From positions 1 to 63,916 of IMG/VR virus record IMGVR_UViG_3300044491_001200: a stretch of 63,916 nucleotides of DNA; one strand, 5' to 3'. Position 1 is the first letter of the stretch. Each line of letters starts with the position of its first letter. A program made the translations under genes and the position numbers. Shown here piece by piece: positions 1 through 63,916 of this stretch. This stretch comes from a virus. The notes under the pieces are model-generated. The model made no database searches and was not told where the DNA came from. It worked only from the letters and a program-made list of their open reading frames with translations.

Positions 1-37
1 TCTAATTTTATTTAATGTTATTTATCAAAAATAAAAC

Positions 38-66
38 TTGACATGTGTAAGTAGATATATTATAAT
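38..66 (+). promoter_or_regulatory. sigma-70 promoter, perfect consensus
   Basis: TTGACA (38-43), a 17-nt spacer and TATAAT (61-66). It drives the small gene at 91 and probably the gp44 operon. A GGAG ribosome binding site lies at about 80-83. Confidence 0.85.
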
Positions 67-90
67 ACACACTTATAATGGAGAAATTAC

Positions 91-321
91 ATGACAACAT
101 TTAACACAAAAGCAGAATTCAAGAAGTCAGCAAGAGTCATCAGTGACTATACTAATGACATGATCTTTGAACAACCTCGCGAAGGCTTAATTGCACAAGA
201 GTTTACAACATTTGAAAACATTGATAATGGTGTGAAGAAAACTGTTATTACTAGAACATTTTCCACAAATGGCGAATATAGTGACGTTACTGCAATAAGT
301 ATTTTGCCTAACAACGTATAG
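91..321 (+). CDS. small conserved-type phage protein, unknown
   Basis: 76 residues, soluble, with no motif I recognise. It is the first gene after a perfect sigma-70 promoter, with a GGAG ribosome binding site 8 nt before the ATG, and ends 7 nt before gp44, so the two are probably co-transcribed. The position suggests an early role linked to replication; that is inference only. Confidence 0.75.
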   Translation: MTTFNTKAEFKKSARVISDYTNDMIFEQPREGLIAQEFTTFENIDNGVKKTVITRTFSTNGEYSDVTAISILPNNV

Positions 322-328
322 GAATTTT

Positions 329-1258
329 ATGAAAGAATTATGGGTAGAAAAGTACAGGCCGAATAACATCGGTGACTATGTATTCCGCGATGATAAACAA
401 CGTGGGCAAGTTAGTGGTTGGGTCCAAGAAGGAGCATTACCACATTTACTTTTCAGTGGAGCACCTGGCACAGGTAAGACTACTTTAGCAAAGGTTCTTC
501 TCTCTGAATTAGAAATTGACAGCATGGACATACTAGAAATAAATGCTAGTAATGAAAATAGTGTTGATACTATCAGGAGTAAGATCACAAACTTCAGTAG
601 CACAATGCCATTTGGAGACATGAAGTATGTATTGCTTGATGAGGCTGATTATATTACGCCTAATGGTCAAGCGGCACTTCGTGGTGTGATGGAAACATAC
701 CACACTAGTTGTAGATTCATACTAACTTGTAACTACCCGCAACGTATCATTCCTGCATTGCACAGCAGATGTCAAGGCTTTCATATTGAAAAACTAGACA
801 TCAAAGAGTTCACTGCCAGGATAGCAACTATCTGTATCGAAGAAGGTGTACAGATTGATTTAGATACATTGGATTCTTATAGCCAGGCTACATATCCAGA
901 CTTGCGTAAAAGTATCAACTTGGTACAACAAAATGTAGTAGACGGTGTTTTACAAAAGCCTCAGGTTGGTGATCAATCAAGCAGTGACTGGATGTTATCT
1001 GCTGTTGAATTGTTTAAAGCCAGCAAGTACAAAGAAGCAAGGAACATGATTGTTAGTCAAGCAAGGCCTGAAGAGTATGATGACATATACAAATTTATGT
1101 ATAGAAACTTAGAACTTTGGGGTAACACAGAACAGCAACAAGATCAAGCAATCTTAATTATTAGGGACGGTATTAGTAAAAGTGTTACTGTAGCAGATCC
1201 AGAAATCAACTTATCTGCTACTTTAGTTGCTCTTCAACTAAATAGTATTGATGCTTAA
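329..1258 (+). CDS. 44: sliding-clamp loader ATPase subunit (T4 gp44-like)
   Basis: AAA+ ATPase that loads the sliding clamp (gp45, here at 41513) onto primer-template DNA. Visible signatures are the N-terminal WVEKYRP motif, Walker A GAPGTGKT (about residues 44-51), Walker B LLDEAD (about 101-106) and the SRC arginine-finger motif (HSRC, about 145-148). Length 309 residues against 319 in T4. Unlike T4, genes 45 and 43 are not adjacent but lie 38-42 kb away. The partner gp62 is not recognisable next to it. The start has an AGGAA ribosome binding site. Confidence 0.97.
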   Translation: MKELWVEKYRPNNIGDYVFRDDKQRGQVSGWVQEGALPHLLFSGAPGTGKTTLAKVLLSELEIDSMDILEINASNENSVDTIRSKITNFSSTMPFGDMKYVLLDEADYITPNGQAALRGVMETYHTSCRFILTCNYPQRIIPALHSRCQGFHIEKLDIKEFTARIATICIEEGVQIDLDTLDSYSQATYPDLRKSINLVQQNVVDGVLQKPQVGDQSSSDWMLSAVELFKASKYKEARNMIVSQARPEEYDDIYKFMYRNLELWGNTEQQQDQAILIIRDGISKSVTVADPEINLSATLVALQLNSIDA

Positions 1259-1502
1259 AAAAATTAAAAAATGGTGGTTCACACTAATATACGAAGAATA
1301 CGATCTAACCGTATGGTTTCATTCTGAAACAATGATTCAAGAAGATGGTGTTAAAACTATCAAACGTGTTCCTAAGCATTACAAACTTAAAGCAATTAGT
1401 AAGAAGACTCCTACACATATAGTTGGTAAAGACATGCAAAACAAGTTCTTTGAAATTAGAACTGTTGAGCCATTTGATTATAGAATAGTAAAGGTTTACT
1501 AA
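1251..1502 (+). CDS. small basic protein, unknown
   Basis: 83 residues, basic and rich in aromatics at the N-terminus (KKIKKWWFTLIYEEYDLTVWF). The ATG at 1251 is preferred over a TTG at 1248; it overlaps the gp44 stop by 8 nt, implying translational coupling. The predicted beta-rich pattern gives no family assignment. It occupies the place that gp62 has in T4 but is far too short and dissimilar to call gp62. Confidence 0.75.
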   Translation: MLKKIKKWWFTLIYEEYDLTVWFHSETMIQEDGVKTIKRVPKHYKLKAISKKTPTHIVGKDMQNKFFEIRTVEPFDYRIVKVY

Positions 1503-2131
1503 TGAAGCTCATTCCCGAAAGTCAACTCGACAGGGCTCTCGAAATCGATAACGAAATACCCGGTCACAGCAACAAAGATATTGCCTGTGTATTATTAAAT
1601 TATGTAAAGCAAACAAAACGTAACATGATACTCAATGAGTTCATGAAAACAACTGCTAAGACTACTGCATTGGTTAGAAGAGTAAGTGAGAACCCAATAC
1701 ACTTGCATGATATATTTGAACAGCACCCATTAGCGGCACAACAATATCAAAAAACAAAACAAGACCTAAGTGGTTATACAAACATAAACTATCATAATAC
1801 CAGTCCACTTGATGTAGACATGGATGCCCTAGACAGTAACAGAGAGTATGATTTAATTTATACACTATTGCCTTATAAACTAGAACAAGCACCTAATACT
1901 ACAGAAACAGTAATTAGTAAAACATTAGAATTGTGGGATTGGGCAAGTACTGATGGTACTATTATATGTGGACCTGACTATGACAAAGGTCCTGTAAAGA
2001 GAATGGTAGACTTGTTTGTTAAACAAAACAAATACGAACTAGAAACATATTTAAACACCAATTGGTCTAACCCAGAAGCAGAACGTGAGGACTACATGTT
2101 TGCTTTTCAAGTCAAAAGAAAAGGGACATAA
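1502..2131 (+). CDS. methyltransferase-fold protein, degenerate
   Basis: 209 residues. The C-terminal half has the strand order of a class I SAM methyltransferase: an acidic strand-2 end (HDIFEQHP, about residues 74-81), a strand-4 segment YDLIYTLLPYKL (about 118-129) and a strand-5 segment TIICGPDY (about 153-160). The glycine-rich SAM loop is replaced by EFMKTTAKTT, so catalysis is doubtful. A second protein of this type follows at 3563, with a recognisable loop. The start overlaps the previous stop by 1 nt. It could instead be a diverged clamp-loader partner, but I see no gp62 similarity. Confidence 0.6.
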   Translation: MKLIPESQLDRALEIDNEIPGHSNKDIACVLLNYVKQTKRNMILNEFMKTTAKTTALVRRVSENPIHLHDIFEQHPLAAQQYQKTKQDLSGYTNINYHNTSPLDVDMDALDSNREYDLIYTLLPYKLEQAPNTTETVISKTLELWDWASTDGTIICGPDYDKGPVKRMVDLFVKQNKYELETYLNTNWSNPEAEREDYMFAFQVKRKGT

Positions 2132-2138
2132 AGTCCCC
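2114..2138 (-). terminator. terminator for the minus-strand gene at 2158-2406
   Basis: Stem GGGAC/GTCCC with loop ATAAA (2123-2137). Read on the minus strand it is followed by CTTTTCTTTT. It overlaps the end of the convergent plus-strand gene and may weakly stop that transcript too. Confidence 0.6.
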
Positions 2139-2157
2139 CTTCCAAAGTCTTATAACT

Positions 2158-2406
2158 TTACTTGACTTTAGGCATTTGCCTATTGAACAAGTGGTATAAA
2201 ACAAAAGCACCTACGAGACCTAGCAATCCTTCTGCGGAAAGTCCCTTAAGGATACCCATAATATTATCTACTATACTTACGTCAGGCCAAAACGGAATTC
2301 CGTTACCTGAGAATAATACTTCGAGTACAACTCCTAGTGCAAGTACTGATAAACCTGTATGTGTAAGTGCTGACGCCCAGGCGCCAATTTTACTTATAAT
2401 ATCCAT
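2158..2406 (-). CDS. small two-helix membrane protein
   Basis: 82 residues with two hydrophobic segments (about residues 12-32 and 50-72). The second ATG (2406) is chosen because GGGAGAA sits 6 nt upstream; an ATG five codons earlier has no ribosome binding site. The opposite strand also holds a 90-codon frame, but this one has membrane-protein composition, a ribosome binding site and a terminator. Similar small membrane proteins are common in marine T4-like phages. Function unknown; a holin-like role is possible but unsupported. Confidence 0.72.
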   Translation of the reverse strand: MDIISKIGAWASALTHTGLSVLALGVVLEVLFSGNGIPFWPDVSIVDNIMGILKGLSAEGLLGLVGAFVLYHLFNRQMPKVK

Positions 2407-2469
2407 ACAATATTCTCCCAATGGTTTTCTATAACCAACAAATATTTAAGGCCAATACTCTCCGAGTTA

Positions 2470-2477
2470 TATAAATA
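2470..2477 (+). promoter_or_regulatory. late promoter TATAAATA
   Basis: Exact match to the T4 late promoter consensus, 43 nt before the gene at 2521. Confidence 0.7.
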
Positions 2478-2520
2478 CATAACTTAAATACATATATAAC
2501 TACCAGGTAGGAATTGATAA

Positions 2521-3582
2521 ATGTCAAGATTTTACGAACAAAACATAGATGTTATACTAGAAATGGATGCTCTCAACAAGCATATCAAAGATCTACGACA
2601 GTATTATGAACTTGAACACATTTTTGTTGTAAGTACTCCTGCCGCTAGAGAACGTGGTATACAATCTATATTAGAAACTGCTGGTTATACAGTTACTATG
2701 TGGGGCGAACAATACGGAGACCTAACAGAACCAACTAACGATCAAATACTAGAAGCATACAAAGAGTTTGCTCACAGTGATGCTGATTGTGTGTTTGCTA
2801 TCGGTGGAGGCAGTATTGTTGATTTAGGTAAAGGAATTATATTTAATAGTCTAGCAGGAACAAGACCGTTCTTTATAGCAGTACCTACAACTTACAGTGG
2901 TGCTGAAATAACCAAAGGCTTAATGATTGTTAGAGGTCCAGGTAATAAGAAACCAGTGTATGATGAGAAGTGTAGACCTGATGTACTAATATTAGATGGT
3001 ACACTAACAGATACTCTACCCGATAGAACGGGTCTTATAATCGCCGTAGACGCTCTTACACATTGTTTAGAGGGTGCGGCTAGTACAATTGAACACCCTA
3101 TTGCGGAAGGTGCCGGTTTGCATGGCATTAAACTTGCAATGGAACATTTACCCACAACTGAAGTTACTCCTGAACTCAGAGAAACATTTGCTAAAGTAGG
3201 CTTCTTAGGTAGTAAAGCAATGGATTGTGCATTAGGACATATCCATAATGTAAGTTTTAGTATTGGTCCTAGGACAGGATTAAAACATGGTGAACTAAAT
3301 TGTTTGTTTGCTCCTGCTATTATAGAAGCAAGTTTGCGTAAACGTAACGATGCATACAGACACATAGACACAGAAAAACTATTACAAATTTTTGAATTCT
3401 ACATTGATGATTGGGAACTATACCAAAGGTATTTGCCTAAGCATAGTGATCTATTTGTGGAAACAGCAATAGCAAATGCAAACTATAACAGTCATCCGGT
3501 GGAACTAGACGCAGATGACTTTAGATGGATTTTTGAAACAACATTACAGAGAGCAAAAGACTATGTCGAACAATATACTTGA
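2521..3582 (+). CDS. iron-type alcohol dehydrogenase family protein
   Basis: 353 residues. Shows the nucleotide-binding GGGSIVDLGKG (about residues 97-107) of the Fe-ADH/dehydroquinate-synthase superfamily, and the metal-ligand pattern D-x3-H in AVDALTHCLEG (about 180-190), followed by two histidines in GHIHNVSF and KHGELNC (about 240-262). The metal site therefore looks intact, so an active NAD(P)-dependent oxidoreductase is likely; the substrate is unknown. It follows a TATAAATA late promoter and overlaps the downstream methyltransferase-like gene by 20 nt. Very unusual cargo for a T4-like phage. Confidence 0.88.
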   Translation: MSRFYEQNIDVILEMDALNKHIKDLRQYYELEHIFVVSTPAARERGIQSILETAGYTVTMWGEQYGDLTEPTNDQILEAYKEFAHSDADCVFAIGGGSIVDLGKGIIFNSLAGTRPFFIAVPTTYSGAEITKGLMIVRGPGNKKPVYDEKCRPDVLILDGTLTDTLPDRTGLIIAVDALTHCLEGAASTIEHPIAEGAGLHGIKLAMEHLPTTEVTPELRETFAKVGFLGSKAMDCALGHIHNVSFSIGPRTGLKHGELNCLFAPAIIEASLRKRNDAYRHIDTEKLLQIFEFYIDDWELYQRYLPKHSDLFVETAIANANYNSHPVELDADDFRWIFETTLQRAKDYVEQYT

Positions 3583-4114
3583 TAACTACGAAGATATTTT
3601 ACTTGATCTAATAACCAATAACAAAGACGCAAAAATTGGTCTAGCAGAGTTTGGTAGAGGTGATGGTTCACTATATAACTACTTGAAAGATAAAGTAGCA
3701 GAAGTACATGTTATCGAAGATTGGAATCAAACTATATTCCAGGCAGATAGAAACAATTATAATGATTGTGAAAACTTAATAGAATACAATGTTTTAAGTA
3801 CATATAATTTAGAAGAACAATTTGATGTGCTGTATTGCAGTTTGCCTAACTTTGTTCCTAATATGCCTGTTGAGGTATACCAAACAAGATTAAATAAAGG
3901 TTTTGCTAATTTATATAATGCATTATATGATAAAGGTAAACTAATTACAGTTGATTATAATGTTAAAAGTATTAAAGATGCAATAATAAATTTAAGTTGC
4001 CCGGTTGCAAAATATATACAAACTAATGAAGGCATAGACCCACACTTTGCATTTGAAGATTATGATGACTTGTTACCAGAGTATTATATTTGTGTAGCAA
4101 CTAAACATGATTGA
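3563..4114 (+). CDS. class I SAM-dependent methyltransferase-like protein
   Basis: 183 residues from the ATG at 3563; an upstream ATG at 3515 would bury 68 nt in the dehydrogenase. Motif I is AEFGRGDGSLYNYL (about 27-40), strand 2 ends in VHVIEDW, strand 4 is FDVLYCSLPNF (about 91-101) and strand 5 is GKLITVDY. No NPPY or DPPY motif is present, so a DNA base methyltransferase is unlikely. It pairs with the more degenerate protein at 1502 and with the dehydrogenase. Target unknown. Confidence 0.68.
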   Translation: MSNNILDNYEDILLDLITNNKDAKIGLAEFGRGDGSLYNYLKDKVAEVHVIEDWNQTIFQADRNNYNDCENLIEYNVLSTYNLEEQFDVLYCSLPNFVPNMPVEVYQTRLNKGFANLYNALYDKGKLITVDYNVKSIKDAIINLSCPVAKYIQTNEGIDPHFAFEDYDDLLPEYYICVATKHD

Positions 4115-4325
4115 GCAACTAGCAGAAAACATTCTCAAGGAACCTGAGTTTAGAAAGAATGGGTTTGTGTGGAAACACATAGAGCAAGGTAGTGCTGATC
4201 CGTTAAGATCTGTTCAAAGTGCAGTAGACCGAATGAGGGAACTTCACGATATAGAAGATAATCAATTCGGTCCACTATGTAATTTAGTTTATGAAAAACT
4301 AATTAAGATTGTTTCCAAATCTTAA
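4107..4325 (+). CDS. small protein, unknown
   Basis: 72 residues, charged and mostly helical by composition. Starts inside the end of the methyltransferase-like gene (8-nt overlap) and its 3' end overlaps the end of phoH on the other strand by 23 nt. No motif recognised. Confidence 0.65.
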   Translation: MIEQLAENILKEPEFRKNGFVWKHIEQGSADPLRSVQSAVDRMRELHDIEDNQFGPLCNLVYEKLIKIVSKS

Positions 4326-5049
4326 GGACTTCACTTACAGCAGGATGTCTTTCAATCTGAGTGTGATCAAATTCAACTAAATTTATCCTATTACTGTTAA
4401 AAGCCTTTAACTTATCTAAAAATACTTTTAGACCATTAGTTTCATAACCACGGTCATGCTGTGCCAAGTCTCCTGTTACTATCAATTTAGAGCCATCTCC
4501 TATTCTAGTAAGTAACATTTTCATTTGTTCTTGGGTAGCATTTTGCATTTCGTCAGCAATAATAATGCTTTCTTTAAATGTCCTTCCTCTCATGTAGGCC
4601 AAAGGTGCTACTTCAACTGTATTATTTTCTACTAGATACTCAATCTCTTTAGGATGATAGTATTGTTCAAATACATCAAAAATAGGCCTTGTCCATGGTG
4701 CCATTTTTTCTACTAATGTACCAGGTAAGAATCCATGTTGCTCGTCAACTGAAACTGCTGGTCTAGTAATTACAATTTTTGAGTATGTTTTATTTTTGAA
4801 TTCTCTAAGTGCGTACAAAGTACTAAGAAGTGTTTTACCTGTTCCTGCTGGGCCTGTTGTGAGTACTATGTTTATATTATCATTTTCTAAAGCCGCTATA
4901 AGATCGTCTTGTTTGAAGTTGCGAGGAACTATATTTACTGATTGTTGCCTAGTTATGGTCTCGACTTGACCGCCTTTTATTATTTTCAAATAGTTATTCT
5001 CCTGGAATCTGGTTTTAAATTCTCGTTCTTTACGTTTTTTTCTGGACAT
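4303..5049 (-). CDS. phoH: PhoH-like P-loop ATPase
   Basis: 248 residues. Walker A GPAGTGKT (about 65-72), RPAVSVDEQHGFLPG (about 95-109) and Walker B IIIADEMQ (about 162-169), with the downstream VTGDLAQ typical of PhoH. The family is an RNA-helicase-like ATPase found widely in marine phages, often discussed with phosphate limitation; its role is unsettled. Encoded alone on the minus strand with AGGAG upstream of the ATG. A basic N-terminal tail (SRKKRKER) may bind nucleic acid. Confidence 0.95.
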   Translation of the reverse strand: MSRKKRKEREFKTRFQENNYLKIIKGGQVETITRQQSVNIVPRNFKQDDLIAALENDNINIVLTTGPAGTGKTLLSTLYALREFKNKTYSKIVITRPAVSVDEQHGFLPGTLVEKMAPWTRPIFDVFEQYYHPKEIEYLVENNTVEVAPLAYMRGRTFKESIIIADEMQNATQEQMKMLLTRIGDGSKLIVTGDLAQHDRGYETNGLKVFLDKLKAFNSNRINLVEFDHTQIERHPAVSEVLKIWKQS

Positions 5050-5197
5050 AATGTACTCCTGTCGTCAGAACTCCTACCAGTATACACACCGGCATGAAGA
5101 CTGTAATGTTGTGAGGGTTGTTGTTTGGTATAATTTGATATCATACTATATTACTTAGTTTGCCTATCAAGTAAATTAAAAGATTAGTTTATAAGAT

Positions 5198-5205
5198 GAT
5201 AAATA
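5198..5205 (+). promoter_or_regulatory. late promoter GATAAATA
   Basis: T4-type late element 20 nt upstream of the ATG at 5226. It lies in the 176-nt gap between the divergent phoH and 5226 genes, which otherwise shows only the phoH ribosome binding site and no ORF or tRNA. Confidence 0.65.
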
Positions 5206-5225
5206 CTTGTAAATAGGAACTTGAT

Positions 5226-5798
5226 ATGCAAACAGTTAAAATTATAAACGATAACATTAGAAAGATATCTGAGACTAATACGTTGTTAGATATGCTTCTA
5301 GAGTTCGAAGGTGTACTAGATCAATTTGATATGTATGCTTATAAGAACTGGAATAAAGGTGAAGTAGTTGCTGGACCTAAGTTAGGCAGATACTTTATTG
5401 AAGTTACACTAATGTATCCAGGCGAAGATATGCCTGATCCAGAAGCAATACTAAGGCTTAGAAAGAATGACTGTGAAGTAAGTTTCAAAAAAGACAAGTT
5501 ACTAAAACCAAAAAAAATTAAAAGTGTAGAAGATACTGAAATTAGAGTTAGACAAAACATGCCAAGACGTGTTGCTAAAACAGAACAGCACGATATTTGG
5601 TTAGTTGAAATTAAAATGCCAAGACGTTTTGTTGACGAATTTAGTTTAGAACAAATAGAAGCCGCTGAAGATTCATATGTTGATATGGAATCTATTCAAG
5701 ACGGTATGGATCAGAGTTTAGACACTCCAGCCAACATTGACGATCCAATGGCAGTACCTGGTGGTGCCGGAGTACAAGAACCTGGAATGGGATTATAA
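5226..5798 (+). CDS. probable late/virion-associated protein, unknown
   Basis: 190 residues; a globular N-terminal part (to about 140), then an acidic tail ending in a Pro/Gly-rich segment (VPGGAGVQEPGMGL). A late promoter lies just upstream and the gene overlaps the next by 1 nt, so it heads the late operon 5226-7908 that ends in spanins. Structural role is inference from the promoter type. Confidence 0.7.
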   Translation: MQTVKIINDNIRKISETNTLLDMLLEFEGVLDQFDMYAYKNWNKGEVVAGPKLGRYFIEVTLMYPGEDMPDPEAILRLRKNDCEVSFKKDKLLKPKKIKSVEDTEIRVRQNMPRRVAKTEQHDIWLVEIKMPRRFVDEFSLEQIEAAEDSYVDMESIQDGMDQSLDTPANIDDPMAVPGGAGVQEPGMGL

Positions 5799-6556
5799 TG
5801 ATAAACGAAAACCTCAAACACGAAGACCTTAAAGGTGTTATATTAGACAAGATCAGCATTGATGAATTTGAACCAAAGACCGGTGAGAAAGAAGAAGTTG
5901 CGGTATTTGGTTTTTATGTAGAAGAAAAAAGTGTAGGTGATGACTTAGCAAACTTTTTAGAAAAGAGTACATTTGATTTTAGAGATGTAGAAGTTACACC
6001 AAACCCAACTCCAGAAAACAAATACATGGTGTTTATAGAAGTAGATAGAAATGAATCTATGATAGAAGACTTACAAGCAATATGTAAAGATATTAAAAAT
6101 ATTTCTGGTGAACTAAACTGGAAAGCAAAACCGTTATTAAGCGATAACGAATTTTCATTATCAGATCCTCAACTTACAGAATATGTAAGAATGTCATCTG
6201 AATCATATGAAACAAAAGAGGATTATGACATGAGATTAAAAACAGAAAAGGAACAAGCAATAGTAGAATTTATTTGTAATGATTCTAACGTAACCAAATG
6301 TTCCTTTGAAGAGAATGTGTTAAATTTAATGGACACTAAGAACAATATTAAGTTAGAGTTTGTTGGCTTTGGTGAAGGTAAACCCACACTAGAAGAAGCA
6401 GGACTTAATGACTTAGCAATTGATTATGATTTTGATAGACACTTAATTAAAACATTAGAGTCTATGAGAGGTGAATTAAACATTGTGCCTATAAACAGAA
6501 ACATTGTTTTTCATAATCCAAAAACAGACAGAATATTAGTAGCAAGACCATGTTAG
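5798..6556 (+). CDS. probable late/virion-associated protein, unknown
   Basis: 252 residues, acidic, no transmembrane segment. It has alternating beta-rich segments, for example YMVFIEVDRNESMIEDL. Overlaps its neighbours by 1 and 7 nt. The pattern resembles small structural proteins encoded in clusters of marine T4-like phages, but I cannot name a family. Confidence 0.7.
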   Translation: MINENLKHEDLKGVILDKISIDEFEPKTGEKEEVAVFGFYVEEKSVGDDLANFLEKSTFDFRDVEVTPNPTPENKYMVFIEVDRNESMIEDLQAICKDIKNISGELNWKAKPLLSDNEFSLSDPQLTEYVRMSSESYETKEDYDMRLKTEKEQAIVEFICNDSNVTKCSFEENVLNLMDTKNNIKLEFVGFGEGKPTLEEAGLNDLAIDYDFDRHLIKTLESMRGELNIVPINRNIVFHNPKTDRILVARPC

Positions 6557-6978
6557 GAATGATAAAAGCATTACCTTATATGCTTGTGATTGGAGCATTG
6601 GCTTTTGGAAGTCACAAGTTTATAGTAGGTAATTTAAACGATACTATTGAGAAACAAGCAATGCAAATTGAACAATACGTTGCTCAAAATGTTGCACTCC
6701 AAACTGCGGCTCAGCAGAATGAAAACACTATTAGAAGTTTAGAAGCAGGAATGCAAAGACAAATAGAACTTACACAAGACTTAACCTTAAAGTTTAATGA
6801 AGCAGAACGTCAAAAGACTGAAGCATTGAGAATATTTAATAATCACGATATCACTAAACTTGCCAGAAACAAACCAGGGCTCATGGAGCCAAGAGCAAAT
6901 AAAGCCACGAAATTGGAGTTTGAAGGCATAGAAGAGTTAAGTAGAGAGACAGCAAAATTAAATGAACAAGACAATTAG
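6550..6978 (+). CDS. inner-membrane spanin (Rz-like)
   Basis: 142 residues. N-terminal membrane anchor (about residues 5-24), a periplasmic coiled coil (about 30-95) and a C-terminal segment HDITKLARNKPGLMEPRANK typical of i-spanins. Spanins join inner and outer membranes to complete host lysis. The next gene overlaps it by 17 nt and encodes a lipoprotein, the expected o-spanin partner. Confidence 0.82.
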   Translation: MLGMIKALPYMLVIGALAFGSHKFIVGNLNDTIEKQAMQIEQYVAQNVALQTAAQQNENTIRSLEAGMQRQIELTQDLTLKFNEAERQKTEALRIFNNHDITKLARNKPGLMEPRANKATKLEFEGIEELSRETAKLNEQDN

Positions 6979-7675
6979 AAACATAGCAGTAGTAAGTATG
7001 GCACTAGTATTAGGTGCATGTTCAACTACTGGCGGTTATCAACCACTACCACCAGTTAAAGTAATAACTGAAACAGTAGAGGTTGAAATCTATGCCCCAC
7101 CCTTACCACCAGAAATTGATTTACAAGATGTAGAATGGAAAGTAATATCTAATACACCATGCAGACCTGCAACGGGTATTGATAAGAAAACTAAACTATA
7201 CACTTATGAAAGATTCCAATACGAAAAGTATACTGATGAAAAAGGTAAAGAAAGACGTAAGGTTGTAAAGGATGCTGAGGGTAATAGAATTGAACTTGAA
7301 CAACTTAAAGATGCTAATGGTGAAGTTATACAAGTATGTGGTAACTTAGAGGAAAAGATCTATGAAGTAGAAAAACTACTTGATGGAGACTTTGCCGTGT
7401 TTGCAGTTACTCCAGGAGGTTATCAAGCATTAAGCACTAACCTACAAGAGATTAAAAGATATATTGCACAACAACAAGAAATTATCATGTACTATAGAGA
7501 AGCAACTAAACCAAAAGGTAAAGACGGTTGGTTAAATGAAAACAAAGAAAGACAACAAAACGATTTAGATGCCGCGGCGGCAGATAATGATAATCCAAAA
7601 CCAGAAGGCAAACAGGAAACAAGTGGATTTAATTTAAATAAACTAATACCAGGTTTGACAGGAAGTAAAGACTAA
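6962..7675 (+). CDS. lipoprotein, probable outer-membrane spanin (Rz1-like)
   Basis: 237 residues. Signal peptide with lipobox LGAC (Cys about residue 20), then the proline-rich stretch QPLPPVKV and APPLPPEI. The immediately preceding i-spanin and the overlap support an o-spanin role. It is far longer than typical o-spanins (about 60-130 residues): a beta/charged middle, a helical segment (about 155-185) and a C-terminal low-complexity tail of Asp, Ala and Asn. The extra part may be a separate periplasmic domain. A cell-envelope lipoprotein of other function is the alternative. Confidence 0.72.
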   Translation: MNKTIRNIAVVSMALVLGACSTTGGYQPLPPVKVITETVEVEIYAPPLPPEIDLQDVEWKVISNTPCRPATGIDKKTKLYTYERFQYEKYTDEKGKERRKVVKDAEGNRIELEQLKDANGEVIQVCGNLEEKIYEVEKLLDGDFAVFAVTPGGYQALSTNLQEIKRYIAQQQEIIMYYREATKPKGKDGWLNENKERQQNDLDAAAADNDNPKPEGKQETSGFNLNKLIPGLTGSKD

Positions 7676-7908
7676 TGAATGTAGAAGAAGCAGTAATTAA
7701 AATTATTAAAGAAAATCTAGACATAGATAGTAAAACAGATATTGAGTTAGATGCTCACATTATACACGACCTAGGTGGTGATAGCCTAAGTGCAGTGGAA
7801 ATTGTAATGGAAATTGAAGAAGAGTTTGATATTGAGATTGATGATGGTGAGGTAGAAGACCTTGAATCTATCAATGCTTTAGTTGATCTAATCAAAGATA
7901 GAATATAA
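7675..7908 (+). CDS. acpP: acyl carrier protein
   Basis: 77 residues, highly acidic, four-helix ACP pattern. The phosphopantetheine attachment serine is in GGDSLSAVEIVMEIEEEF (about residues 34-51), matching the GxDSL motif. Its start overlaps the lipoprotein stop by 1 nt and a terminator follows, so it is the last gene of the late spanin operon. In cells ACP carries acyl chains for lipid synthesis; what a late phage ACP does is unknown. A SDR of FabG type is encoded at 25931. Confidence 0.93.
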   Translation: MNVEEAVIKIIKENLDIDSKTDIELDAHIIHDLGGDSLSAVEIVMEIEEEFDIEIDDGEVEDLESINALVDLIKDRI

Positions 7909-7928
7909 TTTTAAACAAACAAATTTAT

Positions 7929-7953
7929 AGGGCATTTCGGTGCCCTTTTTCTT
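7929..7953 (+). terminator. rho-independent terminator after acpP
   Basis: Stem GGGCA/TGCCC (7930-7934 with 7941-7945), loop TTTCGG, then CTTTTTCTT within its 3' side. The T-tract runs directly into the -35 box of the next promoter. Confidence 0.85.
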
Positions 7954-7980
7954 GACTTTAACAAATAAAACCTTTATAAT
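7952..7980 (+). promoter_or_regulatory. sigma-70 promoter, leaderless
   Basis: TTGACT (7952-7957), 17-nt spacer, TATAAT (7975-7980). The ATG at 7987 follows after 6 nt, so the predicted +1 is the A of the start codon. Confidence 0.85.
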
Positions 7981-7986
7981 ATGACT

Positions 7987-8781
7987 ATGGATTACTATGA
8001 AACATTAGGTGTGAATCACACAACCACACCGGATGAAGTTAAAAAAGCATATCGCAAACTTGCAAGTAAGCATCACCCTGACAAGGGAGGTGACCCAGAA
8101 CAGTTTAAAAAGATACAAGAAGCATATGAAACACTAAGTGATCCTCAAAAGAAACATCAATACGATAATCCAGATCCATTTGCTAACATGGGTGGTAATC
8201 CGTTTCAACAAGGTGGTAATCCGTTTGGTGATATATTTGGAGACATATTTGGACATAGGCGACAAGCAAGAAACCCAGATGCAGTTGTAGATATACATAT
8301 TGAATTAGAGCAAGCCTATACAGGCACAGAACAAATTATAAGAACAGAACTAGGACAGTTCAAACTTATTATACCAGCCGGTACTGAGTCAGGTACTAAA
8401 TTTGTTATGCATGGTAAAGGCCCTATGAACTATGATAACTTGCCAGCAGGAGATTTAATTTGTAGAGTACATGTGCATAATAGAGATAATAATTGGAATG
8501 TCGTAGGTCAAGATTTAATAGTTAGAATACAAGTAGATTATTTTGAAGCAATGCTTGGAAGTAGTATAAGGTTTTTGCATGTTGATGGTAAACAACTTGA
8601 AGTTAAAGTACCTAAACATACATCACCTGGTAGTAGGTTAAGACTCAGTGGCAAGGGTATGCCTAATCCAAAACGTGCTGGTACATATGGTAATTTATTT
8701 GTACTAGTAGAAGTAACAGCACCTAATTTAACTGATGAACAGTTACGAAAATTAGAGCAATTTAAAGACAAGGAATTGTAA
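7987..8781 (+). CDS. DnaJ-like (CbpA-type) co-chaperone
   Basis: 264 residues. J domain at residues 1-65 with the HPD motif (KHHPDKGG), a Gly/Phe-rich linker (about 68-92) and two C-terminal substrate-binding beta domains; no cysteine-rich zinc domain, hence CbpA type. It would stimulate host DnaK. I choose ATG 7987 over ATG 7981 because 7981 directly abuts the -10 box. It is followed after 8 nt by a ClpA-like ATPase, suggesting a phage proteostasis module. Confidence 0.93.
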
Positions 8782-8784
8782 ATA
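8777..8784 (+). promoter_or_regulatory. possible late promoter TGTAAATA, leaderless
   Basis: Late-like element ending exactly 5 nt before the ATG at 8790; the downstream bases GTAGTATG are identical to those at the 11603 late element. One mismatch to GATAAATA. Confidence 0.45.
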
Positions 8785-8789
8785 GTAGT

Positions 8790-10970
8790 ATGGCAAACGA
8801 AATAGATAATATTATAACTGGTGCTATAAACTTAGCATCAGAACAGAAACACGAGTACGTTACACTAGAGCATTTAATGTATTGCTTATTAGAAGATGAG
8901 GATGTAGTAGATGTTTTAGAAACAATTGAATGTGATTGGCCAACAGCCAAAGAAGATTTAAAAAATTATTTGCAAGATCCAGAGCAAAACAATCTCATAG
9001 GAGAGAATCCATATGAGGGTAGACCAAAGAAAACTACAAGTGTAGAACGTGTAATGCAACGTGCATTTGCACAGGTTATCTTTAGTGCTAGAGATCAAAT
9101 AAACACACCAGACTTATTTGTCAGTATACTATCTGAAGATGATGCTATGGCAAAATATATTTGTGAATTAAATGGTATCGATAGACTGTCAGTAGTAGAA
9201 GGCTTAACTAAACGTGTATCACAAACTGGTATGCAAGAAGCAGAAGAATTTTTAATTGACTTAAACAAGAAAGCCGCTGAAAGTGAAATAGATCCACTTA
9301 TAGGTAGAGCAGAAGAAGTAAATGATATTGTACATATTCTAGCAAGGCGTAAGAAGAACAATCCAATACTAATTGGTGAACCTGGTACAGGTAAAACTGC
9401 CATTGCAGAAGGACTTGCATTGAAAATAGTGGAGGGTCAAGTACCCAATGCTCTTAAAGATAAAACAGTTTACAGTCTAGATATTGGTGCCTTACTTGCT
9501 GGAACTAGGTATAGAGGAGACTTTGAAGAACGTATTAAAATAGTATTAGAAAGCCTAGAAGAAAGAAACGATGTTATTATGTTCATTGATGAAATACACA
9601 TGATAATGGGTGCCGGAAGTGCTGGAGGTAGTAGTGTAGACGTTGCTAACTTGTTAAAGCCTATACTTGGCAGAGGTAAACTACTTACTATGGGTGCTAC
9701 AACTAACGACGAATATAGCACACACTTTGAAAAAGATAGAGCTCTAATGCGTAGATTCCAACGTGTAGATATTGAACCTACTAACGTTGAGGACACTACA
9801 AAAATTATTATAGGATTAAAACCGTACTTTGAAAAGTTTCATAATGTAAAGTATACAGATGATCTGCTAGAAAAAAGTGTTGACTTAGCAGACAGGTATA
9901 TTAAAAATAAATACTTCCCCGACAAAGCAGTTGATATTATAGACGCCAGTGGTGCAACTGTTAAACTAGCAGGTAGAGAAGAAGTAGTAATCGACGACGT
10001 GTTGAATGTTATTAGTAAGATGAGTAATATAGGCAAAGATGTTATTGATATTGATAGTACTGAAGGATACAGAAGTTTAGACAAGCGAATTAAAACAAAA
10101 GTATTTGGACAGGACGAGGCTGTTGATCAAATAGTAGAAGCAATCTTTGTTGCAAAAGCAGGACTTAGAGAACCTAGTAAGCCAATTGGTAGTTTCTTAT
10201 TAGTAGGCCCAACTGGTACAGGTAAAACAGAAACAGCAAAACAATTAGCACAAGAACTAGAAAGTAAACTAATACGTTTTGATATGAGTGAATATCAAGA
10301 GCGTCATAGTGTAAGTAAACTAATTGGTGCTCCTCCAGGATATGTTGGACATGCTGAAGGTAAACTAGGGCAAGGACAATTACTTGCTGAAGTAGAGCAA
10401 TATCCTAATTGTGTATTGCTACTAGATGAGGTAGAGAAAGCCGCACCAGAAGTATTACAATTATTGCTACAAGTAATGGATGATGGTAGGCTTACAGGTA
10501 GCACAGGCAAGACTGTAGACTTTACAAATGTTGTATTGCTTATGACCAGTAACTTAGGTGCCGCTGATGCTGAAAAACTTAAAATTGGTTTTGGTGATCA
10601 AAAGAAAAAGAACACAGATATCAAAGCAGTGAATACTTTCTTTACTCCAGAGTTTAGAAATAGAATAGATGCTACAATTAAATTTAATAAGTTAGGCACA
10701 GATGTTATTAAGAAAATTGTTAAACGTCTAGAGGATGAACTAAATGTGCAAACTAAATCTAAAGGCATCAAAGTTAAAGTAATGGCTAGTGCTGTAAAAT
10801 ATTTTGTCGAAAAAGGATACAATCCTACAATGGGTGCAAGGCCTCTTAAAAGATTATTTGAGAGTGAACTCAAGAAACCATTAAGTAAGAAAATGTTATT
10901 TGAAGATTTAAAAGATACTAAACTAAGGATAGAGTATAATGACGGCATACAAATTACAACTGCTGAATAA
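8790..10970 (+). CDS. clpA: ClpA-like AAA+ unfoldase
   Basis: 726 residues. N-domain repeats (1-140), first AAA+ module with Walker A GEPGTGKT (about 195-202) and Walker B MFIDEIH (about 262-268), second module with GPTGTGKT (about 471-478) and LLLDEVEK (about 537-544). No coiled-coil middle domain, so it is ClpA rather than ClpB type (E. coli ClpA 758). A KIGFG segment (about 602-606), before FFTPEFRNR, matches the ClpP-docking loop, so it may work with host ClpP. No ClpP gene is in the window. Lies directly after the DnaJ-like gene. Confidence 0.95.
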   Translation: MANEIDNIITGAINLASEQKHEYVTLEHLMYCLLEDEDVVDVLETIECDWPTAKEDLKNYLQDPEQNNLIGENPYEGRPKKTTSVERVMQRAFAQVIFSARDQINTPDLFVSILSEDDAMAKYICELNGIDRLSVVEGLTKRVSQTGMQEAEEFLIDLNKKAAESEIDPLIGRAEEVNDIVHILARRKKNNPILIGEPGTGKTAIAEGLALKIVEGQVPNALKDKTVYSLDIGALLAGTRYRGDFEERIKIVLESLEERNDVIMFIDEIHMIMGAGSAGGSSVDVANLLKPILGRGKLLTMGATTNDEYSTHFEKDRALMRRFQRVDIEPTNVEDTTKIIIGLKPYFEKFHNVKYTDDLLEKSVDLADRYIKNKYFPDKAVDIIDASGATVKLAGREEVVIDDVLNVISKMSNIGKDVIDIDSTEGYRSLDKRIKTKVFGQDEAVDQIVEAIFVAKAGLREPSKPIGSFLLVGPTGTGKTETAKQLAQELESKLIRFDMSEYQERHSVSKLIGAPPGYVGHAEGKLGQGQLLAEVEQYPNCVLLLDEVEKAAPEVLQLLLQVMDDGRLTGSTGKTVDFTNVVLLMTSNLGAADAEKLKIGFGDQKKKNTDIKAVNTFFTPEFRNRIDATIKFNKLGTDVIKKIVKRLEDELNVQTKSKGIKVKVMASAVKYFVEKGYNPTMGARPLKRLFESELKKPLSKKMLFEDLKDTKLRIEYNDGIQITTAE

Positions 10971-11598
10971 AAAAGATTATCCGCAACTAACTCCGTCTGA
11001 TAAAGTATATTATTCTAAATATCCATATAAAGTAAAACTCAAAGATAATATTGTATTTTACGATAGTCAACGTTGGTCTGAGATACTTGATTGGTTTTAT
11101 CCTAATAACACACAACATGCTAGTATTAGATCAGCATTCAGCAGAATAGTATACTTAGATTCTAAAGAATTACTAGATGAGTTTATACATTTCTTTGCAG
11201 ATCAAATTATTACTATTAGTGGTCCTGTTTCAAAAGCACATATTAAAATGCTACAAACAAAAGTAAATAAAACTGCTAGATATCAAGAGTACGAAATCAG
11301 ACAACAAAAATGGTTTAGAGAATACGACACTAAAGTACATTTCTTTCTGCCTTTTTATCAAAACACTAATTATAGTGTTGGAAGTGGATTCAGTAATTAT
11401 CAAACAAGAGCAGAAGAAGTATATAAAGCATTAGAAACAGCAACAAATGTACTAGAAGATTTTAAAGTATATGGTTCTGTGCGTAGAACTAGATTTATAT
11501 ACATGCAAAAAGAAGAATTAGAAGATTTAGAATTGTTTATAAAACTAAAACACCCTGGTATTACATTGCTTAAAACATCTTGTCTGGTAATTAGATGA
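10939..11598 (+). CDS. conserved-type phage protein, unknown
   Basis: 219 residues, basic, rich in Tyr/Phe and mixed alpha/beta. Overlaps the ClpA gene by 32 nt, with AAGGA 11 nt before the ATG. No motif recognised. It may be virion-associated, as it precedes the fibre cluster. Confidence 0.75.
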   Translation: MTAYKLQLLNKKDYPQLTPSDKVYYSKYPYKVKLKDNIVFYDSQRWSEILDWFYPNNTQHASIRSAFSRIVYLDSKELLDEFIHFFADQIITISGPVSKAHIKMLQTKVNKTARYQEYEIRQQKWFREYDTKVHFFLPFYQNTNYSVGSGFSNYQTRAEEVYKALETATNVLEDFKVYGSVRRTRFIYMQKEELEDLELFIKLKHPGITLLKTSCLVIR

Positions 11599-11602
11599 AA
11601 TA

Positions 11603-11610
11603 GATAAATA
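11603..11610 (+). promoter_or_regulatory. late promoter GATAAATA, leaderless
   Basis: Ends 5 nt before the ATG at 11616, so the predicted transcript starts at the start codon. No ribosome binding site is possible in between. Confidence 0.7.
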
Positions 11611-11615
11611 GTAGT

Positions 11616-12029
11616 ATGCCTATAAACAGAAAAAGTATATTAGTACAAAGCGGAACAGGAAGTAATATGAACCTTACTACAGATAAAGTAGAGGGCGACA
11701 GTTACTACGGTTACAGTGATGGATTACATACAATATCAATATCTTATAATGCTTTCAAAGGTAGAATTTATTTTGAAGGCACATTATCTTTAGATCCAAC
11801 AGAATCAGATTGGTTTAAGATACAAGTATTTGGTGGTGTAAGTGCCGCAAGTGGTGGTTACAAACAATTTCCTGCAACAGGTACAGCCGGTAAAGACGGT
11901 GTAGAAGCATACAATGTAACAGGTAACTTTACTTACTTAAGAGTAAAGATGGATCGTAGTTATTTAGGTGATGGAACTACATATGATGCCGATTACGGTG
12001 CTCTCAACTACATTAGACTTTCCGCTTAA
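11616..12029 (+). CDS. small virion structural protein, beta-rich
   Basis: 137 residues, rich in Gly, Ser and Tyr, with a beta-sandwich-like pattern (for example GRIYFEGTLSLDP and FKIQVFGGV). It precedes the large fibre genes and has its own late element. Similar small proteins sit beside fibre genes in marine T4-like phages. Probable fibre-associated or capsid-decoration protein. Confidence 0.65.
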   Translation: MPINRKSILVQSGTGSNMNLTTDKVEGDSYYGYSDGLHTISISYNAFKGRIYFEGTLSLDPTESDWFKIQVFGGVSAASGGYKQFPATGTAGKDGVEAYNVTGNFTYLRVKMDRSYLGDGTTYDADYGALNYIRLSA

Positions 12030-12049
12030 CGCCTAAAATTGAGAAAAGT

Positions 12050-12057
12050 GATAAATA
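12050..12057 (+). promoter_or_regulatory. late promoter GATAAATA
   Basis: 30 nt upstream of the ATG of the collagen-like fibre gene at 12087; GGCAGGA serves as ribosome binding site. Confidence 0.75.
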
Positions 12058-12086
12058 CTGCTATATAGAAGGCAGGATTTAATCAT

Positions 12087-15000
12087 ATGGCAATTAGCTC
12101 AAACGACAACGTAATTTTTGATCTCAGTAATATTCAAGACAATCAGGTCTTGGTTTACGATTCTGCAACTGGAACATTTAAAAACGAAACATCTGCCATT
12201 AGTGCAAACGCATCTGTAACAGGATTAGGTAGAAACATTGGTAGTACAGGTGTTGGACTTTACAAACAAAATGATAGTCAATATTTAGAGTTTTACAAAC
12301 TAGACTCAGGTAGTAACGTAACATTAAGTTTAAATGATAACGTTTTAACAATTGACGCAGTTGTAGGAGTAGGCAACACATCTATTGCGGACGGCAACTC
12401 AAATACAGTAGTTGTTGTAAACGACGGCGGCAACGTCATATCTGGTAGTAATAACTTACAATTCGATGGTACTACACTTTCAGTATTAGGTGCCAACAAT
12501 AATGTATCTATTGCAGATGGAGTTATCACAGCAAGTAATCTTGTAACAACAAATTTCTCAATAGCAGGTGGATTAGCATTTCCTACAGTAGATGGTAATG
12601 CAAATCAAATACTAGCAACAGATGGCAACGGACAACTAACTTTTATAAACAACACAGACATTACTGGTAAACTAGATAGTTTAACATTTAATGCTCACGT
12701 GGCGTCAGCAATAACTTCCGTATCAGACCATGCTCCTGCTATAACAAACCTATACAATTTAGGTAACAGTTCAAACAAATATAGTCAAGTGTTTGCTACA
12801 TACTTTAGAGGTGAAGCAGACGTGGCCACTAATGCAACTAACTTAGGCTCACACCCAGCGGCAAACTATATGTTGGCGGCGAATAGTTATAGTTCAACAG
12901 AAATAGATGCCTTAATAGCCAACGTAGATGTTGCAAATACATCAGGACTAATAAGCAATATTACTGTAACAAATGGTTCAACACCATATAACAGTACTAA
13001 AGTAGACCTCAGAGCAGGTGCTAACATTGTACTTACTACAGATGTAAACGCAGAAACAATTACTATTGATTCAGTTGTGCCACAAGCATTTGCTTTTGGT
13101 AGACTCACAGACGGTAGTAATAGTGTAGTAGCAGACGGAACTTTAGACACTATCACATTCGAAGGTGGTGCTGGTATTGATGTTACTGTAGGCGAATTAG
13201 ACAAGGTTGTTATTACAGCAACAGGTGATGCCGCGGCAAACATCAGTGGTAGTAGTGTTGCAGATCTAAGCGACATAGGCAATATTAGTGGCATAGCAGA
13301 CGGACAAGCATTGATATGGAGTGCGGCTAATAGCAAATTTGAATACGGAAACGTATCAGCAAGTGGTACCACACAAAGTTTAACTTGGGATAGTGCGAAC
13401 AGCAACCTAAGTATAAGTGGTGGAAATACAGTAGACCTAAGTACACTATTAGATGGCAGTGATCAAGCACTAAGTTTATCAGGTAATATAATTACTATTA
13501 GTGGTAGTAACAGCAATGTAGACTTAACAACAGCATTAGGAAACGTAGCAGGTAATTATAGCGACAGTAATGTTGCTAGTTATTTGAGTGCAAATGGTTA
13601 CAGTAATGTAGATGTAGATGCACAAGATTTAAGCATTACTGGAAATGTTATTAGTTTAACAAAACAAAGTGGTAATGTTGATTTAACAGAATTAGTTTAT
13701 GCTAATACAAAAGTACAAGCATATTTAGATGCACAAAGTTATGCCAATACAGCATACGTAGATGCATTAGAAACAAGAATTTTAGGTGGTGCTAATGTAA
13801 ACTTAGACAGTTTAGCCGAAGTGGCAAATGCATTAGCAAACAGCAATACCGAATTAAGTACAGTAGCATTTACAGGTACTTACAGTGATTTAACAGGTAA
13901 GCCTAGTCTAGCATTAAGTGGTAACACTTACTTAACACTAGATAGTGCTAACATTGACCTTAGTAGTGTAGTAGGACAAACAGGAGCTCAGGGACCACAA
14001 GGTGATACTGGTGCTACAGGACCTCAAGGTGCTACAGGACCACAGGGTAATGTAGGACTTCAAGGTGATGGTAATGCCGGTGTAAGTTCAGCAACAGTAA
14101 ACGGTTCAGGTAACTTAGTAATAACATTAAATGACAGCACAACTTTAGATGCTGGTAATGTTAAAGGAGCGGACGGCTTACAGGGCATACAAGGTAATGC
14201 TGGTGTTGGTATAACAAGTACAAGTTTAGTAGGTGGTAATTTAGTTCTTAACTATTCAAATACTTCTACACAAGACGTTGGTAACATACAAGGCCCAACA
14301 GGTGCTCAAGGACCTGCAGGTAGCGACGGAGCAGATGGTGTACAACTTACAGACTTTAGTGTAAGTACAGGAAGTGCAAGTGGAAGTGGCTCATTATCAT
14401 ACGCAAGTGGTACTGGTGTATTTACATTTATACCACCAGATTTAAGTTCATACTTAACAAGTGAAAGCGACAACCAAGACTTAACACTAAGCGGTAATGT
14501 AATTAGCCTAAGTGGACAGTCAGGCAATGTTGACTTAACAACATTATTAGCAAGTAGTGGAGGTGCTGGAGACATCACAGCCGTTACAGCAGGAACAGGT
14601 TTATCAGGTGGTGCCACAACTGGTGATGCTACATTAAACTTAGCAGATACAACAGTTACTCCAGGTACTTATGGTAGCAGTACACAATCAGCAAGAATAA
14701 CAGTCGACCAACAAGGTCGTATTACAGATGTTACAACCCAGGCTATCTCCGGAGGCGGAGGCGGTGGTGGTGGTGCCAGTGTAGAGTATTTCAAATTAAA
14801 CTATACCAGTGGTGGAGCAATTGATACAAGTGTAGGTACAGGTGGTATTTCCAATATTAGTACAAGCATAGGTAACGTTACAGTAAATAATAGTGCGTCA
14901 AACAGTTGTGAAATAGTTGTTGACTTTGGTGGAAATTATAATTTCCCTCCAACAGCAATTATGGCATATGGTTATAGTCAGTCAACAAGTGAATACAACA

Positions 15001-15179
15001 TTAAGCATATGACTCAAAATACAGTGAACACAACATTGAAACTAGATGGTTCAAGTGATCCTCACGGTAATTTTGGGACTGCTAATGTTACAATGAGTTT
15101 GACTAGATCAGAAGTAGGTGCAAGTAGTTCCTTTGGACAATCTTCACATGCTTGGATATACTTTACAATGGGATCGTAA
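12087..15179 (+). CDS. long tail fibre / adhesin with collagen-like repeats
   Basis: 1030 residues. N-terminal region opening FDLSNIQDNQVLVYDSATG (about 11-29), then many Asn/Ser/Gly/Thr-rich beta-helix-like repeats with recurring LSGNxIxLSGxxGNVDLT blocks (about 460-500, 520-550 and 795-830). Gly-x-y collagen-like runs are at about 633-662 and shorter ones at about 694-704 and 737-753. A Gly-only hinge (about 890-897) precedes a compact C-terminal domain ending FTMGS. The architecture fits a trimeric receptor-binding fibre. Late promoter upstream; the structural gene at 15183 follows after 3 nt. Confidence 0.85.
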   Translation: MAISSNDNVIFDLSNIQDNQVLVYDSATGTFKNETSAISANASVTGLGRNIGSTGVGLYKQNDSQYLEFYKLDSGSNVTLSLNDNVLTIDAVVGVGNTSIADGNSNTVVVVNDGGNVISGSNNLQFDGTTLSVLGANNNVSIADGVITASNLVTTNFSIAGGLAFPTVDGNANQILATDGNGQLTFINNTDITGKLDSLTFNAHVASAITSVSDHAPAITNLYNLGNSSNKYSQVFATYFRGEADVATNATNLGSHPAANYMLAANSYSSTEIDALIANVDVANTSGLISNITVTNGSTPYNSTKVDLRAGANIVLTTDVNAETITIDSVVPQAFAFGRLTDGSNSVVADGTLDTITFEGGAGIDVTVGELDKVVITATGDAAANISGSSVADLSDIGNISGIADGQALIWSAANSKFEYGNVSASGTTQSLTWDSANSNLSISGGNTVDLSTLLDGSDQALSLSGNIITISGSNSNVDLTTALGNVAGNYSDSNVASYLSANGYSNVDVDAQDLSITGNVISLTKQSGNVDLTELVYANTKVQAYLDAQSYANTAYVDALETRILGGANVNLDSLAEVANALANSNTELSTVAFTGTYSDLTGKPSLALSGNTYLTLDSANIDLSSVVGQTGAQGPQGDTGATGPQGATGPQGNVGLQGDGNAGVSSATVNGSGNLVITLNDSTTLDAGNVKGADGLQGIQGNAGVGITSTSLVGGNLVLNYSNTSTQDVGNIQGPTGAQGPAGSDGADGVQLTDFSVSTGSASGSGSLSYASGTGVFTFIPPDLSSYLTSESDNQDLTLSGNVISLSGQSGNVDLTTLLASSGGAGDITAVTAGTGLSGGATTGDATLNLADTTVTPGTYGSSTQSARITVDQQGRITDVTTQAISGGGGGGGGASVEYFKLNYTSGGAIDTSVGTGGISNISTSIGNVTVNNSASNSCEIVVDFGGNYNFPPTAIMAYGYSQSTSEYNIKHMTQNTVNTTLKLDGSSDPHGNFGTANVTMSLTRSEVGASSSFGQSSHAWIYFTMGS
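13978..14082 (+). repeat. collagen-like Gly-x-y coding repeat
   Basis: About ten consecutive Gly-x-y triplets (GAQGPQGDTGATGPQG and onward), encoded by related 9-nt units built on GG(T/A)-CCT/GCT-CA(A/G). Shorter runs occur at about 14166-14200 and 14295-14345. Confidence 0.85.
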
Positions 15180-15182
15180 TAG

Positions 15183-17219
15183 ATGGCTGAGTCAATATAT
15201 AATAAAAGTGCAACAAGTACATTAGACATTTACAAACCAGCAAAGGTTTTACAATGTTCGGTGACTAGTGCTACAGGTGAATCATATTGGCCACACAACG
15301 ATGGAGAGGGTGACCCATGGTGGCAGTCCTCAAGTAGTCCTAAGTTTTATCAATACTCAGTAACGTTTACAGTTACAGCACAAAATCACGGTTCACATAA
15401 ATCCAGAGACTCTAGAGAATACAATGGACTAGATGTATCAGTAGGCGATTGGCTTGCTGGTTCTCAGGATGGTAGATGTATGCAGATAGTAAGTGTTAGT
15501 TCAAAGTCTACTACAAGTGTAACATGTATTATAGAAGATGTATTAAGATACAATACATTTAGAAGTGCAACTGGTTCACCAATTTTTAGTACACCAGGTA
15601 CAGCAATCTTATTTACATTAAACGAATCAGGTAAGCCTTTACTAGATCCACTTCCAGCAAGTGTTGTTAGTTCAGACTTCTTCCCTAACGTTACAAGTAG
15701 ATTTGAATACATGAATCCTGCTGAGAACTTTAGATTAGAAAAGACAGCACATGGTTTTGCTCGTGGTGATGTTATTGTAGTAACAGAAAGCGGATCATAT
15801 GAGAAAGCAAATGCAAGTACAATGGCAAGAACAATTGGTGTTGTAAGTGTATCAGGTCCAGGACCAAACCAATTTATGGTCATGCCTCAAAATAGAATAA
15901 TAGATTTCAATCCTAGTCTACCTGGTAACATAGGTGACTACATATACGCCGATACAGATGGTGATTTAACTGCAACTGAGACGGGTAAAGTTGTATTCTT
16001 AAAGATTAAAGATGCAATATCAAGTGACGTAGTAAGTGGTAATGCAAGTGCTGTGGCTAATGCTAACAGCATATTAGAAGTAAATGGTTCTAATGTAACA
16101 TTTACTGGAGGTAATACTACTGTTACAGCACAAGATTTTAATAACCATACAGCAAATACATTTGTAAGTGCAAGTTTAGTTGCAGAACCAGGCACACTTA
16201 CAAGTGTAACTGATACATATAACTACGGTTTATTAGGTGGTTACATACCATTTAGTGGTAATATTGATACAGGTGATGGTAATGTTCTTATAACTGTAAA
16301 CAGCGATGCTAGTGGTAGTGGTTCATATGGTTCTGGTATTGCTGATGCAACTGATATTAAGAATGCCATTGAAGCAGGTAATATTGCTAACTTATCAGTG
16401 AGTGTTTTAGGTAGTGGTGAGATTAGACTAACTGAAGCAAACGGAAATGCAATGACACTATACAATGTATCAGGTGATGCTCAAGGTAATGTCAACATGT
16501 TTGGTCCAAGTAGTGTTACAGGATTACCTTTATCATCTAGTGCAACTACTGGTAACTTCTTAAAACTAATTAGAACAGATGGTGGACCAATTGACTTAGA
16601 AGATCGATACGGTACACCCACAGCAGATTTAGATATCTATAGTGTACACAATGGTCAATTCCCATTAGGACTTTACATTGAACACGGTGTTAGAAGTGGT
16701 GGTGTAACAGTTGTAAATGATATCAGTGCAAGAAACAGTTTAACAGCACAAGGTGGCGACATGGCTTATGTTGTGAACGCAGGTGACAGTGAATGGGGAC
16801 TATTTATATTCGACGGTAGTAACTGGATAGAAGTAGGTAACCAAGATAGTGCGGCCACAGATGCTCAAACAATGAGTTACACATATACTGCTCCAGGCAG
16901 TGGCTTTGGTGGAATAGAAACTATCAATTTAGATAATATATCACCAGGCTGTAGAATTATAGAAGTTGCTGTTGAAGTAACAACAGCCTTAACTAACTAT
17001 TCAGGTGGTACTGCTCCTACTATAGAAGTTGGTACAGCAAGTGACTTAAATGCGTATATGGATGAAGATGCAAGTGACTTAGAATCGATAGGTGTGTACT
17101 CAGCACAACCTAACTATCTTTATCCTTCAACACAAACTACCGACTTGGCTTTGAGGGCTCGTATTAGCCATAGAAGTGCTACTATAGGTGCGTTTACTTT
17201 AACAGTAACTTACGTTTAA
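15183..17219 (+). CDS. large virion structural / fibre-associated protein
   Basis: 678 residues. Globular N-terminus with TGESYWPHNDGEGDPWW (about 32-48), then a region resembling phage structural proteins that carry time-tag-like surface patches (GNIGDYIYADTDGDLT, about 250-265), Ser/Gly/Asn-rich beta repeats and a compact C-terminal domain (about 560-678). Late-type composition, and it lies between two fibre genes. Probably a fibre, baseplate wedge-associated or host-recognition protein. Confidence 0.75.
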   Translation: MAESIYNKSATSTLDIYKPAKVLQCSVTSATGESYWPHNDGEGDPWWQSSSSPKFYQYSVTFTVTAQNHGSHKSRDSREYNGLDVSVGDWLAGSQDGRCMQIVSVSSKSTTSVTCIIEDVLRYNTFRSATGSPIFSTPGTAILFTLNESGKPLLDPLPASVVSSDFFPNVTSRFEYMNPAENFRLEKTAHGFARGDVIVVTESGSYEKANASTMARTIGVVSVSGPGPNQFMVMPQNRIIDFNPSLPGNIGDYIYADTDGDLTATETGKVVFLKIKDAISSDVVSGNASAVANANSILEVNGSNVTFTGGNTTVTAQDFNNHTANTFVSASLVAEPGTLTSVTDTYNYGLLGGYIPFSGNIDTGDGNVLITVNSDASGSGSYGSGIADATDIKNAIEAGNIANLSVSVLGSGEIRLTEANGNAMTLYNVSGDAQGNVNMFGPSSVTGLPLSSSATTGNFLKLIRTDGGPIDLEDRYGTPTADLDIYSVHNGQFPLGLYIEHGVRSGGVTVVNDISARNSLTAQGGDMAYVVNAGDSEWGLFIFDGSNWIEVGNQDSAATDAQTMSYTYTAPGSGFGGIETINLDNISPGCRIIEVAVEVTTALTNYSGGTAPTIEVGTASDLNAYMDEDASDLESIGVYSAQPNYLYPSTQTTDLALRARISHRSATIGAFTLTVTYV

Positions 17220-17230
17220 TACTCATATCT

Positions 17231-17238
17231 GATAAATA
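17231..17238 (+). promoter_or_regulatory. late promoter GATAAATA
   Basis: 65 nt before the ATG at 17303. The predicted start near 17244 places the hairpin at 17246-17269 at the very 5' end of the mRNA. Confidence 0.75.
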
Positions 17239-17245
17239 TACTTAG

Positions 17246-17281
17246 AATTGGACTGTCATTAGTCCAATTTCATGCATGAAA
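17246..17281 (+). promoter_or_regulatory. 5'-terminal hairpin and palindrome in fibre mRNA leader
   Basis: Perfect 9-bp stem AATTGGACT/AGTCCAATT with loop GTCATT (17246-17269), immediately followed by the 14-nt palindrome TTTCATGCATGAAA (17268-17281). It may stabilise the transcript; there is no T-tract, so it is not a terminator. Confidence 0.6.
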
Positions 17282-17302
17282 ATAATCCTATAGGAGTAAC
17301 AA

Positions 17303-20300
17303 ATGGCGAACATTAAAAACTTTGGTATTAAAGGTGTAGCCTCCGACATTCAATTAGGTAAAGGTGGTGGATTTTTCGTTTACGATAAAAGTAACGGAAA
17401 ATTCCAAGTTAAAGATTCAGGGTCTTCATTAGAAAACATTGAATTTGCAACTGTTGAAGCGGGTACATGGAACGGTACAGCAATAGGCGTAGCCTATGGT
17501 GGTACTGGTTTAACAAGTGTAGCCCAGGACAAGATCATTTACTCGAACGGAGCAAATCAATTTACTACCGCAGATATTACAGCATTTGGTTTAGGCCTAC
17601 TTGCAGACGCAGACGCATCAGCAGGTAGAACATCTCTTGGTTTAGGTAATATAGCAACTCAGGCAAGTAATGCTGTAGACATTGATGGCGGTGCCATTGA
17701 TGGTGCAGTTATTGGTGCCAACTCAGCGGCGGCTGGTAGTTTCACAACTATCAATGCCTCTAGTACTATCACTGGTAACGTAACAGGTAACTTAACAGGT
17801 ACGGCGGATGACGCTGATGCTTTGTCAAGTGCAGTTACAGTTGCAATTTCAGGTGATGCTACTGGTTCCGCAACATTTACAAATGCTGGAGACACAGCAA
17901 CTATCTCAACTACACTAGCCGCTTCAGGCGTTAGTGCTGGTTCATATGGTAGTTCAAGTGCAATTCCAGTTATTACTGTAGATGCAAAAGGTAGAGTTAC
18001 TGCTGTATCAACTGCAACAACAAGCTCAACACTTACTATCGGCGACGGTAGTAGTACTGATACTGTTACAGTTGGAACAGACACTCTAGCATTTGTTGGT
18101 ACAGCCAACGAAATTGAGACTGCTGTTACTAATAACCAAGTACAAATTGGTCTTCCAAGCAATGTAACAATCGGAAATGATTTAACAGTTACTGGAACAT
18201 TGAACTCAGACGATATTACGTCTAGTGCAATTAGTATTGCGGGTGATGCCACAATCACAGGTAACTTAACAGTACAAGGAACACAGACAACTGTAAATTC
18301 AACTACAGTAGAAACTGCTGATGCAATCTTCAGAGTAAACAGCAACGGTGCAGACACCGATGTTGGTTTTGAAGCAAATGCAAACGGCACAATCAAGCAA
18401 ATTCTTTACACATCAGTTGGTGATGAGTGGGACTTTGGTTCAGAAAATGTAAAAGCAAGTACGTTCACAGGTGATTTAACTGGTGACGTAACTGGTACAA
18501 CAAGTAGTATTGCTAACCATAGCACATCTGACTTGTCTGAAGGTACTAACTTATACTTTACAGCCGCTAGAGCAAGAGGTAACATCAGTGTTACTGATGC
18601 AGGTGGTGATGGAAGTTTAGCATATGACTCAGGTACAGGTGTTATCACTTATACTGGTCCTAGTGCGGCAGAAGTACAAGCACATATTACTGGTGGAACA
18701 GGCGTAACTATTACATCTGGTTCAGTAGCAATTGGACAAGCAGTTGGTACATCTGATAACGTATCTTTTGGTACGGTAACAGCAGACTTAACTGGTGATG
18801 TAACCGGTGATGTAACTGGTGATGTTACAGGTAATGCCGATACGGCAACCGCTTTAGCAACAGGTAGAACTATTGCAATCACTGGTGATGCAACTTATAC
18901 ATCAGGTGCTTTTGACGGTACAGGTAATGTAACTGGTAACTTAACATTAGCAAACAGTGGTGCTTCAGCAGGAAGTTATGGTGGCTCAACAGCAGTACCT
19001 GTACTTACAGTTGATGCTAAAGGTAGAATAACAGCGGTTAGTACTGCGGCTATCTCTACTTCATTCACATTATCAGATGGTAGTAACACTCAAACAGTTG
19101 CTGGTGGAGACACTTTAACAGTTGCTGGTGGTACTAACATTACTTCAGTTGTTGGTGCAACTGATACAGTTACAATAAACCTAGATGCTAACCCAAGTGT
19201 TACATCTATGACTGCAACTGGCGCCGTAACAGGTGGTAGTTTAACTGACGGAACTGCAACATTTAGCAGTGGTGCTTTAAGTGGTGCTACTACTGGTGGA
19301 TTCAGTGGTACAGTTACAGCAGGTGGTTTTACAGGTGACTTAACTGGTGATGTAACAGGTGATGTAACAGGTAATATTGCAGGTGCAACTGCTACTATGA
19401 CTGGTGCAGTAACTGGTGGTAGTTTAACAGATGGTACTGCTACAATTACTGGTGGTGCTATGAGTGGTGCAACAACAATTACAGCAAGTGGAAACGTAAC
19501 TGCAGGTAACTTTGTTACAGCAGGTGACGTTGGTACAGCAACTTTAACAACATCAAGCGATGCTGTTATTGGTGGTAACTTAACTGTAAATGGTACTACA
19601 ACTACACTAAGTTCAACTAACACAACAGTTGAAGATACATTGTTTGAATTGAACTCAGGCTTATCAGGTGCTAATGCTAATGACATTGGTATATTGATGG
19701 AAAGAGGCTCAACAGGCGACAACGCATTTATGGGTTGGGACGAAGCATCCGACTCATTTAGATTTGCAACTACAGTTGAAACAGCAGACGCAACAGGTGA
19801 TTTAAACTTATCTGATGCAGATGTACACGCAAAAGATATCACTTCAAGTGGTACAGTACAGTTTGTTGATTTAAGTGATGGTTCAATTACTATTGCAAAC
19901 TTTATTGATGACGACACAATGGCTACAGCAAGTGCAACAACAGTTGCAACTTCTGAATCCGTTAAGGCGTATGTTGATACTAAGGTTGCGGCAGTTGATG
20001 ATACTGTATTAAGAGCAACATTCACAGCGAATAGCAGTGATAGTTCTTTTGTAATTGGTACAATGCCAAACACATCAGGTAGAACTTACATTGGTTCTAA
20101 ACTAACATTAAAAGTCACAACTGGCTTTAGTGGTGATTCTGTAGATGGCATAGTTGTAAACGACGGTACAAACGACTTGATGGCAGTGGCTCAAAACGAT
20201 CCAACTATCACAGGTGTTTATATTGTTGATTTAGGTGCAGAGGCTATAACAAGTGGTGCTACAGTAAGTGCATCATTTAAACAGTCAGATGGTAGTACAG

Positions 20301-20359
20301 CAAGTACTCCAACTGCTGGAGCCGTAACAGCAACAGTTGAATATCAGTTCTTAACTTAA
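17303..20359 (+). CDS. long tail fibre with GDVTG repeats
   Basis: 1018 residues, almost entirely low-complexity Gly/Thr/Ser/Val beta repeats. The opening block (IKNFGIKGVASDIQLGKGGG) is followed by the GTWNGTAIGVAYGGTGLTS motif seen in many T4-like fibres. Twice it has a fibre module of the form NLTVxGTxTTxxSTxTxVEDxxFxxNS (about 320-345 and 755-785), also in the fibre at 33279. Tandem GDVTG pentapeptides lie at about 496-510 and 682-690. A C-terminal globular domain (about 900-1018) probably trimerises or binds the receptor. A terminator follows directly. Confidence 0.88.
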   Translation: MANIKNFGIKGVASDIQLGKGGGFFVYDKSNGKFQVKDSGSSLENIEFATVEAGTWNGTAIGVAYGGTGLTSVAQDKIIYSNGANQFTTADITAFGLGLLADADASAGRTSLGLGNIATQASNAVDIDGGAIDGAVIGANSAAAGSFTTINASSTITGNVTGNLTGTADDADALSSAVTVAISGDATGSATFTNAGDTATISTTLAASGVSAGSYGSSSAIPVITVDAKGRVTAVSTATTSSTLTIGDGSSTDTVTVGTDTLAFVGTANEIETAVTNNQVQIGLPSNVTIGNDLTVTGTLNSDDITSSAISIAGDATITGNLTVQGTQTTVNSTTVETADAIFRVNSNGADTDVGFEANANGTIKQILYTSVGDEWDFGSENVKASTFTGDLTGDVTGTTSSIANHSTSDLSEGTNLYFTAARARGNISVTDAGGDGSLAYDSGTGVITYTGPSAAEVQAHITGGTGVTITSGSVAIGQAVGTSDNVSFGTVTADLTGDVTGDVTGDVTGNADTATALATGRTIAITGDATYTSGAFDGTGNVTGNLTLANSGASAGSYGGSTAVPVLTVDAKGRITAVSTAAISTSFTLSDGSNTQTVAGGDTLTVAGGTNITSVVGATDTVTINLDANPSVTSMTATGAVTGGSLTDGTATFSSGALSGATTGGFSGTVTAGGFTGDLTGDVTGDVTGNIAGATATMTGAVTGGSLTDGTATITGGAMSGATTITASGNVTAGNFVTAGDVGTATLTTSSDAVIGGNLTVNGTTTTLSSTNTTVEDTLFELNSGLSGANANDIGILMERGSTGDNAFMGWDEASDSFRFATTVETADATGDLNLSDADVHAKDITSSGTVQFVDLSDGSITIANFIDDDTMATASATTVATSESVKAYVDTKVAAVDDTVLRATFTANSSDSSFVIGTMPNTSGRTYIGSKLTLKVTTGFSGDSVDGIVVNDGTNDLMAVAQNDPTITGVYIVDLGAEAITSGATVSASFKQSDGSTASTPTAGAVTATVEYQFLT
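18787..18835 (+). repeat. tandem 15-nt repeat in fibre gene
   Basis: Three copies of GGTGATGTAACYGGT-like units coding for GDVTG. A second set is at about 19336-19377 and related single units lie at about 18471-18495. They are potential slippage or recombination sites for fibre length variation. Confidence 0.8.
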
Positions 20360-20375
20360 TCTTAGAATGGTAACG

Positions 20376-20405
20376 AAAAAGCAGGCTACGGCCTGCTTTT
20401 TTTTG
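20376..20405 (+). terminator. rho-independent terminator after fibre gene
   Basis: Stem GCAGGC/GCCTGC with TACG tetraloop (20381-20396), extended by A/T pairs and followed by nine T residues. Confidence 0.92.
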
Positions 20406-20406
20406 G

Positions 20407-20413
20407 CTAAATA
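20407..20413 (+). promoter_or_regulatory. possible late promoter CTAAATA, leaderless
   Basis: Late-like element directly after the terminator T-tract and exactly 5 nt before the ATG at 20419. One mismatch to the usual ATAAATA. Confidence 0.45.
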
Positions 20414-20418
20414 TTGCT

Positions 20419-21468
20419 ATGGATTACTTACACATAAACGTTGACATGACATTTATCAATGCTCAACGTGTAAACGACATAATAATGTTTACAAAAACAA
20501 ATCAATATAAAGGCCAAACACTAGTATTTCAAAGTTGGCAAGAGCCTATTGATAGAAGTAAGATACCATTGTATAAAAAATTGTTTAAAGAAACAGAACA
20601 CATAAACAAAATTTGGTTTGTGCAATATGATTATGCACAAGAAGATTGGATACAAGACTATGACTTTGTAACCTATTTTGATTTCCTTGCATACCAAATG
20701 TACCGATACAACTCAGATCATAATACAAGTTGGAACTACAACGCAACAAAATTTTTATGTCACACAGGAGTACCGCATAAGTTTAATCGCACAGTTTTAA
20801 TTTATAATCTATACAAAGAAGGCTTACTAGATAAATGTGAATACAGTTACCCTGCTTTATCAAAAGAAGTGCAAGACTCGTGTAGACCACTACTACCTAA
20901 CCTAGAACACAATGAATTCTACACATGGGTAAATGAAGTCTGTAAAGAGGCTACAGTTGATAACTACTCTAACGGTAATCCTCATGATGATTGGTTATGG
21001 GGTATATCTCTAGAAAAAGAACTTGCTGAAAATATGCTGTTTAATGTCACAGTAGAGACTTGGTTTTGTGAAATACAAAACACAATGCCTTTCTTAACAG
21101 AAAAAACTTGGAAACCTGTGATGAATAATTTACCTTTTATTCATGTAGGAGAGCCAGGCTCATTACAAAAACTAAAAAACTTAGGCTATAAAACATTTGA
21201 CAATTACTTTGTAGAGCAGTATGATGATATCACCGATCCAATAATGAGAATGAATGCTATTGTAAATAACATAAAACATTGGCATACAAACATACTAGAT
21301 TACAAAGATAGCATCAAACAGGATGTTGAGCATAATTATAATCATTTTAATAACAACATACAGAACATGATTGAAAATGTAAATGCTATAGATGATATAG
21401 ATTTACTTGTAGACTATACTTTAGAAACTCTTCTAAAAAATAAACCGGATTTAAGGTTGACATCCTAG
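20419..21468 (+). CDS. glycosyltransferase-like protein, tentative
   Basis: 349 residues. The segment FLTEKTWKPVMNNLPFIHVG, followed by LKNLGYKTFDNYFVEQYD (about 228-276), resembles the C-terminal donor-binding part of fucosyltransferase-like glycosyltransferases found in marine phages. The N-terminal half has no motif I recognise. It follows the fibre genes, so it may modify fibres or host surface glycans. It starts 5 nt after a late-like element with no ribosome binding site. Confidence 0.55.
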   Translation: MDYLHINVDMTFINAQRVNDIIMFTKTNQYKGQTLVFQSWQEPIDRSKIPLYKKLFKETEHINKIWFVQYDYAQEDWIQDYDFVTYFDFLAYQMYRYNSDHNTSWNYNATKFLCHTGVPHKFNRTVLIYNLYKEGLLDKCEYSYPALSKEVQDSCRPLLPNLEHNEFYTWVNEVCKEATVDNYSNGNPHDDWLWGISLEKELAENMLFNVTVETWFCEIQNTMPFLTEKTWKPVMNNLPFIHVGEPGSLQKLKNLGYKTFDNYFVEQYDDITDPIMRMNAIVNNIKHWHTNILDYKDSIKQDVEHNYNHFNNNIQNMIENVNAIDDIDLLVDYTLETLLKNKPDLRLTS

Positions 21469-21485
21469 ATTAAATTTGCTATCAT
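21457..21485 (+). promoter_or_regulatory. sigma-70 promoter, leaderless
   Basis: TTGACA (21457-21462), 17-nt spacer, TATCAT (21480-21485), then 6 nt to the ATG at 21492. The -35 lies inside the end of the previous gene. Confidence 0.78.
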
Positions 21486-21491
21486 ACTTGT

Positions 21492-21818
21492 ATGGTAGAT
21501 AAAAAGACCCCAAAAAATAATGTAGTTGATATATTTTCCGGAAGGCTAAAGTCACCTAAGCCTACAGATATGCAATGGCAATTATATGTACCGCCAGACT
21601 TTACTGAAGATGATATGAATCAAATAGATTTAGAGGATCTTGCTACCAAAGTATCATATTGTGATACACAATGGGAAAAAATATATGAGTACACTAAATT
21701 CATTGAAAAAGTGTCACATCACATGAATATGAGCATGGATATAGACAATCTTAAGTGGTTAGAGGCTGATTTATTGCAAATTTTTGTAAAATTAGTGGAT
21801 AAAAAGGTTGACCTTTGA
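21492..21818 (+). CDS. small protein, unknown
   Basis: 108 residues, acidic and helical. Contains NNVVDIFSGRLKSPK near the N-terminus. No family recognised. It is transcribed from its own sigma-70 promoter with no leader, just upstream of the MoxR-like gene. Confidence 0.72.
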   Translation: MVDKKTPKNNVVDIFSGRLKSPKPTDMQWQLYVPPDFTEDDMNQIDLEDLATKVSYCDTQWEKIYEYTKFIEKVSHHMNMSMDIDNLKWLEADLLQIFVKLVDKKVDL

Positions 21819-21836
21819 CCCCAAATTTAGTATTAT
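21808..21836 (+). promoter_or_regulatory. sigma-70 promoter of the MoxR-like gene
   Basis: TTGACC (21808-21813), 17-nt spacer, TATTAT (21831-21836). Member of the GGTTGACC promoter-leader family; the leader ends with GTAGGAG before the ATG at 21880. Confidence 0.8.
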
Positions 21837-21879
21837 ATATGCATAGTTTGAGAATAACACATTACGTAGGAGTAATTAT

Positions 21880-22974
21880 ATGGAAACTTTACAAGTAAGA
21901 CCGTCCGAGACAAAGCCAATTGTACTTCGTGCAATGAAGGCAAAACGTCCTATATTTTTATGGGGTTCACCGGGCATTGGTAAATCAGATCTTATTCAGC
22001 AGATTGTTGACTCAGGTGAGTTAGGTAACGCATACATGATTGATATGCGTCTTGCTCTTATGGAGCCAACTGATTTGCGAGGATATCCTTTTAGGAATCC
22101 AGAAACAAACACTATGGAGTGGGCACCAGCGGCAGACTTGCCAACTGAGCACCTTGCTTCACAATACGATACTATTGTATTGTTTATGGACGAACTTAAC
22201 TCAGCACCTCCTTCAGTACAGGCGGCGGCTTATCAGTTAGTTCTCAACAACAAAATTGGTCAGTATTCATTGCCTAGCAATGTAGTAATTGTTGCCGCAG
22301 GTAACAAAGAAACTGACAGAGGTGTTACATTCCGTATGCCTTCCCCCCTTGCAAACAGGTTCCGTCATATCAATATGGATGTGAACTTTGAAGATTGGAG
22401 CATTTGGGCAACGGATCACAAAGTACACCATGATGTAATTGGTTACTTGACTTATGCAAAGGCAGATTTGTTTGACTTTGATCCTAAGACAAGTTCACAG
22501 GCATTTGCTACTCCTCGTTCTTGGAGTTTTGTAAGTGAAATCCTTAACACTGAAGGCTTTGATACTGCTTCAGACTATGAGCAGAAGGCAGAGATTGCCG
22601 GTGCTATTGGTGAGGGTATGGCTATTAAGTTTTGTGAGCATAGGAAGTATGCTTCTAAACTACCAAACCCAGAAGATGTACTCAATGGTCAAGTAAAGAA
22701 ACTTGATATCAAAGAGAAGTCTGCTCAGTATTCATTTGCTATTGGACTATGCTATGAACTAGCAGAGTTGTATAACAAAGGTGATGAGAAACTTTTTGAT
22801 AAAGGTGTTGATATGTTCTTCGACTTTATCATGGCAAACTTTGAGCCTGAGTTAGTAATCTTTAGTGCTAAAACAGTACTAAGCGATCATGACATTGACA
22901 TCAAGCCTCGTAAACTACAAGGTAAGAAAGAGTTTAAAGATCGTTACTGGAAGTACTTATTCCCAGGGAAATAA
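21880..22974 (+). CDS. MoxR-type AAA+ ATPase
   Basis: 364 residues. Walker A GSPGIGKS (about 29-36), Walker B IVLFMDELNSAPPSVQAAAYQL (key residues DE at about 107-108), sensor 1 AAGNKETD (about 143-150) and the MoxR-like arginine-finger region SPLANRF. MoxR ATPases act with VWA-domain proteins to remodel or activate target complexes. A VWA/metallopeptidase-like partner is encoded at 24460 under the same type of promoter. A strong terminator follows. Confidence 0.9.
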   Translation: METLQVRPSETKPIVLRAMKAKRPIFLWGSPGIGKSDLIQQIVDSGELGNAYMIDMRLALMEPTDLRGYPFRNPETNTMEWAPAADLPTEHLASQYDTIVLFMDELNSAPPSVQAAAYQLVLNNKIGQYSLPSNVVIVAAGNKETDRGVTFRMPSPLANRFRHINMDVNFEDWSIWATDHKVHHDVIGYLTYAKADLFDFDPKTSSQAFATPRSWSFVSEILNTEGFDTASDYEQKAEIAGAIGEGMAIKFCEHRKYASKLPNPEDVLNGQVKKLDIKEKSAQYSFAIGLCYELAELYNKGDEKLFDKGVDMFFDFIMANFEPELVIFSAKTVLSDHDIDIKPRKLQGKKEFKDRYWKYLFPGK

Positions 22975-23036
22975 TTATAAGTTTAAATCTGTTACTGTCC
23001 TACATCGTTACTCCTACAACCTATCAGTAACAGGTT

Positions 23037-23067
23037 TCCCCCTCTCTTCGGAGAGGGGTTTTTTTTG
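23037..23067 (+). terminator. rho-independent terminator after MoxR-like gene
   Basis: 8-bp stem CCCCTCTC/GAGAGGGG with UUCG tetraloop (23039-23058), followed by a T run. It lies between convergent genes; the 60 nt before it hold nothing else visible. Confidence 0.95.
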
Positions 23068-23071
23068 GATT

Positions 23072-23758
23072 TTATTTGTATAGGTTGGCTAGGTATTCAC
23101 CTAGAGGACGATGACACCTTAGGTCAATATGGTTAGGACTATGGTCTTTACATTCACCAAGATCTACATCTATTGAGTATAACGGTTGAACATATTCATT
23201 TGATATTTCTAACCAATCAGTAGATTGCCAATGATCAAAATTTGATAGATTTATTAAAGTTTTTACTTTATGGTAGTCACACATTCTTGCTATGTCACCT
23301 ATTATTATTTCACTGCGGTTTAAATCTAATTGCTCGTCTGTTAGATATAATAAAAAATTGTTGTATGCATTTTCATGGCGTTCTGATCTCATGCTTATGT
23401 GATGGCCTTCTGCATGATGACTGAGATATCTTGGATGGTAAGGCTCATACACATAGTTTGATTCATCTGGGTTGAAGTGAGATTCAATAGTGTTTGCCGC
23501 AAAGTCTGTTTCTTCTACTGTGGTATCTGGAAACATGTATCTATTAGGACTAGTAGGCCAAACCATGATGTGTGTAGCATGTAACACCTCTATAGCATAC
23601 TTTACTTGGGCATGAATGTACATGTTGCACCCAGCACCTCTGCCTAATGTTATAGCCTCACAACCTAATACTTCACCCATTATCAAAGGCCATTGAGATT
23701 CTGCAGGCCAATGTGCATTTATACTAGCAAAACTATCCCCACAAACCACTAATTTCAT
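23072..23758 (-). CDS. SGNH/GDSL-type hydrolase-like protein
   Basis: 228 residues. Block I is VVCGDSFASIN (about 3-13); GRGAGCNMYIH and HIMVWPTSPNRY provide block II/III-like positions. A C-terminal SPNHIDLRCHRPLGEYL holds a DxxxH-like segment. Members hydrolyse esters, often acetyl groups of polysaccharides. A second SGNH-like gene lies at 57798, and both have a leaderless TATAAATA late promoter, suggesting a virion-linked role in surface-glycan processing. Substrate unknown. Confidence 0.75.
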   Translation of the reverse strand: MKLVVCGDSFASINAHWPAESQWPLIMGEVLGCEAITLGRGAGCNMYIHAQVKYAIEVLHATHIMVWPTSPNRYMFPDTTVEETDFAANTIESHFNPDESNYVYEPYHPRYLSHHAEGHHISMRSERHENAYNNFLLYLTDEQLDLNRSEIIIGDIARMCDYHKVKTLINLSNFDHWQSTDWLEISNEYVQPLYSIDVDLGECKDHSPNHIDLRCHRPLGEYLANLYK

Positions 23759-23763
23759 GCAAA

Positions 23764-23771
23764 TATTTATA
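23764..23771 (-). promoter_or_regulatory. late promoter TATAAATA, leaderless
   Basis: Perfect T4 late element on the minus strand, ending 5 nt before the ATG (23758) of the SGNH gene. Confidence 0.75.
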
Positions 23772-23809
23772 AAAATACCAACTTTTTGCCAGAAAAAGTG
23801 GAAAAAAGG

Positions 23810-23838
23810 TTGACCTAACCCACCAAATTTAGTATACT
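23810..23838 (+). promoter_or_regulatory. sigma-70 promoter of the gene at 23873
   Basis: TTGACC (23810-23815), 17-nt spacer, TATACT (23833-23838). The leader carries GTACATA and GGTAGGAG, shared with the promoters at 31087 and 61515. A TTTTTGCCA element lies just upstream. Confidence 0.8.
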
Positions 23839-23872
23839 ATGTACATAGTTTAATAAAAAGGTAGGAGATTTT

Positions 23873-24400
23873 ATGCAAACATTAGTAATACACACCCAAT
23901 ACAGAGAGAACTATGCCGCTCACAATGATGATTATGAGCATGGTGTAAGTGAGGCTCACTGGAAGTTCAAGGGTGGTAGCACTTATTTTGTAACGGACTT
24001 AACTCCCGGGCAAATCAACAAGATTGCTCAAGACGGTATCCCTACCTTAACCAAATTGATTGAATACTCAAATGAGGCTTCAGAAGAATATATCCTGGAT
24101 TGGGAGATACGTGACCTTGGTAAAAATGGCGACGGCAAAGGTCCTATTTGCGAACCATGGGAAACTCCAATAGAGTTTTATTGGAAGATGGACCGTTGGT
24201 TATGTCGTACCCATCACACTCCCAATCCTGAATATAGCCATTGGAACCGTGCCATTATTGGCAAGGCAGAGCAATGGATTCCTTTAGAGGAGCAAGGTAG
24301 GTCAGACTACAAATGTCAGTACAAGACTGCCAATGGTTGGTTTGATATGCACTCTACTCAACTTAAAGCAGAAGTTGAAGAAGCCAATCAAGCCGCTTAA
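23873..24400 (+). CDS. conserved-type phage protein, unknown
   Basis: 175 residues, rich in Trp and His (IEFYWKMDRWLCRTHHTP, about 98-115). Opens with LVIHTQYRENYAAHN. Transcribed from a GGTTGACC-family promoter between the MoxR-like and VWA genes, so it may belong to the same functional set. No motif assigned. Confidence 0.75.
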   Translation: MQTLVIHTQYRENYAAHNDDYEHGVSEAHWKFKGGSTYFVTDLTPGQINKIAQDGIPTLTKLIEYSNEASEEYILDWEIRDLGKNGDGKGPICEPWETPIEFYWKMDRWLCRTHHTPNPEYSHWNRAIIGKAEQWIPLEEQGRSDYKCQYKTANGWFDMHSTQLKAEVEEANQAA

Positions 24401-24407
24401 CTTTTGG

Positions 24408-24435
24408 TTGACATTATCATTATAATAAGTATAAT
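24408..24435 (+). promoter_or_regulatory. sigma-70 promoter of the VWA gene
   Basis: TTGACA (24408-24413), 16-nt spacer, TATAAT (24430-24435). The leader contains GGTAGGAG before the ATG at 24460. Confidence 0.82.
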
Positions 24436-24459
24436 ATATACATTAGGTAGGAGAAGTTT

Positions 24460-25785
24460 ATGGACACATTAGAAGTAAAACAACCAAAGATTAGTAGCGA
24501 TCCTAAAGCCACATCTCATAAGGCGTTGGAAAGTATTCCACCTACAACTCTTAGCAAGAAAGAAATTGAAGATCGTTTAATTTCTGCTAGGATTTCCATG
24601 CTACTTAATTGTCCGTTCTATGGTAACTTGGCTTGTCGTCTTGAGATGAAAGACGCAACTGATTGGTGTCCAACTGCCGCAACTGATGGCAAATACTTTT
24701 ATTACAATAGAGACTTTGTGTCTGCATTGTCAATGGGTAACCTTGTATTCCTTTGGGGTCATGAGGTAGAGCATTGTGTATATGATCACTTTGGTAGACG
24801 AGGTGAGCGTGATCCTATGCTTTGGAACATTGCAAACGACTACATTGTAAACGGAGACCTTATTGAAGGTAACGTTGGTGAGAAAATTACACTTGTTGAA
24901 ATATGTCATGATTACAAGTATCGTGGTTATACTTCTGAGGAAGTATATGCAGAGTTATTCCAACAGGCTGAAGAAGAAGGCCGTGTAATAAATGTATCTA
25001 CACTTGATGTACACTTGGATATGGAAGACGGTGATGACGAGGGTGCTGGTACTAATGCTAATGCACAAGAAGGCAATGCAGAAAGTAAAGGCAAAGGTCC
25101 TGCAAAATATACTGCTGATGAAAAACGTGCTATCAAAGAACAATTTAAGAACGCAACTATCCAAGCGGCAAAGAGTGCCGGTGCTGGTAACTTGCCAAGT
25201 GGTGTTAAACGACTTGTAAGTGATCTAGTAAATCCTCAACTTAGTTGGAGAGAACTATTACCACAACAAATTCAAAGTGTAATTAGAAGTGATTACAACT
25301 TTAATACTCCTTCACGTAAAGGTATTGGTGAGGGTATTTGGATGCCAGGCTTAGACCGTGAGCAAACAATTGATGTTGCTATTGGTATGGACACATCGGG
25401 TTCTATGACAGATGATATGAGCCGTGATATCCTTAGTGAAGTAAAAGGTGTTATGGATCAGTACACAGATTTTAAAATACACTTGTTCTGCTTTGACACT
25501 GAAGTACACAATCCACAAGAGTTTACTGCTAATAACATGGACGAGTTTATGGACTACGAAGTTATGGGCGGTGGTGGAACCGAGTTTGATGTATGTTGGG
25601 AATACATGAAAGAAAATGGTATCCAACCTAAAAAGTTTATTATGTTTACAGATGGTTATCCTTGGTCCAGTTGGGGCGACGAGTCATACTGTGACACATT
25701 GTTTATTGTACACGGCGGAGGGTATGGTGGTGAGAAACCAGTAGCACCTTTCGGCATAACCGTACCATATGAAAGAGAGAAGTAA
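24460..25785 (+). CDS. VWA-domain protein with metallopeptidase-like domain (DUF2201 type)
   Basis: 441 residues. N-terminal domain with HEVEH (about 104-108), a HExxH zinc-metallopeptidase signature, followed by NIANDYIVNG. An acidic/Gln-rich linker (about 185-225) precedes a C-terminal VWA-like domain with the MIDAS motif DTSGSM (about 311-316) and TDGYPW (about 394-399). This matches the DUF2201 metallopeptidase/VWA proteins that partner MoxR ATPases in bacteria; the MoxR-like gene is at 21880. Target unknown; a chaperone or protease role against a host complex is possible. Confidence 0.88.
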   Translation: MDTLEVKQPKISSDPKATSHKALESIPPTTLSKKEIEDRLISARISMLLNCPFYGNLACRLEMKDATDWCPTAATDGKYFYYNRDFVSALSMGNLVFLWGHEVEHCVYDHFGRRGERDPMLWNIANDYIVNGDLIEGNVGEKITLVEICHDYKYRGYTSEEVYAELFQQAEEEGRVINVSTLDVHLDMEDGDDEGAGTNANAQEGNAESKGKGPAKYTADEKRAIKEQFKNATIQAAKSAGAGNLPSGVKRLVSDLVNPQLSWRELLPQQIQSVIRSDYNFNTPSRKGIGEGIWMPGLDREQTIDVAIGMDTSGSMTDDMSRDILSEVKGVMDQYTDFKIHLFCFDTEVHNPQEFTANNMDEFMDYEVMGGGGTEFDVCWEYMKENGIQPKKFIMFTDGYPWSSWGDESYCDTLFIVHGGGYGGEKPVAPFGITVPYEREK

Positions 25786-25934
25786 TGCTAGAAATAATTG
25801 GTTTCATTGCATTGGCGTATTTATTTTTTAAATTTATGCCTACAATTTTAGAATACATATTTAAGTTTGCAGTTATCTGTATAGGCTTTGTTGCATTCTT
25901 AATTGTTTGCAATTGGATTTTATATCACATATGA
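25785..25934 (+). CDS. 49-residue membrane microprotein
   Basis: Start ATG overlaps the VWA gene stop by 1 nt and its stop overlaps the SDR start by 3 nt, so it is embedded in an operon. Nearly all hydrophobic, with two possible helices (about 2-19 and 25-46). Function unknown. Confidence 0.62.
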   Translation: MLEIIGFIALAYLFFKFMPTILEYIFKFAVICIGFVAFLIVCNWILYHI

Positions 25935-26725
25935 ACATAAATGAATTGTTTAGTGTAGAAGGAAAGGTTGCAGTTGTTACTGGTAGCTCTAAAGGCATTG
26001 GTAAAATGATTGCAACCGGTTTAGCAATGAATGGTGCTAAAGTATACATTACTGCTAGACATGGTTCAACTCTACAAAAAACACAGGCCGAACTGTTAGA
26101 AAAATACAACGCAGATGTTTATGTTATTTCTTGTGATTTAAGCACACAGGATGGCATTGACACTTTGTATAATGAAGTATGTGCTAGAGAAGATAGCATA
26201 GACATTCTAGTAAACAATGCCGGTGTGGCTGGTGGTGAGGACTTTGATTTGTTCTCTGAATCTAGTTGGGATAAGGTAATGGACCTTAATGTCAAAAGCA
26301 TGTTCTTTTTAACGCAAAAGTTTAAGAAATTACTTAAAACAAATGCAACATCAAGTGACCCATCTAGAGTTGTAAACATTGGATCAGTTGCTGGAATAGT
26401 AAACCCAGGAATCGATACATACGCATACAGCACATCTAAAGCCGCAGTACATCATTTAACAAGAAGTCTTGCAGGTAGACTTGTTAAAGAAAATATTTTG
26501 GTAAATGCTATTGCTCCAGGACCATACCCAAGTGACTTACTTGGACCAGCAATAGGCTTCAATTATAGCATGGTCGAAGAAGCCAACCCAAGAGGTAGGA
26601 TTGGTACACTAGAAGACATATCTGGTCTTGTAATATTTCTATGTTCGAGAGCAGGAGCATTCACAGTTGGTGAAACTATTACCTCTGACGGTGGTGTAAC
26701 TAAAACAACAGGACATTGGAAATGA
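25931..26725 (+). CDS. classical short-chain dehydrogenase/reductase (FabG-like)
   Basis: 264 residues from ATG 25931; an in-frame upstream start at 25907 is less likely because ATG 25931 overlaps the previous stop. Cofactor motif TGSSKGIG (about 15-22), NNAG (about 88-91), catalytic Ser in NIGSVAG (about 140-146) and YSTSK (Tyr and Lys about 160 and 164). NAD(P)-dependent carbonyl reductase fold. The gene lies in a row with an amidinotransferase-like gene. With the phage ACP at 7675 an acyl-ACP substrate is conceivable, but distance makes that speculative. Confidence 0.9.
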   Translation: MNINELFSVEGKVAVVTGSSKGIGKMIATGLAMNGAKVYITARHGSTLQKTQAELLEKYNADVYVISCDLSTQDGIDTLYNEVCAREDSIDILVNNAGVAGGEDFDLFSESSWDKVMDLNVKSMFFLTQKFKKLLKTNATSSDPSRVVNIGSVAGIVNPGIDTYAYSTSKAAVHHLTRSLAGRLVKENILVNAIAPGPYPSDLLGPAIGFNYSMVEEANPRGRIGTLEDISGLVIFLCSRAGAFTVGETITSDGGVTKTTGHWK

Positions 26726-27012
26726 TTAAAAAATTTAATAGACTTACTGAAGATGAATTTGTACTGCTGAAAGGCACAGACAAAATGGTCAATATGATTA
26801 GCAACAAATATTATACTGAGACACATGAACTAATCGAATGGTTAGATGATAATGCTATAGGTAATTTTTGTGTAGTAAAACATCTTAAAGGATGGATTCT
26901 ATATTTAGAGATGCTAGAAGATATGTTGAATGCTAGGCAACTTTGCGAACCAGTTTCGGAACCAGCACCTGCCATCCATTCGGTAAATATCGTTGATGAA
27001 ACCAAATACTAA
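26722..27012 (+). CDS. small protein between SDR and amidinotransferase, unknown
   Basis: 96 residues from ATG 26722, overlapping the SDR stop by 4 nt (ATGA). Helical N-terminal part and a Pro/Glu-rich tail. The position suggests a role with the flanking enzymes. No motif recognised. Confidence 0.65.
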   Translation: MIKKFNRLTEDEFVLLKGTDKMVNMISNKYYTETHELIEWLDDNAIGNFCVVKHLKGWILYLEMLEDMLNARQLCEPVSEPAPAIHSVNIVDETKY

Positions 27013-28063
27013 TCTATGGTCCTGTAATGAATGGGATCCCCTCAAAGAAGTAATAATAGGAACGGCCGTAGACGCCAACATTCCACATGGTGATCTCAGT
27101 CATCACGCAACAAACTATGCTAATCTAAGTGCTGAACAGTATGCACAAATGCCTAAGGGTAGATACCCAGAGCATGTATATACCGAAGCAGAAGAGGACT
27201 TAGACGCATTGTGTAACGTTCTAAGCAACGATTTCGGTGTAAAGGTACATAGGCCTAACCTGAATGCTGTGGACTTTACAGCGAACGTTAGCAACGGCTT
27301 ATGGGACACAGACCAATACGAAGCATACTGTCCACGTGATAGTGTTACTGTGATAGGTGACAAAATCATAGAAGGTGCTATGAGTTTGAGAGCAAGGTAT
27401 CATGAAACCTTTCTATTTCGAGACCTCTTTAAAGAGAAGATGATGGGTGGTGCTAATTGGTTACAGATGCCTAAGCCACGTTTACAAGATAACTTGTTTA
27501 AAATACAGCCAGGTAGAGACCCAAGTGTAAACAACAATGAACCTATACTAGACCCTGCTAACCTCATACGCATGGGTTATGATATACTGTACCTTATATC
27601 CAATACAGGCAATGAGATGGGTGCTAGGTGGTTACAGAACGCACTAGGACCCGACTTTAGAATACATACTATGCATGACTTATACAGTTGGGCACATGTC
27701 GACAGTACAATTATGCCACTGAGACCTGGACTGGTAATACTAAATGCCAGTAGGGTAGATGCTGATAAGGTTCCTGAGATATATAAAAATTGGGATAAGA
27801 TTTGGTACACAGAAGAGATGTGTGTAGGACAACCATGCTTGGAAGACTATGCTCCAGCAAGTAGTTGGATTGGCATGAACGTACTCAGCATAGATCCACA
27901 GCATGTACTTGTACCAGATGACGAAGTACATTTAATGAAAGCAATGGAACAGAATGGAATAACACCTGTACCTGTCCAAATGCGTCATATGAGAACACTA
28001 GCAGGTGGTCCACATTGTGTGAGCCAAGACTTAGTTAGAGAAGGTAAACTTGAACAGTACTAA
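26996..28063 (+). CDS. glycine-amidinotransferase-like enzyme
   Basis: 355 residues. The alignment pattern to L-arginine:glycine amidinotransferase and StrB-type enzymes is strong: IRMGYDILYLISNTGNEMG (catalytic Asp in GYDI), AHVDSTIMPLRPGLVI (catalytic His), SSWIGMNVLSID and GGPHCVSQDLVREG (catalytic Cys). All three catalytic residues are present, so transfer of an amidino group from arginine to an amine acceptor is plausible; the acceptor is unknown. The start overlaps the preceding gene by 17 nt. Confidence 0.9.
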   Translation: MKPNTNLWSCNEWDPLKEVIIGTAVDANIPHGDLSHHATNYANLSAEQYAQMPKGRYPEHVYTEAEEDLDALCNVLSNDFGVKVHRPNLNAVDFTANVSNGLWDTDQYEAYCPRDSVTVIGDKIIEGAMSLRARYHETFLFRDLFKEKMMGGANWLQMPKPRLQDNLFKIQPGRDPSVNNNEPILDPANLIRMGYDILYLISNTGNEMGARWLQNALGPDFRIHTMHDLYSWAHVDSTIMPLRPGLVILNASRVDADKVPEIYKNWDKIWYTEEMCVGQPCLEDYAPASSWIGMNVLSIDPQHVLVPDDEVHLMKAMEQNGITPVPVQMRHMRTLAGGPHCVSQDLVREGKLEQY

Positions 28064-28065
28064 AA

Positions 28066-28233
28066 ATGTTTAAATGTATATGTCATGCTGTTAGAGAACA
28101 TGAAACGGATCGCTATCATCTCATAGGTACCAAGTGCGGTAAGTGTCTTTTACACCCTTTACCTAAAAAAAAGCATAAAAAGTTTAACAAAAAACACACT
28201 AAGTTATTGAAAAAACAGCGGAAAATAGCATAA
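28066..28233 (+). CDS. 55-residue zinc-ribbon-like microprotein
   Basis: Begins 2 nt after the amidinotransferase stop. CxCH near the N-terminus (Cys 4 and 6) and CGKC (24-27) form a potential zinc knuckle, followed by a very basic Lys/His tail (residues 34-53) likely to contact nucleic acid. No annotation known to me. Confidence 0.6.
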   Translation: MFKCICHAVREHETDRYHLIGTKCGKCLLHPLPKKKHKKFNKKHTKLLKKQRKIA

Positions 28234-28241
28234 ATATTAGG

Positions 28242-28269
28242 TTGACTTAGCAACACATTTTGCTATAAT
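28242..28269 (+). promoter_or_regulatory. sigma-70 promoter, leaderless
   Basis: TTGACT (28242-28247), 16-nt spacer, TATAAT (28264-28269), then 7 nt to the ATG at 28277. Confidence 0.82.
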
Positions 28270-28276
28270 ATACAGT

Positions 28277-29017
28277 ATGAGTAACGGATTTCTAGTAGTA
28301 GGTGACGTTCATAACGAAGTCACAATGATGCAACAGGCAGTAGATTTTGCTACGGCGGCAGACCTACGTTTGGTGTTTGTGGGCGACTTGGTAGACTATG
28401 GACCAGAGCCATTAGCAACTATTGAACTTGCAAACAAGTTAGCAGACACTACTGATACCGTTTTCATAGAAGGTAACCATGATAACAAAGTTGCTAGATT
28501 CTTAAAAGGTAACGACATAACTATATCACATGGTATGCACATTACTGTAAATTTACTTAAAGAAAACAAACAAGCAGGTGAGATGTTTAACAATGTCTAC
28601 AGCAAAATGGTTTCATTCTTTAAAGTAAACAATACTGTAATGGCACACGGTGGTGTACATGGTGACTTTTGGACTGGTGATACAGAAAGTAAAAATGTTA
28701 AGTCTACATTCTTGTATGGACAAGTAGATAGAGAAGCAGGGTTTATAGAACGCAATGGCATGAACTATCCTCACAGAGTATACGGATGGACTGATCTTAT
28801 TCCAAAAGACCACAGGGTTATAGTTGGACATGACCGAAGTCCGTTTGAGCCAATACCTCAATTTGATTCTAATATAAACAAAATTGTGTTTAGAACCAAT
28901 GAACTAGGTGGCGAAGTAGTGTTTACAGACACTGGTGCTGGTAAGGGTGGATTTGTATCAGGTGTTATTTTAGACCCTTTAGGAGCAGTACTTGACACCA
29001 CAACGTTCAAAAACTAG
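28277..29017 (+). CDS. calcineurin-like metallophosphatase (PrpE/PNKP-phosphatase type)
   Basis: 246 residues. Shows the full metallophosphoesterase motif series GDVHN (8-12), GDLVDYG (about 36-42), GNHD (about 66-69), HGMHIT and AHGGVHGD (about 117-124), then VYGWTDLIPKDHRVIVGHDR (key residues GHDR about 184-187). Related enzymes remove phosphates from dinucleoside tetraphosphates, proteins or RNA/DNA ends. It stands alone with its own leaderless early promoter. T4-like phages often carry a 3'-phosphatase for RNA repair; whether this does the same is open. Confidence 0.9.
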   Translation: MSNGFLVVGDVHNEVTMMQQAVDFATAADLRLVFVGDLVDYGPEPLATIELANKLADTTDTVFIEGNHDNKVARFLKGNDITISHGMHITVNLLKENKQAGEMFNNVYSKMVSFFKVNNTVMAHGGVHGDFWTGDTESKNVKSTFLYGQVDREAGFIERNGMNYPHRVYGWTDLIPKDHRVIVGHDRSPFEPIPQFDSNINKIVFRTNELGGEVVFTDTGAGKGGFVSGVILDPLGAVLDTTTFKN

Positions 29018-29048
29018 CCTTTTTTCAGGCGTGAGCAAATTAAAACCC

Positions 29049-29056
29049 AATAAATA
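29049..29056 (+). promoter_or_regulatory. late promoter AATAAATA
   Basis: Late-like element 34 nt before the ATG at 29091, with a GGAG ribosome binding site between. Confidence 0.5.
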
Positions 29057-29090
29057 TATCAGTAACATTTTAAATAAATGGAGAAATAAA

Positions 29091-29402
29091 ATGGCAAAGA
29101 AAGATAAAGTTAAAGCAACTACAGAAGAAGTTGTTGATAACGCAGTTGATACCGGTGCTGGCGAAACTGAATTCACTGGTGAACAAGGTGCACCAGAAAG
29201 TATTTCATTAGTAGATTTAGACCGAATTGCACAAATTATCGATTTAGCATCTAGCAGAGGTGCATTCAGAGGTAACGAACTAGCATTTGTTGGTAACCTA
29301 TATAACAAATTGTTTAACTTTTTGAGTACTGTAAAGGCTCAACAAGAAGCAAACGCAGAAACAGAAGGTGAAGAATCACCTCAGGAAACTGCAGGAGAAT
29401 AG
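29091..29402 (+). CDS. small conserved phage protein
   Basis: 103 residues. Acidic tails surround a central LASSRGAFRGNELAFVGNLYNKL segment (key residues RGAFRGNE, about 62-69), a pattern I associate with a small conserved protein of marine T4-like phages. GGAG ribosome binding site 6 nt before the ATG. Co-transcribed with 29404. Function unknown. Confidence 0.75.
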   Translation: MAKKDKVKATTEEVVDNAVDTGAGETEFTGEQGAPESISLVDLDRIAQIIDLASSRGAFRGNELAFVGNLYNKLFNFLSTVKAQQEANAETEGEESPQETAGE

Positions 29403-29403
29403 T

Positions 29404-30021
29404 ATGGCACAATTATTAAAACACGTGGGCTTATATGGTGAAAAACCATGCGTAATAGTTTTTAGAGAACTACCAGAAGAGCCAGAAAATGCATTGATTT
29501 GCATTAGCAATAGTCTTGAAGGACAATTACATGATGACGTTATGTCAGTAGTTGACAGTCAAGAAGGACAAGAGTCTAACAGCATCAGCGACGTTCTATT
29601 TAGACGTAGACTTAGCGACGGTGAGAACATGTTAGAAGCATTACATAGTAGAAAGAAACTTACAAAGGTTCCGACTAATATGGTGACTCTAACTCCTTTA
29701 CCAAACCAATCTGTACCTTTAGACGAAGTAAACAAAGAACTAAAACAGATTCAAAATGGTAGCAACCCTGCACTTAAAACTGAAACAGATCCGCAAGTAT
29801 TAGAATCAACAACTACTACTGCTGATATGTTAGGTGAGTCTGTACCAGAAGGTGAAGACAAAGACGCAGTTGCTAAAAATCTTTTAACTCAAGCAGAATT
29901 GTTAGAAGAAGATGCAAAAGCCATTATGGCTGATGCAGAAGCCAAGAAAGCAGAAGCATATAACATTGCTCCTGACTTGGCACCAAAAAAAGGTCCTGGC
30001 AGACCAAAGAAAGTAGGTTAA
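29404..30021 (+). CDS. AT-hook-like tail protein, unknown
   Basis: 205 residues from the ATG at 29404, which has GGAG 6 nt upstream; an in-frame earlier start lies inside the previous gene. N-terminal globular part (1-110), an acidic helical region, and a C-terminal KKGPGRPKK (about 196-204) that matches an AT-hook minor-groove-binding motif. May bind AT-rich DNA. Confidence 0.72.
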   Translation: MAQLLKHVGLYGEKPCVIVFRELPEEPENALICISNSLEGQLHDDVMSVVDSQEGQESNSISDVLFRRRLSDGENMLEALHSRKKLTKVPTNMVTLTPLPNQSVPLDEVNKELKQIQNGSNPALKTETDPQVLESTTTTADMLGESVPEGEDKDAVAKNLLTQAELLEEDAKAIMADAEAKKAEAYNIAPDLAPKKGPGRPKKVG

Positions 30022-30057
30022 ATACTACAACAAACATTTAACTCGGTAGGAGAAAGG

Positions 30058-30384
30058 GTGTCGAAACACGACGTTAAGATTTTGTTGGTTGCAAAACACA
30101 GCAAAAATAAAAAGTTTGAGTCATTACTTAAGGAGGTCTTCCCCAGTGAAGTTCCAGTTGAAATGATAGATAACATACTGATAGATTTCGTAGACGGCAC
30201 ACAGGCTAAGATGGATCATAGCGAACTCAAACATCCTTTGCCAACAGCACCCAATAAGACATGGGCCGCTTTGATCCAAGCCTTTACTAACGTAAAGCAA
30301 ATAACTATCGTAGTTGATGTAAACAAAGTAGAATCCACAGTAGGTGGAGAAGTATCTAATATATTAGATAAACATTTCAAATGA
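30058..30384 (+). CDS. small protein, GTG start, unknown
   Basis: 108 residues. GTG start at 30058 with TAGGAGAAAGG directly upstream; no ATG is available in this part of the frame. Alternating beta/alpha pattern (VKILLVAKHS, ITIVVDVNKV). Its stop overlaps the next start by 4 nt. Confidence 0.7.
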   Translation: MSKHDVKILLVAKHSKNKKFESLLKEVFPSEVPVEMIDNILIDFVDGTQAKMDHSELKHPLPTAPNKTWAALIQAFTNVKQITIVVDVNKVESTVGGEVSNILDKHFK

Positions 30385-31037
30385 AAATAGCAATTACCGG
30401 ACACTCTAGTGGACTAGGTCAAGAAATAGATGCTATTGTTGACTTAACCATGGACTGTACCGTAAGAGGTTACAGTAAGAGGAATGGTTGGAACATTGCA
30501 GAAGACGATGGCGAAAAAGTAATTGCTGATATATTAGAATTTGATCCAGACATTGTATTCAACAATGCATATTACCCAGGTATACAAAATAGAATACTAG
30601 ATAGATTGTATAACGAATGGTCAGACACCGACAAAGTAATAATGAACACTGGTAGCATCAGTGGGTACTTAGGTCCGATCATTGGTGATGAACCTGACTA
30701 TGTTAAAGATAAAAGAGCATTAGCAGAGTATTGTATACTTAACAGTTTTAACTATAAAGTAAATAACAGTTGCAGGATACAATGCATTAGTTTTGGATTT
30801 ATTGATACTCCATTGTTGAACCTATCAAAGGAAGATAATACACCAAATATGATATCAGTAAACGATGCCGCATTCTTAATGGTAGATACAGCATTCAAAG
30901 AACAGCCATTTTTAGTACCTGAAATGGTAATAAATCCCATCCAGCATGACGATGTTATGCTCAAATACTACAAAATAGCCACAAAGAACATGCTAAAACA
31001 CGTGGCTAGAAGTAATAGAAACTTAAAATCTAAGTAA
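30381..31037 (+). CDS. SDR-fold oxidoreductase-like protein
   Basis: 218 residues. Rossmann motif TGHSSGLG (5-12), FNNAY in place of NNAG (about 60-64), NTGSISG (about 89-95) and YVKDK (Tyr and Lys about 108 and 112) as the YxxxK pair. Short for an SDR and diverged; the active-site pair is kept. The second SDR in the window, unlike the FabG-like one at 25931. Overlaps the preceding gene by 4 nt. Confidence 0.8.
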   Translation: MKIAITGHSSGLGQEIDAIVDLTMDCTVRGYSKRNGWNIAEDDGEKVIADILEFDPDIVFNNAYYPGIQNRILDRLYNEWSDTDKVIMNTGSISGYLGPIIGDEPDYVKDKRALAEYCILNSFNYKVNNSCRIQCISFGFIDTPLLNLSKEDNTPNMISVNDAAFLMVDTAFKEQPFLVPEMVINPIQHDDVMLKYYKIATKNMLKHVARSNRNLKSK

Positions 31038-31086
31038 ATCAAGCACTTACAACCAAAGTTTTTGCCACTTTTTATGGTTAAAAAGG

Positions 31087-31115
31087 TTGACCTGACCCCC
31101 GTATTTTGCTATAAT
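31087..31115 (+). promoter_or_regulatory. sigma-70 promoter of the 31147 operon
   Basis: TTGACC (31087-31092), 17-nt spacer, TATAAT (31110-31115). Preceded by TTTTTGCCAC (31059-31068) and followed by TGTACATA and GGTAGGA in the leader. The 109-nt gap before the gene holds only this cassette. Confidence 0.9.
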
Positions 31116-31146
31116 ATGTACATAATTTAAATAAAAGGTAGGACTT

Positions 31147-31563
31147 ATGATATTAGATAACGAAGTAAAAATTGCAGGTGAGACAGTTCGCAAAGAGCGT
31201 TTTGGATTGGCATCTATGAACGATGACCACAAAACATTTACTGGTGATGTTCTTTACACCTCACAGAAAGGCAACAACTTCTCAAAGAGCATTGAAGAGA
31301 AGTTTGAAGATACTGCTCAGGTAGATGGATTGACTGTTTGGAAATCAAACGGAGCAATTCCTTTTGCAGACATGCTATTGGACTTTGTTCAAATCGGTGG
31401 TATTACTTTGGAGCAGGCTGAGTTCTCTATTCTTCAAAGACAGAAAGACGATTCAGCATCATTGGACACTCTTTACAGAGCAGAAGATGGTAACATTTAT
31501 TTAGGCGAAGGTGCTTTGGATTATAGAGACGAGCGTCTTACAAAAATTAAGGAGGCAGTATAA
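31147..31563 (+). CDS. early protein, unknown
   Basis: 138 residues, mixed alpha/beta, no motif. Head of a four-gene early operon (31147-33212) from a GGTTGACC-family promoter; its stop overlaps the next start by 1 nt. Confidence 0.72.
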   Translation: MILDNEVKIAGETVRKERFGLASMNDDHKTFTGDVLYTSQKGNNFSKSIEEKFEDTAQVDGLTVWKSNGAIPFADMLLDFVQIGGITLEQAEFSILQRQKDDSASLDTLYRAEDGNIYLGEGALDYRDERLTKIKEAV

Positions 31564-31886
31564 TGTTGACAGCAGAAATTCATCAACTAGCAACTCGCAA
31601 CGCCGAGATTGCAACCAAGAACTACATTGACACTAACGGAGAACATCCGTTCAACTGTGGGTTTGCTTGGGTATCAGCAGGTATCAAAGGCAACACTAAG
31701 ATCGGTAAAAGTTTTATCGCTCAAGGCTTTAAGAAAAGTTACACTGGAGGATACCAAATTTGGAATCCAAGTGGTAACTACACTCAAGACATGAGTGCAA
31801 AAATGGCAGGCTGTGAAGCATACGTTGAAACTGTAGAACGTTACTTGCCAGAAGTTAAACTGTATGCAAGTTCGAGGTTAGACTAA
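31563..31886 (+). CDS. small conserved-type phage protein, unknown
   Basis: 107 residues. Contains NCGFAWVSAGIKGNTKIGK and YQIWNPSGNYTQDM, a compact Gly/Asn/Trp-rich fold. Similar small proteins occur in other phages as proteins of unknown function. Stop overlaps the next start by 1 nt. Confidence 0.72.
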   Translation: MLTAEIHQLATRNAEIATKNYIDTNGEHPFNCGFAWVSAGIKGNTKIGKSFIAQGFKKSYTGGYQIWNPSGNYTQDMSAKMAGCEAYVETVERYLPEVKLYASSRLD

Positions 31887-32506
31887 TGCCAAAAAAGTAT
31901 ATCATTACTGACATCGATGGTGTTGTATTAGACTGGGAAGAAGGCTTCTCAGTTTGGATGGAACATCATGGTCACCAATTAGTTGAAGGTTATCAGTTCA
32001 AGTATAACATTGGTGAAAGGTATGGTATGACTTATGAGGCTGGTAGCAAATTGGTTAAGCAATTTAATGAAAGTGCCGCAATTGGCTTTCTCCCTCCACT
32101 TAGAGATGCACAATACTATGTAAAAGTATTACACGAAAAGCATCAGTATAAGTTTGTTGCTCTAACTAGTTTAAGTTTAGATCCTTATGCTAAAGAACTA
32201 AGGACCAGGAATCTTAAGAAACTAATGGGCGAAGCATTTGAAAAAGTAATTTGTCTAGACACTGGTGCAGACAAAGATGAGGATCTTGAAGCACTATCAA
32301 AAATTAAAAAGTACCAAGGTGCTTGGTGGATTGAAGACAAGCCTGAGAATTTACTTGCTGGTACTAAGCAAGGGTTCAGAGGTATACTAATGGAGCATGG
32401 ACATAACATGCACAAAAAAGTCGATGGATTTGTTGCCAAGAGTTGGGACGATATCTATCAACATGTTATTGCAGAGGATAAAGGAACTGTAAAGTATGAG
32501 CGATAA
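31886..32506 (+). CDS. HAD-superfamily hydrolase, nucleotidase-like
   Basis: 206 residues. Motif I DIDGVVLDW (8-16), motif II-like ALTSL (about 92-96) and motif IV-like WWIEDKPENLLAG (about 146-158). The arrangement resembles 5'(3')-deoxyribonucleotidase-like HAD proteins of phages, so a phosphatase on nucleotides or polynucleotide ends is likely. The overlapping gene order shows co-translation with its neighbours. Confidence 0.82.
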   Translation: MPKKYIITDIDGVVLDWEEGFSVWMEHHGHQLVEGYQFKYNIGERYGMTYEAGSKLVKQFNESAAIGFLPPLRDAQYYVKVLHEKHQYKFVALTSLSLDPYAKELRTRNLKKLMGEAFEKVICLDTGADKDEDLEALSKIKKYQGAWWIEDKPENLLAGTKQGFRGILMEHGHNMHKKVDGFVAKSWDDIYQHVIAEDKGTVKYER

Positions 32507-33212
32507 AATGACTTTTACCGCACGTGAATTGATTGCAATGTCAGTTGCAGTTGATCGCTATGTTGGAGGTTATGTTAAAAGGCATGAGACTGATAGGGAA
32601 CATCCTATTCGTCATATGACTAACTTTAGTTACTTAATGGGTGTTGCTAAGAAGCAACCTAATGCTAAAGATATTGAAGTCCTAGACGAAGACTACATAA
32701 CTGCTGACCAAATTATTGAATACTTTGAAGGCTTGATCTTTAAAGCAATGGAACGTAATCTTAGCGAATACGAAGAGAAGATTACTGAGATTATCCGTGC
32801 AGATGATCTAAATGTTAGAGGCGGAGATAATAGGATTCCTATTGTTCCTAGCCTGCCTAATGTGTTTCGCAACAACCAAAAGCATGATGTATGGAGCGAT
32901 GAAGAACGTTCTTTGCGTAAAGTTTCTGACTTTGTTGGTACTATTAAGACTCGTGGAGACTTTGTAGGTACTGTAAAGCACGTTAGAGAAATGCGTAGAA
33001 CCAACAGTTTATTGGTTGCAATTCTCACAGAAGATAACAATATTATCAAGTTTTTCTATGACTTATTCCGCGATAATACTATCAGAGACACTCTTAAAGT
33101 GGGTAATACCGTTACATTTAGTGGTTATGTAAAGGCACATGACGTATCTAAGTTTAGCAAGTGTAAGGAGACCTTCTTAAACAGAGTCAGTATCGACAAA
33201 GAAGATAAATAG
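32496..33212 (+). CDS. conserved-type phage protein with possible OB-fold
   Basis: 238 residues. Helical N-terminal part (1-110) and a beta-rich C-terminal part (about 145-235: FVGTIKTRGDFVGTVKHV, LLVAILTEDN, VTFSGYVKAHD) suggestive of an OB-fold nucleic-acid-binding domain; that is inference from strand pattern. Overlaps the HAD gene by 11 nt. Confidence 0.7.
   Translation: MSDKMTFTARELIAMSVAVDRYVGGYVKRHETDREHPIRHMTNFSYLMGVAKKQPNAKDIEVLDEDYITADQIIEYFEGLIFKAMERNLSEYEEKITEIIRADDLNVRGGDNRIPIVPSLPNVFRNNQKHDVWSDEERSLRKVSDFVGTIKTRGDFVGTVKHVREMRRTNSLLVAILTEDNNIIKFFYDLFRDNTIRDTLKVGNTVTFSGYVKAHDVSKFSKCKETFLNRVSIDKEDK
33204..33211 (+). promoter_or_regulatory. late promoter GATAAATA
   Basis: Late element overlapping the last codons of the upstream gene, 67 nt before the fibre ATG at 33279. 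Confidence 0.72.
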
Positions 33213-33227
33213 TAATATAACTTAGAA

Positions 33228-33260
33228 CTAGTCTAATAGGCTAGACAGTATTACATACTG
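33228..33260 (+). promoter_or_regulatory. double hairpin in fibre mRNA leader
   Basis: CTAGTC/GGCTAG with loop TAATA (33228-33244), then CAGTAT/ATACTG with loop TAC (33246-33260). Located about 10 nt after the predicted late transcript start, analogous to the leader hairpin at 17246. Confidence 0.55.
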
Positions 33261-33278
33261 AATCGGAGTATATTACAT

Positions 33279-34778
33279 ATGGCAGTCTTTATGAATGCCA
33301 AAGGTACATCAAATACCGAATTTATGTTTGGTAAACGTGGTGGTAAAATCTTTGGTGGAACAACGACTCCAAGCGGTGCGGCAATAGGCGACTTATGGTT
33401 TGATAAGTCTAATAGTGCTCTTAAACTTGCTGGAGGCTCAGAAGGATCAATTACATGGTCAAATTTAACCGTTCAAGGCGGTTCAATCACCACGGCTGAC
33501 TTAGAAGTCACAGGTAATTTAACTGTCAGTGGTACAACAACTACTCTTAACACTCAAACTCTTAACGTAGAAGATAACATTATTGTATTAAACAGTAACT
33601 TTAGTGGTGCTGATAATATTGTTGATGCTGGTATAGAAGTTGAAAGAGGGGATGAAACCAACGTAACATTCCTATGGGACGAGTCAGAAGGTGAATGGAC
33701 ATTAGGTGCTGAAGTACTTAATGCTGGTGCCTTTATTGGTAACTTAACAGGTGATGTAACAGGTAATGTACAACCAAACGGTGGACCTAATAGTGTAACT
33801 GCTAATACTTTAACTGCTAGTGCAACACTAAACGTTACAGGAGCAACTATAACAGGTCTTAGTACATCAAGTGTAAGCGAAGGCTCCAACAAGTATTACA
33901 CAGACGAACGTGTAGATGACAGAGTAAATGCTCTTATCCAAGGTGGTAATGGTATTACATCTACATACAATGATAGTGCTGGTACACTAACACTCAGCAG
34001 AGACGCAGACTTAGAAATAGGTGATTTTGTTGATTCAGCCTATATGGCTACTGGTGAAACTTGGGCAGATGACGATAGTACATTTGCTACAACGGCCGCT
34101 ATTGCAGATAGAATTGATGTACAAATAGCCGCAAGTGATAGTGCTGTACACATTACAGGCAACGAAACTATTACTGGTAGCAAAACAATTAGTGGTGCTA
34201 CACTAACTCTTACTGCAAACAGCACGTTAGACGTAAGCAACGCAACTGTAACAGGTGCTAACAGCGACAGCATTAGCGAAGGTTCAACTAACTTATACTT
34301 TAGTAATCCTAGAGCAAGGGCGGCTATAAGTGTTACAGACAGCTCAAATCAGTTAGCATACAATAGCAGTACTGGTGTTATATCATTTACTGATGCAGGT
34401 TCAACTGCTGGTGGTAGTAATACTCAAATACAATTCAATGACGGTGGTGCTCTTGCAGGTGACTCAGACCTAGTATTTGATAAGTCAACAAACAGACTTA
34501 CTGTAACAAATCTTACAGTAGATAGTAACTTTAATATTACATCAGACTACGGAACTGTAGCAGAAGCAGTAACAGTTACAGATAGTTTTGGTGGTATTGA
34601 TGCTGATACCAGAGAGCCTACACCACATGCTAATTATACTGTGACTGAAGCAGGATCAATTACTGGTATGGTTGCTGGTGATATGATATTTGTAAGCAAC
34701 GAAACTGGCGGTGCTACTATGGCTTTCTATGATGGTACTAACTGGCGTAGAATACAAGACAGAGCAGTAATAAGTTAA
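33279..34778 (+). CDS. tail fibre protein
   Basis: 499 residues. N-terminal block opening TEFMFGKRGGKIFGGTTTP (about 13-31), then the fibre module NLTVSGTTTTLNTQTLNVED (about 80-99) with FLWDESEGEWTLG, shared with the fibre at 17303. Thr/Ser/Asn/Gly beta repeats fill the middle, including SEGSTNLYFSNPRARAAISV, and a short C-terminal domain ends RRIQDRAVIS. Late promoter and structured leader. Its end overlaps the convergent minus-strand oxygenase gene by 4 nt. Confidence 0.87.
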   Translation: MAVFMNAKGTSNTEFMFGKRGGKIFGGTTTPSGAAIGDLWFDKSNSALKLAGGSEGSITWSNLTVQGGSITTADLEVTGNLTVSGTTTTLNTQTLNVEDNIIVLNSNFSGADNIVDAGIEVERGDETNVTFLWDESEGEWTLGAEVLNAGAFIGNLTGDVTGNVQPNGGPNSVTANTLTASATLNVTGATITGLSTSSVSEGSNKYYTDERVDDRVNALIQGGNGITSTYNDSAGTLTLSRDADLEIGDFVDSAYMATGETWADDDSTFATTAAIADRIDVQIAASDSAVHITGNETITGSKTISGATLTLTANSTLDVSNATVTGANSDSISEGSTNLYFSNPRARAAISVTDSSNQLAYNSSTGVISFTDAGSTAGGSNTQIQFNDGGALAGDSDLVFDKSTNRLTVTNLTVDSNFNITSDYGTVAEAVTVTDSFGGIDADTREPTPHANYTVTEAGSITGMVAGDMIFVSNETGGATMAFYDGTNWRRIQDRAVIS

Positions 34779-35473
34779 GCCTTAAACCTCATCATTAAAC
34801 TATTCCTAAAGTCTCCTTCAGCAATATTTGTAGGTGCTTGATGCCATGTGCCATCAAAGTTGGGTGCAATAAACATACAGTTTGGTCTAAATGGTAAGGT
34901 TCTAACACATTTAAAATGCTCCTCACAATCCTTTTTAACCATATGCGGTCCACTTGTACCAGGATCTTGTACTGTGTGTTCTGATAGATTGTCGCCTATG
35001 TATTCATATAGTTTGCTACCATATGCTACTTGGCTCATATCTTTAGGCAAATATATTAAACAACTAAGTGTAAAGACTGTGTCTTTAAAAGCATCTGTGT
35101 GTATATCATCTATCAGTAATTCACTAGAGTCTTTCCAAAATCTTGTAGTAGGTAATACTTCCTGTCCTTCAAACGATAAACCAAACTTATTAGCAACTAC
35201 ATGAAAGAACTTGTTTGCCATTTTATTAAAGTATCTAATATCTGCTTGGGACTCATTATCCATATCTAAAGCATACTCTATTCTATTACTAACCTCTAAC
35301 TCTATTGGATCTTGAATCAAGCCTTCAGCAGTATCAAACTCTGTAAACTTTCTATAGTCATTTGTTTTAAGTATCTCAGGTACAAACATATGGGGCCATG
35401 GGTCATTGAGAACTTCGCTGTTCTCAACTTGGTTTATCATATGATTAAATTGATTTGTAATATCCGTAAGCAT
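34775..35473 (-). CDS. 2OG-Fe(II) oxygenase-like protein
   Basis: 232 residues. Iron ligands as HxD in DDIHTDAF (about 119-126) and a distal His in DGTWHQAP (about 208-215), with Arg in FRNSLMMRF (about 222-230) for 2-oxoglutarate. Double-stranded beta-helix strands LSCLIYLP and NCMFIAPN flank them. Last gene of a minus-strand late operon; overlaps the preceding oxygenase by 29 nt. Members hydroxylate proteins, nucleic acids or small molecules; substrate unknown. Confidence 0.8.
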   Translation of the reverse strand: MLTDITNQFNHMINQVENSEVLNDPWPHMFVPEILKTNDYRKFTEFDTAEGLIQDPIELEVSNRIEYALDMDNESQADIRYFNKMANKFFHVVANKFGLSFEGQEVLPTTRFWKDSSELLIDDIHTDAFKDTVFTLSCLIYLPKDMSQVAYGSKLYEYIGDNLSEHTVQDPGTSGPHMVKKDCEEHFKCVRTLPFRPNCMFIAPNFDGTWHQAPTNIAEGDFRNSLMMRFKA

Positions 35474-36236
35474 GTTTTCTTTCCATTTGTGTGTCTAGTA
35501 TAGGACTGCTATGCCAAGCATGTATAGAACGTGGCATAAAATATACCAGTCCGCTTGTAAAAGGTAATTGATCTATGAGGTTGCAGTCTTGTCTTATCAA
35601 ACTCTTATCTAGGTCTGTTTCGTGTTCTTTAGGCTTCCAAAATTGTGTACCATAGTTTCTTAATGAATCGTCAGAGGGTAAGTATAATCCAAATGTTATA
35701 TCAAAGTCTTTGTGATCTATGTGTACATCATTGACACGGAACCTTTCTGTGTCTTTCCATAACCACATGCTAGTTTTGTATTCATGTTCTAAACTAAACT
35801 TGTCTGCTATAGCACAACGTACATACTCATTGTCAAACACTAACTCTAATAGCATTTGATATGCAGGATCAAAGTTCATGTCCTGTTGTAGCCTACCTTG
35901 TACTTCAATATCGTACATGTCCTCTGGCCAATTATCTATTAGGTTATCAAGTAAGTCTGGGTGTATAAAGTTTTTAATTACTAACTTATGATTACTTACT
36001 TTAGCATCTCGTATGCCTTTGAGTGCATATAAAGTGTAAGAATGAAATTGTATTTCACCTATGCTTTCTACCATACCACCTTCAAGCAGTATTGGTAGCC
36101 TTGGATACCAAGGTTCCATATCCATAGGTATATGTGTACAACTATTCATTTGTCCACATATCTTACATTTTATTCTGGGATAGTCTGGATCGTATTCCGT
36201 TGGGTGAAAGGGTATACCGTTACTGTTTCTGGCCAT
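35445..36236 (-). CDS. 2OG-Fe(II) oxygenase-like protein with N-terminal zinc knuckle
   Basis: 263 residues. N-terminal CKICGQMNSCTH (about 23-34) looks like a small zinc site. HxD in NDVHIDHKDF (about 169-178), then FGLYLPSD and GTQFW, a distal His in SIHAWHSSP (about 236-244) and a basic C-terminal ERKHAYGY. All ligands are present. Begins 1 nt after the upstream gene 36237-36545. Confidence 0.82.
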   Translation of the reverse strand: MARNSNGIPFHPTEYDPDYPRIKCKICGQMNSCTHIPMDMEPWYPRLPILLEGGMVESIGEIQFHSYTLYALKGIRDAKVSNHKLVIKNFIHPDLLDNLIDNWPEDMYDIEVQGRLQQDMNFDPAYQMLLELVFDNEYVRCAIADKFSLEHEYKTSMWLWKDTERFRVNDVHIDHKDFDITFGLYLPSDDSLRNYGTQFWKPKEHETDLDKSLIRQDCNLIDQLPFTSGLVYFMPRSIHAWHSSPILDTQMERKHAYGYYKSI

Positions 36237-36545
36237 TTAAATTTCTACTGATGCTTCAAAACTAAATTGCATCTCATCAAATAAATCAAATAATTCTTCT
36301 GCAATTTCATCACCCTCTTCTGGGGTAATCTCTTCGTCTAAAACAATCTCGTAAATATATAAAGCACCTTGATCATCTTCATCTGTATAAGATATCACAT
36401 CGATGCCTACTTTTTCTTTACCATCGTCGTAAGCAATTAGCAGTTTGGTTGCAACTACTTCTTGTACTATATCAAAGTACTCGATTACATCATTGTCCTC
36501 GAGTTCTTCTCTAGTAACTATTCTTACGAAATGCTTTGTAAACAT
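36237..36545 (-). CDS. small acidic protein, unknown
   Basis: 102 residues, strongly acidic in the C-terminal half (EEITPEEGDEIAEELFDLFDE, key acidic run about 73-93). A beta-rich N-terminal half. Second gene of the minus-strand operon 36996-34775. No motif. Confidence 0.7.
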   Translation of the reverse strand: MFTKHFVRIVTREELEDNDVIEYFDIVQEVVATKLLIAYDDGKEKVGIDVISYTDEDDQGALYIYEIVLDEEITPEEGDEIAEELFDLFDEMQFSFEASVEI

Positions 36546-36559
36546 ATTTGATCCATAAT

Positions 36560-36580
36560 GTAAGGGCTCTGGGCCCTTAC
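36560..36580. promoter_or_regulatory. perfect hairpin between minus-strand genes
   Basis: 8-bp stem GTAAGGGC/GCCCTTAC with 5-nt loop. No T-tract on either strand, so it is probably an attenuating or RNA-processing/stabilising hairpin in the operon mRNA rather than a full terminator. Confidence 0.5.
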
Positions 36581-36603
36581 TTTAACTTATACTTATCCGG
36601 TTT

Positions 36604-36996
36604 TTACTGTTTGCCGAATGCTTTTCCGGCTTCTGCAATACCGAAACTACCTAAACAAACTACAACAAATGATGTGTAAATGGTATCGGAAATCTTTAAA
36701 TCCATTCCCCAAAAACCTGTTACCAAGTCTACTGTACCAAATGCTAACATCATTATAAAAGATGCAAAACCAATGATACTTTTCTCATTGATATCGTTCT
36801 CATCTCTAAACAATGCACCAAAAGAAAACTTCTCTTTGGGCTTTGCGGCCGCTGTAGCAATCTGTAATTCTTTAGAAAGTTTTTCCATCTCTCTAATTTT
36901 GTCTTGAGCCTCATCTAGTTTCAAGACCATTTCCGTGTACTTTGCGACGTCAATTTCAACGTTACCTTGACTAATTTTTTTACCTTCTTCGCTCAT
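36604..36996 (-). CDS. coiled-coil membrane protein, holin-like
   Basis: 130 residues. N-terminal coiled coil (about 15-50), a basic loop, then two transmembrane helices (about 73-93 and 103-122) ending in KAFGKQ. The late promoter, size and two-helix topology fit a class II-like holin or a late membrane protein, but no holin family motif is visible. The spanins are encoded 30 kb away, so lysis genes may be dispersed. Confidence 0.68.
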   Translation of the reverse strand: MSEEGKKISQGNVEIDVAKYTEMVLKLDEAQDKIREMEKLSKELQIATAAAKPKEKFSFGALFRDENDINEKSIIGFASFIMMLAFGTVDLVTGFWGMDLKISDTIYTSFVVVCLGSFGIAEAGKAFGKQ

Positions 36997-37031
36997 CGTT
37001 TCTCCTACAAAACTCTGTTACTGTGTATATG

Positions 37032-37039
37032 TATTTATC
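37032..37039 (-). promoter_or_regulatory. late promoter GATAAATA (minus strand)
   Basis: 35 nt upstream of the ATG at 36996; GTAGGAG-type ribosome binding site follows. Drives the minus-strand operon. Confidence 0.7.
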
Positions 37040-37058
37040 ATTATCTTTGCCTAAAAAC

Positions 37059-37086
37059 TTGACATTACAATCTGTTTGTGTATAAG
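37059..37086 (+). promoter_or_regulatory. sigma-70 promoter of the ParB-like gene
   Basis: TTGACA (37059-37064), 16-nt spacer, TATAAG (37081-37086). It leaves an unusually long leader (about 100 nt) before the ATG at 37196, including an ATTAC/GTAAT hairpin near 37115-37132. Confidence 0.7.
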
Positions 37087-37195
37087 TAGTTACTGTAGAC
37101 AAAAATATATTACTCAATGGGTAATGTAGGTTTGGGACTACAAAACTATTAAAAATTATAATCTATAAGGTTATAAGTGTTATATGGAGAAAACA

Positions 37196-38314
37196 ATGAA
37201 GACACAATTAAAAGTCTTGAACTCAGACTCTAAAGAAGTTCAATCCCTAGATAATTTTGCTAAACAATTCCGTTTTTCAAAGTTCACAACTTCAAAAGAT
37301 ATGTATGTAGGCACAATGTCTGCAGATGAATGGATGGTTTTTCCAACTATTCCTATCAATAGAGAAGTAACCCACAGAGTAAACAATGTACGTTGGGTAC
37401 AAGCAATAGACAAACAAACACCTAGTGTTATGAAGATTGCATTAGTATATGTTGATAAAGATATCAATGTTCAAAAGGCTACTAACTTTGCAGAAGTAGA
37501 AGAAGTAGTTGTACAGAAAGGATATTATATCCTAGATGGTAATACAAGAAAACATTATTATATTACATCTCCAGATAAAAAACCTACTTGTGATTTCTTA
37601 ATTGAAATGTATGTTGCTAGGTCTGAAAGAGAATTAGATGAGTTGTATTACAGTTATGATAATCAGGGAGCAGTTGAAACTAATGCTCACAAATTAAGTG
37701 GAGCATTTAGATTGTTTAACTTACAATTTAAAGCACCTAGATTACAAAAAGGTGGTATCATTACAGCACTTAATATTGCTTACCCTGACAAAGATGAAAC
37801 AGATTTATTTAAAAAAGTTGCATACTTTAAAGATGAACTTTTGTTGATGGATAAATTGAATGTATTTGATCCAGCAGTAAAAACTATTACAAACTTTCAG
37901 GCATTTTGGGCAAGTTGTTTGATGATGGCAAAGCAATATGAAGATACAATTTACATGCAACAAGTATCAGATGCTTTAACTAGATTTGGTAGAACTGATA
38001 AAGGTGTAATAGGAAAGCAAGTAACAGAAGGAACTTCAAACGGTTTTGATGGCGTCACTGCTATATGGAACCTTTGTTTAAACTATGCTGGAAATCCAGA
38101 AATACATAAAATTTGGAAACAACCAAATGGAGAAACATTCGAAGGCACATTAAAAAGTACAAAACATGCGAGTGTAGTTCCTCAAATGGATATTATACTA
38201 GACTTCTTGGATAGATATATTAAAGGTAAAAAGCCTATAAAAAATCAACCTGATTGTGAAGGAACATATAAGTTTATTCAAAAGGAATTATTTGAGGCTC
38301 TTTACGATGAGTAA
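37196..38314 (+). CDS. ParB-like domain protein
   Basis: 372 residues from ATG 37196, 7 nt after GGAG; a start four codons earlier would include the ribosome binding site. ILDGNTRKHYY (about 111-121) matches the DGxxR core of ParB/sulfiredoxin-like domains. The rest, with LSGAFRLFNLQFKAPRLQKGG, is helical and not assigned. It might be a nuclease-like or DNA-binding early protein. A terminator follows and the replication genes begin downstream. Confidence 0.72.
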   Translation: MKTQLKVLNSDSKEVQSLDNFAKQFRFSKFTTSKDMYVGTMSADEWMVFPTIPINREVTHRVNNVRWVQAIDKQTPSVMKIALVYVDKDINVQKATNFAEVEEVVVQKGYYILDGNTRKHYYITSPDKKPTCDFLIEMYVARSERELDELYYSYDNQGAVETNAHKLSGAFRLFNLQFKAPRLQKGGIITALNIAYPDKDETDLFKKVAYFKDELLLMDKLNVFDPAVKTITNFQAFWASCLMMAKQYEDTIYMQQVSDALTRFGRTDKGVIGKQVTEGTSNGFDGVTAIWNLCLNYAGNPEIHKIWKQPNGETFEGTLKSTKHASVVPQMDIILDFLDRYIKGKKPIKNQPDCEGTYKFIQKELFEALYDE

Positions 38315-38326
38315 AAAAGAAACAAC

Positions 38327-38350
38327 AAAGCACTCTTAGGAGTGCTTTTT
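38327..38350 (+). terminator. rho-independent terminator
   Basis: Stem AAAGCACTC/GAGTGCTTT with TTAG loop and a T run. The T run abuts the -35 of the next promoter by 1 nt. Confidence 0.92.
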
Positions 38351-38351
38351 A

Positions 38352-38380
38352 TTGACATTGCCTAAATAATCATGTATAAT
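38352..38380 (+). promoter_or_regulatory. sigma-70 promoter of the dsbA-gp43 unit, perfect consensus
   Basis: TTGACA (38352-38357), 17-nt spacer, TATAAT (38375-38380). Directly follows the terminator. Confidence 0.9.
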
Positions 38381-38420
38381 TGCTTACAACGGTTAAATAT
38401 ATACACTTAAGGAATAACAC

Positions 38421-38684
38421 ATGGCATTTAATAAAGTTTTTAACGAAGAAGAAAAAGCAAGGCTAAAGAAATTAGTACAAGAAGGCGATCAAGTATTATA
38501 CGAACTTGATGCACTTAACGAAGGACTCAGAGATACTGTGAAAGCAATCGCAGAAGAAATGGACCTCAAACCTAGCATTTTAATGAAAGCAATTAAGATT
38601 GCTCACAAGGCTAAGTTTACAGACGAAAGAGATAACTTTGACGAACTAGAAACAATTCTAGAAACAGTTGGCAAGACTCTTTAA
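38421..38684 (+). CDS. dsbA: double-stranded DNA-binding protein (T4 DsbA-like)
   Basis: 87 residues, close to the 89 of T4 DsbA. Shows the same pattern: an N-terminal acidic helix, LNEGLRDTVKAIAEEM, LKPSILMKAIKIAHK and an acidic C-terminus (DNFDELETILETV). T4 DsbA binds double-stranded DNA near late promoters. Sits between a perfect early promoter and gp43; AAGGA ribosome binding site. Confidence 0.78.
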   Translation: MAFNKVFNEEEKARLKKLVQEGDQVLYELDALNEGLRDTVKAIAEEMDLKPSILMKAIKIAHKAKFTDERDNFDELETILETVGKTL

Positions 38685-38706
38685 TTTTATAAGTATAATT
38701 GGTATT

Positions 38707-38726
38707 GCGTCAGCCTAAAGTGATGC
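38707..38726 (+). promoter_or_regulatory. hairpin with 8-nt loop before gp43 RBS, candidate autogenous operator
   Basis: Stem GCGTCA/TGATGC (one G-U pair) with 8-nt loop GCCTAAAG, followed immediately by TTGGAG (38727-38732), the gp43 ribosome binding site. T4 gp43 represses its own translation by binding a hairpin with an 8-nt loop at the same place. Confidence 0.6.
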
Positions 38727-38742
38727 TTGGAGATAGATATAC

Positions 38743-41430
38743 ATGAGTTACGTTGATGCGTTTCATGACACAGCAAAGGACAAGATCCTCGTATCTGAAA
38801 GAGTAGATGGTAAGAGACATATTGTTACTCTACAACCTGAATATAATTTTTATTATGCTGACCCACGTGGTAAAGCAAGAAGTGTCTATGGCGATCCTGT
38901 AACTGAAGTACGTTGCAAATCTCTAAAGGACTTTAGAAAGAACGTAGCAATCAATAAGAAAAGCGGAAAGATGTTTGAAACTGACGTCCGTCCTATCAAT
39001 AAAACACTAGAAAAGAATTATCTCAATGCAGAGATACCTAAACTACATACAGCATTCTTTGACATCGAGGTAGACTTTGATCCTGTAAAAGGATTTAGTT
39101 CACCTGAAGATGCCTTTATGCCTATTACTGCAATAGGTGTATACTTAGACTGGATGGATGCTATGGTATGTTTAGCAGTACCACCTAAAACATTAGACTG
39201 GCAACAAGCACAAAGCATTGCAAGTAAGATGCCAGAAGTAATGTTGTTCAAAGACGAAGCAGAAATGCTTAACACATTCCTCACACTAATAGATGATGCA
39301 GACATACTAAGTGGCTGGAACAGTGAAGGTTATGATATACCTTATACTACTAATAGAATTATCAAGATACTAGGTAAAAGCGAAACAAGACGTTTGTGTT
39401 TGTTTGGACAGTTTCCTAAAGAACGTAAGTTTGAAATGTTCGGTAGCGAAAGACAGAGCTATGACCTCATTGGTAGAGTTCACTTAGACTATTTGCAACT
39501 GTATAGAAAATACAACTATGAGGAACGACATAGTTACAGACTAGACTTTATTGGTGAGATGGAACTAGGTGAGAAGAAGGTTGTGTACGAAGGTAGTTTA
39601 GATAGACTATACAATCATGACTTTGAACGTTTCTTAGAATACAACATTCAAGACGTGTTGTTGATTGCTAAGATGGATAAAAAATTACAGTTCATTGACT
39701 TAGCGAATACTATTGCACATGACAATACTGTATTACTTCCAACCACAATGGGTGCTGTAGCAACTACAGAACAAGCAATTATAAACGAAGCACACTTACG
39801 TGGCTTCTGTGTTCCAGACAGAGATAGACGTGAGAAACATAATACACAGGCCGCTGGTGCTTATGTGGCTTTCCCTAAGAAAGGTAAGCATGAATGGATA
39901 GGCAGTATGGACATAAACAGTCTATATCCTAGTGTGTTTAGGGCATTGAATATGGCTCCTGAAACTATTGTTGGACAACTTAGACCAGAGTTCACAGACG
40001 AAGAAATAGAAAACAAACAGAAGTTAGATAAACTATCGTTTGCTGATTCATGGCTTGGTAAGTTTGGTAGCAATGAATATGAAATGGTAATGGCTAAAGA
40101 TGTTGATACCGTTATGAAACTAGATATGGAGGACGGTACTAGTGTAGATGTTACTGGTGCTGATGTATATAATTTAGTATTTCACAGTGGTCAACCTTGG
40201 AATATTAGTGCTAATGGTACTATCTTTAAAACAGACGTACAAGGTATTGTGCCAGGACTATTAGAGAGATGGTATGCAGAAAGACAAGAGTTACAGGCTA
40301 AAAAGAAAAAAGCAACCTCAGATGCTGAGAAGGCTTTCTATGATAAGCGACAGTTAGTTAAAAAGATCAACCTTAACAGTTTGTATGGTGCGATACTTAA
40401 TCCAGGCTGTAGGTTCTTTGACAAACGTATAGGACAGAGTACTACACTAACAGGTCGTGCTATTACAAAACACATGGGGGCAGAAACAAATAGAATGTTT
40501 ACAGGAGAATATGATCATACCGGAGACACTATTGTCTATGGAGATACAGACTCTGTTTACTTTTCCGCTGTTCCGTCATTGCCGAATGATGTTACCCTAG
40601 ATATGCAAAGTGCTATCACATTGTATGATCACATATCAGATACAGTTAGTGATACATTCCCACAGTTTATGAAAGATAGTTTTAATGTTCCACTTAAGAT
40701 TGGTGGTGTTATTAAAGCAGGTAGAGAAGTAGTTGGTAAGAGTGGACTGTTTATTACTAAGAAGAGATATGCTATCAAGTGTTTAGACATAGAAGGATAT
40801 CAACCTGAAGGTGGTAAACTAAAGATTATGGGTATGGACATCAAGCGAAGTGATACTCCTGAATTTGTACAGGACTTCCTTGAAGAGATACTAGACTCTG
40901 CACTAGAAGGCATGCCAGAGAAAGATGTTATACAAATGATAAAAGACTTCAAAGCAGGATTTAAAGAACTAGAACCATGGAAGAAAGGTATGCCTAAAAG
41001 GGTAAACAACTTAACCATGTACACCAAAAAGTATAGAAAGCAAACAAACATGCAGACTAATACAAACATATACAAATTGGAAAAACTAAAAAGCGAAAAA
41101 GAGAACAAAATGATTCCTGGGCATGTTAAGGCAAGTATAGTATGGAATGACCTTAAGTATGTAAACGGTGATCAATACAGTTTAAGCATTATGGATGGTG
41201 CAAAAGTTGTAGTATGCAGACTAAGAAATAATCCTATGGGTTATACAAGTGTTGCATATCCAACAGACGAACTAAAGATTCCACAATGGTTTAAAGAATT
41301 ACCTTTTGATGAAGAAGGTATGGAACAAGCAGTTCTAGATAAGAAGATACAAAACGTGTTAGGCGTACTTGGATGGGACTTGTCTAGAGCAAATGATAGT
41401 GAGGTTATGGATAATTTCTTTGAATTTTAA
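38743..41430 (+). CDS. 43: family B DNA polymerase (T4 gp43-like)
   Basis: 895 residues (T4 898). Exonuclease motif FFDIEVDF (about 100-107), polymerase motif A SMDINSLYPS (about 388-397), motif B KKINLNSLYGA (about 544-554) and motif C YGDTDSVYF (about 600-608). Ends in VMDNFFEF, the C-terminal clamp-binding tail; the DpdA-like protein at 42428 ends in the near-identical VMDTFFEF. Replicative polymerase with proofreading. A candidate translational operator lies before it and the clamp gene follows under its own promoter. Confidence 0.98.
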   Translation: MSYVDAFHDTAKDKILVSERVDGKRHIVTLQPEYNFYYADPRGKARSVYGDPVTEVRCKSLKDFRKNVAINKKSGKMFETDVRPINKTLEKNYLNAEIPKLHTAFFDIEVDFDPVKGFSSPEDAFMPITAIGVYLDWMDAMVCLAVPPKTLDWQQAQSIASKMPEVMLFKDEAEMLNTFLTLIDDADILSGWNSEGYDIPYTTNRIIKILGKSETRRLCLFGQFPKERKFEMFGSERQSYDLIGRVHLDYLQLYRKYNYEERHSYRLDFIGEMELGEKKVVYEGSLDRLYNHDFERFLEYNIQDVLLIAKMDKKLQFIDLANTIAHDNTVLLPTTMGAVATTEQAIINEAHLRGFCVPDRDRREKHNTQAAGAYVAFPKKGKHEWIGSMDINSLYPSVFRALNMAPETIVGQLRPEFTDEEIENKQKLDKLSFADSWLGKFGSNEYEMVMAKDVDTVMKLDMEDGTSVDVTGADVYNLVFHSGQPWNISANGTIFKTDVQGIVPGLLERWYAERQELQAKKKKATSDAEKAFYDKRQLVKKINLNSLYGAILNPGCRFFDKRIGQSTTLTGRAITKHMGAETNRMFTGEYDHTGDTIVYGDTDSVYFSAVPSLPNDVTLDMQSAITLYDHISDTVSDTFPQFMKDSFNVPLKIGGVIKAGREVVGKSGLFITKKRYAIKCLDIEGYQPEGGKLKIMGMDIKRSDTPEFVQDFLEEILDSALEGMPEKDVIQMIKDFKAGFKELEPWKKGMPKRVNNLTMYTKKYRKQTNMQTNTNIYKLEKLKSEKENKMIPGHVKASIVWNDLKYVNGDQYSLSIMDGAKVVVCRLRNNPMGYTSVAYPTDELKIPQWFKELPFDEEGMEQAVLDKKIQNVLGVLGWDLSRANDSEVMDNFFEF

Positions 41431-41454
41431 TCGAAAAAAAACATGAGAATTTAC

Positions 41455-41483
41455 TTGACTTTTCTAAATAAGTGTACTACAAT
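41455..41483 (+). promoter_or_regulatory. sigma-70 promoter of gene 45
   Basis: TTGACT (41455-41460), 17-nt spacer, TACAAT (41478-41483). A short hairpin AGAAT/ATTCT (41488-41500) forms the transcript 5' end, then CGGAG before the ATG. Confidence 0.82.
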
Positions 41484-41512
41484 ATACAGAATAATATTCT
41501 ACGGAGAAATAA

Positions 41513-42268
41513 ATGGCGAACAATTATATTAAAGATTACTTCAAAGATGTACTAAGACATACCCATAGTCTTGGTGTATTTGAAATGGTAAAGATCAAAG
41601 GCACTACTGAACTTACAGAGTTAGAGACTGTTGACGCAGATAAAACTGTAATTCTTAAAGGTGAGAGTGTAAACCCTGTACCCGACTTTGCAGAAGCAAC
41701 TGTTGGACTAAGCAGAATGAGTGTGTTAGATGGATACTTAAAGTTTCCTGGCTTTGACAGTGAAGATGCAACTGTTGAAATACAAACACAAAATAGAAAC
41801 GAAGAGGATGTACCTGTAGAGGTTGCATTCAAAAGCACAGAAGGTACTGATGCTAATTATAGATTCATGTTAGCGGATGTAATCAACCAGCAACTTAAAG
41901 ACATTAAGTTTAAAGGTGCTGAGTTTGATGTAAACATTGTGCCTTCGCAAAAGAATCTAAAAGACTTAGGATACTTTAACAGCATATTAGGAACATTTGA
42001 GGGTAACTTCAGTCCTAAGACAGAAGGCGGAGCATTGTATTTCCACATTGGAGATGGCGGTAGCGACAGAACTAAAGTACTAATCAACAACAATGTTGAT
42101 GGTGAGATTACTAATGACTGGAGTTGGCCTTTAGACATTGTGTTAAAGATTCTTAGACTAGGAGATAACAGTAACTTAGTGATGAGTATCAACAACCAAG
42201 GACTGCTACAAATTAAAGTAGACAGTGGCTTAGGTATTTACACATACTTACTTCCAGCAAGGAGATAG
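41513..42268 (+). CDS. 45: sliding clamp, DNA polymerase processivity factor (T4 gp45-like)
   Basis: 251 residues (T4 228). Two-domain clamp pattern: N-terminal domain with KTVILKGESVNPVPDF, a basic interdomain region, and a C-terminal domain with SWPLDIVLKILRLGDNSNLVMSIN (key residues about 202-225) and a final YTYLLPARR strand. The position after gp43 supports the call. It is loaded by gp44 and in T4 also activates late transcription, relevant here because T4-type late promoters are abundant. Confidence 0.88.
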   Translation: MANNYIKDYFKDVLRHTHSLGVFEMVKIKGTTELTELETVDADKTVILKGESVNPVPDFAEATVGLSRMSVLDGYLKFPGFDSEDATVEIQTQNRNEEDVPVEVAFKSTEGTDANYRFMLADVINQQLKDIKFKGAEFDVNIVPSQKNLKDLGYFNSILGTFEGNFSPKTEGGALYFHIGDGGSDRTKVLINNNVDGEITNDWSWPLDIVLKILRLGDNSNLVMSINNQGLLQIKVDSGLGIYTYLLPARR

Positions 42269-42269
42269 C

Positions 42270-42428
42270 ATGAACGAATTAGCAGAAATTTTATGTAGAA
42301 TGTCGCAAGAGCAATTACACGAGTTCGCCAGAGCATGTATGGACAAAGGCATTGCTATACCATTAGAGTTTGCACTACACACAGAACAGTTAGATGCTGA
42401 CTTTGATTTTATTAAAGAGAGTGCATAA
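42270..42428 (+). CDS. 52-residue protein, unknown
   Basis: Begins 1 nt after gene 45, with AAGGAGATAGC upstream as ribosome binding site, and overlaps the dpdA start by 1 nt. Helical and acidic. No motif. Confidence 0.7.
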   Translation: MNELAEILCRMSQEQLHEFARACMDKGIAIPLEFALHTEQLDADFDFIKESA

Positions 42429-43990
42429 TGGATTTAGGTAAAAGACAGTTAGACTATGCTGTATATTTGCCAGCCATTAGTAGTTTCTATGTAAAGCAAT
42501 TAGATAAGATTCTAAACAAAGACCCTGCTAATAGTAGAACGCCTGCAGGATTTGAATATGGCAACGAAGGCTTAGACTTTTTAAAAGCAAAAGACACATA
42601 CTTCCATTATCCATATGGACTATACTCAGCCGGTCATGCTCACTTAGACATTGCTAAAAGTCACAAAGATGAGCCAATGATACAGGACAGAGATAGAAAC
42701 GAATGTAAAGTAATACTAGGAGACTCAGGTGGTTTCCAGATTGCTACAGGCGTAATGAAAATGGATTGGGACAACGCAAAAGATCCTAACGATCCTGCTC
42801 GTACAAAGATGTGTGAGAAAATATTACGTTGGTTAGAACACACAGCAGACTGGAGTATGACATTAGACATTCCGGCCTTTGCCGCAGTTGAGCCACTAAG
42901 CAGTAAAACAGGACTAACAGAATTTAAAGACACATTAGATATTAGTTTGCTTAACTTACATTACTTCACAAGCAATCGTGTACCTGGAGCAACTAAGTTC
43001 TTAAATGTATTAAGTGGTACTGACGAAGCAACAAGTAAAGAATGGTACGAAGCAGTTAAAAATTTTAGTGATAAAAACTTTGTTGCACAGGCTTATGGTG
43101 ATGAGAATAGAACACTAGAAGGATATGCATTCGCTGGTATCAACATGAAAGACATGAGTTGTGTACTAAACAGGATGCTAGACTTACGTGAAGATGGTTT
43201 ACTTGAAGGCAAGGATTGGATACACTTCCTTGGTACAGGTAAACTACAATGGGCATGTTTCTTAACAGCAATACAAAGACAGTTAAGAATACATGATAAC
43301 CCTAACATCACATTAAGTTTTGATGCCGCTAGTCCATTTGTGAATACAGCATACGGACAAACTTATGCACACAATTTCTTTGAGCCAGGCAAGTTTGGTT
43401 ACTTCATGGACAGAGCATTTGATCAACAAGAACTTGTTGGTAGTGATTTGCCTGCTCCGTTTGGACACAGTCCTGTAATGAGTAGACTTACAATGGGTGA
43501 CCTATGTACTATGGGTCCAGGTGCACAAGACAAGAATGGTAACTTCAAGTTTAGTGAAGGACAACCACTTACAGACAAGCATGGTGAGCCTAAACTAGAT
43601 GAACAAGGCAATCAACTATATGCAGAACGTGATAGCACTACATGGGACACACAAACATATCTTTACTATATGGGTCATAGTGTATTCAATCACATTGATG
43701 CAGTACAAGAAGCAAATAGACTTGCTGATGTAGAAGCATTTAGAGAAACATTAGATTATAAGAACTGGAGAAAGCCTACTAAGAAAAGCAGTAAGGCACA
43801 AGAAGTATCTCCATATGTTCCTGCTAATATTTTATACTTCCAAAAGTTTGCAGAGGATTTATTTGATCCTAGCAATCCAAATCCAAGAGGTATGATAGCA
43901 GACCATAGAGAGTTCTTAACACATATAGGTTTCGCTGGAGAAGATGATGGCGATAACGAAGAAGTAATGGATACATTTTTTGAGTTTTAA
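42428..43990 (+). CDS. dpdA: DpdA-like 7-deazaguanine DNA transglycosylase
   Basis: 520 residues. VILGDSGGFQIATG (about 96-109) is the tRNA-guanine-transglycosylase core signature with DSGGFQ; DWSMTLDIPAF (about 139-149) follows in the TIM barrel. Phage DpdA proteins replace guanine in DNA with a 7-deazaguanine base. FolE, QueE and a QueD-like protein in the same island support this over a tRNA-modifying TGT. The C-terminal VMDTFFEF closely matches the gp43 tail VMDNFFEF, so it may dock on the gp45 clamp. Confidence 0.88.
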   Translation: MDLGKRQLDYAVYLPAISSFYVKQLDKILNKDPANSRTPAGFEYGNEGLDFLKAKDTYFHYPYGLYSAGHAHLDIAKSHKDEPMIQDRDRNECKVILGDSGGFQIATGVMKMDWDNAKDPNDPARTKMCEKILRWLEHTADWSMTLDIPAFAAVEPLSSKTGLTEFKDTLDISLLNLHYFTSNRVPGATKFLNVLSGTDEATSKEWYEAVKNFSDKNFVAQAYGDENRTLEGYAFAGINMKDMSCVLNRMLDLREDGLLEGKDWIHFLGTGKLQWACFLTAIQRQLRIHDNPNITLSFDAASPFVNTAYGQTYAHNFFEPGKFGYFMDRAFDQQELVGSDLPAPFGHSPVMSRLTMGDLCTMGPGAQDKNGNFKFSEGQPLTDKHGEPKLDEQGNQLYAERDSTTWDTQTYLYYMGHSVFNHIDAVQEANRLADVEAFRETLDYKNWRKPTKKSSKAQEVSPYVPANILYFQKFAEDLFDPSNPNPRGMIADHREFLTHIGFAGEDDGDNEEVMDTFFEF

Positions 43991-43992
43991 TT

Positions 43993-44181
43993 ATGAGTAT
44001 ATTAGATAATATAAAATATTATGCAAACAAAAGTTGGTTGCTAACACTAGACTTTATAGATTGGCACAAAGACTTTACAAATGATATTGCACACAAATAC
44101 AATTTATGTCCTTGGGCAATAGGCCTTATAGGTTTTGCTAAAGGTGTGTTAGTAGTATTATTATTGCAGTGGTTATTTTAA
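43993..44181 (+). CDS. small membrane protein, unknown
   Basis: 62 residues, one C-terminal transmembrane helix (about 40-61). Starts 2 nt after dpdA. No motif. Confidence 0.65.
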   Translation: MSILDNIKYYANKSWLLTLDFIDWHKDFTNDIAHKYNLCPWAIGLIGFAKGVLVVLLLQWLF

Positions 44182-44182
44182 A

Positions 44183-44692
44183 ATGGAAAGAGAAGGTTAC
44201 ACAGACGACACTAAGTTCTTCATAGGCACAGAAGTAGAGCATACTCCTGCTTATGGACAACGCACATTGTTTGTTATTGGCTTACAGAATCCTAAAGAGA
44301 TATTAGCAAGGGCATTGAATAACAACTGTCCTCACATCTACTTAGGTGCTAACATGAGTTTTGCACCCGAGACTGCACAGGATTGGAAAGACTGGGAATA
44401 CTTAGCCACAACTCTACTAAAGGATGATATATGGGTAACATTAGATTATCCTGTAGAATTACATGCAGATGTGTTAGAGTGTGGTATGACAGAGTATAAC
44501 ACTTTTATTCCAATGATTAGTGTTAGATTGCCTTACATTGGTCAGTTAGGATACAACGCATGTATCAAGTTAGATGACAAAGACTTTAAGGCAACTAACC
44601 CAGGTGTGTGGACACACTCAGTACATGACTTAATGGATAGAAAAGTATTTACTGATTGGTCCAAGTACACCAAAGATGAGATCATAGATTGA
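44183..44692 (+). CDS. protein of the 7-deazaguanine island, unknown
   Basis: 169 residues, with alternating beta/alpha segments (TLFVIGLQNPKEILARAL, CPHIYLGANMSF, DIWVTLDYPVELHADVL) that suggest a TIM-barrel or Rossmann-like fragment. No cysteine cluster or P-loop. Its place between dpdA and the membrane gene at 44689 suggests a link to the modification pathway, not established. Confidence 0.65.
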   Translation: MEREGYTDDTKFFIGTEVEHTPAYGQRTLFVIGLQNPKEILARALNNNCPHIYLGANMSFAPETAQDWKDWEYLATTLLKDDIWVTLDYPVELHADVLECGMTEYNTFIPMISVRLPYIGQLGYNACIKLDDKDFKATNPGVWTHSVHDLMDRKVFTDWSKYTKDEIID

Positions 44693-44943
44693 ACGAAGTA
44701 GGCATATCCGATGTAATAGGACTTATAGGTGTAGCATTATTGATTACTACCTATGCATTATTACAGTTTGATAGGATAGATCCTAAAGGTTTTTGGTATA
44801 GTTTTAACAATATGATTGTTGCTATACTGGTTACTGTAAGTTTAGTTTATAGTTTTAATTTAGCAAGTATGGTAATAGAAATATTTTGGTTCAGTTTAAG
44901 TTTATATGGGGTATGGAAATACTATACCAGAAAAAAAGGTTGA
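44689..44943 (+). CDS. CBU_0592-like small membrane protein
   Basis: 84 residues from a TTG start that overlaps the previous stop (TTGA). Three hydrophobic segments with VIGLIGVALLITTYALLQ and IEIFWFSLSLYGVWKYY, matching the CBU_0592-like domain of bacterial small membrane proteins. Function unknown. The TTG start is the only candidate and is moderately certain. Confidence 0.62.
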   Translation: MNEVGISDVIGLIGVALLITTYALLQFDRIDPKGFWYSFNNMIVAILVTVSLVYSFNLASMVIEIFWFSLSLYGVWKYYTRKKG

Positions 44944-44968
44944 CAAATGGTGCTATTTTATATAAAAT
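44940..44968 (+). promoter_or_regulatory. sigma-70 promoter of the 44982 operon
   Basis: TTGACA (44940-44945), 17-nt spacer, TAAAAT (44963-44968); an alternative -10 TATAAA lies 2 nt upstream. Confidence 0.7.
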
Positions 44969-44981
44969 AGTATATTAGATT

Positions 44982-45113
44982 ATGAAAATTAAATTAGAAA
45001 TAGATATCGATACAAAAGAAGATATGGACGAGATCAACTCTTTAGTAGAGCTCGTAACCGAATTTAGAGACAGATTGATTGCTCTACAAGACGGAGATTG
45101 GGATGATGATTGA
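44982..45113 (+). CDS. 43-residue acidic peptide
   Basis: Short acidic frame directly after a promoter, ending DGDWDDD. No ribosome binding site is evident in the short leader. Overlaps the next gene by 11 nt. Confidence 0.5.
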   Translation: MKIKLEIDIDTKEDMDEINSLVELVTEFRDRLIALQDGDWDDD

Positions 45114-45267
45114 GGACATACTTAATTTTATTGTAGGTATTGTTTTTCTTATTGGTGCAGGCTATTTTGCTTACATGAGTAACGTGTTAGTTAGCGAAAA
45201 GAAAGCAAGATACAAAGCAGGAACACATGACTATTATGATAATCCTATTGAGAAGGACCATGAATGA
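45103..45267 (+). CDS. 54-residue single-pass membrane protein
   Basis: ATG 45103 is chosen since GGAG lies 6 nt upstream; a second ATG follows at once. One hydrophobic helix (about 6-25) and a charged C-terminal tail. Confidence 0.62.
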   Translation: MMIEDILNFIVGIVFLIGAGYFAYMSNVLVSEKKARYKAGTHDYYDNPIEKDHE

Positions 45268-45334
45268 TAAACTTGTAGTCAATAGACTTAAAACAAAAAA
45301 TTTAACGTTATGGGATCCGAGCAAGGAAGCATAA
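45260..45334 (+). CDS. 24-residue possible leader peptide
   Basis: Very short frame bridging two genes, with AAGGA 4 nt before the ATG and 1- and 8-nt overlaps with the neighbouring frames. It may only serve translational coupling. Confidence 0.3.
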   Translation: MNDKLVVNRLKTKNLTLWDPSKEA

Positions 45335-45435
45335 TGAAAGAACATAGTCCAAATGGACATGTAGTTTTGAAGGAAGTACCTTTAGAATTTAACAAAGAAG
45401 GTAAGACTTCAAAAAAAGGAAAGAAAGAATGGTAA
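45334..45435 (+). CDS. 33-residue basic peptide
   Basis: AAGGAAGC upstream; overlaps the cold-shock gene start by 7 nt. Lys-rich C-terminus. May be real or a coupling frame. Confidence 0.4.
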
Positions 45436-45626
45436 CAGGAAAAGTAAAATGGTTTAATGCAGAAAAAGGATTTGGATTTATTACCCCAGATGACGGTAGT
45501 AAAGACGTATTTGCACATCATACAGCAATAGTAGGTGATGGGTATAAAACTTTAAATGAAAACCAAGAAGTGACATTTGATGTCACCGAAGGTGCAAAAG
45601 GACCACAAGCAAGTAATATTGTTTAA
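45429..45626 (+). CDS. cold-shock domain protein (CspA-like)
   Basis: 65 residues. [12 protein letters not shown] holds RNP-1 (KGFGFI, 14-19) and VFAHHTAI holds RNP-2 (27-31). The five-strand OB-fold binds single-stranded RNA/DNA and melts RNA structure. Shorter surface loops than E. coli CspA but all core residues are there. In an operon ahead of the QueD-like gene. Confidence 0.95.
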
Positions 45627-45635
45627 GGAGATTGT

Positions 45636-46070
45636 ATGAGAAGTATTTGGGTAACATTTAGTAAAGAAGGTATACATAAGTATCCTGCGGCATTAGAAGA
45701 TCCTAATCTAGCAACTGGCGACGAGTATGACGTTAGTTTCCTAGGTTATCCTCATAGACACACATTCCACTTTAAAGTGTGGATTGAAGTGTTCCATGAT
45801 GACCGAGACATCGAATTCATACAGTTTAAAAGATGGTTGGAGAATCAGTATCGAGATGCTATTCTTCAACTTGATTTTAAGTCATGCGAAATGATAGCAG
45901 ATGACTTATACGAAGCGATCAACGATGAATATCCTGGTCGTTACATAAAGATTTCAGTAGCCGAAGATAATGAAAACGGTTGCGAAATGGAGTATCCAGT
46001 AGAAGACTTGGATGGTCCTGATTTTTCGGACACAGATGCAATAGCAGATGTATTCGACAGTTTAAAATAG
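45636..46070 (+). CDS. queD: QueD/6-pyruvoyl-tetrahydropterin-synthase-like T-fold protein
   Basis: 144 residues. YPHRHTFHFKVWIEV (about 34-48) matches the QueD zinc motif HGHSF-type strand, and CEMIADDLYEAI followed by IKISVAEDNENGCEMEY (about 88-117) matches the family's C-terminal helix, strand and catalytic Glu. The catalytic Cys that normally precedes the HxH by four residues is Leu here. In the queuosine pathway QueD turns dihydroneopterin triphosphate (FolE product) into the QueE substrate. Pathway neighbours are present; activity is uncertain. Confidence 0.75.
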   Translation: MRSIWVTFSKEGIHKYPAALEDPNLATGDEYDVSFLGYPHRHTFHFKVWIEVFHDDRDIEFIQFKRWLENQYRDAILQLDFKSCEMIADDLYEAINDEYPGRYIKISVAEDNENGCEMEYPVEDLDGPDFSDTDAIADVFDSLK

Positions 46071-46079
46071 GAGAATATT

Positions 46080-46259
46080 ATGACTGAGACACATTTAAAA
46101 ATGAAAGCACTCTTCGAAGAGTATCAAGCAGAACAAGATAAGTTTGAAAACGGTGGTGTTAAAGCCGCGGCAACTAGAGCAAGAAAGGCTCTAATGGAAA
46201 TCTCTAAACTTTGCAAAACAAGAAGAAATGAGATTCAAGAAACTAAAAACGGAATGTAA
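46080..46259 (+). CDS. histone H1-like (Hc1-type) DNA-binding protein
   Basis: 59 residues. The pattern EADKFxxGGxKAAATRARKxLxEIxKLCKxxRxEIQ closely follows Hc1-like small proteins. Basic, helical, GGAG ribosome binding site 6 nt upstream. Would bind and compact DNA, or target modified phage DNA in this island; the latter is speculation. Confidence 0.75.
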   Translation: MTETHLKMKALFEEYQAEQDKFENGGVKAAATRARKALMEISKLCKTRRNEIQETKNGM

Positions 46260-46270
46260 GGAATATTAGC

Positions 46271-47485
46271 ATGAGAAAACTATTTTATATGGGTCTAGAA
46301 AGTTACGAAGCACGTTATACGTTGCAACTGCAAGACTGGAATGAACGAGTATTCAACTTCAGAGGAGTTGACTATGAGGTTATTACTGGTGATGAGTTAG
46401 ACAATAGCAAGGCTATTGTAACTGGTAGTGTGTTAGATGCACACGGTAGAACATATTATAGTTTATCTCAGACTATGTCCCTTATCCAAATGATGAAGAA
46501 CGGTGAACTAACAAGTGATGACGTTATCTTTTATGAAGATATGTTTACGCCAGGACTTGAATGTTTGCCTTACATCATGGACCAAAGTCCACCAGAGTTT
46601 AGACCTAAAGTTTATCTACGTTTCTTAGCACAAACAACTGACCCAGATGACTTCTTGATTAGAGAAGGTATGTTTGGTTGGATGCGTAAGTATGAGGAAA
46701 TGGTAGATGAATTTGTGGATGGTATCTGCGTGGCAAGTGAAGAGTTTGTAGCACATCTGCGTATTGCAGGACTTAAAGCACCTATCTATGTAACAGGTTT
46801 ACCATATGGTAAAGAAGAAGTTAGAGGTAGGATTGATACAAACATTCCACTAGACGAAAGGACTAAACGTGTAGGCTTTGCGGCACGTTGGGACGATGAG
46901 AAGCAACCACATTTTTATATGGACTTAGCAGAAGCCTACTACAAAATAGATCCTGAAGTCGAGTTTGCAATCTTTTGTGGACATCCAGAACTTAAAAGTT
47001 CAGATCCAGAATATGTAAAACGTGCAATTGATTTGCAAGAAGCATATGAATTAGGCAAAGTAAGAACTGCAAACTTTAAAATCTACACAGGCTTAAAGAA
47101 AAACGATTACTATAATTTGTTAGCAGACAGTAGAGTATTATTCAATTGTGCATTACAAGATTGGGTAAGCAATACTGTCAGCGAAGCCGATACATTTGGT
47201 ACACTCACACTATATCCAGCATATAGAAGTTTTCCAGAAGTATTTGCTAACAATGGTAATCACATGTATGTTCCATGGAGCATGGACGACGCAGTAGAAA
47301 AACTGTCCAGGATGTTTACTGATATCGAAAACAAAGATCTAAATAGATACAACATTGGAAAGATCAGTGACTACCAAGATGGAACCATAAACAGAACCCT
47401 CGATGTATTAGAGGGCAACGGAGAACAATATGCAAGGAATGGTTGGGATTTCCGTAAGCATGTTGCACAAAAGAAATATGAATGA
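46271..47485 (+). CDS. GT-B-type glycosyltransferase (GT4-like)
   Basis: 404 residues. C-terminal nucleotide-sugar-binding half: VGFAARWDDEKQPHFYMDLA (key residues about 197-216), FAIFCGHPEL (about 236-245) and SNTVSEADTFGTLTLYPAY (catalytic-type Glu, about 300-318). The N-terminal half has the acceptor domain. Overlaps the GalE-like gene by 8 nt, which would supply UDP-sugar. It could glycosylate phage DNA, virion proteins or host glycans; no evidence separates these. Confidence 0.82.
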   Translation: MRKLFYMGLESYEARYTLQLQDWNERVFNFRGVDYEVITGDELDNSKAIVTGSVLDAHGRTYYSLSQTMSLIQMMKNGELTSDDVIFYEDMFTPGLECLPYIMDQSPPEFRPKVYLRFLAQTTDPDDFLIREGMFGWMRKYEEMVDEFVDGICVASEEFVAHLRIAGLKAPIYVTGLPYGKEEVRGRIDTNIPLDERTKRVGFAARWDDEKQPHFYMDLAEAYYKIDPEVEFAIFCGHPELKSSDPEYVKRAIDLQEAYELGKVRTANFKIYTGLKKNDYYNLLADSRVLFNCALQDWVSNTVSEADTFGTLTLYPAYRSFPEVFANNGNHMYVPWSMDDAVEKLSRMFTDIENKDLNRYNIGKISDYQDGTINRTLDVLEGNGEQYARNGWDFRKHVAQKKYE

Positions 47486-48455
47486 AGAAGCAAAAACAGT
47501 CTTAGTTACAGGCGGTAGTGGATACATTGGCGGAGTAGTTTGCAGACTACTTGTTGATGCAGGACACAATGTTGTAAACTTAGACAGAGCAAAGAAACAA
47601 ATACCAGGTGTAAATCAGTATCCTTTTGATATTGACAACCACCAAGTAAAAGGTATTATCAAATTGATCAAGCCAGATACTATTATACATTTAGCGGCTG
47701 ACCATGAAGTAGGTAGAAGTGTAACAGAGCCTAACGTGTTTTATAAAAACAATGTTGCTAACACAATTGACTTACTAGATCATGCTGTAGAAAGTGGAGT
47801 TAAGAACTTTATATTCAGCAGTTCAAGTTCAGTATATGGTGATATCAATACATTCCCAACAACAGAAGACACACCAAAAGCACCAGTAAGCCCATATGGT
47901 TTAAGTAAAAGTATTATAGAAGATATACTTCCTGACTATGAAAAGGCTTACGGACTTAAATTTATAGCATTAAGATATTTCAATGCCGCAGGTGCAATGC
48001 CTGATTTAAGTCATGGTTACACACAAGACCCAGCAAGTCACATTGTTCCTATTATTGCTAGAAAAGTAATAGCAGGAGAAGATGTTGAAGTGTTTGGCAC
48101 AGACTACAATACCACAGACGGTACATGTGAAAGAGATTATACACATGTATTTGATATTGGTACAGCACATTTATCAAGTATGAACTATCTAAACGATGGT
48201 GGAGACAGTGGCATATTTAATATTGGTGCAGGTAATAGTCAAAGTGTTAAGCAAGTGATTGCAGAGTTTGAAACAGTTACAGGTGAAACTATAAACACTA
48301 TTGAAACAGATAGAAGAGCAGGAGATCCGCCTAAGACATTTGCTGATAACACATTAGCAAAAGAAACGTTTGGTTGGACTCCTCTATATGGTTTAAATGA
48401 AATAGTTGACCATTCTTACCAATGGGAACTAAAGAAAAATAAAAGCAGAAAATAG
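47478..48455 (+). CDS. galE: UDP-glucose 4-epimerase-like extended SDR
   Basis: 325 residues from ATG 47478, overlapping the glycosyltransferase stop; an upstream start at 47430 would add unrelated residues. Motifs: TGGSGYIG (10-17), HLAADHEVGRS (about 70-80), SSSSVYG (about 115-121), YGLSK as YxxxK (about 140-144) and RYFNAAGA (about 166-173). Typical length is 330-340. Converts UDP-glucose and UDP-galactose or relatives. Co-translated with the glycosyltransferase. Confidence 0.9.
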   Translation: MNEEAKTVLVTGGSGYIGGVVCRLLVDAGHNVVNLDRAKKQIPGVNQYPFDIDNHQVKGIIKLIKPDTIIHLAADHEVGRSVTEPNVFYKNNVANTIDLLDHAVESGVKNFIFSSSSSVYGDINTFPTTEDTPKAPVSPYGLSKSIIEDILPDYEKAYGLKFIALRYFNAAGAMPDLSHGYTQDPASHIVPIIARKVIAGEDVEVFGTDYNTTDGTCERDYTHVFDIGTAHLSSMNYLNDGGDSGIFNIGAGNSQSVKQVIAEFETVTGETINTIETDRRAGDPPKTFADNTLAKETFGWTPLYGLNEIVDHSYQWELKKNKSRK

Positions 48456-48484
48456 TTGACTTTTGCCAATAAAAATGGTATAAT
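48456..48484 (+). promoter_or_regulatory. sigma-70 promoter, leaderless
   Basis: TTGACT (48456-48461) begins right after the galE stop, 17-nt spacer, TATAAT (48479-48484), 6 nt to the ATG at 48491. Confidence 0.85.
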
Positions 48485-48490
48485 AGTATT

Positions 48491-48955
48491 ATGAGTATAG
48501 AACGATTGGTAGTAACAGAAGCAGATCTTAAGAACATGCTACATAGCATTGTTAGAGATATGCACACAGAAAACTACAAACCAGAAATAATAATAGGTCC
48601 TAACAGAGGCGGATTACAAATAGGTGTAATGTTAAGTCATTATTTTGATGTACCATTTGTACCATTACAGTGGCAAACACGTGATGGTGACAAAACAGAT
48701 CATGCAAATCTTATTGCATTTGTAAACGATTACAGAGAGAAGAACATATTGCTCATCGATGATATCAATGACACTGGTAAAACATTAAACAGCATAACTG
48801 AAACTATATATCAAGACTTTGTTTTTGATCTTAAGGTTGCTGTATTGTTTAATAAAACTACATCAACATTTGAGACTGTTGACTATTCAGCAGAAGAACT
48901 AACTCCGGACTACAATCCTTGGATAGTATTCCCTTACGAGGAGTGGTGGAAATGA
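48491..48955 (+). CDS. purine phosphoribosyltransferase-like protein
   Basis: 154 residues. PRPP-binding motif NILLIDDINDTGKT (about 82-95), and IIGPNRGGLQIGVML (about 35-49) as the PPi loop. Resembles xanthine-guanine/hypoxanthine phosphoribosyltransferases. It leads the folE-queE operon, so it may raise the GMP/GTP supply used by FolE; that link is inference. Leaderless early promoter. Confidence 0.85.
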   Translation: MSIERLVVTEADLKNMLHSIVRDMHTENYKPEIIIGPNRGGLQIGVMLSHYFDVPFVPLQWQTRDGDKTDHANLIAFVNDYREKNILLIDDINDTGKTLNSITETIYQDFVFDLKVAVLFNKTTSTFETVDYSAEELTPDYNPWIVFPYEEWWK

Positions 48956-49182
48956 AAGAAGCACATATTAGATCAGTAAGTAGAAGTAACCCTTCTAAAG
49001 GACAGTTTACATCAATGTTTGTTGTTGACTTGTTTAAGAATAAAGATAAGATAGGTGTTATTGAACTTCCTGGCAAGAGTAAATACTATGCTGAAGACGT
49101 TGTTGAGAATTGGCAGACCGGAATATTAGGAGAAGACAATGAGCACATCAAAAAGTTTGAGGAATCACCTCAAGGTTCTTGA
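48952..49182 (+). CDS. small protein, unknown
   Basis: 76 residues from ATG 48952 (GAGGAG 7-12 nt upstream), overlapping the previous stop by 4 nt. An earlier TTG frame start is unlikely. Beta-rich; SRSNPSKGQFTSMFVVDLFK (key residues about 10-29). Overlaps the next gene by 44 nt. Confidence 0.68.
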   Translation: MKEAHIRSVSRSNPSKGQFTSMFVVDLFKNKDKIGVIELPGKSKYYAEDVVENWQTGILGEDNEHIKKFEESPQGS

Positions 49183-49342
49183 GGAAAGACATAGAGAACT
49201 CGACAAGAAAGTTGCCGAGGACTACGAGCATTATCTAAATGATGATCAGTTAAATGCTGAAAAGTTAGAAAAACTCAAATTAAAGCATGAGATAGCAGAT
49301 TTAATAGAACAAATAAAAGATAAGGAACAAGACGAGAAATGA
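49139..49342 (+). CDS. DUF465/YdcH-like coiled-coil protein
   Basis: 67 residues: LKVLEERHRELDKKV, then a short gap and KLEKLKLKHEIADLIEQI, the two-helix hairpin typical of DUF465. Overlaps both neighbours, 4 nt with folE. Function of the family is unknown. Confidence 0.78.
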   Translation: MSTSKSLRNHLKVLEERHRELDKKVAEDYEHYLNDDQLNAEKLEKLKLKHEIADLIEQIKDKEQDEK

Positions 49343-50028
49343 GTACAAGTAATAAGATCAAGGATAGATTAGTTGCCGCTGGTAAAAGATTTTGGGCAGG
49401 AGATAATATCTCTGACTACATAGAAGAAGGTGAGAAGCAACAACTAATAGACGAACTTTCAATTAAGTTTGAAGATGTCTTGCAAGGTCTTGTTATTGAT
49501 ACTGAGAACGATCCTAACAGTAACGGCACAGGCAAACGTCTTGCTAAGATGTATATCAATGAACTAATGGCAGGTAGGTATGAATCTATACCAGTTGCAA
49601 CTGCTTTCCCTAATGACAGTGAAGATAGATATGAAGGCATGTTGGTTGTGCGTAGCGAACTAACAAGTATGTGTTCACACCATCATCAGATAGTTAGAGG
49701 TGTAGCATACATTGGTATTATTGCTAGTGACAAACTAATTGGCCTAAGCAAGTACACAAGGATTGCACAATGGTGTGCAATGAGAGGTACACTACAAGAA
49801 GAACTTGCTAACGATATAGTTAGAGAAATACAGAAAGCCACAGGTGCAGAGCATTTGGGTGTGTATGTACAAGCAACACACGGTTGCGTAGAGAATAGAG
49901 GTGTTAAGGCACATAGTAGTCTTACACAAACAACTGTATTAAAGGGTGCATTTAAAGATGACCCAGGTACAAAGAAAGAGTTTATGGATAACATAAAGTT
50001 ACAACAATCATATGCGGGTGACAAGTAA
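49339..50028 (+). CDS. folE: GTP cyclohydrolase I
   Basis: 229 residues. SELTSMCSHHHQIVRGVAYIG (zinc Cys/His at about 114-117), IGLSKYTRIAQWCAMR (about 136-151) and a third zinc Cys in ATHGCVENRGVKA (about 180-192). This is complete FolE architecture. It converts GTP to dihydroneopterin triphosphate, the first step to 7-deazaguanine. In an operon with queE two genes downstream. Confidence 0.96.
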   Translation: MSTSNKIKDRLVAAGKRFWAGDNISDYIEEGEKQQLIDELSIKFEDVLQGLVIDTENDPNSNGTGKRLAKMYINELMAGRYESIPVATAFPNDSEDRYEGMLVVRSELTSMCSHHHQIVRGVAYIGIIASDKLIGLSKYTRIAQWCAMRGTLQEELANDIVREIQKATGAEHLGVYVQATHGCVENRGVKAHSSLTQTTVLKGAFKDDPGTKKEFMDNIKLQQSYAGDK

Positions 50029-50556
50029 GTGATATTAAAAAGAAACAAAGCATGGGTATTACAAAAAGGATTAGTTCCTATTGATGCTGTATGCGATATG
50101 GTTGCAATGGGTAAGGATCTGCAAGATATCTTGCGTAGATTTTCTGTACTTAACAACAACGATATATTCGAATGTATAGAATTTTATGCACAAAATACTA
50201 TCGTTCCTGACCATGATCCAGAGTCTTTAATATCATTGGTAAATACTGATCCAGAAGAAATTATTATTGAGGTAACAAATATAAATCAAACTGTATACTT
50301 GAAGTTAGTTGAACTGGGTAAAAGATATCACCCTGAGCAACAAGACTTCCATGTGTGTATGAATTTAGGTTTAAAGGTTGTATGTTTACATAACGTACAA
50401 AAGATTGAAAGTAACGCAAGTGAAATGCAAGATAGGCTACATAAAGCAGTACATCAAGCAATTCATAGATCAGTCCCAGAAGTATATGAGGACTTAGATA
50501 GAACAAAAGAAGATCTCGATTACGACGACTTCATTAAAAGAGAAAAGAATATATGA
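50029..50556 (+). CDS. protein between folE and queE, unknown
   Basis: 175 residues from a GTG start exactly after the folE stop. Helical N-terminal part (1-60), mixed middle and a helical, acidic C-terminus. No motif. The tight placement within the pathway operon (4-nt overlap with queE) suggests a pathway or DNA-modification role. Confidence 0.68.
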   Translation: MILKRNKAWVLQKGLVPIDAVCDMVAMGKDLQDILRRFSVLNNNDIFECIEFYAQNTIVPDHDPESLISLVNTDPEEIIIEVTNINQTVYLKLVELGKRYHPEQQDFHVCMNLGLKVVCLHNVQKIESNASEMQDRLHKAVHQAIHRSVPEVYEDLDRTKEDLDYDDFIKREKNI

Positions 50557-51437
50557 AACTAAGGTATAGTGAAGCATTTTATTCAGTGCAAGGAGAAGGT
50601 AGGTTTGTTGGCGTACCAAGTATTTTCCTTAGAACTTTCGGATGTAATTTCGAATGTGCAGGTTTTGGTCAGCCCAAAGGCAACTTGATTCCTGTAACTG
50701 AAATGCCATATAATACCGATCCTTTAGCGGATAAAGAACATCCTAATGCTTATAAGAGAATTGAAGAACTTCCAGTCACTCCAGTAGGATGTGATTCTAG
50801 TGCTAGTTGGAGCAAGAAGTATAAACACTTACAGATGACTAAATCTGTTGATGAGGTGATTGATCACATCACTAGTTTACTTCCCAACAGCACATTCACC
50901 GGCCAACACGGTGAAGACATACACCTGGTGATCACAGGTGGTGAACCGCTACTAGGGTGGCAACGTGTTTGGCCGACTCTTTTAGACGAGTGTGTGAAAC
51001 GTGGGTTAAAGAATGTAACATTCGAAACTAACGGAACACAACTTGTTAAGAGCGATCTTATATCGTACTTTAACCTAACACAACCTAATCTACATGTAAC
51101 TTGGAGTACAAGTCCTAAGTTATCTATCAGTGGTGAGACTACTGAAGATGCATGTAAGCCAGACGCATTGGCTACTATGAACCATGTAGATAATAGTTTC
51201 TTATACACAAAGTTTGTTGTACGTGATGCAGAAGACTTTAATGAAGTTGATATGTTTGTACAAAATTATAAAGATAACGACATAGAACTTGACAGCATAT
51301 TCTGTATGCCCGAAGGTGCTACATTAGAACAACAATCACTAACAGAAAAAGAAGTTGCAGAAACTTGTTTGCAAACAGGATATAAGTTTAGTCCTAGATT
51401 GCATATTAGTTTGTTTGGTAACGCATGGGGTACATAA
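50553..51437 (+). CDS. queE: 7-carboxy-7-deazaguanine synthase, radical SAM
   Basis: 294 residues. N-terminal YSVQGEGRFVGVPSIFLRTFGCNFEC (substrate-binding GEG and Cys at about 30 and 34), then a long insertion before VGCDSSASW, which holds the third cluster Cys (about 78). VITGGEPLLGW (about 129-139) is the radical SAM GGE motif. The split cysteine cluster differs from the CX3CX2C of most QueE proteins but resembles other insertion-type QueE. It makes 7-carboxy-7-deazaguanine. Confidence 0.88.
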   Translation: MKLRYSEAFYSVQGEGRFVGVPSIFLRTFGCNFECAGFGQPKGNLIPVTEMPYNTDPLADKEHPNAYKRIEELPVTPVGCDSSASWSKKYKHLQMTKSVDEVIDHITSLLPNSTFTGQHGEDIHLVITGGEPLLGWQRVWPTLLDECVKRGLKNVTFETNGTQLVKSDLISYFNLTQPNLHVTWSTSPKLSISGETTEDACKPDALATMNHVDNSFLYTKFVVRDAEDFNEVDMFVQNYKDNDIELDSIFCMPEGATLEQQSLTEKEVAETCLQTGYKFSPRLHISLFGNAWGT

Positions 51438-51892
51438 TGCAAGAGCTTTGGCATAAACATATTTGGAAGATTACATTTATTATTTGTTTGCCATTGTTAT
51501 CTGCATGGGCATTTGCAGATGAGATTGTAGGCTACACTGAACATGGTACGCCTGTTTATGAAAGCGAACTGCAAACAAAACCTACCGAAGTAACCAAACG
51601 TATAAAGATACCTGCACACCGCATTAGAAGTTATGAGAGTGTAGACTTTAGCACAATTATTGTACATGCTAGAACAAAGGGCATAGATAAAAGTTATGAA
51701 CTAAAAACAGCAGGATGTTTTGATATAGACTGGGCACATCAAATATCATTTGATTCATTTAGTTCAATGTATATTAGAGTTGGAGATAAAATTAGATATC
51801 AAACACTAACTCCTAGTTGGAGATACTCTGGAAACTATTGTGTAATAACAAAGATTACAGAAGTCAACATTGAGGACGATGATGTTCGTTAA
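51437..51892 (+). CDS. secreted/periplasmic protein, unknown
   Basis: 151 residues from ATG 51437, overlapping the queE stop by 1 nt. Signal peptide with hydrophobic core (about 12-25) and likely cleavage after AFA. The mature part is beta-rich with two Cys (about 92 and 135), possibly a disulfide. No family recognised. Confidence 0.68.
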   Translation: MQELWHKHIWKITFIICLPLLSAWAFADEIVGYTEHGTPVYESELQTKPTEVTKRIKIPAHRIRSYESVDFSTIIVHARTKGIDKSYELKTAGCFDIDWAHQISFDSFSSMYIRVGDKIRYQTLTPSWRYSGNYCVITKITEVNIEDDDVR

Positions 51893-52055
51893 GGCTTGTA
51901 GTGAATGTGAAAAGTTTGTAACAGGTAATCCTGTTTATCACACACCAAACTATGAGCATGTATTTTGCGATGCATATTGTAGTAACGCATGGTATAGCAA
52001 AACATTTGTAAAGATGGATGCTAAGAAAGACCAAACGGAGAATAATAATGATTGA
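51879..52055 (+). CDS. small zinc-binding-like protein
   Basis: 58 residues from the ATG pair at 51879/51882. CSECEKF and VFCDAYCSNAW form a C-x2-C ... C-x3-C set, similar to short zinc fingers. Overlaps the previous gene by 14 nt. Confidence 0.62.
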   Translation: MMFVKACSECEKFVTGNPVYHTPNYEHVFCDAYCSNAWYSKTFVKMDAKKDQTENNND

Positions 52056-52224
52056 TGGAGTAGTATTGATGGCAATAATAGTGCCAGTAATAATAACTTT
52101 ATTTGTGTTTATGGTGCAACTTATAAATGGTAATGTTGGATCGAAAGGTATAACACAACCTTATAAAACAAAGAGCGGTAAGACACATACTGCTAAAAAA
52201 GAAAGAAGTGAGTATATAGTATGA
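52048..52224 (+). CDS. single-pass membrane protein, unknown
   Basis: 58 residues from ATG 52048 (GGAG 9 nt upstream). One transmembrane helix (about 4-26) and a basic cytoplasmic-type tail. Overlaps both neighbours. Confidence 0.65.
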   Translation: MIDGVVLMAIIVPVIITLFVFMVQLINGNVGSKGITQPYKTKSGKTHTAKKERSEYIV

Positions 52225-52736
52225 GTAAGAAAACAAAATTACCTTTTAGTATGATGCCTGCTAGTTGGGGTCTGAAAGGAAAGGCACGAGCAAGAGCAGA
52301 AGCAGAATACTATTACGAAGGTGTAGAACTAGAAAAACAATTAGCATTTATTGATTGTGATACTGATCACGATAAAAGTATTGCTGAACTTGATGTTGAA
52401 CTTAAAGAAGGTGTAATAGATGAGCAACAATATGATAAGAAAGTTGCAACTATTAGGAAAGAACCTTGGGTTGAAGTTAAAAAGTTAGAAGTAAATCCAG
52501 AAAATGCTAAAGCAGGATACATGGAACTAGATTGGAACGACGAGTTTGTTGCAATGCTACAAGGGAATGGATACACTGGTGAGAGTGATGAGAGTGTAGT
52601 AAACAAATGGTTCAATGATGTATGTAGAACTGTTTTATTGCAGGAAATAGAAGACCAAGACTATGGATTACAACCACAAGGTGATGTAATTAAAGTTACA
52701 AACCCTAATGTAACAATAGAGGGACCAAATGACTGA
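52221..52736 (+). CDS. conserved-type phage protein, unknown
   Basis: 171 residues. Begins LPFSMMPASWGLKGKARARAE; charged and helical (AEAEYYYEGVELEKQL), acidic C-terminus. The PASWGL/KARA start recurs in small proteins near RNase H in marine T4-like phages as I recall. Function unknown. Confidence 0.7.
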   Translation: MSKKTKLPFSMMPASWGLKGKARARAEAEYYYEGVELEKQLAFIDCDTDHDKSIAELDVELKEGVIDEQQYDKKVATIRKEPWVEVKKLEVNPENAKAGYMELDWNDEFVAMLQGNGYTGESDESVVNKWFNDVCRTVLLQEIEDQDYGLQPQGDVIKVTNPNVTIEGPND

Positions 52737-52995
52737 AGATAATAACCCAAATAAACTTGCTAAACAGAAGTTAGCAACATTAGTAAACACTTATATTGCT
52801 CCTCAAATAGCAAGTTTTGTTAAAAAACTAAGTGATGTTGAGCTTGTAGAACTACTTAAAAGTTTTAAGACCATGAATATTGATCTAATAAATGACTTGA
52901 CAAAAGAGGCAAAAGAGCGTAAAATAATGAGTGATAGTTGGGAAGAAGAAAGTCCCTTTGATAAACTTATAGAAGGTGGAATAGCAGACAAATGA
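52729..52995 (+). CDS. small helical protein upstream of rnh, unknown
   Basis: 88 residues, helical and acidic. Overlaps its neighbours by 8 and 4 nt. No motif. Confidence 0.68.
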   Translation: MTEDNNPNKLAKQKLATLVNTYIAPQIASFVKKLSDVELVELLKSFKTMNIDLINDLTKEAKERKIMSDSWEEESPFDKLIEGGIADK

Positions 52996-53984
52996 ATTAT
53001 TTACTTGTAGATGGATTAAACATGTTCATGAGAGCCAAGCACGTTGGTGGCAGAGGCAATGACATAGATACTAAGATTGGTATGGCAATGCATATCATGT
53101 TTAACAGCATCAACAAGTGTTGGAGAGAGTTTGACGGCGACCATGTTGTATTGTGTTTAGAAGGACGTTCATGGCGTAAAGACTTTTACGAGCCTTACAA
53201 GAAGAATAGAAAAGTAATTGCTGATCAACGTAGTGTCAGAGAACAAGAAGATGATGAACTATACTTTGAAGCATATGATGATATGGTACAGTTCTTTTCT
53301 AACAAAACTAATTGTACTGTATTGAGATGTGAACAAGCAGAAGCAGATGATATGATTGCTATTTGGACACAACAACATCCTAACGATAACCATTATATTA
53401 TTAGTACAGATAGTGACTTCTATCAGTTACTAGCACCTAATGTAACGCAGTATAACGGCACAACGGATCAAGTAGTTACATTAGAAGGTTGGAAAGATTT
53501 AAAGACTGGAGATACTGTTATAGATAAGAAGACAGGCGAACCTAAGAAGCCAATCGATCCCAAGTTTATATTGTTTGAAAAGTGTGTTAGAGGCGATAGT
53601 TCAGACAATGTGTTTAGTTCCTACCCAGGTGCTAGACTTAAAGGCACTAAAAACAAAACAGGTATCACAGAAGCATTTGAAGATCAAGATGCTGGTGGAT
53701 ACAATTATAATAACTTTATGTTACAACGTTGGGTTGATCATGAAGAAGTAGAGCACAGAGTTAGAGATGACTTTGAGCGTAATAAGATTCTAATTGATCT
53801 CACAGAACAACCAGATGAGATTAAAGAGCTCTGCATAGAGCGAATGAATGAACAGAAGAAGAGTGAAGTTGTACCACAAGTAGGTATACACTTTATGAAG
53901 TTCTGTGCTAAATGGAACCTACAACGTATGAGCGAGGCGGCTCAAACATACGCACCTATGTTAAATGGGAAGTGGGATGAGTAA
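52992..53984 (+). CDS. rnh: RNase H / 5'-3' exonuclease (T4 Rnh-like, FEN family)
   Basis: 330 residues (T4 305). LLVDGLNMFMR (4-14), HVVLCLEGRSWRKDFYEPYKKNRK (key residues about 50-73), EQAEADDMIA (about 117-126) with metal-binding acids, STDSDFYQL (about 138-146) and RGDSSDNV (about 203-210). Removes RNA primers on the lagging strand, working with gp43, gp45 and the ligase in this window. Confidence 0.95.
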   Translation: MNYLLVDGLNMFMRAKHVGGRGNDIDTKIGMAMHIMFNSINKCWREFDGDHVVLCLEGRSWRKDFYEPYKKNRKVIADQRSVREQEDDELYFEAYDDMVQFFSNKTNCTVLRCEQAEADDMIAIWTQQHPNDNHYIISTDSDFYQLLAPNVTQYNGTTDQVVTLEGWKDLKTGDTVIDKKTGEPKKPIDPKFILFEKCVRGDSSDNVFSSYPGARLKGTKNKTGITEAFEDQDAGGYNYNNFMLQRWVDHEEVEHRVRDDFERNKILIDLTEQPDEIKELCIERMNEQKKSEVVPQVGIHFMKFCAKWNLQRMSEAAQTYAPMLNGKWDE

Positions 53985-54141
53985 ACTAAACGAGGACATA
54001 GACACTATGATTGAGGAAATCAAACAACCAAAGGCTACTAAAAAGTATATTTACGAGTCGCCTGATAAAGGTAAAACTGTCTACAGACGAGAGTTTGGGT
54101 CAGATGTCCGTGAACTTGTTGAGGAGAAAACAAATGATTAA
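53977..54141 (+). CDS. 54-residue protein, unknown
   Basis: Starts 8 nt before the rnh stop; overlaps the next gene by 8 nt. Charged, helical. The longer frame starting at 54011 in another register overlaps it and is an extension of the next gene. Confidence 0.58.
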   Translation: MSKLNEDIDTMIEEIKQPKATKKYIYESPDKGKTVYRREFGSDVRELVEEKTND

Positions 54142-54661
54142 ATTCAAAGAGCAGGTTAAACTGCAAAAGATAAGCGAAGATGCTTGGATAGTAAACGATG
54201 ATACAAAACGTGTAGGTATTCTACATAAGACTGTGCAGGATAAATTTACATACTTGGATAAAACTGAGACAGTAATTTTTGAAAACGACACAGAAGTAAA
54301 AGAATTCTTTAAGAACGAGTTTGTATTTGATGAAGGTACAGAGTTAGATGTAACTCAGCCAGCAACATTTTATATTAAAGGCTATCCAGTTGATTATCTA
54401 AATCCAATACCAGTAGATCCAAGTGATCCAGACTACCTAGAGCATATACCGTTGTTCTCTAAAACAGAAAACAGTAAGATTTATTATGCGGCAGGTTGGT
54501 ATGCTGTAAACTTCGAGAAGGGTTGGAAACATGCAAACTGTCCTAAACTTAACACGTTAGTTATGTATGGTTATGAAGGACCATTTAAGACTAATATGGA
54601 ACTTAAACAAAGACTAAAAGTTCTTAATAAGTTAAAGAGACAGGCTCAAAAACATGTCTAA
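54134..54661 (+). CDS. conserved-type phage protein, unknown
   Basis: 175 residues from ATG 54134, preceded by GAGGAG; the frame extends upstream to 54011, but that part is basic and unlike the rest and overlaps the 53977 gene. Contains PATFYIKGYPVDYLNPIPVD and AGWYAVNFEKGW, a beta-rich fold. Function unknown. Confidence 0.7.
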   Translation: MIKFKEQVKLQKISEDAWIVNDDTKRVGILHKTVQDKFTYLDKTETVIFENDTEVKEFFKNEFVFDEGTELDVTQPATFYIKGYPVDYLNPIPVDPSDPDYLEHIPLFSKTENSKIYYAAGWYAVNFEKGWKHANCPKLNTLVMYGYEGPFKTNMELKQRLKVLNKLKRQAQKHV

Positions 54662-54845
54662 TGACCTTAGTAATTTAGATAAATTTATACATAGGGTCAA
54701 TGCTTTGAGAGAAGCAAAGGTATCCGAAACATCATTTGATGTTGCATTCTTAGGCAAAGTTATTGATGAACTGCAACCTAGTAAGCAAGTTAAAGTTAAA
54801 GAAGATGTAAACATCACAATACGTGATGGAGGCAAATTTAAATAA
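54654..54845 (+). CDS. 63-residue protein, unknown
   Basis: Helical N-terminal half, then VKVKEDVNITIRDGGKFK. Overlaps both neighbours (8 and 1 nt). No motif. Confidence 0.62.
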   Translation: MSNDLSNLDKFIHRVNALREAKVSETSFDVAFLGKVIDELQPSKQVKVKEDVNITIRDGGKFK

Positions 54846-55195
54846 TGGTTGAAATAGTTCCTAGGAAAATACGAGAAATGCTATCACGAGTAACAGGAAC
54901 TACACCACAAACATCTGGTATACATTTACATGAAGACAAAGACTGGAGAGACGGTTGCGGTTACAATGTAAGATGTAAATACGATGTTATATATGATAGC
55001 GGAAGATTTACAGGTAAAGATGAAGAGTGGGCTGATGTAGGCATTCCACATGGTATTCTTCACATGATAAATAATAAGTGCCCAGGTAACTTCGGATGGA
55101 GATTTGAAGTAGAAGGCACTACCAAATATGCAATTATATCGTTTGACGACAAGGAATATGCATTTTGGTTTAGACTTAAACACAGTAAACAATAA
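54845..55195 (+). CDS. conserved-type phage protein, unknown
   Basis: 116 residues, beta-rich, with WRDGCGYNVRCKYDVIY and DDKEYAFWFRLKH. Precedes the glutaredoxin by 8 nt. No family recognised. Confidence 0.68.
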   Translation: MVEIVPRKIREMLSRVTGTTPQTSGIHLHEDKDWRDGCGYNVRCKYDVIYDSGRFTGKDEEWADVGIPHGILHMINNKCPGNFGWRFEVEGTTKYAIISFDDKEYAFWFRLKHSKQ

Positions 55196-55203
55196 GGAGA
55201 CAC

Positions 55204-55434
55204 ATGAAAGTAGAAATATATAGCAAACCGGCATGTCCGTTTTGCGTTCAAGCAAAAAACTTAGCAGAACAAAAAGGTTATGATTTAACGTACAAGATGT
55301 TAGATGAGGACTTCAGTAGAGAACAATTATTCGAAGTGTTCCCAACAGCAAGAACATTCCCACAAATTATAGTAGACGGCGAGAAAATCGGCGGCTTTAC
55401 TGAATTTAAAGCACTAGTAGACAAAAGTATGTAA
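55204..55434 (+). CDS. grx: glutaredoxin
   Basis: 76 residues. Active site CPFC (11-14), TFPQIIVDG with cis-Pro (about 51-59) and GGF (63-65): complete glutaredoxin fold. Supplies reducing power, for example to ribonucleotide reductase as T4 NrdC does; no reductase gene is in the window. AAGGAG ribosome binding site. Confidence 0.95.
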   Translation: MKVEIYSKPACPFCVQAKNLAEQKGYDLTYKMLDEDFSREQLFEVFPTARTFPQIIVDGEKIGGFTEFKALVDKSM

Positions 55435-55468
55435 TGCCTTGAAAACAGACTACAAAATATTAAATCAG

Positions 55469-55867
55469 ATGGAAACAGAAAAAATAGAAGAAAAACTCAG
55501 TTCTGAAGTTAGAGAAGAGTTTGCCAACAGTACAATGACTAAAACTGGCCGACTTGCTATGGAACTTGCCGCTGAACGATCTCGTCTTAGACAAGAGATG
55601 GAAGAATTACAGGTTCAGGTTGAAGACTTAAAGCCAGCAACTCCAACAGGAACTGTTGACAGTTATGTTAAATGGGTTGCAACTATACTCGGTGTAGTTG
55701 GCGTGTTTATAATGAGTGCAGGATTTAGTACACTAGGACAAGTATGCTATGCACTAGCGGCATGTTGTTGGATCTATGTAGGGCATTGTTGGAATGACAA
55801 AGCAATTATGATAGGTAGTGCTATCTCAGGAACAGCAGTTTTAATGAACTTAGTAGAGATACTATAG
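55469..55867 (+). CDS. coiled-coil membrane protein, unknown
   Basis: 132 residues from ATG 55469; the frame also allows a TTG start at 55439. N-terminal coiled coil (about 1-60), then three hydrophobic segments (about 66-88, 90-106 and 110-130). Neither start has a good ribosome binding site, so the start is uncertain. A membrane-anchored late function is possible. Confidence 0.65.
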   Translation: METEKIEEKLSSEVREEFANSTMTKTGRLAMELAAERSRLRQEMEELQVQVEDLKPATPTGTVDSYVKWVATILGVVGVFIMSAGFSTLGQVCYALAACCWIYVGHCWNDKAIMIGSAISGTAVLMNLVEIL

Positions 55868-55869
55868 AA

Positions 55870-56487
55870 ATGCCTAGACTAGAATTTGATTTCGATCAAA
55901 GATTTATACAAGAATACTTTGCAGATTTACCTATAGGCAGAGCACTCATAATTGGTGCTAACGAAGGATTCAATAATCCATCTTACAGTTTAATAGAAAA
56001 GGGTTGGAGAGCAGTATGTTGTGAGCCTAACCCTTTTGCCCTAAGCAGATTCTTAACTAATCAAAACAAATATCTAGAGCAAATTACATTTGTAAATTGT
56101 GCAATCACACCTACACCAGGTAAACTAACACCTTTTTATCTAGCAGAAAGACATGCAATGTCAAGCCTACATAATAATTGGTTGGACTTACAAGTAGAAA
56201 GAGGTGTATGTCCAGAAGATCAAGCAATTCAACAAGAGATACTGACACACACGTTAAGTTTCCAAGAACTACTTGATAAGGTAGGTGTTGACTTTGATTT
56301 AGTAGTAATTGATGCAGAGGGTGTTGATCCTGAGTTATTAGGTGCTATAGATTGGAGTCAATTATCTAAATGCAGTATGATATGTGTAGAAGATATTGGG
56401 TCAGGTGCTAAGTGGATAGAAGATGTAGGGTTTAAACTCTACCATAAATCACCAAGTAATTACTTCTACAACAGAGTTTTAGACTAA
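55870..56487 (+). CDS. FkbM-family methyltransferase
   Basis: 205 residues. ALIIGANEGFNNPSY (about 25-39) is the SAM loop, VCCEPNPFALSRF (about 48-60) the acidic strand 2, and FDLVVIDAEGVDPELLGAIDW (about 139-159) the FkbM signature. Members O-methylate sugars or small molecules. It fits with the glycan-active genes nearby (SGNH 57798, glycosyltransferase 46271). Confidence 0.9.
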   Translation: MPRLEFDFDQRFIQEYFADLPIGRALIIGANEGFNNPSYSLIEKGWRAVCCEPNPFALSRFLTNQNKYLEQITFVNCAITPTPGKLTPFYLAERHAMSSLHNNWLDLQVERGVCPEDQAIQQEILTHTLSFQELLDKVGVDFDLVVIDAEGVDPELLGAIDWSQLSKCSMICVEDIGSGAKWIEDVGFKLYHKSPSNYFYNRVLD

Positions 56488-56514
56488 TTAAAACATGTTT
56501 TTATCAGTTTTTTT

Positions 56515-56522
56515 GATAAATA
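56515..56522 (+). promoter_or_regulatory. late promoter GATAAATA
   Basis: 21 nt before the ATG at 56544. It overlaps a 7-bp inverted repeat (TTTATCA/TGATAAA, about 56500-56520). Confidence 0.65.
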
Positions 56523-56543
56523 AATGTATAGGAGACTATACAC

Positions 56544-56855
56544 ATGAGCAGACCAAAACCGACAATATTGCTAGAAGCAGTACATAAGGACACATACAAG
56601 GCAGAGCAGATCCTTAAGGCTGAAGCAATTTATAGTGTCTTTTATAAAAGCAATCCTATAAACTTTAGAACTTTAAACAAACTTATCAGTTACCCAGGTC
56701 CTAAGTATAAGAAAGTATCTTTTAGTAATAGCGGACATGCATTTAACCTAGCAGATAAACTTAATAAAACTTTCCAAACAGATGAGTTTACAGTGGTAAA
56801 ACTTACTCAAGGAGAAGTAATAAATGAGGAAGATCTCACTTCACCGAACGAGTAA
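56544..56855 (+). CDS. small conserved-type phage protein
   Basis: 103 residues, basic: KYKKVSFSNSGHAFNLADKLN (key residues about 54-74). Late promoter upstream. Similar small proteins occur in marine T4-like phages. Function unknown. Confidence 0.7.
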   Translation: MSRPKPTILLEAVHKDTYKAEQILKAEAIYSVFYKSNPINFRTLNKLISYPGPKYKKVSFSNSGHAFNLADKLNKTFQTDEFTVVKLTQGEVINEEDLTSPNE

Positions 56856-57423
56856 ACAGTTACTTAACTCTACTCCATATTCCATTGACGACGAAACACT
56901 TTATGTTTTTAAAGACATCTTTGACAACGAAATATTGAGAGCCTTACATAGTTTTAAAGTAAATAATCAATCTAAACTCGTTCCACAACAAGAAGACAAA
57001 CAAAGAATAGGATGGAACTGTAGTGAAGATATGCCCGGCTGTCCTTTTGATGAAGGAGACTTTGCAGTAATATTAGAAACCATAAACGATCTATGCAATG
57101 CTAATTTTACACATACAAGTTTAGCATTATGGGAAGACACAGACGGTTATAAGATAGATAAACATGTAGATAACAAAAGTTTTACAGCGGCTATGCAAAT
57201 ATTTCTACCTACATATGGTGAAGCAATGGCAATACAAGACAGCGAACCTTTGCGTAATACAGGCACACAATTTTATAACAACAATCCGGAAGGCATGATT
57301 CAAGTACCTTTCATACCTAATACAGGATACTTCATAACAAACTCTCAAAAAGTATTTCATAGTAGTGGAGAACCAGTACCACAAGGATTTATTAGATCCA
57401 GTGCGTATTTTATATTCAAATGA
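56824..57423 (+). CDS. 2OG-Fe(II) oxygenase-like protein
   Basis: 199 residues. HxD in IDKHVDNKSF (about 119-128), IFLPTYGE and GTQFYNN, a distal His in QKVFHSSGEP (about 176-185) and Arg in GFIRSSAYF (about 188-196). Related in layout to the two minus-strand oxygenases at 34775 and 35445; GTQFYNN here matches GTQFWKP there. Overlaps both neighbours. Confidence 0.82.
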   Translation: MRKISLHRTSKQLLNSTPYSIDDETLYVFKDIFDNEILRALHSFKVNNQSKLVPQQEDKQRIGWNCSEDMPGCPFDEGDFAVILETINDLCNANFTHTSLALWEDTDGYKIDKHVDNKSFTAAMQIFLPTYGEAMAIQDSEPLRNTGTQFYNNNPEGMIQVPFIPNTGYFITNSQKVFHSSGEPVPQGFIRSSAYFIFK

Positions 57424-57782
57424 TAGAGCAAACACTACAATGGCAATTAGCAAACAAACTCCAAAAACTATATGATACTCTAGAGAAGTACGAAGTAGCA
57501 GAAGTTTGCTATATGATATTTAAAAACTTTGCATACAATCAGAACAAAGTAAGTGGTTTACGTTTAACCAAACTAGGCTACAATTTATTAAAGCCACATT
57601 ACGACTCACATGATTTCACAGCAGATGAGGGAATACACAAGAAACTATTACTGGTTTTACACAAACAAATGAAATGGCCTTACTATTTAGATAAAAAGAA
57701 ATTAGTACTGTTTAACGACGATGATGCCATGTGGTTAAAGATGACTGGCTCTGTCGAAAAATTTGCAAAAGGCTTAGAATAG
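57420..57782 (+). CDS. small conserved-type phage protein
   Basis: 120 residues: an N-terminal helix, then LRLTKLGYNLLKPHYDSHDF (about 47-66) and WPYYLDKKKLVLFNDDDAMWLKMTG. I recall homologues in marine T4-like phages as proteins of unknown function. Overlaps the oxygenase by 4 nt. Confidence 0.72.
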   Translation: MIEQTLQWQLANKLQKLYDTLEKYEVAEVCYMIFKNFAYNQNKVSGLRLTKLGYNLLKPHYDSHDFTADEGIHKKLLLVLHKQMKWPYYLDKKKLVLFNDDDAMWLKMTGSVEKFAKGLE

Positions 57783-57784
57783 GG

Positions 57785-57792
57785 TATAAATA
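57785..57792 (+). promoter_or_regulatory. late promoter TATAAATA, leaderless
   Basis: Perfect T4 late element ending 5 nt before the ATG at 57798. Confidence 0.78.
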
Positions 57793-57797
57793 TAACA

Positions 57798-58853
57798 ATG
57801 GCGTCAAGTATAAATCTCAATAGATTATTTCCTTTAACAAACAAACTGACTTTACCTGAAGTCTGTCATCCTAAATGGGTAAACTTAGGTGAGAATGGCA
57901 AGGTAGAAAGAACAGCGGACGGTTTTGTTGTTCAATGGATACCAACTGACAGTTACGAAAGATATCAAACACATGGCAACAAAGACTACGACGAAAGGTC
58001 TATGTACAAATTAAACAAACATTGTTTTAGAGCAGACAACTTTAAGTCAACAAGACATAGTAAGAAAAAGAAAATAATGTTTGCTGGTTGCAGTCATACA
58101 TTTGGTATTGGTGTAGATCAACACGAAACTTATGCTGATATTATATGCAAAGAATATGATGCTGTCAACTGGAATATAGGTGCAGGTGGTATTGGTAATG
58201 AAACAATAGTACTAAACATTACACAAATGATTGATAACGGTTACATACCAGATATATTATATGTGCAATGGAGTTACCTACACAGACAATTGATGCTAAC
58301 GGATAACGATATACATAGCACACTATCAACAAAAGCATTTGCTGGTAAGCCTGACGGTAGATATCATAGTCCGTATTTTGATTCTTATTGTGACTACATG
58401 AAAAACAAGATAAATAATGCAACATGGGATGACTCTGTAACATCTTTGAACAATCAACTTGACGAACTAGAAGATTATAGATTAGAGGATGATTTAAAAG
58501 AGTTATACCATTGGCATGGTAAAGATGATAGTAAAAGCGAATCTCTTAAAGCAGGAGAATACTTTGCAACATTTGGTTCTAAAGCATTACTAAATCAATA
58601 CTATCTATTAAGAGAGAACGTTATAAACTTATGTAAATTGCATAACATAGTTCTTAAAGAGATACATGCAGATATGCAGATAGTAGAGTTTTTAGCAGAA
58701 ACTGTTATACCTAACAAAGGTTATACAACTGGTGATGTGCCGGTAACATTAGACAGTTTAAGCACAGACTTTGGCAGAGATAATCTACACTATGGTAAAG
58801 AATCTAATAAAGCATGGGCAAAATATTTAATGGATTATACAAATGAAAAATAA
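57798..58853 (+). CDS. SGNH hydrolase-like protein
   Basis: 351 residues. Block I-like MFAGCSHTFGIGVD (about 94-107), block II-like NIGAGGIGNETIV (about 124-136) and VQWSYLHRQ (about 155-163); a C-terminal DNLHYGKESNKAWAKYL (about 328-344) supplies the DxxH-like site. Serine is preceded by Cys (GCSH instead of GDSH), as in some sugar O-acyl hydrolases. The gene after it is a radical SAM enzyme overlapping by 11 nt. Confidence 0.78.
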   Translation: MASSINLNRLFPLTNKLTLPEVCHPKWVNLGENGKVERTADGFVVQWIPTDSYERYQTHGNKDYDERSMYKLNKHCFRADNFKSTRHSKKKKIMFAGCSHTFGIGVDQHETYADIICKEYDAVNWNIGAGGIGNETIVLNITQMIDNGYIPDILYVQWSYLHRQLMLTDNDIHSTLSTKAFAGKPDGRYHSPYFDSYCDYMKNKINNATWDDSVTSLNNQLDELEDYRLEDDLKELYHWHGKDDSKSESLKAGEYFATFGSKALLNQYYLLRENVINLCKLHNIVLKEIHADMQIVEFLAETVIPNKGYTTGDVPVTLDSLSTDFGRDNLHYGKESNKAWAKYLMDYTNEK

Positions 58854-60720
58854 TGTATACCTATTTCAAGTACAATATGCTATTGAAATAAGCGATAAGA
58901 CAAACTATTATTTGCCTTATTCTATTGGGTGTATTGTTGCCTACGCAAAACAGTTTGAAGACATCAGAGATAATTGGGATTTTGGTGAACTATTTTTTAA
59001 ACGTGAAGATCCTATAGAGGTTGTTAAACGATTAGACAATCCTAAAGTATGTGCATTCAGTAGTTATGTGTGGAATGAAGTAATAAGCCAAGAGATTGCA
59101 AAAGAAGTTAGAAAACAATACCCAGACTGTATTATTGTTTGGGGTGGTCCGCAAGTAGGACCTGAGGATTATGATCTAGACTGGTGCGATATTGTTATCA
59201 AAGCAGAAGGTGAACGCAACTTTGTAAACATTCTCAGAGATATAGATGCTGGCAAAGAGTTGCCACAAACATATACCAGTGATAGAATAGATAAACTAGA
59301 CGAGTGTCCTAGTCCTTATTTGGAAGGTGTGTTTGATGATATCATTGCTTCACACCCAGAAGCCGTATTTGCAATGACCTTAGAAACAAACAGAGGATGT
59401 CCATTCCAATGTACATTTTGTGATTGGGGTAGTTTAACCTATGCTAAAATTAAAAAGTTTGATCTAGATAAAGTTGTAGGTGAATTAGACTGGGCAACAC
59501 AAAATCCAATTGGTTACCTTTGGGTAGCAGATGCTAACTTTGGTGTGTTTAAAGCCAGAGATATTGCTATTGCTAACTTAATAAAGTATGCATGTGATCA
59601 TCCTGACAGTGGCATAGATGCTGTAAACATTCAATACTATAAGAACAGCACAGAAATATCATTTGAAATAGCAAGGATACTAGGCAAATATAACAGAGGT
59701 ATGACGTTAAGTGTGCAAAGTATGACAGAAGAAGTATTAGTTGCTATTAAACGTGACAACTTAGAAATAAACGACTTAACAAAACTACTTAAACAGGCTA
59801 GAGAATATAATGTGTTAGCATACAGTGAAGTTATATTACCTTTACCAGAAGAATCATTAGACAGTTTTAAAACAAGCATAACACAATTATTAGAGTGTGG
59901 TCAACATAATGCTATTGAAATGTGGATGGGACAACTACTTAAGAACAGTGAACTAGGTTCCAAAGAGCATATAGAAAAATATGGCATAGGTTGGGTAGAA
60001 GCATACGATTATAATTATTATCATAACCCATTAGATTGGAATGAAAAACGTGAGAAAATAAACCTCATAAACAAAACAAACACCATGTCTACACCTGAAG
60101 TAACAAAAGCATACATGTATGGCTGGATGATATTACAGTTGCACACACAGGGTTATACGCAACTTGTAAGCAGGTATTTAAGAGGTGTACACAATATACC
60201 ATATAGACAATTCTACGATAGACTGTATGAACTATTACAAATAGATGATAAATTAAAAGTTATATTTAACTTTGTTGAACAGTTTGAAAAAGCATACATC
60301 ACTACAGGTGAGTTACCAGATCCAAAAGATATAGATCCAACTATCGAAGTGCCTAAACTAGGCGGACATTTTACAGCACAAATGAGTATGGACATGATAT
60401 ACAAAAATAGACAAAGTATATATGCTCTAGCAGAACAAATTGTAAACGAATTAGGTTTTACTAACGAGAGCATAATCAAAATGAATAGAGACCATTTGTA
60501 TGAAGATAACAAAGAGTATCAATCAACTTATCATAGTGATTACGATATAGAAGAATGGACTCCCGGACAATTTGAGTATGAATTAGAGCCATGTATTTCT
60601 AAAAAATGGGTTACACAATCTATTGTGTCTGCTAAAGTCAACTCTGCAAATAAACAGATCGAAGCAATACAACAAAGACGCAGAGGTCTAAAAAATTACT
60701 ATAAAAAACTTGACAACTGA
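58843..60720 (+). CDS. B12-binding-domain radical SAM protein
   Basis: 625 residues. N-terminal Rossmann-like cobalamin-binding region: VCAFSSYVWNE, CIIVWGGPQVGPEDY (about 95-109) and DIVIKAEGERNF, lacking the DxHxxG histidine as in many class B enzymes. Radical SAM core with CPFQCTFCDWG (CX3CX2C, about 185-195). C-terminal helical domain (about 400-625). Typical of methylases or cyclases that use cobalamin and SAM. Overlaps the SGNH gene, so they may act together on a glycan or fibre component. Confidence 0.9.
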   Translation: MKNNVYLFQVQYAIEISDKTNYYLPYSIGCIVAYAKQFEDIRDNWDFGELFFKREDPIEVVKRLDNPKVCAFSSYVWNEVISQEIAKEVRKQYPDCIIVWGGPQVGPEDYDLDWCDIVIKAEGERNFVNILRDIDAGKELPQTYTSDRIDKLDECPSPYLEGVFDDIIASHPEAVFAMTLETNRGCPFQCTFCDWGSLTYAKIKKFDLDKVVGELDWATQNPIGYLWVADANFGVFKARDIAIANLIKYACDHPDSGIDAVNIQYYKNSTEISFEIARILGKYNRGMTLSVQSMTEEVLVAIKRDNLEINDLTKLLKQAREYNVLAYSEVILPLPEESLDSFKTSITQLLECGQHNAIEMWMGQLLKNSELGSKEHIEKYGIGWVEAYDYNYYHNPLDWNEKREKINLINKTNTMSTPEVTKAYMYGWMILQLHTQGYTQLVSRYLRGVHNIPYRQFYDRLYELLQIDDKLKVIFNFVEQFEKAYITTGELPDPKDIDPTIEVPKLGGHFTAQMSMDMIYKNRQSIYALAEQIVNELGFTNESIIKMNRDHLYEDNKEYQSTYHSDYDIEEWTPGQFEYELEPCISKKWVTQSIVSAKVNSANKQIEAIQQRRRGLKNYYKKLDN

Positions 60721-60737
60721 AGCAAAATCAGTATAAT
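60710..60737 (+). promoter_or_regulatory. sigma-70 promoter of the small RNA
   Basis: TTGACA (60710-60715, inside the end of the radical SAM gene), 16-nt spacer, TATAAT (60732-60737). Confidence 0.85.
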
Positions 60738-60743
60738 AAGCAG

Positions 60744-60860
60744 TATGTTATCGCAATATAATGACAGCAGATTATGATAACATCTATACAATGAATGATA
60801 TATGATATCGAGTCGATACGGAAAAAACCCTCAAAATGTGCTGATTTTGGGGGTTTTTTT
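60744..60860 (+). ncRNA. candidate small RNA, about 117 nt
   Basis: A consensus promoter and a strong terminator bracket about 117 nt with no substantial ORF. Hairpin 1: ATGTTATC (60745-60752) pairs perfectly with GATAACAT (60776-60783), extended by ATAAT/ATTAT (60758-60762 with 60771-60775) after a 5-nt bulge, loop GACAGCAG. Hairpin 2: TATCG/CGATA with loop AGT (60806-60818). Hairpin 3: the terminator. No similarity to a known RNA is apparent. A 10-codon frame starts at 60745, the predicted +1. Confidence 0.72.
60822..60860 (+). terminator. rho-independent terminator of the small RNA
   Basis: CCCTCAAAAT (60828-60837) pairs with ATTTTGGGGG (60844-60853), loop of 6 nt, extended by A/T pairs and followed by seven T residues. 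Confidence 0.95.
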
Positions 60861-60892
60861 GTGGAAAAACGTAAATTTGCCACATTTTTTGG

Positions 60893-60921
60893 TTGACCTT
60901 ACCACTAAATAATTGTATAAT
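60893..60921 (+). promoter_or_regulatory. sigma-70 promoter of the glycine-zipper gene
   Basis: TTGACC (60893-60898), 17-nt spacer, TATAAT (60916-60921); preceded by TTTGCCAC and followed by GTAGGAG. GGTTGACC family. Confidence 0.88.
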
Positions 60922-60953
60922 AGTTGTATAAATTAAGCAAGTAGGAGTACTTT

Positions 60954-61487
60954 ATGAAGAAGAAAATTGGAATATTAGCAATGGTTGTAGCAAGTTTAGT
61001 TGTTGCTACAGAAATTGAAGCAAGTCAAACAACATTGCATGTGACTGATGTTAAAGCAATCAGCAAAAACGTAACAAAATATGATTACGTTCCTTACACA
61101 GAAGAAGTGTGTTATGTATACAGACGTAACTCCAGGGGAGTTCTTGAAAAAATCGTAGATAACGGTTTTGGTTCTACTGGTGGAATGGTTGGTACTGGTG
61201 TTGGTGTTGCTATTGTAGATGAGCTAGGTGGCAATGATGCCGCTAAAATTATAGGTGGTCTACTTGGTAACAAAATTGGTAACGATATATCTGAAAAGAA
61301 AAGCAAAAACAAGAACAACTGTGAGTTGGTTACCAAGCACAAAAGACAAGCATATACTGAAACAATAGTTGATCACTACAGAGTAACAGGTACTTTAGGT
61401 GATGTAATTGGTCCAGTAGCAACGGTTAGACGTAACTTTGAGCCTATGGAAGGTGATGAGATTAGGGTAAATGTTAAAGTTTGGTAA
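60954..61487 (+). CDS. exported glycine-zipper protein (17-kDa-antigen-like)
   Basis: 177 residues. Signal peptide with likely cleavage after EIEAS (about 24). Central glycine-zipper segment GGMVGTGVGVAIVDELGGNDAAKIIGGLLGNKIG (key Gly at about 76-108), similar to the outer-membrane glycine-zipper 2TM domain of the Rickettsia 17-kDa antigen and SlyB. A paired Cys (53 and about 122) flanks it. An early promoter implies synthesis soon after infection; blocking superinfection or altering the envelope is possible, not shown. Confidence 0.85.
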   Translation: MKKKIGILAMVVASLVVATEIEASQTTLHVTDVKAISKNVTKYDYVPYTEEVCYVYRRNSRGVLEKIVDNGFGSTGGMVGTGVGVAIVDELGGNDAAKIIGGLLGNKIGNDISEKKSKNKNNCELVTKHKRQAYTETIVDHYRVTGTLGDVIGPVATVRRNFEPMEGDEIRVNVKVW

Positions 61488-61506
61488 AAAAACCAAAAAA
61501 AGTGAT

Positions 61507-61543
61507 AAAAAAGGTTGACCTAGTCAGCCTTTTTTTGTATAAT
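61507..61543 (+). promoter_or_regulatory. fused terminator-promoter
   Basis: TTGACC (61515-61520), 17-nt spacer, TATAAT (61538-61543). The same bases form a 13-bp terminator stem (61507-61519 with 61523-61535, loop CTA, one G-U pair) for the upstream gene, with the T run as the promoter spacer. Confidence 0.78.
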
Positions 61544-61576
61544 ATATGTATATTAAATAAAAAGGTAGGAGATTTT

Positions 61577-61993
61577 ATGTATATAATAGTAGACAAACAC
61601 AACGATTCGATCCACAGTGAACCAACTCGTAGATCATATCGTTCAAGTCAGTATAAAACTGAAGCGGCGGCTAAGGCTGGTATTACTAGGACTGTTAAGT
61701 TCTATGATAAGGCTAAGGCACAGGTTGCCGAAGTTGTTGCTGAAGGCAAAGAAGAGTTTTATGCTCCAATGTATAATGCATTCAGAGATGCAACTGACAA
61801 GGACTTAGGCAGAACTCATTGTGCAGACAAAAATAACTACAGAGTTATGCATGTCGAAGAGTATGCTCTAATCGAGCCAATGATTACTAAGACTGGTATT
61901 GCACCAGGAACTGGTAAAGAAATTACTGTAACGTATTCAATCAATCAACCTCACTATTTGAATCCACTTAGTGAATCATACTGGAGTGCATAA
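61577..61993 (+). CDS. early protein, unknown
   Basis: 138 residues from ATG 61577 with GGTAGGAG upstream; the frame opens earlier at 61481 but that part lies in the terminator-promoter. Basic N-terminal half (EPTRRSYRSSQYKTEAAAKAG). No motif. First gene of the early ligase operon. Confidence 0.75.
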   Translation: MYIIVDKHNDSIHSEPTRRSYRSSQYKTEAAAKAGITRTVKFYDKAKAQVAEVVAEGKEEFYAPMYNAFRDATDKDLGRTHCADKNNYRVMHVEEYALIEPMITKTGIAPGTGKEITVTYSINQPHYLNPLSESYWSA

Positions 61994-62359
61994 ATGTTAA
62001 GCAACTTTAAAATCATCGATGTCAATGAAAGAGAGACATCCGGTACCTCTTATGTAGGGTACATCACTGAGGACTACTCAACTCTTGTTGAAGTGTTTGG
62101 TCCTCCTCACTTTGATCAACCAAGTGGTGACAACAAAGTTCACACTGAATGGAACTTGGAATTCACTGTTCAAGAAGATGGCGAAGAGGATACTGAAACA
62201 GTTATCGCTACCATTTACGATTGGAAAGAAGAGTCAGCCAATGTGGCAAGGACTACTCCTAAGTACCAATGGCATGTTGGTGGTTTCAACAAGTTTGATG
62301 CCCTCGAGTGTATTTCACAAAGAATCCTTGATCACTATAGGCAATTTGGTAACAAATAA
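61994..62359 (+). CDS. early protein, unknown
   Basis: 121 residues, acidic beta-rich: LVEVFGPPHFDQPSGDNKVH and IATIYDWKEE. Similar small proteins are known to me from other phages only as proteins of unknown function. Adjacent to the previous gene (no gap) and overlaps the next by 1 nt. Confidence 0.73.
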   Translation: MLSNFKIIDVNERETSGTSYVGYITEDYSTLVEVFGPPHFDQPSGDNKVHTEWNLEFTVQEDGEEDTETVIATIYDWKEESANVARTTPKYQWHVGGFNKFDALECISQRILDHYRQFGNK

Positions 62360-62529
62360 TGAATGTGTTACAAGAACTAAACGCACTAAGCATTCGTAAG
62401 CCTCTATCAGAAGCAGAGGTTAGAAGCATTGTTGGTGCCCCTACTCTGGAAGAGGAGCAAACTTGTTCATGTGGTGAGGATGTAGATACATGTCCTGATG
62501 CATATGAACACATGACACACGGAGCATAA
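62359..62529 (+). CDS. 56-residue Cys-containing protein
   Basis: Starts at the overlap ATG (1 nt with the previous stop) and ends 1 nt before the ligase gene. CSCGEDVDTC (about 36-45) could bind a metal. No family known to me. Confidence 0.65.
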   Translation: MNVLQELNALSIRKPLSEAEVRSIVGAPTLEEEQTCSCGEDVDTCPDAYEHMTHGA

Positions 62530-62530
62530 A

Positions 62531-63802
62531 ATGGACCCATGGCATATAATTCAAGAACTAGAAAGCAATAACAGTTCTTTATTCAAGCAAGACGTTATCA
62601 AACAAAACATTGATAACGCAGAATTTGTTAAAGGTGCAAAGTATTGTCTTGATCCTCTTGTGACATTTGGTGTTAAAGATATACCAGTAAGCGACACAGT
62701 AGGTGACGGTATTGGTTCTGCTATGTTCTATGAACTTGCAGACAAGTTAGTAAGCAGAGAACTAACTGGACATGCGGCTCGTGATGCTATTCAAGAACTA
62801 TGTGATACAGCATGTATTGATGAGTGGAACGATTGGTACAGACGTATCCTTATTAAAGATTTGAGATGTGGCACTGGTGCTAAACTAATAAACAAAGTAG
62901 CAAAGGATACTATTCCTTTGTTCGGGTGTATGTTAGCACACGATGGTGCCAAGCACCCTAAAAAGATAGCAGGCAAATGCTTTATTGAATACAAGTACGA
63001 TGGCGTAAGAGTTATTGCTATTGTGAGAAACGGCTCTGCTACATTGTATTCACGTAATGGTAAACTGTTAGAAAACTTCCCACACATCAACGAAGCACTC
63101 AGTAAGCCTGAGTTTGAAGGCTTAGTGTTCGATGGTGAGGTAATGAGTGAGGACTTCCAAACACTTATGAGACAAGTGCATAGGAAAGAAGGTGCTCAAA
63201 CAGAAGATTCGTACCTAGCAGTATTTGATATGCTTACCTTAGATGAATTCAATGCAGGTTATACAGACATGACAGCATTCGAAAGACGTGAGCGACTAAT
63301 TGAGTTCCAACCATTGTTTAGTTACAGGCTACAACTTGTAGATGCTGTGATGTTAGACTTAGATACTGATGATGGTCAAGCAAGTTTCAAAGCAATGAAC
63401 AAACAAGCCTTAGAAGAAGGCTATGAGGGTTTAATGATTAAACCTATACACGAAGGCTATAAGTGTAAACGTAGTCATGCTTGGTTAAAGATCAAACCTT
63501 TCATTGAAGTAACCTTAAGTGTTGTTGCACTAGAAGAAGGCACAGGCAAGAACGAAGGCTTACTTGGTGCCCTTGTTGTAGAAGGTGAGGATGACGGTAA
63601 GTTCTTCCACCTTAATGTTGGTAGTGGACTAACAGATGAAAACAGAGAGCAAATTTGGGCAAACCAAGATGCTGTTATTGGTCAGTTAGTTGAGATAAGA
63701 GCAGATGCGGCAACTCAAAGCCAAGACGCAGATGACACATGGAGCCTAAGGTTCCCAAGGTTTAAAACATTTAGAGGTTTTGAACTAGGAGAGAAACTGT
63801 AA
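62531..63802 (+). CDS. 30: ATP-dependent DNA ligase (T4 gp30-like)
   Basis: 423 residues (T4 487). Nucleotidyl-transfer motif I EYKYDGVR with the adenylated Lys (about 151), motif III LAVFDML (about 227-233), motif IV EGYEGLMIKP (about 290-299) and motif V WLKIKP (about 312-317), then an OB domain. Seals nicks in replication and repair. Its early operon begins at the 61515 promoter. Confidence 0.96.
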   Translation: MDPWHIIQELESNNSSLFKQDVIKQNIDNAEFVKGAKYCLDPLVTFGVKDIPVSDTVGDGIGSAMFYELADKLVSRELTGHAARDAIQELCDTACIDEWNDWYRRILIKDLRCGTGAKLINKVAKDTIPLFGCMLAHDGAKHPKKIAGKCFIEYKYDGVRVIAIVRNGSATLYSRNGKLLENFPHINEALSKPEFEGLVFDGEVMSEDFQTLMRQVHRKEGAQTEDSYLAVFDMLTLDEFNAGYTDMTAFERRERLIEFQPLFSYRLQLVDAVMLDLDTDDGQASFKAMNKQALEEGYEGLMIKPIHEGYKCKRSHAWLKIKPFIEVTLSVVALEEGTGKNEGLLGALVVEGEDDGKFFHLNVGSGLTDENREQIWANQDAVIGQLVEIRADAATQSQDADDTWSLRFPRFKTFRGFELGEKL

Positions 63803-63916
63803 TGAATTGGAAATGTAAACATACGTGGAGACAAAGTGCAAACAATACCAAATGGTGTTTGCTCGGTTGTAGCATAGGTGACTTCGGTACTATCTTTGCT
63901 TTCCAGATGTTTGCAC
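63802..63916 (+). CDS. truncated at window edge, DUF4396-like
   Basis: The first 38 residues only; the gene runs off the window. HTWRQSANNTKWCLLGCSIGD (key residues HTW, C and GC at about 7-26) resembles the start of DUF4396 membrane proteins. The start overlaps the ligase stop by 1 nt. Confidence 0.5.
   Translation, partial: MNWKCKHTWRQSANNTKWCLLGCSIGDFGTIFAFQMFA

Follow-up and report, generated by a model that had tools for sequence, protein, structure and literature searches.

A StrB1-like phage amidinotransferase that is probably exchanged as a single gene and may act on a sugar- or cyclitol-type amine

Genes at the locus

The window, i.e. the whole stretch of DNA analysed here (positions 1-63,916; 63,916 bases), is an entire IMG/VR virus record and probably a fragment of a larger genome. 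As contigs that carry the same clade of the gene discussed below measure 217 and 340 kb, and as the window's DNA polymerase has its nearest matches in Sinorhizobium phage Phosso, a Vibrio phage and Agrobacterium phage Atu_ph07, that genome is most likely one of a jumbo phage. The genes at the locus are encoded on the + strand:

21880..22974, +: AAA (MoxR-like) ATPase, core neighbour (Pfam AAA; phrog_1297, E 7e-95)
24460..25785, +: VWA/DUF2201 metallopeptidase-like protein, core neighbour (Pfam DUF2201_N 3e-38, DUF2201 3e-13)
25931..26725, +, ATG start: classical short-chain dehydrogenase/reductase (SDR; Pfam adh_short_C2, E 7e-50)
26722..27012, +, ATG start: 96-aa protein
26996..28063, +, ATG start: predicted L-arginine:amine amidinotransferase (AT), 355 aa, with an in-frame TTG upstream at 26993
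28277..29017, +: calcineurin-like phosphoesterase, downstream of the AT slot (Pfam Metallophos 9e-10)

The VWA/DUF2201 gene is kept across the compared loci, and the phosphoesterase gene is also found at two sites that have no AT (L201 and L202, see below). PHROG 1314 and several GenBank records label the VWA/DUF2201 family 'HNH endonuclease' or 'homing endonuclease', which is probably a misannotation, given its Pfam matches to a DUF2201 metallopeptidase-like domain and VWA and its pairing with a MoxR-like ATPase. Elsewhere, the window encodes an iron-containing alcohol dehydrogenase family protein (2521-3582), conserved at 40-45% in three related contigs, and a radical SAM enzyme with a B12-binding domain (58843-60720), whose homologues in relatives adjoin an NAD synthetase-like gene.

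The SDR, the 96-residue ORF and the AT overlap on the + strand, as the original prediction had stated and the ORF coordinates confirm: the 96-residue ORF overlaps the SDR stop by 4 nt and the AT overlaps the 96-residue ORF by 17 nt. These overlaps are what speaks for a dedicated operon in which the three genes serve one product; comparison of loci argues against such an operon, which we consider very improbable. Among the clade AT loci examined, the SDR lies beside the AT only in the window and in L001, and no viral relatives of it were found other than on the L001 contig; it is a lineage-specific, local and optional insertion. Its predicted FabG-like character was not borne out either: on the curated FabG equivalog models it scored 157.8 bits where TIGR01830 requires 297.75, and 153.0 where NF004198 requires 296. 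Homologues of the 96-aa protein follow the VWA gene also where the slot holds no AT (L201, L202, L204, L205, L207, L214 and L217), and the 16 family members that align come from phages both with and without AT. The family, for which neither Pfam (above cut-off) nor PHROGs yielded a match, is therefore part of the AAA-VWA neighbourhood. As its gene is a core gene that also occurs where AT is absent, the 96-aa protein was rejected as a partner of the AT or a peptide substrate for it. The AT, finally, recombines alone (see below).

Enzyme class and viral clade of the amidinotransferase

The AT matches StrB1 (PDB 1bwd) over its full length (phmmer, E = 1.9e-88), followed by HsvA, SxtG and AGAT; the match to 1jdw has an E-value of 1.5e-45, and the matches to 1bwd and 1jdw span residues 9/12-356. 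The catalytic Asp, His and Cys that the original prediction had named are indeed present, together with two further active-site Asp: all five residues tested (D115, D186, H234, D236 and C341) are kept, the first four being invariant in 122 out of 122 homologues and C341 in 121 (the one other row is gapped there). The AlphaFold model (pLDDT 86) finds its best structural match in 1bwd (Z 47.9, rmsd 1.7 over 344 residues), followed by SxtG, HsvA and AGAT at Z 41.7-42.2 (AGAT 41.7, HsvA 42.0), and predicts the pentein fold of the guanidino-forming AGAT/StrB1 family; SxtG and HsvA were kept out of the alignments and appear solely as database matches. The protein thus very probably belongs to the amidinotransferase class. 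Arginine-dependent guanidino synthesis by a phage enzyme, as originally proposed, stands at the level of enzyme class (homology, active site and fold), whereas its being wholly new does not, as phage amidinotransferases are on record.

The designation 'glycine-amidinotransferase-like' holds loosely at the family level and fails for the AGAT type. The flap, i.e. the five residues before the catalytic His, reads LYSWA in the AT, LYAST in StrB1 and KDPNP in AGAT (the latter as read from a Met302-deletion mutant), and the lid loop counts 20 residues in both the AT and StrB1 against 33 in AGAT. The AGAT lid consists of the 300-flap and helix 9, and the flap has been reported to be important for substrate use (PMC4887976); neither the AGAT-type D-P-N-P-M flap nor the long lid loop with helix 9 is present in the AT. 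The LY-type flap, the 20-residue loop and the ranking by sequence and fold thus argue for a StrB1-like architecture. The specificity of the AT cannot be read off StrB1, because its clade has a long stem (1.26 changes per column) and joins the other viral ATs with weak support (89/50).

That clade emerged from a profile scan in which 123 viral contigs with AT relatives were detected, the best 80 of which were kept. In a tree of 95 proteins, the window's clade (clade A) forms a monophyletic group (100/100) of viral proteins only, and it is separate from the viral clades B and C and from the bacterial enzymes; it branches outside the Streptomyces/Amycolatopsis StrB1 group, with weak deep support and the long stem mentioned. 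The contigs that carry clade A come from marine jumbo phages and reach 340 kb. A recent host origin is not indicated, as even the closest bacterial proteins found share only about 45% identity with the AT. Many bacterial StrB1-like ATs, mostly of marine Luminiphilus/Halieaceae (L031-L075), adjoin a large AMP-binding/PP-binding (NRPS-like) gene, and these pairs perhaps represent an undescribed guanidino natural product.

Comparison of the window AT with its relatives gave a dN/dS of about 0.06-0.13, and hence neither chance nor decay accounts for the gene; it is real, full-length and under purifying selection. That the AT would be an inactive remnant or a host-derived passenger, a reading for which no point in favour was found, is extremely improbable: the ORF is intact, the catalytic residues are kept and dN/dS is near 0.1, which is not the inactive-enzyme or pseudogene pattern that the original prediction had allowed for, and the clade is virus-only, with 100/100 support and a long stem.

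Exchange of the gene and its possible acceptor

The conserved gene order within the clade is AAA - VWA - small protein - (AT) - phosphoesterase. Two related phages (L201 and L202) show the same order minus the AT, which is also absent from the rest of their contigs, i.e. they represent empty sites, and in more distant phages the small protein is followed by the next core gene, again with a slot that is devoid of AT. The AT of the window is 94% identical to that of L004, with a dS of 0.42, whereas the AAA, VWA and phosphoesterase genes of the same pair have diverged to a dS of 1.8-2.1. The windowed identity to L004 jumps from 43% to 85% at about 27,000, where the AT starts, amounts to 81-98% over most of the AT and to 22-49% just outside, and drops from 81% via 59% to 22% between about 28,000 and 28,100, where the AT ends. 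In the case of L016 the relation is reversed, the flanks being the closer part (AAA 85% and VWA 78% identical) and the AT only 82% identical. The gap in dS between AT and flanks and the breakpoints at the gene ends (L004) imply that the AT moves alone between lineages, and we consider it highly probable that it is a stand-alone, exchangeable accessory cassette in a fixed slot. The further contents of the slot vary: the insert is a radical SAM enzyme directly upstream of the AT plus a 231-aa protein in L023 and L024, a methyltransferase in L092 and L093, and an unclassified protein of about 180 aa in L001 and L016, and some AT loci have no insert. No Pfam family above cut-off was matched by the 231-aa gene of L023 or by the P-loop-looking genes that follow the AT in L001 and in L016. 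A 175-aa gene at 23873-24400 is another mobile single gene, with 63-93% identity in relatives, in many of which its position differs, and neighbours that are only 37-55% identical.

Clues regarding the acceptor come from the genome context of the viral ATs. Near the AT at 47 loci of clades B and C, a PLP aminotransferase is encoded in 34, a member of the NAD-dependent epimerase family in 28, a radical SAM protein in 25 and a UDP-sugar dehydrogenase in 18, and 13 of the 47 lack all of PLP aminotransferase, epimerase and UDP-sugar dehydrogenase. In three relatives of the window phage the AT is located elsewhere, within clusters in which sequence reading indicates 2OG oxygenases, SGNH hydrolases, epimerases and PLP aminotransferases (DegT-like or other); the AT of relative G030 has a PLP aminotransferase as its direct neighbour, accompanied by an epimerase and apparent 2OG oxygenases. 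Within clade A, two records carry a UDP-sugar dehydrogenase, a 2OG oxygenase, a class I/II-like PLP aminotransferase and several radical SAM genes together, away from the AT:

G002:C1:746-10464 (L150): sugar/PLP/radical SAM cluster
G006:C1:16183-25344 (L189-L190): sugar/PLP/radical SAM cluster

The PLP aminotransferase of these clusters is short and their radical SAM genes are of the twitch type, and the whole is reminiscent of the module of Campylobacter phage CP220. The sugar/PLP cluster is complete in only these two clade-A records, and the window contig, itself a fragment of 64 kb, lacks it. Unlike most other viral ATs, which have a DegT gene nearby, clade A (the 340 kb contig included) yielded no DegT aminotransferase over the curated cut-off, and no class III aminotransferase (PF00202) was found in it either.

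The guanidino-cyclitol of streptomycin is made in the order oxidation, amination and then guanidinylation. The gene sets described above match this order, and a sugar- or cyclitol-like acceptor is therefore preferred; by this analogy, the chances that the AT acts on an amine of that type are about even. Against it count the 13 loci that lack all three marker families, the twelve loci with a methylase-like gene nearby (see below) and the rarity of the complete cluster within clade A. To the explanation as a whole, namely a StrB1-like phage AT that is exchanged as a cassette and acts on a sugar- or cyclitol-type acceptor, we assign a probability of roughly 50%. According to this scheme, and by the chemistry established for relatives of the AT, Cys341 would take the amidino group from arginine, assisted by His234 and Asp186, upon which ornithine would be released. 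The amidino group would then be passed to the acceptor amine, entering under the short, open lid, and this amine would stem either from the host or from the phage's dehydrogenase, oxygenase, PLP-aminotransferase and radical-SAM genes, which would lie at another locus. The outcome would be a guanidino group on a glycan or a sugar-derived product.

The acceptor could instead be a small free metabolite (glycine, lysine or a polyamine), so that guanidinoacetate, homoarginine or a guanidino-polyamine would alter cell metabolism or the charge balance of DNA packing. The best-studied members of the family do act on such molecules (AGAT on glycine, AmtA on lysine, HsvA on polyamines), a single-gene cassette would need host metabolites only, and guanidinoacetate methyltransferase has been reported to be enriched in Arctic marine viruses (PMC11360552). 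We nevertheless judge this rather unlikely, with the flap and lid loop being StrB1-like and not AGAT-like. For the polyamine product that the original prediction had listed we obtained no support, as neither ornithine/arginine decarboxylase (PF02784) nor AdoMet decarboxylase (PF02675) was found in the 14 clade contigs, most of which are fragments, so that a gene's absence carries little weight except in the largest of them. It is also conceivable that the by-product is what matters, i.e. that the AT starves or rewires the host's arginine metabolism by turning arginine into ornithine, arginine being the usual donor in the family and ornithine the co-product. A deiminase or an arginase would suffice for that, with no acceptor needed; both this and the strong constraint on the active site, conserved like that of a transferase, make this reading decidedly improbable.

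DNA, another of the products originally suggested, has to be weighed against a set of genes in the window that are related to base modification:

42428-43990: DpdA/TGT-like protein, 520 aa (TGT-like motifs GDSGGFQ, TADWSMTLD, KFLNVL and SFDAASP)
45636-46070: QueD-like protein (weak match, E 0.07)
49339-50028: GTP cyclohydrolase I (FolE; Pfam 4e-37)
50553-51437: QueE-like radical SAM enzyme (PHROG 8e-54)

The FolE, QueE-like and weak QueD-like genes likely serve 7-deazaguanine synthesis. The DpdA-like protein had no match in Pfam, PHROGs or the PDB (single and profile sequence searches) and its low-confidence AlphaFold model (pLDDT 54) gave no support, so it is assigned by its motifs alone; it is 49% identical to 'hypothetical' proteins of the Pseudomonas jumbo phages PA5oct, Paride and relatives, and this identity to a motif-bearing protein suggests that the PA5oct/Paride group may carry an unannotated DNA base-exchange enzyme. 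PA5oct and Paride, both cultured, yielded no AT match. Together with twelve other viral AT loci, these genes favour the idea that the AT amidinates an amine on a modified base, e.g. 7-aminomethyl-7-deazaguanine, to yield a guanidino base. The twelve loci, all of clade B (L097, L103, L104, L107 and L112-L119), encode a methyltransferase-like protein of about 360-406 aa near the AT, in some cases directly adjoining, with a weak N6_N4_Mtase match (E 9e-6), and in that subgroup a link to DNA modification is possible. A DpdA-like gene accompanies the AT in 11 of the 14 clade contigs, the window included. Among 21 relatives, however, it is present in 17 and an AT anywhere in only 4, and both empty-site phages (L201 and L202) have the DpdA-like gene and no AT. 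DpdA-like genes thus equally occur without AT; their presence is no pointer to the AT as a DNA enzyme, the pair was discarded as specific evidence for one system, and the predicted DNA product is left without specific support. In addition, QueF, required for the aminomethyl base, was not found, and QueC was rejected as a partner, the weak PF06508 matches being interpreted as an NAD synthetase-like protein, encoded next to a radical SAM gene of the B12 type. DNA hypermodification by the AT is accordingly improbable. A broader proposal, in which the AT guanidinylates a macromolecule made by the phage (a sugar of a virion or host surface glycan, or a DNA base) and its exchange is driven by host defences or receptors, is tentative and on the whole unlikely; we know of no positively charged guanidino modification of such macromolecules in viruses.

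The StrB1-like form would add untapped amidinotransferases, possibly for sugar- or cyclitol-type acceptors, and the identity of the acceptor would reveal what a virus gains from guanidino chemistry. The proteins form an old clade, virus-only and strongly constrained, and yet their gene is swapped gene-exact between lineages, a pattern that would be expected of host- or defence-facing genes.

Comparison with known systems

Phage amidinotransferases as such were already known. Campylobacter phages CP220/CPt10 were described in 2010 as encoding a putative glycine amidinotransferase, with five radical SAM genes alongside (PMC2853527), and Synechococcus phage S-SCSM2R has an annotated amidinotransferase ('inosamine amidinotransferase'). 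New are the present clade, its gene-exact exchange and the empty sites: no earlier description of a virus-only StrB1-like clade in marine jumbo phages, of such exchange or of such sites was found in the open-access papers searched.

The closest characterized enzyme is StrB1, the L-arginine:inosamine-phosphate amidinotransferase of streptomycin biosynthesis (1bwd), which the phage AT resembles over its full length (42% identity over the structural alignment) and which is its best PDB match by both sequence and fold, with a 20-residue lid loop, an LY-type flap and the active-site residues in common. The phage AT differs in that it belongs to a separate virus-only clade, to which the LYSWA flap and the LDPAN and GPHC motifs are peculiar, and in that no streptidine-type pathway accompanies it. 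Human AGAT (L-arginine:glycine amidinotransferase) shares the fold and the catalytic residues with the phage AT, which nevertheless is without the AGAT-type flap, has a lid loop that is 13 residues shorter and matches AGAT with a Z-score 6 units below that for StrB1. The polyamine amidinotransferase HsvA (PDB 5wpi), which is outside the flap comparison, is of the same family (Z 42.0) but farther from the phage AT than StrB1 by sequence and fold.

As for the phage-borne enzymes, that of CP220/CPt10 likewise lies in an exchangeable region, where it adjoins radical SAM genes (PMC2853527). It is only about 21-30% identical to the window AT, on a very long branch, and is part of a multi-gene radical SAM module, whereas the window AT occupies a single-gene slot. 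The AT of S-SCSM2R comes from a marine phage too, has the StrB1-like short form and is 36.7% identical to that of the window; the difference is that it is clustered with a DegT aminotransferase, a radical SAM enzyme, 2OG oxygenases and glycosyltransferases.

Follow-up and report, generated by a model that had tools for sequence, protein, structure and literature searches.

The gene island described here probably swaps guanines in phage DNA for a modified guanine while skipping the usual last enzyme of the pathway, and its constant partner genes, among them one for a likely sugar-attaching enzyme, point to an uncommon base that is perhaps sugar-decorated. QueE makes 7-carboxy-7-deazaguanine (CDG), and QueC turns CDG into preQ0, the usual substrate of DpdA. 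On balance, we favor a branch of phage 7-deazaguanine DNA modification that does not depend on QueC and in which a QueD-fold paralog would handle CDG, DpdA would insert the product and a glycosyltransferase would decorate it. Across the loci examined, the absence of queC from a single fragment becomes a pattern of two mutually exclusive pathway endings: one has QueC, and the other has the QueD-fold paralog, often accompanied by a dedicated glycosyltransferase.

Gene content of the island

The window analyzed here is a linear IMG/VR fragment of an uncultured phage (IMGVR_UViG_3300044491_001200; 63,916 nt). Because it is a fragment, the absence of a gene there proves little alone, and the argument rests on relatives. 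The island contains the following genes:

42428..43990, + strand: DpdA, predicted TGT-superfamily DNA guanine transglycosylase (hhalign against TGT-like phage proteins; D99/D299)
44183..44692, + strand: ORF 44183, found consistently alongside DpdA and the QueD paralog (locus co-occurrence; ACP17 homolog)
45636..46070, + strand: QueD-fold paralog without the QueD catalytic triad, proposed to process CDG (phrog_17812; model; Foldseek)
46271..47485, + strand: glycosyltransferase-like protein of the GT-B, PF00534 type, probably responsible for decoration (sub-cut-off PF00534 match; linkage)
47430..48455, + strand: nucleotide-sugar epimerase, possibly making the sugar donor (PF01370, E 2.6e-53; phrog_540, E 2.1e-71)
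48491..48955, + strand: purine phosphoribosyltransferase-like protein, possible guanine salvage (PF00156, E 5.7e-14; PDB 1vdm)
49339..50028, + strand: FolE, GTP cyclohydrolase I (PF01227, E 4.1e-37; phrog_2197, E 1e-43)
50029..50556, + strand: ORF 50029, local gene, probably outside the pathway (18/64 loci; DUF433 below cut-off)
50553..51437, + strand: QueE, 7-carboxy-7-deazaguanine synthase, radical SAM (phrog_2076, E 7.6e-54)

An earlier reading, made from the sequence only, had named DpdA with a DSGGFQ core, FolE and QueE, and profile matches placed all three in the window. The DpdA assignment makes the 42428–43990 product a member of the TGT superfamily, and this protein would insert a deazaguanine into DNA. 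Its profile (A3, 23 sequences) aligned by hhalign (E 1.3e-5) with TGT-like proteins from the phages ACP17 and X1, one of which matched TIGR00449 at 4.6e-7, below that model's cut-off. D99, in DSGGFQ, and D299, in a later FD motif, which we take to be the two catalytic aspartates of DpdA/TGT, were invariant in 23/23 DpdA sequences. The window protein had no match in Pfam or NCBIfam, and the profile had none among PDB sequences. The gene lies downstream of DNA polymerase in all 61 stretches reaching that far (PA5oct and 60 of the 64 viral loci), and in the window clade the DpdA-like protein ends in the C-terminal peptide of the DNA polymerase.

FolE scored 127.8 bits against the GTP cyclohydrolase I profile (cut-off 27). 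In QueE, the radical SAM cysteines C31, C35 and C80 were invariant in 15/15 sequences, most of which have a long insert ahead of the third cysteine; NCBIfam QueE models matched the window protein, all below their cut-offs.

Absence of QueC

A PF06508 (QueC) search of the window gave 0 matches, and the SGGxDS motif was absent from all six frames, upholding the earlier statement that no QueC is present there. The accompanying suggestion that QueC lies outside the window is disfavored by the relatives. PF06508 had no match in three phages described as complete, PA5oct (286,783 bp), Paride (287,267 bp) and Phosso (469,473 bp), nor in Acidovorax phage ACP17. A frame with both QueC motifs occurred in none of the 318 cassette loci, which form 252 groups once near-identical contigs are merged, as against 79 of the best 80 QueC-seeded loci by the same motif test. 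This test was added because our custom QueC HMM is narrow (all but one of its 7 sequences come from the QueC set; the QueC-like protein P0001 scores just 1.4e-9), and it is independent of that HMM. The absence of QueC is systematic across the relatives, beyond a single fragment.

Two of the 33 related records, including one close to the window, encode a short QueC-like PP-loop protein; it has SGGxDS and the Cys cluster, and lacks VPxRN and YPDC (QueC motifs as given in PMC13329287). The PF06508 search of relatives matched seven places (L066–L072), of which L066 and L072 are QueC-like without VPxRN/YPDC. The remainder were rejected as QueC: L071 is an NAD synthetase by Pfam, L068–L070 resemble NAD synthetase as judged by eye only, and L067 is another PP-loop protein, though its N-terminal part alone scores 23.7 bits in Pfam, which is above the cut-off for QueC. 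A second set of relatives gave three matches. That of Vibrio phage 2.275.O is a canonical QueC, and the paralog search had no match in this phage; D479, a paralog carrier, encodes a diverged PF06508 protein; and the X1 match was rejected as NAD-synthetase-like by eye. A further three PF06508 matches, in which CxxCxxC is absent, were also rejected.

A QueD-fold paralog, apparently in place of QueC

The product of 45636–46070 had been described as a QueD-like T-fold protein. The fold is retained in the predicted model (pLDDT 88), for which the best Foldseek match was E. coli QueD (4ntk, E 5.2e-5) and the VIA-align comparison with 2dtt gave Z 12.2 and rmsd 2.2 with 92 aligned; scores for other T-fold enzymes come close, and dihydroneopterin aldolases almost equal QueD. 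The likeness to QueD ends at the family, phrog_17812 (E 1.7e-29), which is distinct from QueD, and at the catalytic triad. The match to PTPS PF01242 was weak (E 0.073, below cut-off), and the paralog profile had chance matches only among PDB sequences. H14, H40, H42 and E110 were invariant in 21/21 paralogs, a pattern that marks the three histidines as likely zinc ligands. Cys27, Asp70 and His71 (E. coli numbering) are, we assume, the catalytic residues of QueD. Leu36 occupies the Cys position in 21/21 paralogs, and the Asp-His segment of E. coli QueD has no counterpart in the alignment. Canonical QueD and the paralog thus have a common predicted fold and conserved His/Glu positions, but the former has the catalytic Cys, Asp and His and the latter is without all three. 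As modelled, the paralog is not an ordinary QueD, having kept the PTPS fold and lost the catalytic Cys and Asp/His.

In the paralog-seeded loci (the best 80 hits, related to one another and with limited flanks, as in every seeded set here), DpdA was present in 73, the glycosyltransferase in 77, ORF 44183 in 68, FolE in 60, QueE in 36 and QueC in 0. The best 80 QueC-seeded loci contained FolE in 47 and QueE in 43, and the paralog, the glycosyltransferase and ORF 44183 in 0. The 7 paralog loci without DpdA have <1 kb of upstream sequence, and the 3 without a glycosyltransferase have <0.9 kb of downstream sequence. Reverse seeding with ORF 44183 and with two glycosyltransferase subfamilies (best 80 each) recovered the paralog in 75/80, 73/80 and 77/80 loci, respectively, and QueC in 0/80 each; both subfamilies are nearly confined to the cassette in the loci examined. 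Among 11 named paralog-carrying lineages, 6 had no glycosyltransferase and no recognized DpdA in the stretches examined. Because the paralog occurred in 0/80 QueC-seeded loci and QueC in 0/80 paralog-seeded loci, the paralog seems to replace QueC.

Partner genes

The gene at 46271–47485, the closest partner of the paralog, probably encodes a glycosyltransferase, judging from its sequence. The window protein matched PF00534 at E 2.6e-4 and 21 bits, below the cut-off of 26.4, and homologs in X1 (45.5 bits) and BUCT-ZZ01 (26.5 bits) exceeded it. R206, E210, K211 and E305 were invariant in 15/15 sequences, and a profile search of PDB sequences gave one match, of no use. Among the literature matches listed, no title or abstract linked DpdA islands to a glycosyltransferase as a modification step, and in the part of PMC12028318 drawn on here the glycosyltransferase sits in another island. 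The phosphoribosyltransferase-like protein had a purine phosphoribosyltransferase, 1vdm, as its best PDB match (E 6.3e-14), and proteins of this type were present in 42/80 paralog loci versus 11/80 QueC loci (best 80 per seed). These two genes and the epimerase had been missed in the sequence-only reading.

That reading proposed two further genes as possible members of the pathway. For ORF 44183 this was a good guess: it belongs to the cassette, being present in 59/64 DpdA-related viral loci, and in ACP17 a homolog lies directly upstream of dpdA (HMM E 6.2e-28; top structural match E 3.7e-7). Its model had no PDB match at E 0.001 with Foldseek, and comparison with DpdA found no relation. B. 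subtilis QueE (5th5) was the second-ranked PDB alignment (Z 6.3, rmsd 3.7, 129 aligned, 18% identity); we set this kinship aside as a weak lead, because Z values below 8 can arise by chance and, at the profile level, the similarity covers 16 columns at E 0.067. The proposal failed for ORF 50029, which occurs in 18/64 of these loci, matches DUF433 just below cut-off, and is probably a local gene that is not part of the pathway.

Proposed pathway and alternatives

FolE, a canonical QueD (elsewhere in the phage or host-coded) and QueE would produce CDG; beyond it, we infer both the chemistry of every step and which base ends up in DNA. The paralog would handle CDG in place of the CDG-to-preQ0 step of QueC, and our leading guess for its reaction is decarboxylation to 7-deazaguanine. 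DpdA would then exchange DNA guanine for the resulting base, and the glycosyltransferase-like protein would probably decorate the base or the modified DNA, with the epimerase possibly supplying the sugar donor. The phosphoribosyltransferase may recycle the freed guanine. Decarboxylation and glycosylation at position 7 fit poorly together, because the decarboxylated base has no 7-substituent to take the sugar. We are more tentative about a specific outcome, to which we give rather less than even credence: a glycosylated 7-deazaguanine made from CDG without preQ0, in which the paralog would prepare CDG or its product, DpdA would insert it and the glycosyltransferase would add the sugar, in five unrelated named lineages and a large environmental set.

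The sequence-only reading also considered use of the host's QueC, and phage FolE and QueE could boost flux through an ordinary preQ0 pathway that host QueC finishes before DpdA inserts preQ0. The parts of Hutinet et al. 2019 (PMC6884629) cited here discuss a contribution by the host as well as phages whose pathways are partial, and QueC was present in 12/14 control bacterial genomes. However, QueC phages carry their own QueC alongside FolE and QueE, and host completion leaves both the paralog itself and the mutual exclusion of QueC and the paralog/glycosyltransferase pair unexplained, so we regard it as unlikely. We judge similarly improbable the insertion of unaltered CDG by DpdA, with the paralog and glycosyltransferase serving otherwise, for example in pathway regulation or in virion or host glycosylation. 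DNA with dCDG has been reported, and CDG is the last base that the encoded enzymes are known to make. This outcome is raised in the relevant passage of Hutinet et al. (PMC6884629) for the QueC-less phage Bipper; it is the near confinement of both glycosyltransferase subfamilies to the cassette that speaks against it. The earlier suggestion of a CDG-type base in DNA pointed in the right direction, with plain dCDG as just one outcome and the paralog and glycosyltransferase suggesting further processing.

Two other explanations appear very improbable to us. DpdA belongs to the TGT superfamily, and the genes could raise tRNA queuosine precursors, with the DpdA-like protein acting on tRNA rather than DNA; a tRNA role is proposed in the cited part of Hutinet et al. 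(PMC6884629) where pathway genes occur without DpdA. However, the phage genes, being without QueC, stop short of preQ0, and the DpdA-like gene follows DNA polymerase and, in the window clade, carries its C-terminal peptide. The paralog could instead form one CPH4 synthase with an HGY-type QueD, the missing QueC being a separate matter: the paralog has the likely zinc histidines without the triad, and the HGY type keeps Cys, Asp and His but lacks one or more of the zinc histidines, including the third. We rejected this split enzyme as the main reading, as QueC phages have the HGY-type QueD in 43/45 matches and no paralog, and the HGY type thus appears to work alone; since these phages use the same QueD, the QueD step can proceed without the paralog. 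If the QueC-independent branch is real, the standard preQ0 model fails to predict a guanine modification carried by many uncultured phages and by cultured ones such as Paride/PA5oct and ACP17.

Comparison with known systems

The Pseudomonas jumbo phages PA5oct and Paride (Wroclawvirus), whose DpdA is 49% identical to that of the window over 99% of the query, share with the window a run of DpdA, glycosyltransferase, paralog, epimerase fragment, phosphoribosyltransferase and QueE, again with no PF06508 match. Unlike the window, they have FolE and two further PTPS proteins in another region, and a search of two stretches did not recover ORF 44183. ACP17 likewise has no PF06508 match and clusters ORF 44183, the glycosyltransferase and the paralog, in the order QueD-FolE-44183-DpdA-GT-paralog-QueE, but its DpdA represents a different TGT subfamily, matching the window-type HMM at only E 9.6e-6 and the TGT-like HMM, built partly from ACP17 DpdA, at E 4.4e-247.

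In the preQ0/dG+ islands of CAjan, 9g and nt-1, as given in the sections of Hutinet et al. 2019 (PMC6884629) used here, DpdA, FolE and QueE occur together as in the window, and transglycosylation into DNA is the expected last step in both. The window differs from these islands in having no QueC, and in the addition of the QueD-fold paralog, the dedicated glycosyltransferase and ORF 44183. Phage DNA with dCDG and dDG has already been reported. Cui et al. 2023 (NAR 51:9214) are said to have described QueC-less dCDG/dDG phages with a predicted CDG decarboxylase, DpdL, a scheme in which we know of no glycosyltransferase. In those phages, as in the window cassette, CDG rather than preQ0 would be the branch point, and the decarboxylation of CDG attributed to DpdL is the same reaction as our leading guess for the paralog.

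Gene content of the island

The window, 63,916 bases long, comes from IMG/VR as a linear virus record with no other contig. Interspersed with small ORFs between 42428 and 51437 are the following genes, listed by start position, strand and product:

42428, +, DpdA-type protein, 520 aa
44183, +, ORF 44183, 169 aa, function unassigned
45636, +, QueD-fold protein, 144 aa (the paralog)
46271, +, glycosyltransferase-like protein (GT)
47430, +, nucleotide-sugar epimerase
48491, +, purine phosphoribosyltransferase-like protein (PRT)
49339, +, FolE
50029, +, ORF 50029, function unassigned
50553, +, QueE

The sequence-only reading had named DpdA, FolE and QueE as core genes and found QueC missing, and both observations hold. 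The QueC profile PF06508 has no match in the window, and SGGxDS occurs in none of its six frames. The GT was overlooked there, and ORF 50029, suggested as a possible pathway gene, has a counterpart at just 18 of 64 DpdA-related viral loci and probably does not belong to the pathway. A cold-shock-type protein is also encoded within the island (45429-45626; PF00313, E 1e-29), and such a gene again precedes the paralog in several relatives. An FkbM-type methyltransferase lies a short way downstream (55870-56487; PF05050, E 1.8e-7). The window also encodes a B12-binding radical SAM protein at 58843-60720, with PF04055 above and PF02310 below cut-off.

The window DpdA has no match in Pfam, NCBIfam or PDB sequences. 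Searches with it yielded 64 viral loci and 13 phage records, 11 of the latter being Pseudomonas phages of the PA5oct group (49% identity), and D99 and D299 are invariant in all 23 sequences compared. A profile of 23 DpdA sequences (A3) matched TGT-like proteins from two phages, ACP17 and X1 (E 1.3e-5), over an alignment reaching from DSGGFQ to the SFDAA/SYDST motif; the ACP17 protein itself matches TIGR00449 at 4.6e-7, under the model cut-off. DpdA (42428-43990) and the DNA polymerase (38743-41430) end in near-identical peptides, MDTFFEF and MDNFFEF, an ending confined to these two among the window ORFs of at least 60 aa. An FFEF/FFDF end occurs on DpdA at 18 of the 64 viral loci, which are the window's close relatives, and more distant loci have a similar tail (SLFDF-type) on the polymerase only. 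Because this tail resembles the clamp-binding tail of T4-type polymerases, DpdA may, by analogy, ride on the replication clamp.

A diverged QueD-fold protein

The protein at 45636 had been read as a QueD-like T-fold protein. The fold is upheld by its AlphaFold model (pLDDT 88), whose best Foldseek match is E. coli QueD (E 5.2e-5) and whose best VIA-align match is the archaeal PTPS 2dtt (Z 12.2, rmsd 2.2, 92 residues), with dihydroneopterin aldolases scoring almost as high. As a standard QueD it does not stand: it matches PF01242 at E 0.073 and phrog_17812 at E 1.7e-29, Leu36 occupies the catalytic-Cys position in all 21 paralog sequences, and the Asp70-His71 segment of E. coli QueD, likewise catalytic, has no counterpart in the aligned paralog. 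H14, H40, H42 and E110 are retained in 21 of 21 sequences, and R57, E60, C84, E85 and R102 are likewise invariant. The protein thus differs from ordinary QueD, and more ordinary QueDs occur elsewhere in relatives. In phage PA5oct, FolE (168449), QueD (169206) and a second PTPS (171501) lie far from dpdA (222985), and in four related records (G007, G008, G013 and G014) over 30 kb separate dpdA from the PTPS match.

In Bakedbeans (L107:9215-10366, 383 aa) and MA9V-3 (L111:7395-8276, 293 aa), the paralog is the C-terminal portion of an extended ORF. The N-terminal parts have no convincing Pfam match; these ORFs are possibly fusions that might hint at function.

A scan of 84,980 prokaryotic species, which detects near relatives, returned 15 paralog loci, 14 titled as MAGs and one as uncultured, and the paralog, DpdA and GT occur together in seven of them; the family therefore looks viral.

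Paralog and QueC in viral loci

Co-occurrence was assessed with HMMs built in this analysis (E < 1e-5).

Table. Loci with each gene among the best 80 of at least 596 viral relatives of the paralog, and among the best 80 of 199 viral relatives of a phage QueC (own seed present by construction)
Gene; paralog set; QueC set
Paralog; 80; 0
QueC; 0; 80
Window-type DpdA; 73; 1
GT; 77; 0
ORF 44183; 68; 0
FolE; 60; 47
QueE; 36; 43
PRT; 42; 11
QueD; 8; 45

TGT-like proteins occurred in 13 of the 80 QueC-set loci. The seven paralog loci lacking DpdA have less than 1 kb upstream and the three lacking GT less than 0.9 kb downstream, so truncation can account for every miss. The distribution of ORF 44183 agrees with the earlier suggestion that it may be a pathway gene. 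In an HMM-independent test, a single frame holding both SGGxDS and the Cys cluster was found in 79 of the 80 QueC-set loci, in none of 318 cassette loci and in none of the 64 DpdA loci.

Seeding in reverse with ORF 44183, the PA5oct-type GT and the window-type GT (best 80 loci each) recovered the paralog in 75, 73 and 77 loci, DpdA or TGT in 77, 63 and 70, and QueC in none of the three sets. In most cases where a gene is missing, the contig stops soon after on the side concerned; one locus (L464) carries the paralog and no recognized DpdA despite 8 kb on either side. Merging near-identical contigs reduced the 318 loci, which are the nearest relatives among the matches listed and mutually non-independent, to 252 groups: the paralog is present in 242, GT in 240, window-type DpdA in 220, TGT-like proteins in 4, ORF 44183 in 217 and QueC in none, and paralog, GT and DpdA or TGT occur all together in 212.

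Of the 45 QueD matches in the QueC set, 43 are of the HGY type, also found in most paralog carriers. This argues, at the level of sequence, that HGY-type QueD is sufficient alone and that the paralog serves a different step; it seems to be QueC, not QueD, that the paralog replaces.

Limits of the QueC absence

The PF06508 search, positive in 12 of 14 control genomes, covered 17 related records, 3 + 12 phage records and 15 further contigs (PA5oct, Phosso and 2.275.O, counted in the 12-phage set, had already been searched earlier). PA5oct, Paride, Phosso, ACP17, phiST, RHph_I1_18, Bakedbeans, Ahp1_CNU-2021, BUCT-ZZ01 and MA9V-3 gave no match. Matches in other relatives were rejected as NAD-synthetase-like or other PP-loop proteins, with three exceptions. 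Vibrio phage 2.275.O has a canonical QueC, and its DpdA, a distant relative, adjoins the QueF and QueC genes; phage D479 has a diverged PF06508 protein without SGGxDS; and two related records, G003 and G008, of 33 searched with that protein, encode a short QueC-like PP-loop protein (L066:1477-2145 and L072:1474-2148). The latter has SGGxDS and C(x)7CxxCxxC and lacks both VPxRN and YPDC, motifs containing residues that PMC13329287 describes as essential in QueC. Since G003 is near the window (82% between their DpdA proteins), this protein weighs against a strict no-QueC rule; it is possibly another enzyme activating 7-carboxy-7-deazaguanine (CDG). Some relatives also carry an NAD-synthetase gene (L071:1321-2265, PF02540 E 2.2e-45; L068:1279-2277, similar on visual inspection), which may serve NAD-related counter-defence.

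Named phages and a possible mechanism

A tblastn search with the paralog gave 26 records, treated as 11 lineages with one or two records examined per lineage. FolE is present in all 11 and QueE in the stretches of nine. GT and a recognized DpdA occur in the same five (PA5oct group, Phosso, ACP17, X1 and BUCT-ZZ01), the Phosso dpdA sitting elsewhere in the genome, apart from the paralog stretch; neither was found in the fetched stretches of phiST, RHph_I1_18, Bakedbeans, Ahp1, D479 and MA9V-3. The clearest case is ACP17, with QueD, FolE, ORF 44183, DpdA, GT, paralog and QueE in consecutive order. The top viral structure match of ORF 44183 is a 132-aa ACP17 protein (E 3.7e-7), the same length as the ACP17 homolog of ORF 44183.

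FolE, QueD and QueE lead to CDG, which QueC converts to preQ0, as set out in PMC13329287. Without QueC, the product would be CDG-derived, and the paralog, which occurs both with and without GT, is the best candidate for acting on CDG as its proposed substrate. On the co-occurrence evidence, the GT linkage is too tight for a passenger; in the boldest reading, GT would put a sugar on the base or its 7-carboxylate, with the epimerase possibly supplying the sugar donor. The PRT resembles purine phosphoribosyltransferases and may salvage guanine freed by DpdA. The reaction that we tentatively propose for the paralog is decarboxylation of CDG, which would be at odds with a sugar at position 7. Decarboxylation would fit work by Cui et al. 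in 2023, who reportedly detected both dDG and dCDG in their study and postulated a decarboxylase, DpdL, here treated apart from the paralog family.

The idea of a CDG-type base, rightly among the options offered by the sequence-only reading, was already in print, in a passage of Hutinet et al. on the QueC-less phage Bipper (PMC6884629). Phage 7-deazaguanine modification without QueC would represent a new variant, its gene pattern strong across the loci compared, that is marked by the QueD-fold paralog, which a dedicated GT and ORF 44183 join in a large subset.
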